A DNA stretch of 48,006 nt, taken from positions 1 through 48,006 of the forward strand of contig JAOAPL010000310.1 of NCBI GenBank assembly GCA_025462925.1, written 5' to 3'. Below the pieces are notes generated by a model that had not been told where the DNA came from, did not search any database, and was given only the letters and a program-made list of their open reading frames with translations. Position numbers and translations under genes: made by a program. Positions 1 to 48,006 of this stretch are shown here, in pieces; the first letter of the stretch is position 1, and each line of letters begins with the position of its first letter. This DNA is from Acidobacteriaceae bacterium. Lineage in GTDB: Bacteria; Acidobacteriota; Terriglobia; Terriglobales; Acidobacteriaceae.

Positions 1-2
1 GG

Positions 3-638
3 ATCATTGGAAACAAGGTTTCTAATACCGCTGGTTCGGGAATATACCTCGCCCAAAATGATGGTGCCATAGTTCGGGATAATAAGATCTCTAACTCGTC
101 TCAACAGCAGTCAGACATTACACTCCCGTCCGGCGGACTGGCACTTAATGAGTGTGTTGGCTGTACAGTTGAAAACAATTTAATTACCACGAGCGGGAAA
201 GATGGAATCGTTGTGGTAGCGCCACTTACCAATACTACAATTCAAGGCAACACAGTTGAATTCGCCAAACAATGGGGAATCCAATTGCGCGGCGCGGTTT
301 CCGATCTTAATGTGTATCGCAATCTCGTAAAAAACTCAGTCGGAGGCATAGATGTTGTTTCGACGAGCGCGATTACTCGAACGAAGATTCAGAGAAACGT
401 AATAGACACGACGTTCCGAGATGGCATCTTTGTCGTTTCGGCTACCAATAGTGATATCTCACATAACCACGTGAAAAATTACCCCGCAACGTACTTTGGA
501 ATCCGGGTTTTCTCCGGAGCATCATTTTCAGTGCGATGGAACACGGTCACCAACGCAGTTGCGAGTGGCGGCATTGATCTTGTTGGAAACAACTTCCAAA
601 TGTCTGATAATACTGTTGTCGTGGCAAGCCCAAAGTAG
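3..638 (+). CDS. Right-handed parallel beta-helix repeat protein, C-terminal part (5' end outside window)
   Basis: The reading frame is open from the first bases of the window, so this is the last 211 or so residues of a longer protein. The visible sequence is a run of short, degenerate repeats of about 22-25 residues rich in Asn, Gly, Val and Ile, with recurring N-x-[VI]-x-[ND] turns such as IIGNKVSN, VRDNKISN, VENNLITT and ISHNHVKN. This is typical of right-handed parallel beta-helix proteins (pectate-lyase/NosD-like). Such proteins are often secreted polysaccharide lyases, epimerases or surface proteins, and a role on the polysaccharide made by the neighbouring locus is plausible but only inferred. 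An internal GTG at 213 could be mistaken for a start, but the repeats continue upstream of it. It converges on the minus-strand dehydratase gene that ends at 770. No catalytic residues can be assigned from this fragment. Confidence 0.75.
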   Translation: MIGNKVSNTAGSGIYLAQNDGAIVRDNKISNSSQQQSDITLPSGGLALNECVGCTVENNLITTSGKDGIVVVAPLTNTTIQGNTVEFAKQWGIQLRGAVSDLNVYRNLVKNSVGGIDVVSTSAITRTKIQRNVIDTTFRDGIFVVSATNSDISHNHVKNYPATYFGIRVFSGASFSVRWNTVTNAVASGGIDLVGNNFQMSDNTVVVASPK

Positions 639-769
639 CAGAGAGGAACCTCGATTCAGCTGATGGGTCAAGGAGTGGAATTGTGATTGGAATTACTAGG
701 CTTCGCCAAAGCACTGTGATGGGGAGGGCTCCATTCCAGGGAATGCACGAGTAACTTACGGAATAGTAA

Positions 770-2734
770 TTAGGTGCGCCCGCCTGCGGCCATTGCCGAA
801 GGTCGTCCATTGGAAAATGGAGACGTATAGGCATCGGAAGTCAACTCATCCGAACACTTTAGGTCTTTGGCATAATCAAATTCAGGCACGATTTTCTTCA
901 TCTTTGAACGAATGACCATCCCGGCTTCTACGGAATCGGCAAAATTCGTTTGGAGCGCCAAGCGCAAATCTTTCAACATTGGTTCCAGTTCATCCCAATC
1001 TTGAATCTTGCCGCGAGTCTTCTTGATTTTTTCGCAGACCGTGGGCAGCTTCTTCTCGGTCTCATAGAACATTTCTTCCGTGAGCTTTTCGCCGTCCCGA
1101 AGACCGATTATCCTGATTTGCACATCGCTTTCGGATTTACCGTTCAATCGAATCAGCCGACGTGCTAAATCCATGATGCGCACCGAGTCTCCCATATCTA
1201 GAACCAGAAGGTCTCCATGTTCGCCGACAGTAAAGGCCTGCAACACTAGTGAGACCGCCTCCTGTATGGTCATGAAATAACGCCTAATTTCCGGGTGCGT
1301 TATTGTAATTTCGGCGTTTTGGCGAATCTGCTCCTGCAAGATCGGGACAACACTCCCGCTTGAACCTAATACATTTCCAAAGCGCACCGAGACACATCTC
1401 ATATTTCGAGTGGGGCGCGAAGACAGAATCAGTTCACAAATACGTTTTGTAGTCCCCATGACATTGGTGGGGTTGACGGCTTTATCCGAGGAAATCATGA
1501 CAAAGGATTCGCAGTCAGCCTCCTCCGCTATGGATAGCAACTCTAAAAGCGAAAATACATTGTTCTGCACCGCTTCTTGAACATTGGCTTCCATCATGGG
1601 CACGTGCTTGTATGCAGCCGCATGGAAAATGAGCTGGACTTCATATTCCTTGAAAATTGCGGCCATTCGAGCGCGATTGCATACGTCGGCTACACAGTAA
1701 ACGATTTTGCTGGAATTGCGATGTGACTTGTGGCCCTGCTGCAAGAAAAATGTTCCGTTTTCATTCTGATCCACACAAACTAGAACAGCCGGGTCGTACT
1801 CCAAAAGTTGCGCACATAGTTCGGCACCAATGGAGCCGGCAGCTCCGGTAACGATAACGGAGCGACCTTCAACCTGTTCACGGACGATGTCCAAATTTAC
1901 GCGGACGGTATCTCGACCCAAAAGATCGTCGAGTTTGACCTCACGTATCTGATTGATTACATCGCGATCAAGAATGATGTCCCTAAGACTGGGCAGGGTC
2001 TTGTACCGCACACAAGAGGCTTCACAGATTAATACAAAACGGTTCATCTGTGCACTGGTGGCAGAAGGCACTGCGATCCAGACTTCATCAGCAGCGTATT
2101 TTTTTAGCAGCTCAGGCAATTGCTCGGGATTCCCCTCAACCTTTACTCCGCGAATGGAAATTCCCACCTTGGTTGCGTCGTCATCCAAGCAGGCCAAAGC
2201 GCTATAGCCGCTCCCAGGCCGAGCTATCTCACTTATGACCAGATCTGCACCCCGCCCGGCCCCAATGACGATGATCAGCTTCGAAATTTCATTTCTATCG
2301 AAGGTGGCTTCGGCCAATATGCGGGAAATCATTCGGCCGGACAATAGTAAAAGTGTAGTAATGATTCCTTCCAGCACAAAGATGGAAACTGGATAGGAGG
2401 AATACAGACCCGCTCCATACAAAACGACGAAGAAGATGACAGAACCAAAACTTACTGCCTTGATGATTTCTATGATTTCGTTGACACCGGTGTAACGCCA
2501 CCATCCTCGCATCAGGTTGAACCGAGCTAGTAGAAGAAGGCGGATTACGAGCAGGATAGGCAGAGAAACCCAAATGAGTTTCGGTTCGGGTAAACGAAAA
2601 TTGAATTGCAGCAGAAATGCAGCAATCAGAGAAGCCGCGACGAACATAGCCTCAACGGAACCGACGAACGCGGTTCGGTGACTCATGGAAGATACGGACC
2701 GATACAGCTTCCTGACGTAATTCATTGAACCCAT
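770..2734 (-). CDS. Membrane-anchored nucleotide-sugar 4,6-dehydratase, CapD/WbpM/PglF type
   Basis: This is a 654-residue protein of the usual length for the long CapD/WbpM family. The N-terminal 140 residues hold about four membrane segments. A first Rossmann-like domain follows (VIGAGRGAD near 157-164), then the catalytic SDR domain with TGAAGSIG at 296-303. The active-site stretch has SDK at 416-418, and a Met (426) stands where ordinary SDRs have Tyr, with Lys at 430 (MGTTK). That Met replacement is characteristic of this family, which turns UDP-GlcNAc into UDP-4-keto-6-deoxy-GlcNAc at the cytoplasmic membrane. It lies downstream of the sugar transferase gene in the same orientation, and the two probably act in succession. 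The first ATG is at 2734. A second in-frame ATG at 2725 is better spaced from the GAAAG sequence and may be the true start. The C-terminal 30 residues look unstructured. Confidence 0.9.
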   Translation of the reverse strand: MGSMNYVRKLYRSVSSMSHRTAFVGSVEAMFVAASLIAAFLLQFNFRLPEPKLIWVSLPILLVIRLLLLARFNLMRGWWRYTGVNEIIEIIKAVSFGSVIFFVVLYGAGLYSSYPVSIFVLEGIITTLLLLSGRMISRILAEATFDRNEISKLIIVIGAGRGADLVISEIARPGSGYSALACLDDDATKVGISIRGVKVEGNPEQLPELLKKYAADEVWIAVPSATSAQMNRFVLICEASCVRYKTLPSLRDIILDRDVINQIREVKLDDLLGRDTVRVNLDIVREQVEGRSVIVTGAAGSIGAELCAQLLEYDPAVLVCVDQNENGTFFLQQGHKSHRNSSKIVYCVADVCNRARMAAIFKEYEVQLIFHAAAYKHVPMMEANVQEAVQNNVFSLLELLSIAEEADCESFVMISSDKAVNPTNVMGTTKRICELILSSRPTRNMRCVSVRFGNVLGSSGSVVPILQEQIRQNAEITITHPEIRRYFMTIQEAVSLVLQAFTVGEHGDLLVLDMGDSVRIMDLARRLIRLNGKSESDVQIRIIGLRDGEKLTEEMFYETEKKLPTVCEKIKKTRGKIQDWDELEPMLKDLRLALQTNFADSVEAGMVIRSKMKKIVPEFDYAKDLKCSDELTSDAYTSPFSNGRPSAMAAGGRT

Positions 2735-2921
2735 CTTTCGGAGACACTTGCTAAAAAACAGTAAATTCTTCTAATTACTTACAAAAGAATCCCCGGGGGG
2801 GCAGTGCAATTCCGTTCGATATGGCGACTGAATGCTAACATAACCACCTTATCAACTTTATCATTAGTTGCTATGTCAAATCAGTTCCCCAAGATGGCAA
2901 GAGCTGTAAGGCTTAATTCAC

Positions 2922-3602
2922 TCAGTGCTTGATTCCATCCTGTCGGATTACTTTTGCCAAGGTGAGCAGTAAGATTTTCATATCAAAGGAAAACGACCGC
3001 TCAAACAGATACTCAAAATCATATTCTACTTTGGTACAAATCGGAAGTTCATCTCGTCCATTAACTTGAGCCCAACCGGTCAGGCCCGGAAGTAACCGAT
3101 GAACGCCCTTTTCGGTTCGCAAGGCTATGAGATCTTCTTGGTTATATAGTGCAGGGCGTGGCCCCACAAAGCTCAAGTCGCCTCTGAGAATACTGTAAAG
3201 TTGCGGCAACTCATCGAGGCTCGACCTTCTGAGAAAAGCCCCTATTGGGCTGAGATACCGGTGGGGATGAGCCAACAAATGGCTGGCAAGTTGCGGCGTA
3301 TCGGACCGCATGCTGCGAAATTTTGGCATTTGAAAAACATGGTTATCTTTGCCGATTCGATCAGACCAGTACAGCACCACACCTTTGGAGGTCAGCTTGA
3401 TCGCCAGCGCGATCATCAGCATAGGAAGGAAACAGAGGAACAAGAGCAAACTAGCGAGAATTACGTCCATCCCTCGCTTTATTATTTCTTGTATATTTCT
3501 GCTCGAGGATGGTATCTCGGCTGTAACGCCAAGATACGCCTCTGTTTGAGAGGCAGTCACTTCAATCTTGCGTTCGAGAACAGATGGTGGCTGCGCATGC
3601 AT
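2922..3602 (-). CDS. Initiating sugar transferase (polyprenyl-phosphate phosphoglycosyltransferase, PglC/WcaJ-like)
   Basis: This small monotopic phosphoglycosyltransferase would transfer a sugar-1-phosphate from a UDP-sugar to undecaprenyl phosphate at the inner membrane, the first step of repeat-unit synthesis. It has an N-terminal hydrophobic helix (about 46-70), then the conserved core KFRSMR, the DE dyad in SLDELPQL, SFVGPRPALY and LPGLTGWAQVNGRD. At about 227 residues it is the short form without the four-helix N-terminal domain of WcaJ. The frame extends to a TTG at 3620, but that codon lies in the T-run of a terminator-like hairpin, so the ATG at 3602 is preferred. It is divergent from the glycosyltransferase at 3781. 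The leader contains a possible attenuator (see 3619-3646). Confidence 0.92.
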   Translation of the reverse strand: MHAQPPSVLERKIEVTASQTEAYLGVTAEIPSSSRNIQEIIKRGMDVILASLLLFLCFLPMLMIALAIKLTSKGVVLYWSDRIGKDNHVFQMPKFRSMRSDTPQLASHLLAHPHRYLSPIGAFLRRSSLDELPQLYSILRGDLSFVGPRPALYNQEDLIALRTEKGVHRLLPGLTGWAQVNGRDELPICTKVEYDFEYLFERSFSFDMKILLLTLAKVIRQDGIKH

Positions 3603-3618
3603 GAAGACACAACTTAAC

Positions 3619-3646
3619 AAAAAACTCCCTATCTGAGAATAGGGAG
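3619..3646 (-). terminator. Terminator-like hairpin in the leader of the sugar transferase gene (possible attenuator)
   Basis: Read on the minus strand, a perfect 8-bp stem (3639-3646 with 3625-3632, loop of 6) is followed at once by six T residues (3619-3624). This is the form of a Rho-independent terminator. It sits 17-44 bases before the ATG of the sugar transferase, and there is no minus-strand gene upstream for it to end, because the next genes are on the plus strand. A shorter alternative hairpin, GAGCT/AGCTC (3655-3659 with 3644-3648), overlaps the terminator arm and would exclude it. The layout fits transcription attenuation, but function is inferred. Confidence 0.6.
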
Positions 3647-3664
3647 CTTAGCTTAGCTCAGTCC

Positions 3665-3690
3665 GTATTAGTGTTTTCGTCTGCTAATAC
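3665..3690. repeat. Inverted repeat in the divergent intergenic region
   Basis: GTATTAG at 3665-3671 and CTAATAC at 3684-3690 form a perfect 7-bp inverted repeat with a 12-base spacer. It lies between the divergently transcribed sugar transferase and glycosyltransferase genes. It could be a regulator binding site or a further hairpin in the minus-strand leader. Confidence 0.35.
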
Positions 3691-3780
3691 TCGTCTGAAC
3701 AGCGGCGACCTTCGTGCTAAAATTGCATCACTCTCGCGAATCTTGGATGCTCTCATCCTGTATCTTCCCAATTCCATTCA

Positions 3781-4986
3781 ATGAATATTCTCCTTGTAAA
3801 CCAGTGTTTTTACCCCGATGTAGTCGCTGTATCGCAGTACTTGACCGAACTTGCCGTTTCGTTGTCCACGAGGGGTCACAATGTAACCGTCCTTGCGAGT
3901 AACAGGGCTTACGATGATCCGGAGGTAACCTTCCCAGACCAACAGATTTGGAAAGGCATTAAAGTCATCAGGGTATCAACGCTTGGCTGGGGCAGGAAAT
4001 CAAAATGGTTGCGGATTGCTGATTATGCTAGTTTCTTCGTCAACTGCTTTGTGCAAATCTGTCGAATAGCTAAGCAAGATGTTGTGGTTGCAATGACGGT
4101 GCCACCCCTAATTTCAATCATTGCAGCCTTCTTTGTGCAACTGAAAGGTGGACAGTTGATCTACTGGATCATGGATCTGAACCCGGAAGAGGCCATTGCC
4201 GCGGGCTGGATCCGCCAGCACTCTTTGGCCGCAAAGGCACTCCAATTTATTTCCGCATACAGCATCCGACGGTCACGAAAGGTAATCGTTCTAGATAGAT
4301 TCGTTAAAGAACGAATTGTCTGCAAAGGTATTGCTGAAAAGAAGATTTTCGTCATTCCACCATGGTCACTGGACAATTTCGTGTTTTTTGACATGGAAGG
4401 AAGAAATTCATTTCGGATTCTTCATGGATTAGAGCGCAAGCACGTCGTTATGTATTCCGGCAACCATAGCCCGTGCCACCCACTCGATTCCTTACTTGAG
4501 GCAGCTTTGATTCTCAGAGAACAAAGTGAAATTATGTTCTGTTTTGTAGGTGGCGGCAGCGAGTTTAAGAAAGTCAAAGAGTTTGCTCGCGAGTACCATC
4601 TTGACAACATTTATTGCCTTCCCTATCAACCACTCGCCGCTTTATCTGCTTCGCTTTCCGCCGCCGATTTGCACGTTGTTGTAATGGGCAATGCGTTCGT
4701 TGGCGTTGTGCATCCGTGCAAGATCTATAACATTTTGGCGGTTGGAGGGAGCTTCCTCTACATTGGTCCAGCTGAAGGGCACATCCCTGACCTGATGGCT
4801 GCGAACAATATGGATATCCCAGCGTGGAGGGCTGACCATGGCGATGTACAGTCATTGGTTGAACACATTTTGAACTCCGCTTCCCGCACCAACATGTTAA
4901 ATACCACCGACAATGTGCAATTTAAGACTTTTTCACAACAAGTGCTCTTGTCGAAAATGGTTGAAGTAATAGAATTACAGCCTTGA
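3781..4986 (+). CDS. Glycosyltransferase family 4, WbuB/WcaI-like
   Basis: This 401-residue protein has the two-Rossmann (GT-B) layout of GT4 enzymes. The N-terminal acceptor half begins MNILLVNQCFYPDVVA and has the short TELAVSLSTRGHNVTVLAS strand-helix seen in WbuB-like enzymes. The middle hydrophobic stretch (IISIIAAFFVQ) resembles the membrane-association patch of this subfamily. The C-terminal donor half has MYSGNHSPCHPLDSLLEA, FCFVGGGSE and the late VVHPCKIYNILAVG segment, which takes the place of the usual GT4 glutamate region. WbuB homologues add the second sugar, often a 6-deoxy-HexNAc, to the lipid-linked first sugar. It is followed after about 110 bases by an SDR gene in the same direction. 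No strong ribosome-binding site is visible before the ATG. Confidence 0.85.
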   Translation: MNILLVNQCFYPDVVAVSQYLTELAVSLSTRGHNVTVLASNRAYDDPEVTFPDQQIWKGIKVIRVSTLGWGRKSKWLRIADYASFFVNCFVQICRIAKQDVVVAMTVPPLISIIAAFFVQLKGGQLIYWIMDLNPEEAIAAGWIRQHSLAAKALQFISAYSIRRSRKVIVLDRFVKERIVCKGIAEKKIFVIPPWSLDNFVFFDMEGRNSFRILHGLERKHVVMYSGNHSPCHPLDSLLEAALILREQSEIMFCFVGGGSEFKKVKEFAREYHLDNIYCLPYQPLAALSASLSAADLHVVVMGNAFVGVVHPCKIYNILAVGGSFLYIGPAEGHIPDLMAANNMDIPAWRADHGDVQSLVEHILNSASRTNMLNTTDNVQFKTFSQQVLLSKMVEVIELQP

Positions 4987-5098
4987 AGTTCATCGGCTAC
5001 TGCTTCAATTCCGGAAAAACGAGCCAAACATCTCCGATTTCGCTATTTGTATGTTGTTCATCCCCAACAATGCAAAAATCCGGGATACGGACCAAACC

Positions 5099-6079
5099 AT
5101 GAGTCCTCTGGTGGGAATCACTGGCGCAGCGGGCCTAATTGGTACAGATGTTGTATCAGCTTTGAGGCTTAAAAATTACAAAGTCAGGGCCTTGATCCGC
5201 AACAAATCTCTACCAAATTCTGAAGGCGTGCTCACATTTCGCGGAGACATTTGCGACGAAGACACGATTGGTGAGTTTGCCAAAGGATGCCGATACCTTG
5301 TTCACCTCGCGGGAATTGCTCACACAAATTTGCGATCCAGAAGTGATTTCGAGCAAGCTGTTGACGTGAACGTAAATGGAACCAGAATCGTCTTGTCAGC
5401 AGCTCTAAAATCGGGAGTTGAAAAGGCGATTGTCGTTTCCAGCGCTCATGTCTACAAGGACCAATGTGGCATTGATCTCGCCGAAGATGCGGCAACCTCC
5501 GGAAGTTCGTTCTATGCGAGAACCAAGCTTGAAGTGGAAGCCGCGGCAATGGAAGCTCTTGCTAAACGAATGCAGGTTGTCATTGTCAGACCTTGCCTGA
5601 CCTACGGGCCGAATGCCCGTTACAACCTTGAGAATTTGATGAGAGGCATAGCAGGAAGGTACTATTTCCATATCAAGGGATTCAATCCGCTGCGCAGCTT
5701 GCTGTCAATTGAAAATGCAGCTGCTGCAATTGTCCATTTGCTTCAGGCAGGTCAATCAGGTGAAACGTACAACCTAGCCGATCGCGTTCCAGTTGGACTG
5801 GTTGATTTTGTCAATGATATCGCCGATAGGATGCATGCCCCTCGACCTCGGTCAGTTCCCTACTGGCTGGTGCGCAGTGGAGCGCTCCCGTTTGATCTTA
5901 TTCGATCGCTGGGAGGAAACCCTCCATTCTCTTCGGAAGCTCTCAAGAAACTTACCCAATCCTTCAGTCTGAATACCAGAAAGCTCGCTGCGACGGGTTT
6001 TCAGTGGTCGCCAAATTCCGTTTCCATAGTTCAAGATATGGTGGCCTCTTACCTGGCTAAATCGGCAAAACCTGTTTAA
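5099..6079 (+). CDS. NAD-dependent epimerase/dehydratase (extended SDR), WbpV-like
   Basis: This 326-residue extended SDR has the nucleotide-binding GITGAAGLIG motif directly after the start. A DICDED acid loop follows, then SS at 114-115, and the catalytic YxxxK is YARTK at 139-143. The segments RPCLTYGPNARYN and NPLRSLLSIENAAAAI match the pattern of WbpV-type enzymes that reduce UDP-4-keto-6-deoxy-GlcNAc. That would pair it with the WbpM-like dehydratase encoded at 770-2734. The exact substrate cannot be read from sequence. The frame extends to an ATG at 5051, but the ATG at 5099 puts the Rossmann motif at the usual distance from the N-terminus. It appears co-transcribed with the upstream glycosyltransferase. 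Confidence 0.8.
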   Translation: MSPLVGITGAAGLIGTDVVSALRLKNYKVRALIRNKSLPNSEGVLTFRGDICDEDTIGEFAKGCRYLVHLAGIAHTNLRSRSDFEQAVDVNVNGTRIVLSAALKSGVEKAIVVSSAHVYKDQCGIDLAEDAATSGSSFYARTKLEVEAAAMEALAKRMQVVIVRPCLTYGPNARYNLENLMRGIAGRYYFHIKGFNPLRSLLSIENAAAAIVHLLQAGQSGETYNLADRVPVGLVDFVNDIADRMHAPRPRSVPYWLVRSGALPFDLIRSLGGNPPFSSEALKKLTQSFSLNTRKLAATGFQWSPNSVSIVQDMVASYLAKSAKPV

Positions 6080-6123
6080 GACCAGTGATGACGAACTGGA
6101 AACAAGTTAAAAGGTGGCTTACT

Positions 6124-6157
6124 GCGCAATATATGCTCCGCGAAACGAGCATTGCGC
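6124..6157 (+). terminator. Hairpin after the plus-strand pair, possible terminator
   Basis: GCGCAAT (6124-6130) plus GCTC (6135-6138) pair with GAGC (6147-6150) plus ATTGCGC (6151-6157). This makes an 11-bp stem with a 4-base bulge and an 8-base loop, 44 bases past the stop of the SDR gene. There is no T-run after it, so termination is uncertain. The rest of 6080-6366 shows nothing recognisable. Confidence 0.3.
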
Positions 6158-6366
6158 CGCATACCTTAATAACTAGAACACATCGAGAATATTCAGCTCT
6201 TGGATGTTGATTGCAGAACTTCTCCCAGAATTATCTCCCGCACTCTTACGTGTCACTCAAGAATTGAATAGCGAATTCTACTCACAAACATTTTTCCACA
6301 GCAAGTCCGATTCCCGGATAGAAGCAATCACCGCAAATCGCGGCTTTCTCTACTCAAGTCGGATTC

Positions 6367-7395
6367 TTACAGTACACGATCACGAAGTACTACGATGTAT
6401 GATCTGAATGTGATACCTAAAGCTGTCCGAAAGAGCAAGCGTAGGGCGCGCACCACAATCATCGAGTCTGTGCTTCGGAGCGTGCGCAGCGGACCATGAT
6501 TAGTCAAATACCTGAGCTGCTTGATGTAGCTGCCGAAAATCTGGCGGCGAATACTTTTAGAAGGTCTGCAGCCAAAGCGTCCAAGGTTCGTGTCATACAC
6601 GGAGCCGCTCAACTGTTTGAACCCGTGGAAGTGGAAGAAAATGAGAGGATCATCGTCAACCAGAACTTGTCCGTTGCGTTCCCGGACGCCGTAGCTATCC
6701 AAGTTCCACGGAGCCACATTGGCACCCTTATTATTGATGACCCTAACCCTTTTGAATCGGACCGGCCAGTCGTCCAGGTATTTCTGGTCTCCAAACCGGC
6801 CCTGGTCGATATAGTCGTAGCACCACTCGATGCATCTCTCTCGCCACCAGCGCAGGCATTCGAGCCCATTATCGTCACGTCGAAATCCTAGCCAGCCTAC
6901 GTTGTAGATTCCGAATCTATTACGATCAGCGTGGTTCGGCGGAAACCGGTGCTCGATGATCCCAATTGAATACCCCTCCATCTCGTCGAATAGAGACTTC
7001 GGGGTAGAGAAAAAAAAGATATCTGAATCGATATAGCTGAGAAACTGTACCTCAGCGTACTTATTGAATAGATGCAAAATGAACGCTGGACCGCAGGTCC
7101 AATAGTACTCAACTCGCGAACGATTTTGCTTCACATTAAACAGATCAGGATCAGCAGCTTCAAGATCTGTCAGCGAAATAGCAGTTATTGATCGATGCTG
7201 CAGTGCTATGAGTTCTTGGTAACAGCTTTCATCCATACAAAGAGCAAAAAGATGAAAGTCGGGGCAATGCTTCTCAAGTGAGGAGACGAGGGCCAACGCT
7301 CGGGGCAGGTAATTTTCATCGAAATAAGTACAGAAAAATTTCTTGATCTCCCGATATTCAACTACCACGAAGCACCTCAAAGACGAGGTGAGCAC
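6367..7395 (-). CDS. GT8-like nucleotide-diphospho-sugar glycosyltransferase
   Basis: This 342-residue GT-A fold protein starts with FFCTYFDENYLPRALALVSS, the strand-helix that opens many retaining GT8-like enzymes. It carries a DxD metal-binding motif, YIDSDIFFF, at about 123-125. Further family-like segments are FGIYNVGWLGFRR and the WNLDSYGV/FFHFHGFK region near the C-terminus, where a histidine usually completes the metal site. The predicted role is cytoplasmic transfer of a sugar to the growing lipid-linked repeat unit; donor and linkage are unknown. The start is a GTG at 7395, and the only ATG codons downstream lie inside conserved sequence. It is 33 bases after the GT4 gene in the same direction, so co-transcription is likely. 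It is the last gene of the long minus-strand block. Confidence 0.75.
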   Translation of the reverse strand: MLTSSLRCFVVVEYREIKKFFCTYFDENYLPRALALVSSLEKHCPDFHLFALCMDESCYQELIALQHRSITAISLTDLEAADPDLFNVKQNRSRVEYYWTCGPAFILHLFNKYAEVQFLSYIDSDIFFFSTPKSLFDEMEGYSIGIIEHRFPPNHADRNRFGIYNVGWLGFRRDDNGLECLRWWRERCIEWCYDYIDQGRFGDQKYLDDWPVRFKRVRVINNKGANVAPWNLDSYGVRERNGQVLVDDDPLIFFHFHGFKQLSGSVYDTNLGRFGCRPSKSIRRQIFGSYIKQLRYLTNHGPLRTLRSTDSMIVVRALRLLFRTALGITFRSYIVVLRDRVL

Positions 7396-7428
7396 TTCGC
7401 CAAACTAACCCGGTGTTCGCCAATGCCA

Positions 7429-8640
7429 TTATGCGCCCTCATCTTCGTCTAAAGCGGCGCGGTAATCTCTAAATCTGCTCTTGGCAATAACTGCCCAGCT
7501 AAACTCTGTTGCCATTTTGTTGGCACCCCGTGTACCCATTTCAACTCTCTTTTCGGCTGAGCGCAGGGACCGCAAGGTAACGATCAGGTCATCCAGGTCG
7601 TTCAATTTGTACGTAAGCCCATTCCCATCTATGCGCTCTTTCGCCTTCAAAGTATTGTTAACGATGAGTGGCAAACCGCTGGCTGCAGCATCCAGCATCG
7701 ACATCGACTCTTGCGTTGGCCAAACCCCGATATCGGAAGCTTGAAAATATTTAGCCAGTTCCTGAAACGGGACAAATGGGTGAATTGCGCAACCCGTCAT
7801 TTGAGAAATTGCACCGACCTGTTCTCCGTCCCCCACGAATAGGCCCCTAAATGGCTCTCCAAATTCATGAAGCCTAGACACCGCCTTAGCAAGCAGCAAG
7901 GGGTTCTTATCGCTACTGAACCGCCCCGAATAAATGCAAACAATGTCACTGTCAGAAAACCCAAATTTTCGACGAAGCTCATTGCGCATGGCTCGTCCGT
8001 TTTCGTCTCGTATTGGCTGAAATAAGTCGGTATCCACCCCTAGTGCTGAAATCGAGACCTTTTTCTCCTGAACGCCAAAGAATCGCACAGCAATTTCACC
8101 ACAATCAGACGCTGTAACGTAACATTTTTCACTCACCAGACTGACTAGAAAGCCCGGGATTGTCCGAGTCACCATGCAGCGCAAACGTGCAGGAGCAAAT
8201 CGAGGGATCCCATTGCTCGCCAACGGGAAAACAGAGGCATGAGTATGGGACCCGATGAAGAGTCTGTAGCCTATCAACATTCTGCCGATAGCAGCGTCTT
8301 GAGCGAGCCAGCCAATGGACGCGCTTGCTTGCACTATATCTGGTTGTAAAGAGCGCAGTTTTCGCAATAGGCCCGCCATTCGCATGTAGCCGAGAACTTT
8401 CTTGTGCCCCAGTACGTGCAAGGTATAACCGTCATGCTCCTCTACAGACCCAGGCACAAGTTCATCAGATCCGGTGAACTTGCCATAAGTCTGACCAAAA
8501 TTGCTGATTTGATAATAGGGCGGCAGATCCATCGTAATTACATGAACATCCACACCAAGTCGAGCCAGATACTTAGGAAGGGTATTTTGCAAATATCCCA
8601 TCCTCTTGGAAAAAGTTTCCGTCAGCAGAACCAGTCGCAT
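7429..8640 (-). CDS. Glycosyltransferase family 4
   Basis: This 403-residue GT-B glycosyltransferase has an N-terminal half beginning MRLVLLTETFSKRMGYLQ with the LPKYLARLGVDVHVIT acceptor-side pattern. The donor half has ALGVDTDLFQP, IVCIYSGRFSSDKNPLLLAKA and GLFVGDGEQ. It ends in a family-typical PTQESMSMLDAAASGLPLIV stretch corresponding to the GT4 EX7E region, with an Asp replacing the second Glu. It probably adds one of the inner sugars of the repeat unit in the cytoplasm. The ATG at 8640 is preceded by GAAGGGG at good spacing. It lies between the aminotransferase gene (279 bases upstream) and the GT8-like gene (33 bases downstream). Confidence 0.85.
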   Translation of the reverse strand: MRLVLLTETFSKRMGYLQNTLPKYLARLGVDVHVITMDLPPYYQISNFGQTYGKFTGSDELVPGSVEEHDGYTLHVLGHKKVLGYMRMAGLLRKLRSLQPDIVQASASIGWLAQDAAIGRMLIGYRLFIGSHTHASVFPLASNGIPRFAPARLRCMVTRTIPGFLVSLVSEKCYVTASDCGEIAVRFFGVQEKKVSISALGVDTDLFQPIRDENGRAMRNELRRKFGFSDSDIVCIYSGRFSSDKNPLLLAKAVSRLHEFGEPFRGLFVGDGEQVGAISQMTGCAIHPFVPFQELAKYFQASDIGVWPTQESMSMLDAAASGLPLIVNNTLKAKERIDGNGLTYKLNDLDDLIVTLRSLRSAEKRVEMGTRGANKMATEFSWAVIAKSRFRDYRAALDEDEGA

Positions 8641-8808
8641 CCTTGCCCCTTCTGATTAAAATATCTGCTTCCAGGAACGCCACTTGAAGTCGCTAGTGGG
8701 TCATCCCTGAAGTTCAAACCATATAAGTGCTCAACACTCTTATTGGATACAACCGAAATCTACTCGCAGCACTCTGCAAGGAACGCGTTGCAGTTGTCGC
8801 ATCTTTTT

Positions 8809-8857
8809 AAACAAAAGGAAGGAGCCTAAGCTCAGAGATCCGCGGCCGGGTCTCCTT
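8809..8857 (-). terminator. Possible terminator after the aminotransferase gene
   Basis: On the minus strand AAGGAGACC (8849-8857) pairs with GGCTCCTT (8819-8826) with one bulged base. A second imperfect GAGA/TCTC pairing lies inside the loop. The stem is followed by CCTTTTGTTT. It lies in the 279-base gap between the aminotransferase and GT4 genes, so the GT4 gene may have its own promoter. Nothing else is recognisable in 8641-8919. Confidence 0.4.
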
Positions 8858-8919
8858 GAACATAAAAGAGCAAACAGAACACCAGATCTATCCTCTATGT
8901 CTTCGCAAGTCTTCGGAGG

Positions 8920-10032
8920 TCACCAAGTGCGAATCACATCGATAACTTTACCGATTTGTTCATCTTTGAGCTCGGGATAAATAGGCAGGCTCAAAATCTC
9001 GTTGCAGATGCGCTCGGTCTCTTCTAGTCCCCCAGATCCAACAACGACCCTGCTCTTGTACCCAGCCTGATCATGAACTGCCACTGGATATAGGATAGCA
9101 GTCTCAATCGAGTTTGAGGATAGTCGAGCCTTCAAGTCATCTCTTCTGGTTGTTCTGACGACATACTGATGATAGATATGAACCGAATCCGTGGCTTCTC
9201 TGGGAACTTGCAATTCAACACTTTCAAGCTCATGAGAATAAATTGCAGCCAAAGCCCGACGCCTGGCGTTTTCCGGATTGAGATAACGAAGTTTTACTCG
9301 CAAGATCGCTGCTTGAAGCTCATCTAATCTTGTATTAGAACCCGGAGAGTCACTGATGTAGCGCCGTTTCCACCCGTACTGGCGCAACATTCGCGCCCTC
9401 TCCGCAATTTGGGGGTCACTCGTAACAATCGCGCCGCCATCACCTAACGCACCAAGATTCTTTGTCGGATAAAAGCTGAATGCTCCGATGTGCCCAAACG
9501 AGCCAACTCTTCTGTTCCTAAACTCAGCACCATGTGACTGCGCACAATCTTCTATAACCATTAGATCGTAGCGTCCCGCAATCTCGAGAATTGATTCCAT
9601 ATCTAGCGGCTGGCCATAGATATGGACTGGGATTATTGCCTTGATCTTGCAATTCTTGTACGACTTGAGCGTCTGTTCCAGTTTGTCCAAGTCCATAGTG
9701 AACATCGCTGGATCCACGTCGACAAGAATCGGAACCGCACCTACAACGTCAATCGCTGCAACTGTGGCAACGGCAGTATGAGAAACAGTGATCACTCCGT
9801 CTCCCGGGCCAATACCACAAGCGCGCAAAGCAATAATTAGTGCATCAGTGCCATTACCCACGCCCACACAGGAGGAAGCCCCAATGAAACTGGCGAACTG
9901 CTCTTCAAATTGACTGACATTCTCACCCAAGATGTACAACCCGCTCTCAAGAACTTGCTGTATGGCCGCGTCAATCTCCTTCTTATGGGCGAGGTAGCCC
10001 AGTTTAGGATTAGCCGGCAGCAGAGTTTCCAT
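8920..10032 (-). CDS. DegT/DnrJ/EryC1/StrS family PLP-dependent sugar aminotransferase
   Basis: This enzyme would transaminate a keto group of a nucleotide sugar, giving an amino-deoxy sugar. Family marks, numbered from the chosen start: VGNGTDAL (about 58-65), SHTAVATVAAI, EDCAQSHGA with the PLP-contacting Asp at 162, the PLP lysine 191 in FYPTKNLGALGDGG, and the late NTRLDELQAAILR helix. At 370 residues it is of normal family length. The frame extends to an ATG at 10074, overlapping the upstream SDR by 23 bases. The ATG at 10032, preceded by AAGGGA, fits the family start (METLLPANPKLGYL) better. It is tightly coupled to the SDR gene upstream, a common pair in which the SDR makes the keto sugar. 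Confidence 0.92.
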   Translation of the reverse strand: METLLPANPKLGYLAHKKEIDAAIQQVLESGLYILGENVSQFEEQFASFIGASSCVGVGNGTDALIIALRACGIGPGDGVITVSHTAVATVAAIDVVGAVPILVDVDPAMFTMDLDKLEQTLKSYKNCKIKAIIPVHIYGQPLDMESILEIAGRYDLMVIEDCAQSHGAEFRNRRVGSFGHIGAFSFYPTKNLGALGDGGAIVTSDPQIAERARMLRQYGWKRRYISDSPGSNTRLDELQAAILRVKLRYLNPENARRRALAAIYSHELESVELQVPREATDSVHIYHQYVVRTTRRDDLKARLSSNSIETAILYPVAVHDQAGYKSRVVVGSGGLEETERICNEILSLPIYPELKDEQIGKVIDVIRTW

Positions 10033-10051
10033 GGAGTTCCCTTGTTTCTTC

Positions 10052-11032
10052 TCAGATGTAATATTTGAGTTCATTTCGATAGTAATCCAATGATCGAGAT
10101 ATTCCTTCCCGCAAACTGATTTGAGGAGACCAGCCTAAGGCACGGCTTATTCGAGTGTAATCTCCGTAGTAATCGCCGATATCAATGCGCTTCCGATCCT
10201 CCGGAAATGATTTCAAGTGATAACTGCCGCCGCCATTTACGTCTACAAGGCAATCAGCAAGTTCGTTCAAAGTCACGGCGTCCGCCCCCAAATTGAAGAC
10301 CTTACCATTGGCCTCTTCGGAGGTTGCCGCCAGCAACATCGCATGAGTTACATCGTCCACATAATTGAAATCACGCTTTTGCTGACCTTCCCAAACCTCG
10401 AATGGTTTTTCTTCCAAAACAAGGCGCATCCAAATGCCCATAAACATTTGACGAGCATCCTTCACTCTCATCCGAGGACCGTATGTATTGGTTAATCGCA
10501 ACACGGTGCTGCGCAATCCATAAACGTTGTTGTACAAAATGTGGTACCACTCTCCAGAGAGCTTGTTGATGCCGTTTACGTCCACAGGTCGGATCGGATG
10601 GCACTCATCAACCGGAAGATAATCCGGCTTCCCGTAAATCTGCCTGGTACTAGCAAAAACAATCTTTATTTCCGGATTGTGCACGCGACACGTTTCCAAA
10701 ATTGAGATCTGCGCAGTCGTATTGATTTCCAGGTCAACGAGGGGAGCAGTCATCGAATCCATATGGCTCGTTTGACCAGCCAGATTGAACAGATACCGCT
10801 TGCCTTTGACCAAGCGCCGAACGGAATCTTGATCTCTGACATCAGATTTGTCGACGTCAATCTTGCCGTGCAGATCAATGACATTGTGTAGATTCCCGCC
10901 ATAATTTGGAAGCAGACTGTCCATCACCGTCACGTCTGCGCCGCGGTGAGCCAGAGTACGCGCCAAATTGGAGCCGATGAAACCTAATCCACCGGTGATC
11001 AGGACGGGGGCACGAAGGAGGGGACTAACCAT
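10052..11032 (-). CDS. Extended SDR nucleotide-sugar epimerase/dehydratase with atypical active site
   Basis: This 326-residue protein has an N-terminal ITGGLGFIGSNLA dinucleotide-binding motif, the NLAGQ strand, ASTRQIYG in place of SS-x-VYG, RLTNTYGPR and RDFNYVDDV. All of these are typical of extended SDRs that act on UDP-, dTDP- or GDP-sugars. The usual catalytic YxxxK is NGINK at 153-157: the Lys is kept but the Tyr is Asn. The start is set by the ATG at 11032, with AAGAAGAG upstream; the longer frame to 11116 runs through remnant methyltransferase sequence. The ATG overlaps the stop of that remnant by a few bases, suggesting an old translationally coupled operon. Its partner downstream is the DegT aminotransferase. 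Confidence 0.85.
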   Translation of the reverse strand: MVSPLLRAPVLITGGLGFIGSNLARTLAHRGADVTVMDSLLPNYGGNLHNVIDLHGKIDVDKSDVRDQDSVRRLVKGKRYLFNLAGQTSHMDSMTAPLVDLEINTTAQISILETCRVHNPEIKIVFASTRQIYGKPDYLPVDECHPIRPVDVNGINKLSGEWYHILYNNVYGLRSTVLRLTNTYGPRMRVKDARQMFMGIWMRLVLEEKPFEVWEGQQKRDFNYVDDVTHAMLLAATSEEANGKVFNLGADAVTLNELADCLVDVNGGGSYHLKSFPEDRKRIDIGDYYGDYTRISRALGWSPQISLREGISRSLDYYRNELKYYI

Positions 11033-11480
11033 GTGAGCTCTTCTTTTTTGCAAATACAACATTGTCCAAATACAAATCTGAATTCCCGGGCAACAATATC
11101 CCAGACACCTCAGCACTAATGTTCACGGGACCGCAAAAGACGGAGCAAGCAAGGAGCTTGTAATACTTGCTCCGCTGGGCGACCTGTTTATAAAGGTAAC
11201 AATTCAACAATTGAAAAATAACCCTGCTAACGGAAATGCTCTTGGCGTGCTCAACAATAGTAAATCCATTCTCTTCCAACAGCGCCTTGATCCCGAAGGA
11301 ACTATACCTTGTGTAGTCAGCCGGGTGCTCGTGTTCGTCCCGTACAAACGGGACACTAAGCAGGAGTCACTGTCTTCGTGCAAAATTCGGCTCAACTCTT
11401 TTATGAATTCTACTGTGGCGAATACATGCTCTAAAACTTGAGTAGTTACGACCCTGTCAAAGGCGAATTTCGTTGGTCGG
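11025..11480 (-). pseudogene. Remnant of a class I SAM-dependent methyltransferase (5'-truncated and frameshifted)
   Basis: Two adjacent minus frames together spell the C-terminal half of a methyltransferase. The first frame, from about 11467, gives FAFDRVVTTQVLEHVFATV then ELSRILHED. After a frame change between about 11372 and 11362, the second gives LLLSVPFVRDEHEHPADYTR, then ALLEENGFTIVEHAKSI, and ends SDLYLDNVVFAKK. These match the usual post-motif order of the family: FDRV-TQVLEHV, L-R-L, SVPF, D-RY, LLEENGF. The second frame has a TGA just before the join. The SAM-binding motif I region is missing, because the fragment starts right after the stop of the intact methyltransferase gene at 11499. 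The remnant's stop overlaps the start of the SDR gene. It is broken and probably non-functional. Confidence 0.75.
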
Positions 11481-11498
11481 GACGAACTCCGCTTCGGC

Positions 11499-12338
11499 TC
11501 AAGACTTCTCGAACAGAAAACCTCTATATTCGCTCTGTTCGGGAGCGCGGTGGATGTGTGGGCCCTTGCTGATCAGGAATTCCCGGACTAAACGGGCTCC
11601 TCGATCACAGACATATTCTACAAACTCCTCGCGATTGAATATCCAACAGAGATATTCTGTCCTGTACCCCATTGACCACGGTCGTTGTATAGCTACATAA
11701 GAAGCAGCATTGGAGACGAACATCATTCGCGTCAGGTAGAGGTGCTGTCCAGTGACTGCCAAGAGTTTGTTCACCAATGAACGCCAATCCTCCTCATACC
11801 ACAATGACGCGCTGGCAAACACGAGATCATAGCTGCGGGAGAAGCATTCTTTTTCGCTATCAACAAATCGAGCGTGGGGACGCAGGAGCAGACCGGCCTC
11901 ACAGATTGCCGGCAAGTCGTAGCAGTAGTACTCAGTTTGAACTCCGGGGAGAACGGCTTCTGTCAGAACATCGTACTGGCCAACTCCACTACCCCAATCC
12001 AGAATTGAGAGTGATTTCCGTTTTTGGGAGGCCAGCGCAGCGACATAAGCGTATGCCAAATATAAATTGTGTACTTGCAGATCCCTCTCGGTTGTAAGCT
12101 CCTGATTTTCGATTCCAAGCGGGTTTGCACCTTCAATCGATTTCAGAAAAAAGGGCCATAACTTCTTTTGCGTATCAATGATGCTTGGAACTCCCCAGCC
12201 GCGGGTCTTCAACTTGGCGCTGTGCCATCCATCAGGCACGTACTCCCAAGGCGCCGGCCTGACGTGATCCAGAATTCTTTGACCATAGCTCAAAAGTTGC
12301 GGAGGAACCCAGCCTTTCGCAAATTGACGTAAACTCAT
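11499..12338 (-). CDS. SAM-dependent methyltransferase, TIGR04325-like (tandem copy 1)
   Basis: This 279-residue protein has the shape of the TIGR04325 putative methyltransferase family: an opening PWEYVPDGW, the SAM-binding LDWGSGVGQYD (motif I near 114-120), YYCYDLPAICEAG, and SASLWYEEDW. These are followed by YLTRMMF and the C-terminal WIFNREEFVEYVCDRGARLV segment. It is probably a cytoplasmic enzyme modifying a sugar or lipid-linked glycan; the acceptor is unknown. Its neighbour at 12438 is a clear paralogue of the same length, with more than half of the residues identical by eye. The ATG has GGAG six bases upstream. The gap between the two genes is 99 bases. Just downstream is a remnant of a different methyltransferase type. 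Confidence 0.8.
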   Translation of the reverse strand: MSLRQFAKGWVPPQLLSYGQRILDHVRPAPWEYVPDGWHSAKLKTRGWGVPSIIDTQKKLWPFFLKSIEGANPLGIENQELTTERDLQVHNLYLAYAYVAALASQKRKSLSILDWGSGVGQYDVLTEAVLPGVQTEYYCYDLPAICEAGLLLRPHARFVDSEKECFSRSYDLVFASASLWYEEDWRSLVNKLLAVTGQHLYLTRMMFVSNAASYVAIQRPWSMGYRTEYLCWIFNREEFVEYVCDRGARLVREFLISKGPHIHRAPEQSEYRGFLFEKS

Positions 12339-12437
12339 GCCGTCTCCAATTTCGTGAATCGGTGGCTAAAATTGTTTCAATAATGGCAACAAGCGGTGTT
12401 GTCGCGATTAAAATTTGGGAAATCAATATTGAGAAAG

Positions 12438-13274
12438 CTAGTTTTTCTTGAACAAAAATCCCCGATACTCACCTTGCTGTGGAGCACGGTGAATAAGTGG
12501 GCCCTTGCTGACAAGAAATTCTCTAACTAATTTAGCTCCCCGGCGAAATACATGATCCAGAAATTCTTGCCTGTTGAATACCCACCCTAAATATTCAGTT
12601 CCATAATCAAACAAGAACGGACGCTGTACGACCACAAAGGAATCGGCCTTTGGCACGAAGAGCGTGCGAGTTATGTACAGATAGTTTTCTGTCGCATCTA
12701 TGAGGTCGTCCACCAGCGAACGCCAATCCTCTTCGTAACATAACGAACCACTCGCCATTACAAGTTGATATTTTCGAACAAAGCAATCGTTGCGACTAAC
12801 AAAATGTGCCATTGGCATTAGTTCCCGCCCGGCGGAACAGAGGTGAGGCAGATCGTGACAATAGTATTCAATCTCGACGCCAGGGAGCACGGCTTCGGCA
12901 ATACCGCTGTAATGCCCAACCCCGCCGCCCCAATCCAATACTGTGAACGGGTTTCCCTTCCGCGCCGCAAGAGCAGCAACATAGGCAAATGATAAATACA
13001 GATTGTGTACATGTAAGTCTTGCGCACTTAACAACTTCTTGTTCGCAATTCCGAGCGGATTACTTCCTGCAACTGACCGCAGTATTTCTGGCAAGAGCTT
13101 TCTTTGGGTTTCCACGACAGTAGGAACGTCCCATCCACGAACATTCATGCTTGTGTTTCTCCATCCATCGGGCACATATTCCCATGGTGCCGGCTGCAAG
13201 TGATTCAACGCTCGGTGAGCTGTGCGGATTAACCCGGGAGGCAGCCAGAGCCTTGCGATATTTCGTAAGTGCAT
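12438..13274 (-). CDS. SAM-dependent methyltransferase, TIGR04325-like (tandem copy 2)
   Basis: This is a 278-residue paralogue of the next gene, with the same landmarks: PWEYVPDGW, SAM motif I in LDWGGGVGHYSG, YYCHDLPHLCSAG, SGSLCYEEDWRSL, YLYITRTLF, WVFNRQEFLDH and the closing GEYRGFLFKKN. Both copies keep their motif I glycines, so neither looks dead. The divergence is even along the whole length, so the duplication is old, and two related but distinct acceptors are possible. The start is the ATG at 13274, with GAGGAA upstream; the frame also includes a TTG one codon earlier. It follows the polymerase gene by 47 bases and probably belongs to its transcript. Confidence 0.8.
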   Translation of the reverse strand: MHLRNIARLWLPPGLIRTAHRALNHLQPAPWEYVPDGWRNTSMNVRGWDVPTVVETQRKLLPEILRSVAGSNPLGIANKKLLSAQDLHVHNLYLSFAYVAALAARKGNPFTVLDWGGGVGHYSGIAEAVLPGVEIEYYCHDLPHLCSAGRELMPMAHFVSRNDCFVRKYQLVMASGSLCYEEDWRSLVDDLIDATENYLYITRTLFVPKADSFVVVQRPFLFDYGTEYLGWVFNRQEFLDHVFRRGAKLVREFLVSKGPLIHRAPQQGEYRGFLFKKN

Positions 13275-13321
13275 CAAAACTTATTCCTCTGTGGATACCA
13301 GTTCGCAGTTAAAAAACTCTG

Positions 13322-14698
13322 TCATGGCTGCGGTAGATTGAGGACATCTGTGCCACATCGAACGACAGCATCTCGCGGCAAAAGGAGCAATAGGATCATC
13401 GACAGGAGCATTCCTCCTGACAAGAATGTTGTAAATAATGAAGTGTTACTTATGTTTAAGGCCACGAACGTTAATGAAAGAGCTGCGAATGCAGGGCGGT
13501 GACCACTTGCCGCAGTATCCAAGAGCCAAAAAACCAGACAGCAAATCAGTGACATTCCCAAAACACCTGTCAGCCCGATGCCCGCAATGCCATCCGTGGC
13601 CCAGAAATGAGCGTTCCAGTTCACATTGAAATAGCCTACATAATGGTGCCCGATCTCGATTCCCAGAGGTTCTTGGTATGGATAATGCACTAAAAGATTA
13701 ATTCCATGAACATGTGAGAAGTACGTATTTGGGTGCACCTGAAAGAAATCGTAATACTGCGCTGACAACATGCCCGGGAATCCAAACGTCCTCATAAACG
13801 TGATACTTAATGCATAGAACACCAATGGAGAATTGCCCAGGCCGGAAATCATCGCCAACGAATATAGGGTGCCAAAACACAACACAACCCCCCAAACTAG
13901 CTGGAGCGCAAATCCTGAACTGCTTCGGCGCAACAAAGCGTATAAAATTGTCATGGCAAGAATGGACAAGATCATGCTTTTGCTTCCAGCGGCGCTGTAC
14001 CCCAACAGTTGTCCACAAACCCCGGTGACGAATAGTAACTTCCGACCGTATACAAGACCTCGGGCCATTAGTAATGGATTAATGCTGCTTGAGAGCCAAA
14101 TCAAGGCATAACCGGCGCCACTTCCAGCAATTATGTCATCAGCTGCGTATCGCAATTCATAAACATCTGCAAATGAGACTAGGTGAAGACTCCCACGAAA
14201 CACCCCGACAATCCAGATCACGAGACTTACCGATACAACTCCGAATACTGCCCAGTAAACGGAACGACTTGGAGTGGCAAATTTGATCCGAGGCAGGGGG
14301 AGGGAATAAGCCAAGCCAATCAAGCAGAATCCGGCAAAAATTGCGAGCATGAGTTGCAGAACTTCTTTGGGCGGATTTAAAGCGATGTATAGCGGAACAA
14401 ACATCGAAGGGATGAAGACTGTGAGGTACAAGATCCAATAGATCAACTGTGAGGGGCGAGTCAAAGCGATTGGACTCCAGAGAGCCGGCAAAATGCTCAA
14501 CAGCCAGGCTATTGCAATGTATCCCGATGGAGGGGCTTTGTACTCAAATCCAGCATAGCCAAAGCTTGGACTCAGCCATCCGATATAGGCCAGCTGGAAG
14601 GCCGCAGCAAAGAGAAATATCCCCAGAATGAGGAGTCCTCTGCGCCGCAAGTCGGCCGGAGAAAACAACAGGATTCTGGTCGATACCATATTTCGCAT
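13322..14698 (-). CDS. Multispanning membrane protein, Wzy-like O-antigen/exopolysaccharide polymerase
   Basis: This protein of about 458 residues has some ten to twelve hydrophobic helices and one long polar stretch in the second half. That stretch includes FMRTFGFPGMLSAQYYDFF, HPNTYFSHVHGIN and EIGHHYVGYFN. This arrangement is typical of Wzy polymerases, which share topology rather than sequence. The predicted role is to join lipid-linked repeat units on the periplasmic face. The position directly after the Wzx-type flippase, 11 bases away, supports the call. The start was set at the ATG at 14698; a frame running back to 14869 would overlap the flippase and adds a basic, non-membrane N-terminus. 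A second ATG at 14689 is possible. Confidence 0.7.
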   Translation of the reverse strand: MRNMVSTRILLFSPADLRRRGLLILGIFLFAAAFQLAYIGWLSPSFGYAGFEYKAPPSGYIAIAWLLSILPALWSPIALTRPSQLIYWILYLTVFIPSMFVPLYIALNPPKEVLQLMLAIFAGFCLIGLAYSLPLPRIKFATPSRSVYWAVFGVVSVSLVIWIVGVFRGSLHLVSFADVYELRYAADDIIAGSGAGYALIWLSSSINPLLMARGLVYGRKLLFVTGVCGQLLGYSAAGSKSMILSILAMTILYALLRRSSSGFALQLVWGVVLCFGTLYSLAMISGLGNSPLVFYALSITFMRTFGFPGMLSAQYYDFFQVHPNTYFSHVHGINLLVHYPYQEPLGIEIGHHYVGYFNVNWNAHFWATDGIAGIGLTGVLGMSLICCLVFWLLDTAASGHRPAFAALSLTFVALNISNTSLFTTFLSGGMLLSMILLLLLPRDAVVRCGTDVLNLPQP

Positions 14699-14709
14699 AG
14701 CTATTTTGC

Positions 14710-16023
14710 TCACACTTCGACGAGGACGGCTGTGGACTTTTGCACGCGCTTGTCGATTGCGAGAGAAGAAAATATCAGAACAGCTACATATCCCAAGAGC
14801 GACGTGACTCCATAGGTTACGACCGCTTCTCTGGCCGTAAAATTCGCGCTGGAAGCCAACCAAATACAACCCAAAGTTAAACCTAAGCGCGCCGCATCTA
14901 AGGCAAATTGCTGCCCCTGATGCTCAAGCAAGGTTAAGGTGGGTGTAAATGGCCACGCTACAAAAGTGATGTACTGCATGAGCACCAGAAGCCTAGCATA
15001 GTTGCCCGCCTCTCTCCACGGTTCACCGAATACAAAGGCGAACAATGTTGGGCCTGCGACCAGAATGATCAAACAAGGAGCTAGCGGGAGCCAAACAAGT
15101 TTTTTAATGGTCGCACGGAACAGCAAACGCAATCCTTCCGGATCAGATCTGACGAGAGGAGCGGCCTCTGTCATGTACACCTGGGAAACCGCCTGACCTA
15201 TCAGTGTGGAAGGTACTCCCATTACCCGGTCCGCAAGAGCTAACCAACCAACTACCTTAATTCCATAGAATTGAGCAACTATCAACATCGGCACAGCAGC
15301 ACCGCCCGTGCTGAGCAATGCCGAGAAAGCAGATATGAGTGGGAAATTGCGATATCTCAAGGCAGCAGTCCACATGCCACGAACACTGATACTTTTCAAA
15401 TCAGGCCGGCTTTTATGCCAGGCCAACTTTGCGAGACCTATGCTTCCATTCGCGCGCGCAAAAGCATCTCCTATCAACAGTCCTAGAAGCCCAATGTGAA
15501 AAATACCACCTAATGTCAGCTGAGTGACAATCTGGCTGCCAATCTGAAGAACTTTGGTGCCACTCACCTGCGAAAACGATTTGTGCCGGAACGCCCAATA
15601 GCTCAATGCCTGGTATGTACCGGCTCCGCAAATAGCTAGCGGAAAGATCCACATGTAAGGACGCAAGGCCTCTGCATTACCAAGCGACAGGGTGGTGAAA
15701 TGAGCCCACCCCGAAAGACCTGCCGCAAGCAGGCTCATAAGGCACACAATGCCGAGAGTGACTGCCAGCAAGTTAGCCGCAACGTTTTCGTCCTCGGGGA
15801 GCATGATCGCTACTTCATAACGCCATCCTGCCAACACGATTCCGAGGCTGATAATTGAAAAGTAGACTTGAAAGTTTCCGAAGTCTTGTGTGGTATAGAT
15901 TCGTGTCAATATAGGCGCTGCCAAAACACCAAGCGCCTGGCTGATCGCTGTACCTCCAGCTAACACGGATACACTTCGGCCAAATTTGCCTTTTGGAAGT
16001 ATAGCTTTTATGCGATTTAACAT
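14710..16023 (-). CDS. Wzx-type oligosaccharide flippase (MOP superfamily polysaccharide biosynthesis protein)
   Basis: This 437-residue integral membrane protein has about twelve helices. Near the N-terminus it carries SVLAGGTAISQALGVLAAPI and then RIYTTQDFGNFQVYFS, the recurring R-[LI]-[YF]-x(4)-[FY]-G pattern of Wzx/polysaccharide biosynthesis proteins. It would flip undecaprenyl-diphosphate-linked repeat units from the cytoplasmic to the periplasmic leaflet. It is 11 bases upstream of the polymerase gene, as is common in Wzx/Wzy loci. The ATG at 16023 is taken as start; a TTG at 16071 in the same frame would add 16 residues and cannot be excluded, as neither has a clear ribosome-binding site. 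About 660 bases of non-coding DNA lie upstream, so a promoter there is likely. Confidence 0.88.
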   Translation of the reverse strand: MLNRIKAILPKGKFGRSVSVLAGGTAISQALGVLAAPILTRIYTTQDFGNFQVYFSIISLGIVLAGWRYEVAIMLPEDENVAANLLAVTLGIVCLMSLLAAGLSGWAHFTTLSLGNAEALRPYMWIFPLAICGAGTYQALSYWAFRHKSFSQVSGTKVLQIGSQIVTQLTLGGIFHIGLLGLLIGDAFARANGSIGLAKLAWHKSRPDLKSISVRGMWTAALRYRNFPLISAFSALLSTGGAAVPMLIVAQFYGIKVVGWLALADRVMGVPSTLIGQAVSQVYMTEAAPLVRSDPEGLRLLFRATIKKLVWLPLAPCLIILVAGPTLFAFVFGEPWREAGNYARLLVLMQYITFVAWPFTPTLTLLEHQGQQFALDAARLGLTLGCIWLASSANFTAREAVVTYGVTSLLGYVAVLIFSSLAIDKRVQKSTAVLVEV

Positions 16024-16071
16024 GGAATACGCAGTTCGGAGAGTTGACAGTTTTTCTCGATCTAGATTCAA

Positions 16072-16687
16072 TCCTAAGGCATCAAGCCATTCTTGATATG
16101 CCTACAAAAAATGGTTCCCTTCGTTGCCAAGCATGGGCATCGAATTGAAAACAAGCTGCGCAGCCCGTAGAACCTTTAGGACATTTTCTGCCGCCGAATG
16201 CGGTCAAAGACGCATACGAATTCTCGGCAGATTACCTGATGCGTGAATTCGCTTGAACCTAGCTGAAGATTGGCTCAACCAATATTACTCGACCAGTACT
16301 AATGGATTAGCTGCGATCTGAAAGTCATTTCATTGTAGTCTAAAGTGTCGAGTTGTAAGTAGAGGGAATTCCCTTAACCCGGTGTATTGCACATAGGGGG
16401 GGGAAATTCGTTTCAAAAAATCGGTTACTAATGCACCGTAAGATCCTTCCATCCTAAAATTTGAGGGCGGCTTCTGTTAAGATTGGAAATTCTTGAGCAA
16501 TTTTTCACGAAAATACCTAACTATGCTGCCCACTAGCTTCGAGTGTGCACTATTCCTATTATTAGTCTTTACTCTTTAGCAGCTTGTTCCTCTTGATTTC
16601 GGGCGCCGGTCTTAGATGGTTCAATGTTTTCTGAGTTGACGTGATGAGTAGGGGGGAACCCAGGCTTTCACAAGGATGATCTCGATT
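16072..16687. other. Long intergenic gap without a recognised gene
   Basis: These 616 bases lie between the FkbM gene and the flippase and contain no long frame on either strand. They are AT-rich and hold a 12-base palindrome, AGGGAATTCCCT (16363-16374), and a run of eight G (16396-16403). A short plus-strand frame of 35 codons (16149-16256) with coding-like composition ends ADYLMREFA, but it has no start codon at its head and matches nothing I recognise. The promoter of the flippase-polymerase transcript is probably in the part nearest 16100, but no convincing -35/-10 pair was picked. The region could be the scar of a lost gene. Confidence 0.5.
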
Positions 16688-17452
16688 CTAGTCAGCCGAG
16701 TTTGCGTTCTTAGAAAATGGGGTTGCGTAGATCTCGGCTCGGCCCTCATTGGGCGGCGAGATTAGCTGCAGGTTGTAATTCCACGACCTCAGCAGTTGGC
16801 AGCAATCGTCGTGAACTTGAATTCCATGAGTTGCCAACAGCAGCTTTGGACTATGCATCCGAAAACAGCGACTGGCCCCAAGAAGAGCTTTGAACTCAGC
16901 ACCTTCAATATCCATCTTTATGTAATCTGGTGGTGCGATCTTGTTCTGCTGCAACAACGAATCAATAGTCTCCGTCAGCACTCTGAGGTCGCCATCAGCC
17001 TGCAGACGACCCATAGCCCCCGTATCTTCCTGACGAAACAAGGAGGTCCCCACCTCATTGGAGACTGCGATTTCGAAAACCTCTACATTATCCATTTTGT
17101 TCAGGTGAAGGTGCCTTTTTAAGTACTGTACATTTTTCGGAAGTGGCTCGAACGCGAACACATGACCCGAATCTACGAGCATCGATCCTAGCAATGTGTA
17201 GAACCCGACATTAGCCCCGATGTCATAGAAAACCGCCCCCGGTTTTACTTCCCGAGCAAATAGGTCTTGAACGTCTCGCTCGTACGTACCCAACCAACAG
17301 CTATGTCGTTGAGAATCTACAATCCACTTTTTACCTTTGAGCTGACCACATACGATTCGAACGATCATTTTCCCGGGCAAAGCTCTTCGCACATACCTGC
17401 CAACTCTAGCGGCGAGTGCGCCAGGATCGTTGATGAATTCATATCTTCGCAT
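16688..17452 (-). CDS. FkbM family SAM-dependent methyltransferase
   Basis: This 254-residue protein has all FkbM family marks: YDIGANVGFYTLLG (SAM motif I, about 76-89), VFAFEPLPKN with the ribose-binding Glu at 102, NVEVFEIAVSN, and the strongly conserved YIKMDIEGAEFKALLGA. FkbM enzymes O-methylate sugars and polyketides. In polysaccharide loci they often methylate a sugar of the repeat unit or its non-reducing end. Motifs are intact and length is normal. It stands alone between gaps of 299 and about 660 bases, so it may be transcribed separately. The ATG at 17452 is preceded by TAAAG only. The upstream gap 17453-17751 holds nothing recognised. Confidence 0.92.
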   Translation of the reverse strand: MRRYEFINDPGALAARVGRYVRRALPGKMIVRIVCGQLKGKKWIVDSQRHSCWLGTYERDVQDLFAREVKPGAVFYDIGANVGFYTLLGSMLVDSGHVFAFEPLPKNVQYLKRHLHLNKMDNVEVFEIAVSNEVGTSLFRQEDTGAMGRLQADGDLRVLTETIDSLLQQNKIAPPDYIKMDIEGAEFKALLGASRCFRMHSPKLLLATHGIQVHDDCCQLLRSWNYNLQLISPPNEGRAEIYATPFSKNANSAD

Positions 17453-17751
17453 CTTTAGCGCTATGGGCCTGCCGAACGTAATTTTGAGCGCCGACTTGAA
17501 TCTTCAACTTCTGGGTCTTTTCGGCTACGACACTAGACAGGCCCAATACGTGCGCCTGAGTCCGCTCTCATTAACAATAGCCTAAGCTGGGCATCATCTG
17601 ATAGGCGTTCCACCGCAATATTGCTTTGATGACAATTCAACCGAAGGCTTACGCGGAATACGACGTGAGTATCGAGGTCTTGAAAAACCAGTTGCCTGAA
17701 AGACGGCGAGTTCTGAGTCTTACGTGCCTCGCTGCGGTTTTGAATTCCAAC

Positions 17752-18450
17752 CTAACTGGAACTCTTTAGTACCGCACTGCACCAATTGCGTCGCGTGGAC
17801 AATTCGTCCAACTTAGCGACTCGATGTTTCGGTTCTTTCGCACCCGCGGGCTTCAACCACAAGCCAGTATCAAACACACCGTTCGTCGTCCAGATCTGCA
17901 ACCATCCTTTAACACCGCCCAGGTAACTCGCCCATTTCTCCGAATACGGCCCCTGCTCAGGCCTTCGCGAGAACGGAGAACGGCTATGCGTCGGCAAGTA
18001 GCAGTTGCAGTTGTCCACGAGCACAATTCCTCCAGGTTTGACCAGGGAGATCGCAGACAAAGCGCAATGGTCTCGGGCGGCGCCATCCACAAGACAGAAA
18101 TCGAAGCTTTCAGGTGGAAATTTGGCCGCAACGGCGCAGTAGTCCCGCTCATCCTGACAAAGATGGTATTCCACATTTTTCAACTGCTTTCGTGCAAGTT
18201 CTGTACTGACCCGCTGGTGCCATTCGGCGTTCTGTTCTACGCTTACGAGGCTTCCAACTCTTTCCCCAAACCAAAGTGTGCTTCGTCCCGATCCCCATTC
18301 GAAGCCTCGATCATCAGGCATCAGCCAGTTATCCAAAATTTCCACCATCAGTTGAGTGAGCCATGGGGCGTTCGGATACCTTCGCTGGTAAATCATTAAG
18401 CCTATGCGGTGATAGATATATCGTGGTGTCAAGTGCCGGAATTGGCGCAT
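17752..18450 (-). CDS. Class I SAM-dependent methyltransferase, O-methyltransferase-like
   Basis: This 232-residue protein has a Rossmann-type SAM-binding core: GFEWGSGRSTLWFGERVG (motif I, 49-66), LVSVEQNAEWHQRV (acidic residue after strand 2), FDFCLVDGAARDHCALSA (motif II), and VKPGGIVLVDNCNCY (motif III). The VDG-x(3)-R/D pattern and the PGG-x-V-x-[VL]-D-[ND] strand resemble caffeoyl-CoA-type and glycan O-methyltransferases. The acceptor is unknown; a sugar of the exported polysaccharide is the natural guess from the location. The N-terminal 40 residues are basic and aromatic. The ATG at 18450 is preceded by AAGGGG at eight bases. It lies 154 bases downstream of the Wzz-like gene. Confidence 0.8.
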   Translation of the reverse strand: MRQFRHLTPRYIYHRIGLMIYQRRYPNAPWLTQLMVEILDNWLMPDDRGFEWGSGRSTLWFGERVGSLVSVEQNAEWHQRVSTELARKQLKNVEYHLCQDERDYCAVAAKFPPESFDFCLVDGAARDHCALSAISLVKPGGIVLVDNCNCYLPTHSRSPFSRRPEQGPYSEKWASYLGGVKGWLQIWTTNGVFDTGLWLKPAGAKEPKHRVAKLDELSTRRNWCSAVLKSSS

Positions 18451-18604
18451 ACGTTATTCCCCTTCTGTGTGATCGATTCACGGAATGGCAACCGGCATTT
18501 CACCGTTGGAGCTCCTTCCCACCGTCAAATCCGGCGCGCAGACTCGACACGGCCTGCTACAACCAACTAATTTTGATTAAGCGAACAGCACAGATTCCAA
18601 GTTC

Positions 18605-19855
18605 TTATGTCCGCGTAGATTGGAACGAGAGCAGGTCTCTTAGGGCGTCCAAACGTGCGGCCTGCGCGGGGTCGGATCTTAGAGACTCTTTTAGTTCCAG
18701 CAGAAATGCCAAAAGTGCTCCAATGAATCCGCCTATGAAAGTGCACAGCAAAATGATCAGTAATCGTGCTGGTCTGGATTTTCTTTCTGGCTCTATGGCT
18801 TTATCCATCACCTGAATCAAAGGGGCATTCTTGGCCTCGTCAATTCTTGCTGCCTCGTATTGCTTGGCAAGAATTTCAAATATCGCTTCAAAATACTTCA
18901 CATTGCGCAGCTTTCTCATGTATTCAAGGCCGGCCTCCGGTACTCGCCCTGTACCGACTTGAATATCGCCATTACCGGAGCTCTTATCCCGTTCCAATTT
19001 CGCGAGCTGCGACCGCAGGGCATCCAATTCTTGCTGCAGCCGGACGATATCCGGGTTTGCATTAGTCGCGAATGATCGCATGCCTTGCAACTGCACTTCT
19101 CTTGTGGCTATTTGAGCGCGAAGGTTGGCGACGGATTCGATAATCGCTTTCGCTTGACTTTCGAGCTGAATCAATCCGGTGGTTTCCTGCGTCTTTTTCA
19201 GATCAACTTCTGCGTTACTAAGGTTTTCTTTTGCCAACTGCAGCTGACTTTCAAAGAACAACCGCCTTTGAGATGCTTCGGTTACGGCTAGGGCCTGAGA
19301 TAGTTTCAGCAGCTCCTCCACATATCCGTTGGCCAATGCGGATGCCAATTTCGGGTCTCTATTCGATACGGATACTGAAATCAAACCATCTTTGCCAACC
19401 GAGATCTCAGAGTCATCTGCCAGTCTCTCGCGAGCCTCTATTAAAAGCTTCAGACGATAACAGTCCTGTAGTTTAAAGCGAAGAACCAGAGCTTCTGTAA
19501 TTGTGCGACTTTGAAGCATCGCGGCATAAAGTTCAGTGACGCTGGAAGTCTTTGATACAAGGCCCTGCCCGGCTAATCCCGCAAGCGAACCCAGTTGCCC
19601 GAGCATCGCTGCCGTGCTCGATTGCGCCTGTTGCGGCGGCAACAATTTTGTCGTGGCCGTATAAATATTCGGAAGGAACAACACTGTAACTAGAGTCACA
19701 ACGGCAGAAGCAACCGTTAGGCGCGCAATCAATACCTTTCGTTTTGCAAGTACGATCAAGAGATCCAAAAGGTTAATGGTATCCGCGTCACGTGATACTC
19801 CATCGCCCCCCGGCTTTGCGGCGGCCGAATACGCATTGTCAATAATGGTCTGCAT
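18605..19855 (-). CDS. Polysaccharide co-polymerase, Wzz/GumC-like chain-length determinant
   Basis: This 416-residue inner-membrane protein has a cytoplasmic head, a first transmembrane helix near residues 42-62 and the LFLPNIYTATTKLLPPQQ stretch that opens the Wzz domain. A long periplasmic coiled coil follows (about 185-320, rich in Gln, Glu, Leu and Arg). A second transmembrane helix with the Pro/Gly-rich motif (RPARLLIILLCTFIGGFIGA) is near the C-terminus. It would control chain length and couple polymerisation to the Wza-like outer-membrane exporter encoded just upstream. There is no C-terminal tyrosine kinase domain. The start is the ATG at 19855, 28 bases after the stop of the export gene; the frame running to 19933 overlaps that gene and is unlikely. 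Confidence 0.9.
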   Translation of the reverse strand: MQTIIDNAYSAAAKPGGDGVSRDADTINLLDLLIVLAKRKVLIARLTVASAVVTLVTVLFLPNIYTATTKLLPPQQAQSSTAAMLGQLGSLAGLAGQGLVSKTSSVTELYAAMLQSRTITEALVLRFKLQDCYRLKLLIEARERLADDSEISVGKDGLISVSVSNRDPKLASALANGYVEELLKLSQALAVTEASQRRLFFESQLQLAKENLSNAEVDLKKTQETTGLIQLESQAKAIIESVANLRAQIATREVQLQGMRSFATNANPDIVRLQQELDALRSQLAKLERDKSSGNGDIQVGTGRVPEAGLEYMRKLRNVKYFEAIFEILAKQYEAARIDEAKNAPLIQVMDKAIEPERKSRPARLLIILLCTFIGGFIGALLAFLLELKESLRSDPAQAARLDALRDLLSFQSTRT

Positions 19856-19883
19856 AGAATCTCGGGACGTCACGTGGACGCAA

Positions 19884-22385
19884 TTATTTCGTGAGCGTGT
19901 TGATAGCGGCAACGCCCAATGCGAACTGTCCAATCACTTGGGACCAATCTTTTAAACCCTTCAATACGCTTGTCTTGTCCAGTTGCTCGGGAATAACAAT
20001 TGTGTCGCCAGGCATTAGCTTAAGAGACTCGAAGCCGCTGCTGAACCAACCTGCTGATCGCGATTTGCTGACGATTGACCCATCGGCGCGCACCACAAAC
20101 GAGTGGGATCGATCCGCTTCCCGAGTACCGCCTCCTGCCTTATGCACATAAAAATCAATGTTGTTCCTAGATTGATACAGATATGAATTGTCATTGTAGA
20201 CCGCCCCGACAACATTCACTGTTGATGGCACATAGGGAACTACGAAACGATCGCCGTCTTCCAGAAGAAGGGTGGGGAGCGCATCGACTCCCGTCTGGCT
20301 TGGCTTCAGGCCCAGCACGACGCGGCCAGTTGCTTTGACTTGCTTTAGTTTTTCAACCAGCTTGCGTTGCGTGTCAACTCTGTCCTTTAAGGCTAATGCT
20401 TCTTCGGTACTCACGACGTTTTGTGATTTATTCGAAGTCCTACGCTCGACATCCCTTTCGAATCTGTCCACGAGTTCGTCCAAATTCTTCTGTTGTGTTT
20501 CCCTTGCGGACTCTCTTGTGAATTCGGCACCGAAAAGATAGGCGTTTGTGGTTAAGCCGCCTACACGAGCTACCAGTTGCGGCAAGGTTTCTCCCGGCTT
20601 CACCTCGTATACCCCAGCCGAAGCGAACTCGCCTTCGAGCGTCACAAATTTGCTGCGATTCTCTTCTGGGACTTTGATATCTAGCTGTGAAAAAATCGTG
20701 ATTACATCGCCGGGCTGCAGCAACAGATTATCCGCATTCTCGCCTCCGCTTATCGCTTTGCCCAAATTGAATGGAACCAAATTCGTGGCCAGCGATTCAC
20801 GATTGAGACGCTGGACAACTGCGTAATCCCAATTGATATCAGGTGCTGTCCTGCGTATCTCATTAGAGAACTTCGCTTGGTTCAGACGATTCGCTTTTTC
20901 AACAGTTGCGCTTTGCTTGCCGAAACCGGCCCGTTGAGATCTCTCGCCTTGGATATCGTCTTGGATCTCGTCTTGATTGCCGCGAACCGCTTTATCATCC
21001 AAGTGACCATCCGTACCCGCCGAGTATCCATCTGTACCGGTAAAGTAACCATCGATACCGCGGCCTCCGCGGATGTTGCTCGATGGCAGCCTTGCCGTTC
21101 GCTTAATCTCGAAGTCATCTTTGCCAAGATCACTTTGAGCCAACCAGAAATTTCGCGTCACCAAAGCTTCTCGACTGGTAATCAGGTCACTGATTCGAAT
21201 TCCTTCTTTCCAAGGATAACGACCGGGGGCGGCAACGTTACCTCGAATCGTTATGGCATTGTCGAAGCGAGCTGAGAGTGCTCTCAGGGTAACCAAATCC
21301 CCGTCCTGCAGAATACGTCCAAAACCAGAATCGTCCAATGTGAACTCTTCGATGGCGCGCACAGATCGGTCTTTAATTCTTTCAACGGTTGCCTTCTGGC
21401 CGGATGCCGTTGACGTGAGACCTCCTGCAAGCTGGATCAAGTCGCCTAAATTCGTTTTAGGTTTTATCTCGTAGATTGCAGGGACATTGACGCTGCCATT
21501 CATCGCGATCGTGGGGCCAACCGGTGGAATGTAAATAACGTCCCCAGGCAGCAATTGCGCATCCTTGCTCTTGTCTCCATTTATGAACAGATCGTAAAGG
21601 TCGAACTCAGTAATGACTTGAGCACCACGTTTGAGTTGGATTCTGCGCATTGACCCCTTTGCAGAGGGGCCACCGGAAGCAAATACTGCATTTACAAGTG
21701 TACTCAGCGAACTCACGGTATAGCTTCCGGGGCGCTTGGCTTGGCCCACGACAAAGACCTGAATAGAGCGCAGTTGCCCCAATGTTACGTTCAGATCAAA
21801 ATCGCGAAAAACACGACCGATTGCCGACTTGAGCAAGGGTTGCAGCTCTCGATATTTCACGCCGGAAACATTCACATTACCGACCTTTGGTATGAACAAA
21901 TTGCCGACGCGGTCCACTACAGCATGGTAGTCGATGTCAATTTGTCCCCATCCTCGGAGCATGATCTCGTCGCCCGGCCCAATCACATACTCCGAAGTGA
22001 CCGGCACACGATCAACTGGAGCAAAAGTGGACGGCACCCCACGAAACAGGTCCTGTCCGAACATCCTCAGCTTTTGCTCTGTGGAAGCAAACACAAATTG
22101 TTGAAATTCGGTTTGCGGCTCGGGTTGTTCTCTAGCCTCCTCGTTGCGAATTCTGAAGGATTCCCTGTCGTCAGAGTCGGAGCGGCGGGCAGTAGGGTTA
22201 GCGGAATCCGAGTTTGTAATTCGTTCTCTTCCAGGCTGGGCAGGCCTGTCCTCCGTATTTTGAGGGTAACGGGTAGACTGCCTATCTTGTGAGCTCGGAT
22301 ACTGTCCCGACTCTTGCGAAGATTGTCCGTACATCCCTGTGAGAGAGCTTAGGAACAAAAATAGAGCTAATAACCCACGATACAT
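19884..22385 (-). CDS. Wza-like polysaccharide export protein with multiple SLBB domains
   Basis: This is an 833-residue secreted protein. MYRGLLALFLFLSSLTGMYGQ is a signal peptide, which places the start at the ATG at 22385 (AGGG eight bases upstream). A low-complexity polar linker leads to the polysaccharide export domain (EYVIGPGDEIMLRGWG, then LFIPKVGNVNVSG). Several SLBB-type repeats follow: VFVVGQAKRPGSYTVSS, MNGSVNVPAIYEIKPKTN, IRGNVAAPGRYPWKEG, LEGEFASAGVYEVKPGE and VNVVGAVYNDNSYLYQ. It would form the outer-membrane/periplasmic export channel together with the Wzz-like protein. There is no lipobox cysteine after the signal peptide, unlike E. coli Wza. An insert near the middle carries a short GTDGY-type repeat, and a Lys/Glu-rich helix precedes the last domain. 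It is much longer than Wza (about 380). Confidence 0.9.
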   Translation of the reverse strand: MYRGLLALFLFLSSLTGMYGQSSQESGQYPSSQDRQSTRYPQNTEDRPAQPGRERITNSDSANPTARRSDSDDRESFRIRNEEAREQPEPQTEFQQFVFASTEQKLRMFGQDLFRGVPSTFAPVDRVPVTSEYVIGPGDEIMLRGWGQIDIDYHAVVDRVGNLFIPKVGNVNVSGVKYRELQPLLKSAIGRVFRDFDLNVTLGQLRSIQVFVVGQAKRPGSYTVSSLSTLVNAVFASGGPSAKGSMRRIQLKRGAQVITEFDLYDLFINGDKSKDAQLLPGDVIYIPPVGPTIAMNGSVNVPAIYEIKPKTNLGDLIQLAGGLTSTASGQKATVERIKDRSVRAIEEFTLDDSGFGRILQDGDLVTLRALSARFDNAITIRGNVAAPGRYPWKEGIRISDLITSREALVTRNFWLAQSDLGKDDFEIKRTARLPSSNIRGGRGIDGYFTGTDGYSAGTDGHLDDKAVRGNQDEIQDDIQGERSQRAGFGKQSATVEKANRLNQAKFSNEIRRTAPDINWDYAVVQRLNRESLATNLVPFNLGKAISGGENADNLLLQPGDVITIFSQLDIKVPEENRSKFVTLEGEFASAGVYEVKPGETLPQLVARVGGLTTNAYLFGAEFTRESARETQQKNLDELVDRFERDVERRTSNKSQNVVSTEEALALKDRVDTQRKLVEKLKQVKATGRVVLGLKPSQTGVDALPTLLLEDGDRFVVPYVPSTVNVVGAVYNDNSYLYQSRNNIDFYVHKAGGGTREADRSHSFVVRADGSIVSKSRSAGWFSSGFESLKLMPGDTIVIPEQLDKTSVLKGLKDWSQVIGQFALGVAAINTLTK

Positions 22386-22566
22386 TTTGATTGCCCTACA
22401 ATCGAATAATTCTAAATAGTTTGTCTTCAACTTGATTACACCGGTTCGCATCGCCTGCATGTAACAGTTCCCTGCTTCACAGGAATCTGCCGGAATTCAA
22501 CTTAGCGTGGCGGATTGATAGATATACCACATCATCCCCAAGCGATAACACAGGGAAGCTCATCAG

Positions 22567-25104
22567 CTAAGGCAAAGGCCTTTTGCTCCTTGGGTGGAGG
22601 ACGAACATAATGGAAGTGCTCAGGTCCGACTGTTGTTGTAGGGATAAAACAGGAAACTTCCATCTTTCGTACTGAGTTGTAACACTGAAACTTGTAGTCG
22701 GACCAAATTCCCAATCCACTCCGGCCCGGAAATCGTCATAGCGTCCTCCGCCGATGAAGTTCGGATTTACATTTGCGTTTCGATAAGCCAGTTGCAGTTT
22801 CTTTCTCCCCGAGAACCAGTATGTGCTTGAAGCGTTGAACCCACTTCCCTCTCTTCCAATCCAGTCTCCCAGGAGTTGACTCCGGTTTGTATACCCATTT
22901 AGAAAGCGATTGTTGCTGTAAGCGACCCCATCCCCATTCAAATTTGGAATATCGGTGTAAACACCTTCCGCCCTGAAATCTAACTTGTGAACCCAAGGTA
23001 ACCGAGGCAAATAGATTCCGGGACGAAATGACGACTTGCGCGGAAAGGAGATAGGTGAAAATTCGTCCTCAGTAAATGCATCGCTGTACAAGATCAGCCA
23101 GTTGCGCAGTTTCGGGACTCGATAGCTGAAATCGAAACCGCTACGCCGATCGCCGGGATCCCCGTCCTGTCCGGGAACGGTATTTCCAAGCGAATAGCTG
23201 TTCAGCAAGGCACGAAAATTCAGAGGAAGTCCTGGGCCGCCCCACACCGTTGTCTCAGAAAAACCAAATTCCAGATTTGGAGTCGGCTTGAAACTAAACT
23301 TCTCTCCATGTAGTAGCGGCTGATTGCTTAATGAAGGGCCGAATAATCCATTTGCGGTCCGAACAAATGTATGTCCCGAAAGCTGACCTAGGAAGAACTC
23401 GGTGCGAACGGGTCCTAGGAAGCCGAACACACTAGGCAATTTCATCGGCGTAACTCTGCTTACCCGAAACATTGGAACGGGTTCGGCATTGTTCGAGAAA
23501 TTAAGCGCGCCATTCTCTCCCGGTCCCCACCACAGTGACTGCTTGCCGAATGAAAACTGCCAGTTGTTTATCGTGTAGCTGGCGTACGCGTCCAGGAGAC
23601 GAAATTGATTTAGCTCCGTGTGCACCGACGGCTGCACCGGGGTAAAGTCTGCAATTGCAATTGCATTCATGGCTTGCGCTGAGAGCCCCGGGGCCGACGG
23701 GGAATGCTGATATTCGCCTTGCACGTAAAAAGCCCATCTGCCATGAGTGGCTGAACCAGATATGCCGGTAATGGCATTGAAACCTTCCTGATAAGGGCGC
23801 CCGTAATCGTTATAGATCGTTTCGCCGAAGTGATATCCATCAGTTAACGGCTGCCCTGAAATCGCCGTTACCCTACTGTAAACAGAATCAAGCCTAAACA
23901 CGGGAGCAAGCGTACCTGCCGAGACTTCCGCATCCATTGCAAATTCGGCCTTAAGCGATTCGATAAGGTGCTCCGGCTCAACGCTGTCTTCATTACCCAG
24001 GGACTCGTCAGCTTCTTCGACAAGTCCCAAACATTCCATTCGCGTCCATGGCTTGAGCCCGCTGAAGCCAGAACGAATAAGTCCCATTGCGGTTAGACGA
24101 TCAATGGCCGGATAGACCCAACTATCGAGGGGAACATAGGTCGAACCCAAAGATCCGCGCGCAGTGCCTTCATCCCTCACCGGGTGGATAGTTCCAATGT
24201 CGACCCCAGGAAGGTCCGCATCATGGTGCCGTTTATAAACTTGGTTGCCTATGGCCCAACCCAAAGCGCTACCCACTACTACATCCGACGGGAAGTGCTG
24301 GCGTCCCGTAACGCGCGCCAGGCTGATAGCAGAAGCTAATCCATAAACGCCGATTTTTGTAAGAGGTCCTGGGTACTCACGGGCCAATACCGCAGCCATA
24401 CTCCACGCTGCCATCGCGTGTGCAGACGGGAAAGAATCTCCGCTCGGCTGAAAGAAGCCCCCCTGTCCATCTCCGTCAAACGGCCTTTGTCTGCGTAGCA
24501 TGTACTTCAACCCGTAGGTCACTGCCAAACTATTAGCCAGCGCCTCCGAGCCGAGTATGCCAGTTTCGTGGGCGTGATCGTTCGCCTTAAAACGTCCGAG
24601 AAAATAGAGTCCACCAACTGAAGCGCCTAGGGCCACTACGCTCATATCAGAGAACGTTTTACTGGTCTGGGCATGGGCATCCGTTACACTCAAGCCGCGG
24701 TATGCATCCACGTCGCGATACATTATTCCTGCAACAATACCTGCGGCAGGAACAAGCCAGAAGGAGTCTTTCCGCTTAAGACGCAAGGGACTCATCCAGA
24801 TGTCGCGTTGATCTCGAATGAAATTGATGGCAAAAGAGCGCTCGAGGGAGGGCGTTGAAAGCTGTCGGCCTATTGTATTTTTTTCTGGCTCCGAAGAACT
24901 ATCGGGTTTACTGCCTGTTGATTCTGGCCCTGCCTTAACGTTTGCGCCGCGTCGGTCTGTACGACTGTCGGATTCCCTTGAAGTTGCTGGTTTGGAAATT
25001 CCGGTTCCATTCTGCGCGATGCAAAGTTGCGGAATGATAGCAATGATAATTGCCGTGATTCTTATTAACACTGCTTGCTTGCTTTCGATTCGGGGACACA
25101 TCAT
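22567..25104 (-). CDS. PAP2 phosphatase domain fused to a Wzi-type outer-membrane barrel
   Basis: This 845-residue protein joins two families. An N-terminal signal-like helix (about 10-30) and a polar Ser/Glu linker lead to a PAP2 domain. Its three motifs are all present: KX6RP (K200 to P208), PSAH (226-229) and R264-x5-H270-x3-D274. From about 325, LDSWVYPAIDRLTAMGLI opens a capsule-assembly Wzi-type region, followed by a long beta-strand-rich barrel with QFSFGKQSLWWGPGENGALN. Wzi anchors capsule at the outer membrane; PAP2 enzymes remove phosphate from lipid pyrophosphates. The fused protein may couple carrier recycling or lipid dephosphorylation to surface attachment, which is inference. 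It lies 181 bases upstream of the Wza-like gene and downstream of fcl. No clear ribosome-binding site precedes the two adjacent ATG codons. Confidence 0.85.
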   Translation of the reverse strand: MMCPRIESKQAVLIRITAIIIAIIPQLCIAQNGTGISKPATSRESDSRTDRRGANVKAGPESTGSKPDSSSEPEKNTIGRQLSTPSLERSFAINFIRDQRDIWMSPLRLKRKDSFWLVPAAGIVAGIMYRDVDAYRGLSVTDAHAQTSKTFSDMSVVALGASVGGLYFLGRFKANDHAHETGILGSEALANSLAVTYGLKYMLRRQRPFDGDGQGGFFQPSGDSFPSAHAMAAWSMAAVLAREYPGPLTKIGVYGLASAISLARVTGRQHFPSDVVVGSALGWAIGNQVYKRHHDADLPGVDIGTIHPVRDEGTARGSLGSTYVPLDSWVYPAIDRLTAMGLIRSGFSGLKPWTRMECLGLVEEADESLGNEDSVEPEHLIESLKAEFAMDAEVSAGTLAPVFRLDSVYSRVTAISGQPLTDGYHFGETIYNDYGRPYQEGFNAITGISGSATHGRWAFYVQGEYQHSPSAPGLSAQAMNAIAIADFTPVQPSVHTELNQFRLLDAYASYTINNWQFSFGKQSLWWGPGENGALNFSNNAEPVPMFRVSRVTPMKLPSVFGFLGPVRTEFFLGQLSGHTFVRTANGLFGPSLSNQPLLHGEKFSFKPTPNLEFGFSETTVWGGPGLPLNFRALLNSYSLGNTVPGQDGDPGDRRSGFDFSYRVPKLRNWLILYSDAFTEDEFSPISFPRKSSFRPGIYLPRLPWVHKLDFRAEGVYTDIPNLNGDGVAYSNNRFLNGYTNRSQLLGDWIGREGSGFNASSTYWFSGRKKLQLAYRNANVNPNFIGGGRYDDFRAGVDWEFGPTTSFSVTTQYERWKFPVLSLQQQSDLSTSIMFVLHPRSKRPLP

Positions 25105-25184
25105 TTTGTTTTGTTCACTCGATCGACTGGTCCAGTCGAAAACGCTAATATCAAGAATTCCAACACTGGAATTGGCTAGTTCTA

Positions 25185-26141
25185 TTAAGACCGCATGAAA
25201 TCTTGATAGCTTTGCGTCAAGCCTGAGCGCAAATCTATCTTCGGACTCCAGCCGAGCGCGCTCAATCGATTGACATCCAATAACTTTCGCGGGGTACCAT
25301 CAGGTTTTGAGGTGTCGAACACCAACTCCCCCGGGAACCCGACTACCTCTGCCACAAGTTGCGCAAGCTCACGAATGGTGAAGTCCTCGCCACAGCCAAC
25401 ATTGATCAGCGGTGGACAGTCTCCGCCGTCAACAAGCGGTGAAAACTCTTCTTCGGGCAAGTTCATCAAAAAAATGCAGGCGTCCGCCGCGTCCGTGCTG
25501 AACAAGAATTCTCTCCGCGGGGATCCTGATCCCCAGACAACGACCTCGCTGGCATCACTTACTTTGGCCTCATGGAATTTGCGGATCAGAGCCGGAATCA
25601 CGTGTGAAGTCTGCAGATCGTAGCTGTCTCCGACGCCGTAAAGATTTGTAGGCATGGCGGCCAGAAACTCCGTCCTGTACTGCCGGTTGTATGCCCAACA
25701 CAACTCAATGCCAGCGATCTTCGCGATGGCGTACGGACGATTTGTAGGCTCCAGCGGGCCAGTAAGTAAGTATTCCTCTTTGATCGGCTGTGGACAGTGC
25801 TTCGGATAGATGCAACTTGACCCGAGCAGCAAAAGACGTCTCACCCCTGCCCGGAAGGCCTCATGAATAACTGATGTTTCGATGCTGAGGTTTTCAAAGA
25901 TGAATTCTGCCGGGAAATTTTGGTTGGCAAGTATCCCGCCAACCTTGGCCGCCGCGAGGAACACGTACTCGGGCCGTTCTTGTTGCATAAATGCTTCGAC
26001 GGCCTGCGGATCTCGAAGATCAAGCTCCGCTCGGGTTCGCAATAACAGATTGTTGTAACCTGCGGCACGGAGTTGACATACTATGGCGGAGCCAACCAGT
26101 CCACGGTGCCCGGCCACAAAGATTTTTGCTGAAGAGTCCAT
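25185..26141 (-). CDS. fcl: GDP-L-fucose synthase
   Basis: This 318-residue SDR converts GDP-4-keto-6-deoxy-D-mannose to GDP-L-fucose by 3,5-epimerisation and NADPH reduction in the cytoplasm. It has FVAGHRGLVGSAIV near the N-terminus, LLGSSCIYP with the catalytic Ser, YAIAK as the YxxxK pair, MPTNLYGVGD and the GSGSPRREFLF stretch typical of GDP-fucose synthases. Length is normal. The start at 26141 lies seven bases after the gmd stop. The frame continues upstream inside gmd, but the Rossmann motif sits correctly only from MDSSAKIF. gmd and fcl form a two-step operon supplying fucose (or a derivative) to the polysaccharide. Confidence 0.95.
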   Translation of the reverse strand: MDSSAKIFVAGHRGLVGSAIVCQLRAAGYNNLLLRTRAELDLRDPQAVEAFMQQERPEYVFLAAAKVGGILANQNFPAEFIFENLSIETSVIHEAFRAGVRRLLLLGSSCIYPKHCPQPIKEEYLLTGPLEPTNRPYAIAKIAGIELCWAYNRQYRTEFLAAMPTNLYGVGDSYDLQTSHVIPALIRKFHEAKVSDASEVVVWGSGSPRREFLFSTDAADACIFLMNLPEEEFSPLVDGGDCPPLINVGCGEDFTIRELAQLVAEVVGFPGELVFDTSKPDGTPRKLLDVNRLSALGWSPKIDLRSGLTQSYQDFMRS

Positions 26142-26148
26142 CAGGGGA

Positions 26149-27231
26149 TTATGCGTGCCGGCCGTAAACCTTGTAGCCATGATTCTTAACAAGGTCGTCT
26201 CGCTCGGCAGACTTCAGATCAACTGCGACCATTTCGGCAACAAGCTCTCTGAAACCGATCTTTGATGACCAACCAAGTTTTGTCCGCGCCTTGCTGGCGT
26301 CACCAATCAAGCTCTCAACTTCGGCTGGACGGAAGTATCTTGGATCTACTGCAACGACGCAATTTCCCTTGGAATCAAAACCCTTCTCGTCCTGTCCAAT
26401 ACCTTCCCATCGAATTACTAGTCCCAGTTCCGATGCAGCCGCATCGACGAACTCACGAACGCTGTGCTGTTCACCCGTAGCGATCACGAAATCTTCAGGC
26501 GTATCCTGCTGAAGCATGAGCCATTGCATTTCAACGTAATCACGTGCGTGTCCCCAATCACGCTTGGCGTTCAGGTTGCCCAAGTAAAGACAACCCTGCA
26601 ACCCCAATTTGATTCGGGCGAGTGCACGGGTAATCTTTCTCGTAACGAAAGTCTCACCCCTCACCGGAGATTCATGATTGAAAAGAATTCCATTGCATGC
26701 GTACATTCCGTACGCTTCGCGATAGTTGATCGTGATCCAGTAGGCGTAGAGCTTGGCAACCGCGTATGGCGAACGAGGATAAAAAGGAGTTTTTTCAGTC
26801 TGTGGAACTTCTTGTACCAAGCCGTAAAGTTCCGATGTTGACGCCTGATAGAACCGCGTTTTCTTCTCTAGTCCAAGCACTCGGATTGCTTCTAACAATC
26901 GAAGCGCCCCCAAGGCATCTGCGTTCGCAGAATATTCTGGCTCTTCGAATGACACTGCGACATGACTTTGCGCAGCGAGGTTATAAACTTCATCGGGCTG
27001 AACCTGTTGCATGATATGCAAAAGGCTGCTCGAGTCAGTCATATCACCGTGATGCAACACAAGTTTCCGGTTCGGCGTGTGCGGATCCTGGTAAAGATGG
27101 TCAATCCGGTCGGTGTTAAACAAGGAGGTGCGGCGCTTCATGCCGTGGACTTCATATCCCTTGTCCAGCAACAGTTCTGCTAAATACGAGCCATCTTGCC
27201 CAGTAATTCCTGTGATTAGTGCTCTTTTCAT
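26149..27231 (-). CDS. gmd: GDP-mannose 4,6-dehydratase
   Basis: This enzyme of about 360 residues makes GDP-4-keto-6-deoxy-D-mannose from GDP-D-mannose, the first step to GDP-L-fucose. It is recognised by [19 protein letters not shown] at the N-terminus, [18 protein letters not shown], the STSELYG catalytic stretch, [12 protein letters not shown] with the YxxxK pair, and [17 protein letters not shown], all diagnostic of Gmd. The ATG at 27231 is chosen; GAGGAA sits unusually close before it, and a TTG at 27240 is the alternative. It is followed directly by fcl. The mannose-1-phosphate guanylyltransferase needed for its substrate is not in this window. Confidence 0.96.
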
Positions 27232-27344
27232 CTTCCTCAAATGCGGTGATGCGTTGATTTCACGGTAGCCGAGGCAGGTATGCAGATACGCAGTGAAGGT
27301 ACTCAGATATTATCAGAAACTCACGCCGGTGAAGCGCAGCACCT

Positions 27345-30300
27345 TTAAGGATTTTCGCGCAATTCTCTCTTAATCCGGGTAGGCGCGGGATTACTTTCCA
27401 CCGTAGCCGTGATTAAGGTACTTCGCACTATATTTCCCACGCGCGCGTTTACTTGTAATTGGTAGTCGCCCGCCGCTATGCCAAGCGTCGAAGATAACCG
27501 TTTGGCTCGTCCCGATGTTGAACCCGGCTTTGAAGTGTTGAATGTTACTTGTATCGGAATCGATGCTGCGGCCAGTGTCACCTGCGCCGGCTCCACATTA
27601 CATTGCGTTCCGGCTGGCGCTCCCACACACTCCAGCGTGACCACTTCATTCGACGTACCAGTGCTCGCCAATTCCAAATCCATTGACTTCGATTGTCCCG
27701 CAACAACAATAATGTCGGCTGCGCTCCGCACGGGCCGCGTTGGACGGCTGCCCGGCGCAGTGGAAACTCCAGTGCCAGTCGCACCGTTGCGTGAATTACG
27801 TGCAGCAGACAAGGTGAAATTTACACCGGTTCCATTCAGGGTTACGTTTCGGGTGCCGCCACTATCATTCACGGTGATCGATCCAGTGAATGGACCCACA
27901 GCGCCCGGCGAAAAAGTTACTGTAATACTGCAACTCCCTCCGTTGGCGATTGGACTTCCCGTGCAGGTTTCAGAGCGAGCAAATGCTGCTCCGGAAATTC
28001 CAACACCGCTTACGGTGATCGTCGAACCTGTGTTGTTGAAATAAGTCAGCGTCTCCGATGAACTCCGCCCGATAATCGATGACATATTCACCGACGCCTT
28101 TGACAGCAAAGCTGGCGCCGTACCGGAGACGTTGATGGTCATCGTGCCCGATTCGCTCGGATAGTAGCCCGTCACGAGAATGTCGTAATTCACTCCTGCA
28201 CTAACTGGTAGGTTTTGGATCTGCGATGTCCTCAAGACTCCAGGATTGATGTCGTCATTACATCCGTTCGGTAGCGTTGTGGGATTCACAGCCGTGAAGC
28301 CAACGCGCAGATCGCCAGTCCAAACGGAAAGAATCGTGTCGTAGGCGCTGCCGATCGTGTCGATGCTAATGTTGCCGCTCGTACTCGGAGTGTAGCGATA
28401 CCAGACGGCGTGATGATTCACTCTTGGATTGGGATCATAATCAAGAGCATCGCCGCTGACAGTGGAGAGAGTGACACAGCTGGGAGATGGAGGAACAGGA
28501 TCCGTCTGCGCCGATACTGCCCCTAATGTATCAATCGTATTCGTGTAGGGCACTACGTTGATAACCTTGGCGAAATCAAAGACATCATTCACAGGAATAA
28601 TGATTCCTGTGCCTGACAGCGAAGCAGTAGTGGTTGTGGGGTTGGCATTGCTCGTTACTGTAAGCGTATTCGACCGGACTCCCGCGGCGCTGGGGCTGAA
28701 AGTCACGTTGATCGTACAGCTGCCGCTCGGGGCAATCGAAGTACAGTTATTGGTCTGGGCGAAATCTCCAGCGGGAATAGAGACATTGCTCACGGTGAGA
28801 GTCGTCGTACCAGTGTTGGTCAGAGTCACGATTGCCGGGGAGCTTGTAATTCCCACCTTCTGCTGTCCGAAGGTAAGGCCTCCCGGTGAAAGAGTTGCAC
28901 ACGGTCCCGTGACACACGAAGGCACCGCCAAATCCCACATCCCGCGCCCGTGAGTAGCAGCGCGCAACGTTCGTGAAGGCCGGTGCAGTTTGAGCCCCAA
29001 GACGGCGACGTTGGGAAGACCCGTCCTCAAGGTTGCCCAGGACGCTCCGTCATTGATGCTGACAAACACACCTACGTCCGTGGCAAGGTAAAGCGTGCCG
29101 GCGATATCGGGGTCCACAACAATGTCGTTAGCGGGAGTGTTCGGCAGATTGTTGGTAATGTTCGACCACGTTGTCCCCCCGTCAGGGGTCTTGAATACGT
29201 GAGAGCCGGCTGTGAAGCCAGGTACTGCGATGTACGCTACGTTTGAACTCACCGCCGCCACACCGCTGATCTGCGTGTTCGCAGGTGTAGGAGGCGCAGC
29301 AGTTGTTGCGCTCGCACTCGATCCAAGATTTATGACTTTGCTGAAGCGACCATCGGTCGTGACCACGAAAGCGGTACTGTTATCGGGTGTGATGGCAATG
29401 TTCGTGATAGTTTCAGATCCACCACCGGTCAAATCACCAGTAATTGCGGCCCACGTCGGCGAGGAACCGTTCGAGGTCGCTTGCCACAACCTGTACGATC
29501 CGAAATAAACCTTCATCGGATTGCCAGTATCACCCACCATGGGGGGAATAAATCCAACTCGGCTGGAGTCAGTAATCCCGCTTCCGGCCGTGTTTTGGCT
29601 GCCGAAGGTGCCTGGGTTGCCGCTCGTGGATCTGCGAACGTCCACTAGCTGACAGTTCGCGAAGACCGTGCTTGGGGTATTTACATCCACCACAGCGCCG
29701 GCACCGTCACCGCAAGTGGCCTCGTCCCAAGCCAGATTGCCGCTGTACTTCTGCGTTCCGTTGTCTTGAGTGCCTCCGTAAGTGACTTGGCTGTCAGTGG
29801 GGTGCAATCCAAAGTAGCCATAAAACTGGGTGATATTGAGGCTGCTATTCAGTTCCGTCCAATTTATGGATGTTCCTGTGGTTGTGTCAGTCGTGCTGTA
29901 GACTCCGCCGTCGTTGCCGATATACATCTTTCCGCCGGTCGAAGTGAATGAAGCCGCATGCTGGTCCGCATGGATATTGGTGGTTGCCAAAGTCCAATTC
30001 GCGCCGCCGTCGGTAGTGCGATACAGGAAGTTGTTATTCGGGAAACCGGAACCGCCCACAAAGACGTTGTTTGGATTTGCAGGATTCACGGCAACCAACA
30101 TGTCGTAAAAACACTGGTCTGTGCAGAAGTCAGGAGTGTTTGTCAGCTTGGTCCAATTCACTCCTGCATCTGTACTCTTGTACAAACCGGAGAGTGCTGA
30201 AGTGCTGGCCACGGCGAGTGCCGCATAGGCCGTACCGGCACCATCCGTGCCGAGTGAAACCCTGTCAGTTCCCGTAACCGTAATGACGCTTCCATTTCCT

Positions 30301-31331
30301 GAGACTCCAACGCAAGTGGGAGTTGTTGCAAAACCCGAACACGTAAACACACCTTGCTTATGAATCCCCACCAGAGCAGTGGTGCTATTTACGAATACAA
30401 CCGAATCGGCCGGAGCCGACGCGGCTCCAGAGACGGCTGTCCAAGTGGCCCCTGCATCTGGAGACCAGAACAGGCCGGCGCTATTGCTGAATGCCGTGTT
30501 CACCGCGGCAAGCAAGTGGCCGTTATTCCCCACGCCTGGCTGGATCGCAATGGCTCCTATTCGAGCACCTCCACATCCCAGGAAGTCGCTGGTGCAAAAT
30601 AGAGTCGTCGGTGCGAACTGTTGCTGGCCGAGACGAGTCCAACTGGCACCACCATTGGTTGACTTCAGTATGCCGACGCCATAGTAACTGTCGCTGCCGT
30701 AATTCTCTTCCCCAGTACCGACGTAGATGACCTGCGAATTCGTCGGATCAATAGCAATCGACCCTGTAGCCAGCGAGAGCTGGGAGTCTGTCAATGCAGT
30801 CCACGAAGTGCCGGAGTCAACGCTCTTCCAGACACCGCCCTGCGCTGCACCCAGGTAAACAGTGGCTGGAGTATTTGGATCGACTGCAAGGGCAGTAACG
30901 CGCCCGGAAAAATGCGCGCCGCCTCCGCTGTTTGCAGGATTTGGATTCGTTGGTTGCGGCCCGATCGGAGTCCATTGCGAGGCACTGGGAGCAATCGCGC
31001 TGGATTCGCGCACCGCCGCGGTTGATTCGGTCGTACTCCCTGAGCTTGCAGCCGAAACAGATTGCCAGTAGGCCTTGCCCTCGCGTTCCAACATCCCGTT
31101 TACTTCTTTGAGCGCGTGCTCACGTGCGCCGGGAGGTGTTCCCTGCTTTCCGCCACGCTTCTGCACCAGATACTCTGCTCGGGCGCGGGGGTCATCTTTC
31201 TCGTGCTCTTGCACCTTTTGCGCGAGGGTTGCGGGGGCCAGCGAGAACAAGATGGCCAGCATCGTAGTCCATCCAAATGGGGCTTTTCGCAGAGAAATTC
31301 TGGCGAGCCTACGGTAACAAGTGGACATCAT
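27345..31331 (-). CDS. Secreted sortilin/VPS10-like beta-propeller protein with choice-of-anchor D domains
   Basis: This protein of about 1,328 residues has a signal peptide (MLAILFSLAPATLAQ, near 30) and a charged helical stretch. A large beta-propeller of BNR/sortilin-type repeats follows (about 115-805), with recurring VYLGAAQGGVWKSVDSGTSW, ILKSTNGGASWTRLG and LYRTTDGGANWTLA units. A HYDIN-like choice-of-anchor D domain comes next (about 810-910), then a PPC-like domain (to about 1075), a second anchor-D domain (to about 1170) and a C-terminal Ig-like module with LECVGAPAGTQCNVEP. The protein is exported; function is unknown, possibly adhesion or polymer binding. The start is one of the paired ATGs at 31331/31328 behind GGAG. 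It is related to the protein at 34125-37514, with the rfbBAC operon between them. Confidence 0.82.
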   Translation of the reverse strand: MMSTCYRRLARISLRKAPFGWTTMLAILFSLAPATLAQKVQEHEKDDPRARAEYLVQKRGGKQGTPPGAREHALKEVNGMLEREGKAYWQSVSAASSGSTTESTAAVRESSAIAPSASQWTPIGPQPTNPNPANSGGGAHFSGRVTALAVDPNTPATVYLGAAQGGVWKSVDSGTSWTALTDSQLSLATGSIAIDPTNSQVIYVGTGEENYGSDSYYGVGILKSTNGGASWTRLGQQQFAPTTLFCTSDFLGCGGARIGAIAIQPGVGNNGHLLAAVNTAFSNSAGLFWSPDAGATWTAVSGAASAPADSVVFVNSTTALVGIHKQGVFTCSGFATTPTCVGVSGNGSVITVTGTDRVSLGTDGAGTAYAALAVASTSALSGLYKSTDAGVNWTKLTNTPDFCTDQCFYDMLVAVNPANPNNVFVGGSGFPNNNFLYRTTDGGANWTLATTNIHADQHAASFTSTGGKMYIGNDGGVYSTTDTTTGTSINWTELNSSLNITQFYGYFGLHPTDSQVTYGGTQDNGTQKYSGNLAWDEATCGDGAGAVVDVNTPSTVFANCQLVDVRRSTSGNPGTFGSQNTAGSGITDSSRVGFIPPMVGDTGNPMKVYFGSYRLWQATSNGSSPTWAAITGDLTGGGSETITNIAITPDNSTAFVVTTDGRFSKVINLGSSASATTAAPPTPANTQISGVAAVSSNVAYIAVPGFTAGSHVFKTPDGGTTWSNITNNLPNTPANDIVVDPDIAGTLYLATDVGVFVSINDGASWATLRTGLPNVAVLGLKLHRPSRTLRAATHGRGMWDLAVPSCVTGPCATLSPGGLTFGQQKVGITSSPAIVTLTNTGTTTLTVSNVSIPAGDFAQTNNCTSIAPSGSCTINVTFSPSAAGVRSNTLTVTSNANPTTTTASLSGTGIIIPVNDVFDFAKVINVVPYTNTIDTLGAVSAQTDPVPPSPSCVTLSTVSGDALDYDPNPRVNHHAVWYRYTPSTSGNISIDTIGSAYDTILSVWTGDLRVGFTAVNPTTLPNGCNDDINPGVLRTSQIQNLPVSAGVNYDILVTGYYPSESGTMTINVSGTAPALLSKASVNMSSIIGRSSSETLTYFNNTGSTITVSGVGISGAAFARSETCTGSPIANGGSCSITVTFSPGAVGPFTGSITVNDSGGTRNVTLNGTGVNFTLSAARNSRNGATGTGVSTAPGSRPTRPVRSAADIIVVAGQSKSMDLELASTGTSNEVVTLECVGAPAGTQCNVEPAQVTLAAASIPIQVTFNTSKPGSTSGRAKRLSSTLGIAAGDYQLQVNARVGNIVRSTLITATVESNPAPTRIKRELRENP

Positions 31332-31470
31332 TTCACTCCGCAAAGGAACTGCCCGATTACACCGGAGTTGAGGGAGGGCCCCGGAAGAAGAAAAAGGCTG
31401 AGATGCTGGTTAAGCTACAAACTTTACCATTTGCAGGGGGATGTCGCTGTAAATTTAATCTTCGGGACGG

Positions 31471-31482
31471 TTACCGCGGTAA
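31471..31482. promoter_or_regulatory. Palindrome upstream of the sortilin-like gene
   Basis: TTACCGCGGTAA is a perfect 12-base palindrome, about 140 bases before the start of the sortilin-like gene and 53 bases past the rfbC stop. A palindrome of this kind may bind a dimeric regulator. No -10/-35 pair was identified next to it. Confidence 0.25.
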
Positions 31483-31534
31483 TTATCTGGCAGGCCCTCG
31501 TGTAAATACCCGAGAGATTAAGTAAAGAGACGAC

Positions 31535-32077
31535 TTACGGGTAGGTTTCGGCGTCCCGGAATGGAACGCCGCTGCGGTCTTTGGCGGACAAGATCGGCGC
31601 GCCGCCAAGGGGCCATTTTATGTCAAGATCCTTATCGTCCCACGCGATTGTCCGCTCGAATTGCGGGGCATAGTAATCACTGGCTTTGTAAAGAACGTCG
31701 GCCGAATCCGAGAGAGTAAGAAATCCGTGGGCGAACCCAGCAGGTATCCACATGATCTGCTTATTGTCGGCGGAAAGAATGGCACCCACCCATTTGCCGA
31801 ATGCCGGAGAGCTGGTTCTAAGATCCACCGCGACGTCAAAGATTTCGCCGCTCACAACGCGGACTAACTTGCCCTGGGGCTGCTCGACTTGATAGTGAAT
31901 CCCGCGAAGTACATCTTTGAGAGAATGAGAGTGGTTGTCCTGGACGAAAAACTTGTTAATGCCGTAGTCGGAAGCATCTCTTTGGTTAAAACTCTCGAAG
32001 AAAAAACCTCGGTCATCGACGAATACTTTGGGGTCGAATATCAGAACGTCAGGGATTTCTGTCTTAATGACGTTCAT
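31535..32077 (-). CDS. rfbC: dTDP-4-dehydrorhamnose 3,5-epimerase
   Basis: This 180-residue cupin-fold epimerase acts third in dTDP-L-rhamnose synthesis. Typical marks are FDPKVFVDDRGFFFESFNQ, FVQDNHSHS, LRGIHYQ with the catalytic His, KLVRVVSGEIFDVAVDLR, and WIPAGFAHGFLTLSD. Length is normal and the sequence is intact. The start codon follows the rfbA end: only three bases separate the rfbA stop from this ATG, so the two are certainly co-transcribed and probably translationally coupled. The reductase RfbD that would complete dTDP-rhamnose is not found in the window. Confidence 0.96.
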   Translation of the reverse strand: MNVIKTEIPDVLIFDPKVFVDDRGFFFESFNQRDASDYGINKFFVQDNHSHSLKDVLRGIHYQVEQPQGKLVRVVSGEIFDVAVDLRTSSPAFGKWVGAILSADNKQIMWIPAGFAHGFLTLSDSADVLYKASDYYAPQFERTIAWDDKDLDIKWPLGGAPILSAKDRSGVPFRDAETYP

Positions 32078-32080
32078 CGA

Positions 32081-32986
32081 TCAAAAAACCTGCTCTTCGA
32101 GCAACTGCATAAGATAACGGCCGTAGCCGTTGTTTTTCATTGGTGAGGCGAGTCTTTCCAGTTGGGCTGAGTCTATATATCCGCTGCGGAATGCCACTTC
32201 TTCAGGACACGCAATCTTCAGTCCCTGCCTTTTTTCGATCGTCTGAATGAAGAGCCCCGCTTCCAGCAATGATTCGTGCGTTCCCGTGTCCAACCAAGCA
32301 AAACCCCTACCCATGATTTCCGCGTGCAATAGCCCCTTGTCCAAATACGCGCGGTTCACGTCTGTTATTTCAAGCTCGCCACGGCTCGAAGGTACTAATC
32401 CTTCAACAATCGAAGTCACTGAATTGTCATAAAAATACAACCCTGTCACGGCGTACCGCGACTTCGGCGATTTTGGCTTCTCTTCCAGGCTTAATGCCTT
32501 ACCTTGCTTGTCGAATTCAACCACTCCGTACCGTTCTGGGTCGTGCACCGGATAAGCAAAAACTGTAGCACCACAGGTCCTCTTGACCGCATTTCGAACT
32601 AGGCCAGACAACTCATTACCGTAGAAAATATTGTCTCCAAGCACCAAAGCACAACTATCGTCGCCGATAAACTTCTTACCAATGATAAACGCCTGAGCAA
32701 TGCCATCGGGAGAAGGCTGCACCGCATAGCTTAGGTTGATCCCCCACTGACTGCCGTCGCCCAGGAGAGACTTGAAACTCGGCGTATCCTGCGGAGTTGA
32801 GATGAGGAGGATGTCGCGAATGCCCGCCAACAGCAGCGTAGTTAGCGGATAGTAGATCATCGGCTTGTCGTACACGGGCAGGAGCTGTTTCGACAAACTC
32901 TGCGTGACCGGATAAAGCCGTGTTCCAGAACCGCCCGCAAGGACGATTCCCTTCGGCGATTTCGTTGAACTATTCTTTTTGTGCAT
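32081..32986 (-). CDS. rfbA: Glucose-1-phosphate thymidylyltransferase
   Basis: This 301-residue nucleotidyltransferase makes dTDP-glucose from dTTP and glucose-1-phosphate. It has the N-terminal [16 protein letters not shown] signature, [26 protein letters not shown] with the metal-binding Asp, [11 protein letters not shown], and [14 protein letters not shown], all of RmlA. Residues before GIVLAGG are polar and slightly longer than usual. It lies between rfbB (19 bases upstream) and rfbC (3 bases downstream), giving the transcription order rfbB-rfbA-rfbC. Confidence 0.96.
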
Positions 32987-33005
32987 AGGATAGAGTTACT
33001 AACGA

Positions 33006-34070
33006 TTACTTGCTGATGTACTGCAAGTTGATCCACTTCTGATATTCGCCCGTGCGTACGCCATTGATCCATTTTTCATTGGCGAGATACCACTCAACCG
33101 TCTTGCGAATCCCGGTTTCGAAAGTTTCTTTCGGTTTCCAACCAAGCTCGTTCGCAATCTTAGTCGCATCGATCGCGTATCGACGATCGTGTCCCGGGCG
33201 GTCTTTCACGAATTCGACAAGCGAAGCGTGCGGTTTACCGGAAGGACGCAACTCGTCGAGAATCGAGCAGACAGAATTCACGACATCGAGGTTTGTCCGC
33301 TCATTCCATCCGCCAATGTTGTACGTCTCGCCGACGCGGCCCTTTCGCAACACCAGCATCAGCGCTTCACAATGGTCCTCTACGTACAACCAATCGCGAA
33401 CATTCTTGCCATCACCATAGACCGGCAGGGGCTTGCCGTTCATTGCATTCAGTACCATTAAGGGGATTAATTTCTCCGGAAACTGATAGGGCCCGTAGTT
33501 GTTGGAGCAATTCGTGATGATAGTGGGCAGTCCGTAGGTATGGTGGTATGCGCGAACCAGATGGTCTGACGCCGCTTTTGAAGCCGAGTACGGGCTGTTA
33601 GGACAATATTTGTGCTCTTCTGTGAAGGCAGGATCGCCCGCATTCAATGAGCCATAAACCTCGTCCGTGGAAACGTGCAGGAACCGGAATCGCTGCTGCG
33701 CATCTGCTTTCAGACTAGACCAATACGCACGCGCTTCCTCCAGCAAGGTGAAGGTTCCATTGATGTTCGTCTTCACGAAATCTGCCGGTCCATGAATAGA
33801 GCGGTCGACGTGGCTCTCGGCCGCGAAATGCACGACAGAGGTCGGCATATATTGCTCGAACAATTTTCCGACGACACCCGCGTCGTTGATGTCCTCGCGA
33901 ACAAACGTGTGCCGCGGATCATTACTGATGCTTGCGAGATTCTGCAGATTGCCGGCGTATGTAAGCTTGTCCAGATTTAGCACGGGTGTGGTTGCAGACT
34001 GGATCCATCGCTGGACGAAATTGGAGCCTATAAAACCGGCACCGCCGGTTACGAGTATGTGATTTTGCAT
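33006..34070 (-). CDS. rfbB: dTDP-glucose 4,6-dehydratase
   Basis: This 354-residue extended SDR makes dTDP-4-keto-6-deoxy-glucose. Evidence includes [31 protein letters not shown], the catalytic STDEVYGSL stretch with the Asp-Glu pair of this family, [16 protein letters not shown] with YxxxK, and [20 protein letters not shown]. It is the first gene of the rfbBAC operon. The product may go to rhamnose or to another 6-deoxyhexose, depending on the missing final enzyme. About 54 bases separate it from the sortilin-like gene that ends at 34125. Confidence 0.96.
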
Positions 34071-34124
34071 GATTGAGTACAGGAAAGATTGTAAAACATT
34101 TCGTCTTCTAACCGACTGTCTTTG

Positions 34125-37100
34125 TTATCTCGCCGAAACAGCTATAGGTAAGTTGATGATGCGAACGATCTTTCCCGAGATCGCCTTCAATTGAAGATAG
34201 TAAGTACCTTTGGCGGGCTTCGGTTGCAACCGCATCGGCAAACGCTGTTGCAGAGCCATACTGACGATCACCCGAACAGCGTTTGTCTCACGTGCGAGAT
34301 CTACCGAACTAGGCTCAACCGCGCACTGCATTCCACTCGGTGCTCCAACGCATTGCAATTCCACTTGCGTCTGTGCTGACGGCAATCCATCCAGCGCTGC
34401 TGCCCCAGTCGAACTCACGACAACGTCGACGATCGCGTTCGGCGCGGCGGCACTTACTCGGCTGATGGCAGTATTCGCCGCGCTACGTGTCGGACGTGCC
34501 GGACGCACCAACGTGAGCGCGAAATCCACTCCATTGCCGCTCAGCGGTAGCGTCCGCAATCCGCCCGAAGCGTTCGACGTTAACAGCAGTGACCCGCTAC
34601 GTATCCCGGCACTTAGTGGACTAAAAAAGATTGCTACGCGGCAAGAAACTCCTGTCGGCAACACCGGCGGACAATCGCTGCTTGCGCGGAACTCGCCGCT
34701 CGCGGAGATACTCCCTATGGTGATCGGGCCTGCAGAATTGTTGGTCAGCGTCGTCTGTTGGCCGACGCTGGTGCGGCCGACCACGGTCGCAAATGACAAT
34801 GTGCTTCCGGAAAAATTCACGTCCGGCGACGCCAGATCAATCTGCCACAAACCGCGTCCATAAGTCGCAGCCCGCAGTTTCTTTACGCCGCCAGAGGCGA
34901 ACGTCTTCATCTTCACCACGGGGACGTTCGGCATCCCAGCGCCAAAGTCTGCCCAGGACACGCCATCATCAATGCTGACGAATACGCCGACATCGGTGCC
35001 CACATACAAGACATTCGTATTCGTCGGATCCAATGCGATCGAGTTCGCGGGCGAATCCGGGAGGTCCGCGTTCTTGTCTATCCACGTCGCACCTGCATCT
35101 GTGGTTTTGAAAACGTGGCTAGTCCCGAATCCCATCACGGTGAGATACGCGGTGTTTCCGCTGGGATCGCTGGGCGAGATTGCGATATCGGAAATGTCGT
35201 ACCCACTGGGATTGATGTTTCCGGTGCGGTCGACCCATGAAGCTGGACCGCCGTCTGCACTTGTGGTGACGAAGACATGTCCATTAATGGGAGCCGCGCT
35301 GCCCATACCAACGTAGATTACTTGCGATCCGTTGGGCGAAGCCGATCCGCCCGCCGCTATCGACCGTATTTTTGTGTCCCCGGTCGATGTGTTATCCGCA
35401 CACTGGCTTGCGGCACCCACAGCAAAATTGTTGCTGATCGGCAAATACGTGCTTCCCGGACTCGCATTGCCGCGCCACAACCTGCATGTCCCGAAAAGAA
35501 TCTTCGTGGTCAAACTTGGATCTAGTATGTACGGCGGATAGAACGCGGACCCATCTCCAGCGACCGTGTTCGAACTTATTACAGGGCTCCAACCTACGCC
35601 AATTCCACAAGAGGTCCCACTTGCGCAGGTCTGAACGCTGATCTGGTAGAAGCTCGTGAAAAAGGTGGACGGCGCATTTGGGTCAATCGCGTTATAGCCA
35701 CCGTCACTTTGGTTCAGGCCTTGCCAGGTTGTGCCCTGCGCGCCCGCGTTGTTTGAATCCAATGCGGGTGAGCCGTTATCTTGCAGACCGCCAAGCAGGA
35801 TTCCAGGATTCGTAGGATGCTGCGAAAAAGAAACGAATTCACTGAATGACCCGATTCCGTTATTCAAATTGTCGAATGCGTTTGCAGTAGTGCACGCGCC
35901 GGAAGACAATCCTGCGCTGTCCAGCGCGCGATACAGCCCTCCATCGTTGCCGAAATAGATCCGGGTGGGCAGTGAATTCTTCGCGAAGTCGATCGCATGC
36001 TGATCAGGATGAACGTGTGCAGGCGCGCCAAAGGGACTGCAGCCATACACATGCGTCAAGTTCTTCCACGCACTGCTCGCGTTGCAAAATGGATCGGCAA
36101 GCGAACTCGAGCACTTGAAGATGTTTACCGCGCCCACATACAAATCGGTGTTCGAGCCGTTGGGCACCGCTTTTATGTATAAGTTATAAGTGCCCTGCTT
36201 TGTTCCGCAACCGTCCGAGTCCAGGCATCCATCGATGCCGGTCTCTGCCAGTTGTGTCCAAGTGCCGCCATCGCTCTGAAGTACGAACACGCCACCGCCT
36301 GTACTTGTATTGCCTGCACTATCCACAAAGATCGTGTACACCTGACCGGTGTCTTCGCGGACGCTCAATGACGCGCGATATTCAGGGCAACTGCGGCTTA
36401 TCGGATTTCCTGGACACGGCGCAGCATCTCCCGTCAGATTTGTTATGCCGCCTGGCTGGTTTACCAGTCGCGTCCATGTAGCTCCATCGGTGGACGAGTA
36501 ATAACCATGCCAGCGCACGGCGGCGTAGAATTTTCCGTGCTTCTGGTTATAGACAAGGTCCCCGACACTGCCCGCCTGGATCGTCCCATCGGGGTCGCGA
36601 ATGTCACCGTAGAACCAGGTTTGACCGGAGTCGGTTGAGAAATACAATCCGCGCCCATCTGCACCTTGCGTCTCCGCACCGTTCCCACCCGGAGTCGCAC
36701 CATTTGTAGACGCGGCGGCGGCCACAACAATGTTCGGACTCACCGAGCTGAATGCGATTTTCGAAAAACCCAATCCCCGAAATGATCGTGCGTGATTGTT
36801 TGCATCGGAGATCAGGGTCCAGCTATTCCCGCCATCCATCGACCGCAGAATTCCCATGCCGTAATAGGAATCAGGGGAGCTGTTCGTCTCACCGGTACCG
36901 ACCAGCACTAGATTCGTGCCCGGCTGCAACGCGATCGCGCCCACAGCCAACGACGGCTGGTCATCTATAAGTGGTCGCCAACTAACAGCATTGGGATCAG
37001 TAGCCGCCGCATTCACAGATTTCCATACCCCACCGGAAGCGCCTCCCACATAGACTGTGTTCCCGGTGGAATCGTTTTGGTCCACAGCGATTGCGCTGAC

Positions 37101-37514
37101 TCGTCCTGTGACCGCTCCGTAACTGTATGTGCCTGCGGGATCGAAGATCATTGGAGTCGGCCCTAGGCTCTGCCATAGCAGATTGGAAAAGTTTGGCGTC
37201 ACGGATGTCTCCCCCCTGGTCCGACCGCCCTCTCTTTGCGCTGCAGCGGCATCTTTCTGAGCTTGCTCGCGCGCCGCGCGCATTCTCGATTTTTGGGTGT
37301 AAGCCCTTTGCAACAGGTCGGCGGAAGTTTCTCCGCGAGCCTTGCGTCCGCTCCGAAACCACTCTTCTCTTTCCTGAACATGGTCGCGCTCATGCGGGGA
37401 CGCTGGAGCCGGTGCCTCCATGGCTTGAGTTTGCGCGCGGACAAGTGAATAGGGAGCGGAACAGATGGCAATGGCGACAGTGATCTTTTGAAAGGCCTTC
37501 CGGAAAGAGGGCAT
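34125..37514 (-). CDS. Secreted sortilin/VPS10-like beta-propeller protein with choice-of-anchor D domain (second copy)
   Basis: This is a 1,129-residue exported protein with a signal peptide (ITVAIAICSAPYSLVRAQ) and a Glu/Arg-rich helical stretch. A beta-propeller of BNR/sortilin-type repeats follows (about 110-890), for example VYVGGASGGVWKSVN, GILRSMDGGNSWTLIS and HVFKTTDAGATWIDK. One choice-of-anchor D domain (about 897-996) and a C-terminal Ig-like module (about 997-1129) complete it. That module contains LQCVGAPSGMQCAVEP and is clearly related to the one ending the protein at 27345-31331. It is shorter than its relative because it lacks the PPC-like region and one anchor domain. AAGGA precedes the ATG by six bases. 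It may have a surface or adhesive role; no enzyme active site was seen. Confidence 0.82.
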   Translation of the reverse strand: MPSFRKAFQKITVAIAICSAPYSLVRAQTQAMEAPAPASPHERDHVQEREEWFRSGRKARGETSADLLQRAYTQKSRMRAAREQAQKDAAAAQREGGRTRGETSVTPNFSNLLWQSLGPTPMIFDPAGTYSYGAVTGRVSAIAVDQNDSTGNTVYVGGASGGVWKSVNAAATDPNAVSWRPLIDDQPSLAVGAIALQPGTNLVLVGTGETNSSPDSYYGMGILRSMDGGNSWTLISDANNHARSFRGLGFSKIAFSSVSPNIVVAAAASTNGATPGGNGAETQGADGRGLYFSTDSGQTWFYGDIRDPDGTIQAGSVGDLVYNQKHGKFYAAVRWHGYYSSTDGATWTRLVNQPGGITNLTGDAAPCPGNPISRSCPEYRASLSVREDTGQVYTIFVDSAGNTSTGGGVFVLQSDGGTWTQLAETGIDGCLDSDGCGTKQGTYNLYIKAVPNGSNTDLYVGAVNIFKCSSSLADPFCNASSAWKNLTHVYGCSPFGAPAHVHPDQHAIDFAKNSLPTRIYFGNDGGLYRALDSAGLSSGACTTANAFDNLNNGIGSFSEFVSFSQHPTNPGILLGGLQDNGSPALDSNNAGAQGTTWQGLNQSDGGYNAIDPNAPSTFFTSFYQISVQTCASGTSCGIGVGWSPVISSNTVAGDGSAFYPPYILDPSLTTKILFGTCRLWRGNASPGSTYLPISNNFAVGAASQCADNTSTGDTKIRSIAAGGSASPNGSQVIYVGMGSAAPINGHVFVTTSADGGPASWVDRTGNINPSGYDISDIAISPSDPSGNTAYLTVMGFGTSHVFKTTDAGATWIDKNADLPDSPANSIALDPTNTNVLYVGTDVGVFVSIDDGVSWADFGAGMPNVPVVKMKTFASGGVKKLRAATYGRGLWQIDLASPDVNFSGSTLSFATVVGRTSVGQQTTLTNNSAGPITIGSISASGEFRASSDCPPVLPTGVSCRVAIFFSPLSAGIRSGSLLLTSNASGGLRTLPLSGNGVDFALTLVRPARPTRSAANTAISRVSAAAPNAIVDVVVSSTGAAALDGLPSAQTQVELQCVGAPSGMQCAVEPSSVDLARETNAVRVIVSMALQQRLPMRLQPKPAKGTYYLQLKAISGKIVRIINLPIAVSAR

Positions 37515-37641
37515 TGAGCGTCCTTAAGTACGGGCAGTTCAAGCTGAACGGCTCTCCCAGATAAGAGCAGGCGGAAAGTATGTAGCTGGAAGAATTTGGT
37601 GTCAAGGAATGAATGCGCCACGGCATCTGCCAACAATCGGC

Positions 37642-37671
37642 AAAAAAATTGGGGAGCCGCTTCGGCTCCCC
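37642..37671 (-). terminator. Rho-independent terminator after the first TonB-dependent receptor gene
   Basis: A 9-bp GC-rich stem (GGGGAGCCG, 37651-37659, with CGGCTCCCC, 37663-37671, loop of 3) is followed on the minus strand by AATTTTTTT (37642-37650). It stands 22 bases past the receptor stop codon and upstream of the sortilin-like gene. Confidence 0.9.
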
Positions 37672-37693
37672 ATAATCGAACAGGCTTCAAAGA

Positions 37694-40600
37694 TCAGAAG
37701 GTAATCTTCACCCCCAGTTGCATGTTTCGCCGCTCGCGCGTGTCCAGCGTAGGATTCAGTCCCAAACCGCCTTTCTTCGCGATCACCAACGGACAAACAT
37801 CGGCTCCGGTTGACGGACAGCCGCCACTTCCCGGGCTCAGGCTCGTACTGGCAACGTCAGCTGAAGAGCCGACTACGAACAAGTTAGGGTGGTTGAACAA
37901 GTTGAACGCTTCGCCACGGAGTTGCAAGCCGACCTTTTCCGTCAACTTGAAACTCTTGTACACACCCAGGTCGAAGTCCCAATGGTTCGGGCCACGGAAG
38001 GTGTTGCGCTGCGTCATGTTTGTCGGATACGGACAGGACGTCATTGCTGAACGGGTTCCGCCACCGATCGTCGATATCGTGCCCGTGTTCCCTTCACCCG
38101 GAGTGGTGCACACCCCAAAGTCAGAGAAACCGAGCAGAGGACTGGTGAAATCAGAACGCGAAGGCAGTACCAGGTAATTGAACACGTTCTGTCCCTGGTC
38201 CGGCGCATTCGAATCTCCAGTTACGCTCGAGATTGCGCTCGACGCTGCATAACGCGGACATACTTCGTTCGCGTTGGTGCAATCGTAGACCGAGAAGGGA
38301 TATCCCGTGTAGGCGCTGAAGATCGGAGCAACGCTCCAGCCACCAAGTACTTGCCGCACCCAGCCAGTCGAATCTTTGGCGATAGGCGGCTCATAGATGG
38401 CGCTGAAGGTTATACGGTGACGGATGTCAAAATCGGCATTACCTCGGTCCAGTCCAGGATGGAATGGATCGGTAAAGCCAAGATTGAATGCGTTGGCCGT
38501 TTCACTGAACGTGGTGCTGAGATTGTCAATCGCATGCGCCCACGTGTAATTGGTGGTCAAGGTCAGCCCAATATTCGCAAAATTGCTGCTCTGTACACGA
38601 ACATTCAATGCGTTGTAGTAAGAGTCACCCTGGCTACCGCGGAAGTTGATGTTTGAGAATTGAGTGTTCGACCGAGTAGTAGGATCAACCACCGTTGGAT
38701 CGAGCCCCAGGTAAACGACTCCAGACCCCTGCAGGTTTACGTCGCTGATCGAGTACTGGTGAACGCCACGCGAACCCGAATACTCCAGTGACACCACCGT
38801 GTTCTTCGCGATCTGTTGTTCGAACGCAAGGCTGTACGTATGAGCGTAAGCAGTAGAGATGTGCGGATCCACCGCTCTCAGGCTTGTCGGCGGTAGATTT
38901 ACCGTCCCCAGAGGTTGTCCCAAGGGACCGAAGTTGCTGGTCGTGATCGGGATCGGATTTCCTCCCACATCGGTCGGTCGGATGGAGATCACCCCGTAAG
39001 CCGGCGGATTCTGGATCACATTGAACGTCACGTTTCCGAAATTGCGTTCATAGTTGATTCCGTAACCCCCACGCAGGCTGCTGGTCCCATTGCCGAAGAT
39101 GTCCCAGGCAAAACCGATTCGTGGCGCCCAGTTATTGGCGGTTGGATCCCACAGTTGTCCGACGGGACTCTGATTTGCGATCAGCACTTGACCGTTCGCA
39201 ACCTGTGCAGGCGTGATCGGCAAATTTCCGTTCGCGTTGTTAGCGGTGGAATTAGCGACAGCAACTGTCGCCGTCGGCGAGCCTGCCATTGCCCCGACTC
39301 CCGGATAGAAGTTCGAATCCAAAGCAGGATTGGCATTATGTTGCGGTCCGTAATATTCCCAACGAACACCCAGGTTCAGCGTGAACCGAGGAAAAATCTT
39401 CCAACTGTCCTGGAGATAGAAGCTGCCATCGTTGTAGCGGTTATTGCGGAAGAACTGAGGCGGCGAAGCGGGCAGTGAGACTTGGCACGCTGGCGTCACA
39501 ATCGGTGTCGCAGTGGTTGGATCATTAAAGCATGGGAACTTGCCTTGCGGATCCACTGCGCCTTGGAACTGACGCAGGTTTCCGGCGACAAAGTTGTTCA
39601 GCACCTGCTCCAAGTGTCCCGAGCGGCCCAGGGTCTCAAATCCAGTCTCAAATGCACCGAAGGTGCGATTGTCCCGGATATGCAGATATTGGCCGCCGAT
39701 GCGGAAATTATGATTTCCCTTCACCCAGGAGAAGTCCTCGAATGCCTGGTACAGGTTTTGCGGTCCGCCAAACGGCAACGCATTTGCCGGTGACAGAGGC
39801 AGGTATCCGGGGAAGAATATATCCAGACCATTCGACGCCAGTGCAAACGGAGTGTTGGTCGTTGGGAAGAGTCCCGGGACAACTCCGGCCGAGCCCAGAG
39901 GCTGCACTAGATTCAGCCGGTTGAAGGTGAATTTCGTCTGCGAAACCTTGTTGCTGGAAAACGTGTGCGCCACGCTGATCAACGCATTCTGGTTCAGGAC
40001 GTTCGTTCCCGTCTCAAACCCGGCGTATGGGCTGGTGCTGACGGTTCCCGAAAACTGATTTTCGTGATCGCCGGCATATCGGCCAAAAAGAGTCGTCCTG
40101 TCGCTGATGTTGTAATCGATGCGCGCCACGCCGAAGTATGTGTTTTGCGGCAAGCCACCACCGGAATCGCCCTGTGACCTGAAATTAACTCGCTGCAAGA
40201 TTGGCGTCGTTGCCGGTATGCCGGTAACGGGGCCAGCAAGATCAGCCGACAGATCATTCAACGTAAGCGTCTGCCCTAATTGAGCATCCGGTCGCAGAGT
40301 TCCCAAGCTGCTGAAGAATGCCTGCGTTTGCGGGGCGCTGATGGCAAGAAGAGCCGGAGTAGGGACTACACCTTGCGTAGTTAATCCGGCGCGAACTCTT
40401 GTCCACTCGATGCTATTAAAGAAGAACAGCTTATTCTTTATGATCGGCCCGCCAATGGAGTACCCGAATTGATTGCGGGTAAACCGGTCCTGCCCAACGC
40501 CAGTCGCATTATTTTGATAGCTGTTGGCCGCTAATGCGGAGATTCGATTGAACTCATACAGCGATCCGTGAAAGTTGTTAGTCCCGGACTTCGTAGCAAC

Positions 40601-41326
40601 GTTGATGATGCCGCCCGCGGCTCTTCCGTATTCCGCCGTGAAATCGCTTGTGGTCACGCGGAACTCCTGCACGGAATCGATCGGTACCGGCTGACCTACG
40701 CCGGCAACGAATTCGTCGCGATTTTCTGCGCCGTCGAGCAGGATGTCATTGCTCGCGGTTCGCAATCCATTCAACGTGAATCCTGCGCCACGAGTGGATC
40801 CTGCCTGCGCTTCTGGTGCCGGCGCCGCATTTCCGGCAATCGACACCAGGTCATATGGATCTCTGGTGATCGTAGGCAGCTGAGTGATTTGTGTTCCGGT
40901 TACGACTTGGGAAATCGACTGGTCAGAGGTATTGACCTGCGCGCCTCCCTCGGCAGTAACTTCAACCGTTGTTCCTGCTCCCTTGACTGACAAGGCGGCG
41001 TCAACGGTGTTGCGTGACCCGACGGTCACTTGCAGACGTCGCTTGAAGGGCGCGAATCCTTGCTGCGAGATCGACACCTCATATGAGCCAGGCTCAAGGT
41101 TTGTGATTCGATAGACACCGCTGCCACTGCTGGTGACGGTGCGCGAGAAGCCCCTATCTACACTGATGATCGTCACAGGCACTCCCGGTATAACCGCCCC
41201 GCTTGCGTCGGTCACTGTCCCCAGGATTTGCCCGGTCTCTGCCTGCGACCAAACGACTGTACTTGTCAGCAGCAATAAGGAGATGACGGCGAGTACCGCC
41301 CTCAGGTTCGAAAAGCTCAATTTCAT
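37694..41326 (-). CDS. TonB-dependent receptor, Oar-like, with carboxypeptidase-regulatory-like N-terminal domain
   Basis: This 1,210-residue outer-membrane protein has a signal peptide (about 1-28). A carboxypeptidase regulatory-like beta-sandwich follows (about 32-110: GTVTDASGAVIPGVPVTI, then GVYRITNLEPGSYEVSI), and then a plug domain (FTLNGLRTASNDILLDGAENRD, SVQEFRVTTSDFTAEYGRAA). The very long beta-barrel ends in an aromatic residue (LGVKITF), as barrel proteins need for assembly. No clear TonB box was picked. These large receptors are abundant in Acidobacteriota; transport of glycans or peptides is the usual proposal, but the ligand is unknown. GGAGGT stands six bases before the ATG at 41326. 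It is a paralogue of the gene at 41602, with the closing RERRNMQLGVK nearly identical. Confidence 0.92.
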   Translation of the reverse strand: MKLSFSNLRAVLAVISLLLLTSTVVWSQAETGQILGTVTDASGAVIPGVPVTIISVDRGFSRTVTSSGSGVYRITNLEPGSYEVSISQQGFAPFKRRLQVTVGSRNTVDAALSVKGAGTTVEVTAEGGAQVNTSDQSISQVVTGTQITQLPTITRDPYDLVSIAGNAAPAPEAQAGSTRGAGFTLNGLRTASNDILLDGAENRDEFVAGVGQPVPIDSVQEFRVTTSDFTAEYGRAAGGIINVATKSGTNNFHGSLYEFNRISALAANSYQNNATGVGQDRFTRNQFGYSIGGPIIKNKLFFFNSIEWTRVRAGLTTQGVVPTPALLAISAPQTQAFFSSLGTLRPDAQLGQTLTLNDLSADLAGPVTGIPATTPILQRVNFRSQGDSGGGLPQNTYFGVARIDYNISDRTTLFGRYAGDHENQFSGTVSTSPYAGFETGTNVLNQNALISVAHTFSSNKVSQTKFTFNRLNLVQPLGSAGVVPGLFPTTNTPFALASNGLDIFFPGYLPLSPANALPFGGPQNLYQAFEDFSWVKGNHNFRIGGQYLHIRDNRTFGAFETGFETLGRSGHLEQVLNNFVAGNLRQFQGAVDPQGKFPCFNDPTTATPIVTPACQVSLPASPPQFFRNNRYNDGSFYLQDSWKIFPRFTLNLGVRWEYYGPQHNANPALDSNFYPGVGAMAGSPTATVAVANSTANNANGNLPITPAQVANGQVLIANQSPVGQLWDPTANNWAPRIGFAWDIFGNGTSSLRGGYGINYERNFGNVTFNVIQNPPAYGVISIRPTDVGGNPIPITTSNFGPLGQPLGTVNLPPTSLRAVDPHISTAYAHTYSLAFEQQIAKNTVVSLEYSGSRGVHQYSISDVNLQGSGVVYLGLDPTVVDPTTRSNTQFSNINFRGSQGDSYYNALNVRVQSSNFANIGLTLTTNYTWAHAIDNLSTTFSETANAFNLGFTDPFHPGLDRGNADFDIRHRITFSAIYEPPIAKDSTGWVRQVLGGWSVAPIFSAYTGYPFSVYDCTNANEVCPRYAASSAISSVTGDSNAPDQGQNVFNYLVLPSRSDFTSPLLGFSDFGVCTTPGEGNTGTISTIGGGTRSAMTSCPYPTNMTQRNTFRGPNHWDFDLGVYKSFKLTEKVGLQLRGEAFNLFNHPNLFVVGSSADVASTSLSPGSGGCPSTGADVCPLVIAKKGGLGLNPTLDTRERRNMQLGVKITF

Positions 41327-41340
41327 TACAACCTCCACTG

Positions 41341-41398
41341 GCAGAGATCCTGTCCGTAGAACTCTGCCGTATATACATGTGCATGGAAATTGCCAAAC
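41341..41398 (-). promoter_or_regulatory. Conserved 5' leader of the first TonB-dependent receptor gene
   Basis: About 60 bases directly upstream of the ribosome-binding site match the region before the paralogous gene (45178-45235). In transcription order there is a TTTGGCAAT-x-TCCATGCA-x-ATGT block and then a hairpin, GGCAGAG pairing with CTCTGCC, with ACGGA in the loop. The block is conserved outside the coding sequence, so it is a candidate promoter/leader regulatory element. Confidence 0.5.
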
Positions 41399-41543
41399 GA
41401 AATTGTTGAGTACAAGGTACTTAGCTTTGGAGCGGCAACTCTGGATTTCAGAATTCGAAGGTTTGTCTAAGGTAATTTACTGTTTATTGTAGGGTAAACT
41501 GCTGGATGGAATTAGTGCTACTTATCAATAAACATTCCCAAGC

Positions 41544-41573
41544 AAAAAAAGGGGGGAGCCGGTTAGCTCCCCC
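41544..41573 (-). terminator. Rho-independent terminator after the second TonB-dependent receptor gene
   Basis: GGGGGAGC (41552-41559) pairs with GCTCCCCC (41566-41573). On the minus strand the stem is followed by a C and seven T residues (41544-41550). It lies 28 bases past the stop of the receptor gene and separates the two receptor transcripts. Confidence 0.9.
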
Positions 41574-41601
41574 AAAGTACAGGACAAACAAAGGTTGGAA
41601 G

Positions 41602-44600
41602 TTAGAACGTTAATTTCACCCCCAGCTGCATGTTCCGCCGTTCGCGCGTGTCGAACGCCGGATTCAATCCAAGTCCACCCTTCTTAGCCACTACGAAAGC
41701 GCCGCCATTGCTGAAGATGTCTTGCGCCCCAGCGATGAAGGTGTTCGCGTGATTAAAAACGTTGAAGGCTTCGCCGCGGAACTGCAGGCCGAAGCGTTCC
41801 GTCACCTTGAAGCTCTTGTACGCGGCAAAGTCCAGGTTCCAGTGGTTGGGACCGCGGAAGGCGTTTCTCCGTGTCATCGCAGACGGGAACGGGCAGGATG
41901 TAGTCGTTGAAAGAGTACCTCCACCGATCACACTCGTTGTGCCAATGTTGCCCTCGCCCGGCGTCGTGCACTGGCCAAAGTCAGAGATCCCAATCAGATT
42001 GCTGTTGAAGCTGTTTGCTGTCGGCAGCGTCAGATAGGTGAAGGTGTTCGGACTTGTAGGCACGTTCGCATCGCCCAGGGTCGGGATAGCAGCATTGGGA
42101 TCCGCGGGCGTGTACCGCGGACAATTGTTAAATGCGTTGGTACAGTCGTAGACCGAATAGGGATTGCCGGTGTAGGCACTGAAGATGGGGGCTACCGTCC
42201 AGCCGCCCATAACCTGCCGCTTCCAACCAGTGGAGTCGCGACCTATAGGCGGCTCATAGATGGCGCTGAAGGTTACCCGGTGCCGGATATCGAAATCTGC
42301 GTTGCCCCTATCCAGTGCCGGATGGAACGGATCGGTAAAGCCTAGGTTGATAGCACTCGTGCCCACTTCACTGAACGTTGTACTCAGGTCGTCGATCGCA
42401 TGGGCCCAAGTGTAGTTCGCAGTCAACGTCAATCCCATGGAAGCGAAGTTGCTGCTCTGGACGCGAACGTTGAAAGCGTTGTAGTACGAATCACCATCAC
42501 TGCCGCGCCAGTTGATGTTGCTGTACTGAGTTTGCAGACGAGTGGTGGGAAGCACTACCGCTGGATCTAACCCCAGATAGACCACGCCCCCACCGTTGTT
42601 GTTGAAGGAGGAGATGGAGTACTGGTGGAGACCGCGAGAGCCGGTGTACTCCAGAGCCACCACGGTATTGTTTGCTAGCTGATGCTCGAAGGCAAGGCTG
42701 TAAAAATGAGCGTACGCGGTCGAGATGTGCGGATCAACCGCGCGCAGGCTGAACGGATTCAACGGAAGCGTTCCCGAAGTGCCTGAGGCAGGCCCGAGAT
42801 TATTGACGTTGATCGGTATGGGTGTACCAACATCGGCTGGCCTGATTGAGAGAGTTCCTGTAGCTGGCGGGTTCTGGATCACGTTGAACGTCACGTTTCC
42901 AAAATTCCGTTCATACGATATGCCGTAACCACCACGGATACTGGATTTCCCGTTGCCGAATATGTCCCAGGCAAATCCTATACGCGGCGCCCAGTTGTTC
43001 GGGTTCTTGTCCCATAATCCACCCACCGGGCTTTGCGAAGCAATGAGCGTTTGCCCATTAGCAATATCTGCTGGAGTCACTGGGCCATTGCCATTGTTCG
43101 CCGGGTAGAAGTTCGAATCAAGGTTGGGGTTGGCATTGTGTTGCACTCCGTAGTACTCCCAACGGACACCCAGATTGATGGTGAAATTGGGCTTAAACTT
43201 CCAACTGTCTTGAAAATAAACGGCGGCATCGTTATAGCGGTTGTTGCGGCTAAAGTTGGGTTGGCTTACCGGCAGCGTTACGGAACACGAGGGAGTCACA
43301 ATGGGTCTCCCTGTTGTACGGTCCGCAAAACAGGGGAACTTTCCTTGTGGATCGATGGCCGCCTGAAATTGGAACAATTGTCCTGCAACCATATTGCTCA
43401 GGACCTGGTCCAGATTGCCGGGGCTTCCCAGTGTTTCAAAGCCGGTTTCAAAGGCGCCGAACGTACGGTTATCGCGAATGTGAACGTACTGCCCACCCAC
43501 GCGGAAATTGTGGTTGCCGCGGGTCCAGGAGATATCTTCATACGCCTGATACAGGTTCTGCGGTCCTCCAAATGGCAAAGCGTTAGCCGGTGAAAGGGGC
43601 AGATATCCTGGCAGAAATATGAATTGACTACCCGCCACGGAGGAGAGGCCCGTCACCAGAAACGGGACATTATTCAGTGGGAAGAGCCCCGGCACGATTC
43701 CCGCCGCCCCGAGCGGCTGGTTGAGACTCAAGCGATTGTAGGCAAATTTCGATTGTGACACTATCGAGGGTGTGAGCGTATGTGTCAGGTTGAGCATTAT
43801 ATTTTGATTGAGCACATTCGTACCCGTCTCAAACCCGTTGAATGGACTGGTGCTGACAGTACCTGGGAATTGGTTTTCATGGTCACCGGCGTAACGCGCA
43901 TAGAAACTTGTCTTATCGGTAACATTCCAGTCCGCCCGGAGCACACCAAAATACGTGTTCTGCGGGAGTCCACCGCCTGAATCTCCGGCGGAGTTAAATG
44001 TGACCTGCTGAAATACCGGAGTGCCCGCGGGAATCAAGCCTGTGGAGGTGGTTAACGCATTACCACTAGCCTGCAAGTCGGCCGTGGTAACGGTCGGCCC
44101 AAGACGAAGATCCGATCGCCGCGACCCAAGGGCATTGAAAAAAGCCTGGGTGTTCGGAGCCGTCAATGCCAGGAACTGGGGCGTCGGGACCAAACCTTGC
44201 GTAGTGACATTGCCGCGAACTCTTGTCCACTCAATGCTGTTGAAGAAGAAAACCTTGTCCTTGATGATCGGGCCGCCGATCGAATAACCAAACTGGTTGC
44301 GCACAAATCGCGGTTGCGGCTGTCCCGTGGCATTGTTCTGGTAACTGTTCGCAGCTAGATCAGAGATTCGGTTGAACTCATAAAGCGAACCGTGGAAAGA
44401 GTTCGTGCCGGCCTTCGTTGCCACGTTGATCACGCCGCCGCTGGCTCGCCCATACTCGGCTGTGAAGTCGCTGGTGACAACACGGAATTCCTGGACCGAA
44501 TCTAGCGGAACAGGCATTCCAACCTGCGCGGTGAACTCGTCTCGGTTCTCTCCGCCGTCGAGCAGGATGTTATTGCTCGCGTTACGCTGCCCATTGAGGT

Positions 44601-45156
44601 TGAACCCGCCGCCTCGTACCAAGCCCGCGCTCCCTACTATAGTCGGATCGGGAGCGGCGTTCCCGGAGATCCCAACCAGATCGTACGGATTACGGGTCAA
44701 AGTCGGCAGTTGTGTGATCTGGGTTGAACTCACAATCTGTGAAATACTCTGATCACTCGTATTGACCTGCGCGCCTCCCTCTGCCGTCACTTCAACCGTA
44801 GTGCCTGCTCCTTTGACCGCAAGGTGTGCGTCAACGGTGTTCGCCGAGCCTACAGTCACTTGCACCCTTTGTTTGAACTGCGTGAAACCCGGCTGACTGA
44901 TAGAAACTTCGTAATTGCCAGGCAGCAGATTTGTGATTCGGTACACGCCGGCATTGTTGCTGCTCACGCTGCGCGAAAATCCCTGGTCCATGCTGGTGAC
45001 TGTGATCGTGACTCCAGGAACAACCGCTCCGCTTGGATCTCTTACGGTACCGACTACCTGACCGGTTTCTCTTTGTGCCCACACGAATGTAGATGCGAGC
45101 GTCAATAAAAAAAGAACGGCTAATCCCGTCCTTATGCTGTTGAACCTAAACTTCAC
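41602..45156 (-). CDS. TonB-dependent receptor, Oar-like, with carboxypeptidase-regulatory-like N-terminal domain (second copy)
   Basis: This 1,184-residue outer-membrane protein has the same architecture as the gene downstream: signal peptide (LAVLFLLTLASTFVWAQ), carboxypeptidase regulatory-like domain (GTVRDPSGAVVPGVTITV), plug (FNLNGQRNASNNILLDGGEN, SVQEFRVVTSDFTAEYGRAS) and a long barrel ending LGVKLTF. The start was moved to the GTG at 45156 because GGAGGT precedes it by six bases. The frame running to 45237 passes through a leader that is conserved as DNA. By eye the two receptors are alike along their whole length, with the greatest difference in loops between barrel strands. This suggests duplication followed by ligand specialisation. 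It has its own terminator and probably its own promoter. Confidence 0.92.
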   Translation of the reverse strand: MKFRFNSIRTGLAVLFLLTLASTFVWAQRETGQVVGTVRDPSGAVVPGVTITVTSMDQGFSRSVSSNNAGVYRITNLLPGNYEVSISQPGFTQFKQRVQVTVGSANTVDAHLAVKGAGTTVEVTAEGGAQVNTSDQSISQIVSSTQITQLPTLTRNPYDLVGISGNAAPDPTIVGSAGLVRGGGFNLNGQRNASNNILLDGGENRDEFTAQVGMPVPLDSVQEFRVVTSDFTAEYGRASGGVINVATKAGTNSFHGSLYEFNRISDLAANSYQNNATGQPQPRFVRNQFGYSIGGPIIKDKVFFFNSIEWTRVRGNVTTQGLVPTPQFLALTAPNTQAFFNALGSRRSDLRLGPTVTTADLQASGNALTTSTGLIPAGTPVFQQVTFNSAGDSGGGLPQNTYFGVLRADWNVTDKTSFYARYAGDHENQFPGTVSTSPFNGFETGTNVLNQNIMLNLTHTLTPSIVSQSKFAYNRLSLNQPLGAAGIVPGLFPLNNVPFLVTGLSSVAGSQFIFLPGYLPLSPANALPFGGPQNLYQAYEDISWTRGNHNFRVGGQYVHIRDNRTFGAFETGFETLGSPGNLDQVLSNMVAGQLFQFQAAIDPQGKFPCFADRTTGRPIVTPSCSVTLPVSQPNFSRNNRYNDAAVYFQDSWKFKPNFTINLGVRWEYYGVQHNANPNLDSNFYPANNGNGPVTPADIANGQTLIASQSPVGGLWDKNPNNWAPRIGFAWDIFGNGKSSIRGGYGISYERNFGNVTFNVIQNPPATGTLSIRPADVGTPIPINVNNLGPASGTSGTLPLNPFSLRAVDPHISTAYAHFYSLAFEHQLANNTVVALEYTGSRGLHQYSISSFNNNGGGVVYLGLDPAVVLPTTRLQTQYSNINWRGSDGDSYYNAFNVRVQSSNFASMGLTLTANYTWAHAIDDLSTTFSEVGTSAINLGFTDPFHPALDRGNADFDIRHRVTFSAIYEPPIGRDSTGWKRQVMGGWTVAPIFSAYTGNPYSVYDCTNAFNNCPRYTPADPNAAIPTLGDANVPTSPNTFTYLTLPTANSFNSNLIGISDFGQCTTPGEGNIGTTSVIGGGTLSTTTSCPFPSAMTRRNAFRGPNHWNLDFAAYKSFKVTERFGLQFRGEAFNVFNHANTFIAGAQDIFSNGGAFVVAKKGGLGLNPAFDTRERRNMQLGVKLTF

Positions 45157-45177
45157 GGTGACACCTCCAGGAAAGTA

Positions 45178-45235
45178 GCAGAGACTCCCTCCGTAAAGTT
45201 CTGCCGAAGAGACATATGCATGGAGATTGCCAAAC
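45178..45235 (-). promoter_or_regulatory. Conserved 5' leader of the second TonB-dependent receptor gene
   Basis: This is the counterpart of 41341-41398. It has the same TTTGGCAAT-x-TCCATGCA-x-ATGT block, then GGCAGA and TCTGC arms around a loop that again contains ACGGA, ending just before the GGAGGT ribosome-binding site. A short frame starting at the ATG inside the block ends with a TGA that overlaps the receptor's GTG start (GTGA). This could be a coupled leader peptide, but the frame is not kept in the other copy. Confidence 0.5.
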
Positions 45236-45363
45236 AAAAATCGTTCACATCAGAGGGAATGACTGCTGATGGAATGACTCTGTCTTTAGAAATCTAAATA
45301 AGGATCAACGCTGAATTTTGTTTACTGAAGTGTTCAAAGGCCCGCTCTGATTTTTCGAATGCA

Positions 45364-45390
45364 CAACAATGTTCCCGTCGAACATTGTTG
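45364..45390. promoter_or_regulatory. Perfect 11-bp inverted repeat upstream of the second receptor gene
   Basis: CAACAATGTTC (45364-45374) and GAACATTGTTG (45380-45390) are exact complements with a 5-base centre. The repeat lies about 210 bases upstream of the receptor start and just after the oxidase terminator. It has no T-run on either side, so a dimeric regulator site is more likely than a terminator. A smaller GCGCG/CGCGC repeat is next to it (45395-45407). Confidence 0.45.
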
Positions 45391-45409
45391 AAAAGCGCGT
45401 TTCGCGCAG

Positions 45410-45434
45410 CAAAAAGCCCCTCTGGCGAGGGGCT
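45410..45434 (-). terminator. Rho-independent terminator of the cytochrome oxidase operon
   Basis: AGCCCCTC (45415-45422) pairs with GAGGGGCT (45427-45434) around a 4-base loop. The minus-strand stem is followed directly by five T residues. It lies 40 bases past the subunit IV stop. Confidence 0.88.
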
Positions 45435-45474
45435 CTGTCGTTCAAAGGACCGTGGTTGATGGTTTCGAAGAAAT

Positions 45475-45819
45475 CTAGTGCCAGCTGCGAGTGAGGAAAT
45501 CAGTCATCGTCAGCGTGAGCAATATTCCCAGCCAGAACACGCCAGCAATCACCGTGATCTTTGTGAGACGGCTCGAATCCTTGACGTGCATGAAGTAGAG
45601 CACCACCAGCGTCGCCTTAATCGTAGCGATGGTGAGCGCGATAGGAGCATTGATGCTGATCCCCGCAACCTCTATATTTTGGAAGGCAGCCCACACCGTG
45701 ATTCCGGTGCCAGCAAGCAAGGCAAAAAACACCATGAAATACGTGGTGAGAGAGCCGACGTGGTGAACAGATTCGTGATGCGGAGTTTGATGTTCAGTAT
45801 GCGCAGTCATGCTTATCAT
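45475..45819 (-). CDS. Cytochrome c oxidase subunit IV
   Basis: This small protein of about 114 residues has a His-rich N-terminus (HTEHQTPHHESVHH) and three hydrophobic helices (about 24-46, 52-76, 86-109). The second contains the family-typical IKATLVVLYFMHVKDSSRL. This is the prokaryotic COX4 type that assists assembly of caa3/bo3-like oxidases in the inner membrane. It follows subunit III after only five bases. Two starts are possible, 45819 and 45810; AGGAAG is better spaced for the ATG at 45810. It is the last gene of the operon. Confidence 0.92.
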   Translation of the reverse strand: MISMTAHTEHQTPHHESVHHVGSLTTYFMVFFALLAGTGITVWAAFQNIEVAGISINAPIALTIATIKATLVVLYFMHVKDSSRLTKITVIAGVFWLGILLTLTMTDFLTRSWH

Positions 45820-45824
45820 TCTTC

Positions 45825-46745
45825 CTAGTGGTGTCCTGCGTGCCGGTTGATCAGGTAGAGAAGCGGGAACAAGTAGATCCAGACGATGTCCACGAAGTGC
45901 CAGTACAAACCAAAATTCTCAATGGGTGTGTAGTACGCAGCCGAGTACATACCTTTGTGCGCGTTGTACAGCAGCCAGATCATCAGCCCCATGCCGATGA
46001 TCATGTGCAGCGCGTGCATGCCCGTCATGGCAAAGTACAACGAGAAATAAATCTCGGCGCCGGGAAATGAACGCTGACGCTCACTACCCTGCGGGACTGG
46101 TGTGACACCGGCGTTGTCAGCACTCTGTCCTTCCGGAGTGGGATTGGTTTCGCCGGGTGCTTCTGCGACCTGAGCTGCTTGCTGCTCAGAGCTGGTCTCT
46201 GGAACTCTTTCGAATCCGCCGCTGGCCCAACGTTTCAGCATGGCGAGTGTGTCTTCTTTTTGTTCGCTCACACCGGCGCAGGGGCTGCCCTGGGGCTCGA
46301 AACAGAAGTTCTGTCCGGGGACTTCGCGCTTTTCAAATTTCTCAGCGTACTCAATGGCCTTCACGCCAAGGAAGATCGAACCCAGGATCATCGTAGCGAC
46401 GATGAATCCCATCAGCCGCTTGCGCAATCCTCGCTGCGCGGCGTTCACCGCGAGCGCCATGGTCAAGCTGCTTCCGATGAGGACGACAGTGTTGATGGTA
46501 CCGAGATCGATGCGAAGCGTTGCGCTGGCGGTGCCGAAAGCTTCGAAGAAGCGATTGCGATATACCAGGTAGGCGCAGAAAAGCCCGCCGAAGAACATTA
46601 CCTCCTGGATGAGGAACACCCACATGCCCAGACCGGAGGCGTCCTTCTGCTGGTCCATGGTGTCGAAGTGGTGCAGATGACGTGGATGTTCCGCGTGTTC
46701 ATCATGCGTTACTTCGCGAAGCTCGGGATCAGTGTGGGTAGCCAA
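45825..46745 (-). CDS. ctaE: Cytochrome c oxidase subunit III with an enlarged hydrophilic loop
   Basis: This 306-residue subunit is recognised by GMWVFLIQEVMFFGGLFCAYL, the NTVVLIGSSLTMALAV helix, SLYFAMTGMHALHMIIG and the closing YWHFVDIVWIYLFPLLYLI. Between the third and fourth helices lies a polar insert of roughly 80-90 residues (about 141-230), rich in Glu, Gln, Pro and Ser, with Cys148 and Cys156. Ordinary homologues are nearer 200-210 residues. The start is three bases after the subunit I stop. An N-terminal His-rich segment (HDEHAEHPRHLHHFD) resembles that of subunit IV. The catalytic centre is in subunit I; this subunit stabilises it and may help proton uptake. Confidence 0.93.
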   Translation of the reverse strand: MATHTDPELREVTHDEHAEHPRHLHHFDTMDQQKDASGLGMWVFLIQEVMFFGGLFCAYLVYRNRFFEAFGTASATLRIDLGTINTVVLIGSSLTMALAVNAAQRGLRKRLMGFIVATMILGSIFLGVKAIEYAEKFEKREVPGQNFCFEPQGSPCAGVSEQKEDTLAMLKRWASGGFERVPETSSEQQAAQVAEAPGETNPTPEGQSADNAGVTPVPQGSERQRSFPGAEIYFSLYFAMTGMHALHMIIGMGLMIWLLYNAHKGMYSAAYYTPIENFGLYWHFVDIVWIYLFPLLYLINRHAGHH

Positions 46746-46748
46746 GCC

Positions 46749-48006
46749 TTAGACCTCTCCTTCTTTCTCACCGTAGTGATAGGGCTCCGTAGTGACAATC
46801 GGCGTCTGATGGAAATTGTGCTTGGGCGGCGGCGAGGATGTCTCCCACTCCAACCCTGTCGATTCCCACGGATTCGGGCCTGCGATCTTGCCATACTTCA
46901 ACGACCAGACCAGATACAGCATGGGCAGCAGGAACCCGATGGCCAGGATCGAGGCACCGGCGGTGGACAGCACGTTCAACACTTGCCACTCCGGCGGATA
47001 TGCGTGATAGCGCCGCGGCATTCCCAAATATCCAAGAATGAACTGCGGCATAAACGTCAGGTTGAAACCTACGAAGACCAGCAACGCAGAAAGTTTTGCC
47101 GGAAGTTCGGGATACAAGCGGCCTGTCATCTTCGGCCACCAGTGATGGATGCCGCACAAGTAAGCCAGCACCATGCCGCCGACCATTACGTAATGGAAGT
47201 GGGCGACGATGAAGTAAGTCTCCGTGAGATGGACGTCCAATCCCAGCGCGGCCAGGAACAATCCGGTTAGTCCGCCGATGGTGAAGAGTCCGATGAAGCC
47301 GAATGCATACAGCATCGGCGTGTTCCAGCGGATCGATCCCTTGTACATGGTCGCCGACCAATTGAAGACTTTGATAGCCGACGGGATGGCGACGAGGAAA
47401 CTGATGAGCGAGAAAATCAGCGCGGCGTAAATGGAGATGCCCGCGATGAACATGTGGTGCGCCCAGACGAGGAACCCGAAGACCGCGATGGCGATGCTGG
47501 AGAAGGCCACGGCTTTGTATCCGAAGATGCGCTTGTGCGAGAAGGTGGTGATGACTTCATTGATCACGCCCATGCCGGGAAGGATCATGATGTACACGGC
47601 GGGGTGCGAGTAGAACCAGAACATGTGCTGGAAGAGGATGGGATCTCCACCCAGCTTGGGATCAAAGATCCCGATGTGAAAGCCGCGCTCAAGCGCCACC
47701 AGGATCAAGGTGATGGCAATGACCGGAGTCCCAAGGACCATGATGACGCTGGCCGCATAGTGCGCCCAAACGAAGAGCGGGAGACGGAACCAGGTTTGTC
47801 CCGGCGCGCGCATCTTGTGGATGGTGACGATGAAATTCAGTCCGGTAAAGATCGAGGCGAAGCCAGCGATCAAAATACCGACTGCCGTCATGATCACGTT
47901 GGTGTTCGAATATGTCGTGCTCAGCGGAGCGTAGAAGGTCCATCCGGTGTCCACGCCGCCGGTGATCATGGCGAAGAGTCCGAAGCATGCGCCGATCACG
48001 AAGATG
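46749..48006 (-). CDS. ctaD: Cytochrome c oxidase subunit I, A2-type, C-terminal part (5' end outside window)
   Basis: About 418 residues are visible; the frame runs off the window at 48006, and an apparent start at 47999 is internal. The catalytic core is present: [16 protein letters not shown] with the Cu-B His and the cross-linked Tyr, FLVWAHHMF with two more Cu-B histidines, the helix VIII K-channel region, and [13 protein letters not shown] with haem ligands. A1-type enzymes have a glutamate in helix VI (GHPEV). Here YSHPAV matches the A2 type, in which a Tyr-Ser pair replaces it. The enzyme reduces oxygen to water and pumps protons across the inner membrane. It is the first visible gene of the ctaD-ctaE-subunit IV order; subunit II is not seen. 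Confidence 0.96.

Follow-up and report, generated by a model that had tools for sequence, protein, structure and literature searches.

We describe a PAP2 phosphatase domain fused in frame to a Wzi-type outer-membrane barrel, encoded in a polysaccharide export cluster of an Acidobacteriaceae bacterium. The PAP2-Wzi fusion is apparently a real, conserved and so far undescribed domain architecture, and no earlier report of it was found in the open-access literature. Many soil Acidobacteriota carry this fusion of a phosphatase to a probable capsule-anchoring barrel inside capsule-export gene clusters. We propose, with a probability of about 0.7 that covers no single substrate, that the PAP2 half works as a phosphatase in the periplasm, with Wzi tethering it to the outer membrane where the polysaccharide exits. 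The fusion itself, its fold, the conservation of its motifs, its gene context and the low computed hydrophobicity of its helices are the observations behind this proposal, and from them we infer localisation and activity.

Domain layout and predicted structure

According to Pfam, the protein contains a PAP2 domain (PF01569, residues 188-294, E 1e-18, 67.7 bits against a curated cut-off of 27.2) and a Caps_assemb_Wzi domain (PF14052, residues 416-826, E 2e-112, 376.4 bits against 30.1). The PAP2 signatures KX6RP, PSxH and RX5HX3D are all intact (Table 1). By eye, the N-terminus shows one hydrophobic segment followed by a signal-peptidase-like site between CIA and QN. Thus Pfam, the AlphaFold model and this signal-peptide-like start bear out a preliminary description of the locus, which had claimed a PAP2 phosphatase and a Wzi barrel in one polypeptide, three intact motifs in the first 280 residues and a single signal-like helix ahead of both domains. 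A sequence search of solved structures with the fusion protein returned Wzi (2ynk) at 1e-12 and, weakly, the class A acid phosphatase 9htz.

A full-length AlphaFold2 model, built on a 45-sequence alignment made for this analysis, reached a mean pLDDT of 84.6 and a pTM of 0.70. It consists of a signal helix, a disordered stretch (24-82), a PAP2 helical bundle (87-293), a short linker (305-312), a plug (330-395) and barrel strands (402-836). The placement of PAP2 and Wzi relative to each other in the model is uncertain, given this pTM and a linker pLDDT under 50. Full-length prediction had been suggested earlier as a check, the absence of a barrel after residue 325 counting against the fusion; the model has a barrel of about 18 strands there. 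The "entry segment" that had been placed at about residue 325 does lead into a Wzi-like barrel, and it is Wzi's own helical plug, as the match to 2ynk runs from residue 321. We had also considered an SLH domain in residues 314-410. Pfam gave no SLH match in that segment, and this candidate was dropped because the segment is the Wzi plug.

The Wzi half aligns with E. coli Wzi (2ynk) with Z 35.3 over 426 residues from residue 321, about 19% of the structurally aligned residues being identical. The runner-up barrels, OprD-family proteins and AlgE, lie far below (Z 18-19). Like the E. coli K30/Klebsiella protein (2ynk; PMC3791409), the fusion has an 18-strand-type barrel, an N-terminal helical plug and a Wza-type export cluster around it, but E. 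coli Wzi carries no enzyme domain, whereas PAP2 precedes the plug here. The PAP2 domain modelled alone (pLDDT 94) is closest to Aquifex aeolicus LpxE (6ebu, Z 16.2) and to the Bacillus subtilis PGP phosphatase YodM (5jki, Z 15.8). Human LPP1 (Z 13.8), the soluble class A acid phosphatase PhoN (Z 12.7, against 16.2 for LpxE) and G6PC1 (Z 12.6) score lower.

Table 1. Features of the PAP2-Wzi fusion and of its gene neighbourhood
Feature	Position	Strand	Remarks
PAP2-Wzi fusion gene	22567..25104	(-)	ATG start, 845 aa
Predicted signal peptide, residues 1-30	25015..25104	(-)	sequence (ends ...PQLCIA, followed by QNG); helix 9-27 in model
Disordered linker, residues 31-83	24856..25014	(-)	pLDDT under 50 for residues 24-82
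PAP2 domain, residues 84-300	24205..24855	(-)	PF01569; model pLDDT 94
PAP2 motif 1, KYMLRRQRP (200-208)	24481..24507	(-)	motif reading
PAP2 motif 2, PSAH (226-229)	24418..24429	(-)	motif reading
PAP2 motif 3, RVTGRQHFPSD (264-274)	24283..24315	(-)	predicted nucleophile His270
Wzi N-terminal helical bundle (plug), residues 321-398	23911..24144	(-)	2ynk match; helices 330-395 in model
Wzi-type barrel, ~18 strands, residues 399-840	22585..23910	(-)	PF14052; 2ynk match
OPX (Wza/EpsE-like polysaccharide export, several SLBB domains)	19884..22460	(-)	~107 bp downstream of fusion
PCP (Wzz/GNVR chain-length determinant, two TM segments)	18605..19933	(-)	overlaps OPX
NAD-dependent epimerase, likely GDP-fucose synthase	25185..26192	(-)	80 bp upstream of fusion
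GDP-mannose 4,6-dehydratase	26149..27240	(-)	
Wzx-type flippase	14710..16071	(-)	
Candidate Wzy polymerase	13322..14869	(-)	at least 9 hydrophobic segments, no Pfam match
Initiating sugar-phosphate transferase (Bac_transf)	2922..3620	(-)	

Distribution, gene context and history of the fusion

We sampled 60 genomes of the host's family (Acidobacteriaceae), nearly every one from a different genus. The sample holds 32 PAP2-Wzi fusions in 26 genomes, with PAP2 N-terminal and in frame in all of them. This recurrence, together with other fusions that lie on long contigs (G016 C1, 4.9 Mb), leads us to reject an assembly error or chimera. The host's draft genome carries a second fusion (826 aa, 50% identical) on a different contig, between OPX and PCP genes. 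The preliminary description had asked for the co-occurrence of PF01569 with the Wzi family across Acidobacteriota, and would have been contradicted by halves that are always separate genes; the two are fused in many independent genomes. Stand-alone Wzi occurs in 21 of the 60 genomes and both forms coexist in only 4, so that 43 genomes have Wzi and 17 of these have the unfused form alone. In a sample of 297 genomes across Acidobacteriota, both halves share one frame, among the matches listed, only in the host's family; outside it, homologues of the PAP2 half were found as separate proteins, most of them about 280-340 aa long. A contig search whose reach was limited to close relatives gave 5 loci with the fusion, which may also occur outside Acidobacteriota. 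Plasmid records contained Wzi without PAP2 and no fusion, and a viral structure library gave no informative match.

The fusion gene is embedded in polysaccharide functions. Besides the genes of Table 1, glycosyltransferases are encoded in the window, by which we mean the whole 48,006-nt stretch of DNA analysed. OPX or PCP lies within 7 kb of the fusion at 28 of 32 fused loci (neither in the other four), and OPX lies within 300 bp at 19 of them, with no recognised OPX at that distance in 13. The usual order is OPX - PAP2-Wzi - PCP. At loci L125 and L128, a stand-alone Wzi occupies the OPX-Wzi-PCP slot as the fused gene does elsewhere. The capsule context is supported: OPX/PCP genes adjoin most of the fused genes sampled. 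The OPX protein beside the fusion is a long multi-SLBB protein, unlike in the E. coli system. Myxococcus Wzp porins (PMC9603273) are likewise 18-strand barrels genetically paired with an OPX protein; no plug or enzyme is reported for them, whereas the barrel described here retains the Wzi plug.

The window also encodes two very large proteins with a Vps10/BNR-like propeller and ASPM/HYDIN-type Ig domains (27345-31343 and 34125-37514, both on the minus strand), which flank its rhamnose and fucose genes. Tandem outer-membrane barrels of about 1210 aa with carboxypeptidase-regulatory domains (OMP_b-brl_4) are encoded at 37694-41338 and 41602-45237, also on the minus strand.

When 73 Wzi domains are placed on a tree, fused ones turn up on most deep branches, with unfused clades nested among them. 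The fused or unfused state changes at least 6 times on this tree, against 24.6 in shuffles. This tree, which is unrooted, fits a fusion that arose early and was then lost several times. In G109 C45, near 46872-46946, an unfused Wzi is preceded in frame by 25 residues that are 60% identical to the PAP2 C-terminus, a relic that possibly reflects the decay of a fusion. A stand-alone PAP2 of the fused subgroup was detected in 12 of the 17 genomes with unfused Wzi only, versus 4 of 22 with the fusion only (Fisher p 0.0025); in the 60-genome sample, weaker stand-alone PAP2 matches were tallied non-exhaustively. This complementarity is only suggestive, as the genomes are related and many are drafts. 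In the own genome (G000, 79% complete), no PAP2 domain was detected beyond those of the two fusions. A different PAP2 fusion was seen in genome G067 (L121, 6584-9604, plus strand): in about 1007 aa, a membrane-type PAP2 without signal peptide is followed in the same frame by a secreted F5/8-type-C domain and a weak GH39-like region.

Membrane topology

PAP2 phosphatases of lipid pyrophosphates usually sit in the inner membrane and Wzi in the outer membrane, a conflict raised in the preliminary description. It is mostly apparent. We counted strongly hydrophobic windows (Kyte-Doolittle mean over 1.6), with one scale and window for all groups. The count per protein is 0.03 for fused PAP2 domains (n=31) and 4.5 for 12 further, membrane-type PAP2s of the same family (p 6e-10); stand-alone homologues of the fused domain (8 + 9 proteins) have 0.25-0.44. 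On the Hessa scale, the summed score of each predicted PAP2 helix of the 845-aa protein lies between +5 and +13; such sums of values from the published biological scale are crude and position-independent. The fused PAP2 lacks the five to six strongly hydrophobic helices of the LPT branch (PgpB, LpxE), and its closest stand-alone homologues, of about 280 aa, have signal-peptide-like starts. Judged from sequence, the fused PAP2 belongs to a subgroup predicted to be exported, polar and signal-peptide-bearing; it thus need not be an inner-membrane protein. Soluble PAP2 versions have been noted before (PMC12419801). Since the N-terminus of E. coli Wzi faces the periplasm (PMC3791409), the fused PAP2 would be placed there too.

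The C-termini of the stand-alone PAP2 homologues at L039, L041, L047, L063 and L115 share a conserved amphipathic pair, for example FSLSAVNTANGRGLQLSYNFAR, beta-hairpin-like and with a terminal aromatic residue. It is possibly an outer-membrane or partner-binding tail.

The nearest solved structures of the PAP2 half, Aquifex LpxE and B. subtilis YodM, share its fold (Z about 16) and catalytic motifs, but they are integral to the inner or plasma membrane and have neither signal peptide nor barrel. Their membrane location would favour a protein bridging both membranes, with PAP2 in the inner membrane and a linker reaching Wzi in the outer one. We consider this very unlikely: the helices are far less hydrophobic than those of membrane PAP2s of the same family, and the linker between PAP2 (ending at 293) and Wzi (from about 321) has under 30 residues, too short to span the periplasm comfortably.

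A closer precedent is Porphyromonas gingivalis LpxE, described in 2025 (PMC12704123), with a signal peptide, an N-terminal PAP2 whose helices are less hydrophobic (raised dGapp), a C-terminal barrel and a predicted outer-membrane location. Its barrel has about 200 aa and eight predicted strands and is not Wzi, whereas that of the fusion is a Wzi barrel of about 440 residues. Further, it needs the type IX secretion system for its activity, and no OPX/PCP capsule linkage has been described for it. The principle of a barrel-tethered PAP2 is thus already known, and the Wzi version appears to be new.

In the tethered-phosphatase reading that we prefer, Sec would export the fusion protein, and its C-terminal Wzi barrel would be built into the outer membrane in the orientation of E. 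coli Wzi, whose N-terminus faces the periplasm. The LpxE/YodM-fold PAP2, its helices too polar for capture by the inner membrane, would pass through and come to lie next to the OPX/PCP export machine, tethered at the periplasmic face of the outer membrane. Using the His nucleophile typical of PAP2 enzymes, it would take a terminal phosphate off a substrate situated where the polysaccharide exits the cell or is anchored. The role put forward in the preliminary description, dephosphorylation of a lipid or trimming of a lipid-linked glycan as it arrives, would be compatible with such a location. A phosphorylated outer-membrane lipid, for instance lipid A 1-phosphate, would be the most likely substrate, and the phosphate end of the arriving polymer the second.

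Catalytic residues and candidate substrates

R264, H270 and D274 are invariant in the 38 fused proteins compared, while the motif-2 His is kept in 36 and the motif-1 Lys in 33. In A. aeolicus LpxE, Asp replaces the motif-2 His (PMC6581854). Given the conserved catalytic residues, the PAP2 enzyme is probably active in most fused proteins, and activity may be lost in some, those without the motif-2 His or the motif-1 Lys.

The substrate could be lipid A or a phospholipid, whose 1-phosphate the tethered PAP2 would remove around the export site, shifting surface charge so that the capsule docks. We hold this tentatively, at less than even odds. The top structural score is that of A. aeolicus LpxE, tied with the PGP phosphatase, and P. 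gingivalis LpxE dephosphorylates lipid A (PMC12704123). LpxC is encoded in the own genome, so the host probably makes lipid A, a possible substrate. However, the fused PAP2 is only about 20% identical to LpxE, and LpxE enzymes are promiscuous, that of A. aeolicus accepting lipid A, C55-PP and PGP (PMC6581854). Among ten neighbours scanned around stand-alone PAP2 homologues, nothing conserved hints at the substrate, nor is there a conserved lipid A-related gene. Soluble acid phosphatases and glucose-6-phosphatase are likewise among the structural neighbours, at Z 12-13, and a lipid substrate is one candidate.

PAP2 enzymes cleave terminal phosphates, and it is therefore unlikely that the polymer is released directly from undecaprenyl-diphosphate by PAP2. 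A reducing-end phosphate or a phosphate substituent might instead be removed as the chain meets Wzi, a reading suggested by the fusion of PAP2 to the polymer-binding protein itself, by the close linkage of OPX/PCP and by sugar phosphatases that share the PAP2 fold, such as G6PC1. We think it fairly unlikely: Wzy-dependent export has no known intermediate in the form of a free glycan-1-phosphate, PAP2 enzymes are not known to cleave such phosphodiesters, and many Wzi-bearing genomes (17 of the 43 above) manage with the unfused form.

Alternatively, PAP2 could recycle undecaprenyl-diphosphate by hydrolysing the carrier lipid once polymerisation is done. The absence of a further PAP2 in the incomplete own genome and weak matches, far below the cut-off, to undecaprenyl-diphosphatase models would agree with this. 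But that genome also encodes a BacA-type undecaprenyl-diphosphatase, so that C55-PP recycling need not depend on the fusion protein, and an outer-membrane tether would keep PAP2 away from the inner-membrane carrier. Such a role is distinctly improbable. Phosphate scavenging by an acid phosphatase or phytase-like enzyme, with Wzi merely as its anchor, is only a little less so. Class A acid phosphatases, which are soluble, have the same fold, and a secreted soil PAP2 phytase exists (PMC6355987), but the fused genes lie consistently in polysaccharide export clusters, and N-terminal Wzi domains face the periplasm and not the outside (PMC3791409).

The tethered-phosphatase reading bears on capsule assembly as well. 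How Wzy-dependent polymers are released from their carrier and retained at the surface is still an open question. It is tempting to propose, though we regard it as rather unlikely, that the Wzi-tethered phosphatase acts on the exported polysaccharide, or on its lipid or phosphate end, at surface attachment. If true, the release, termination or anchoring of Wzx/Wzy-type polymers would be coupled to dephosphorylation by Wzi itself.

In summary, a phosphatase-Wzi fusion kept in many Acidobacteriota genera suggests that an enzyme acts at the outer membrane, in a step absent from standard capsule models. It extends the P. gingivalis LpxE case towards the broader notion that PAP2 enzymes may turn polar and be carried to the outer membrane by a barrel.
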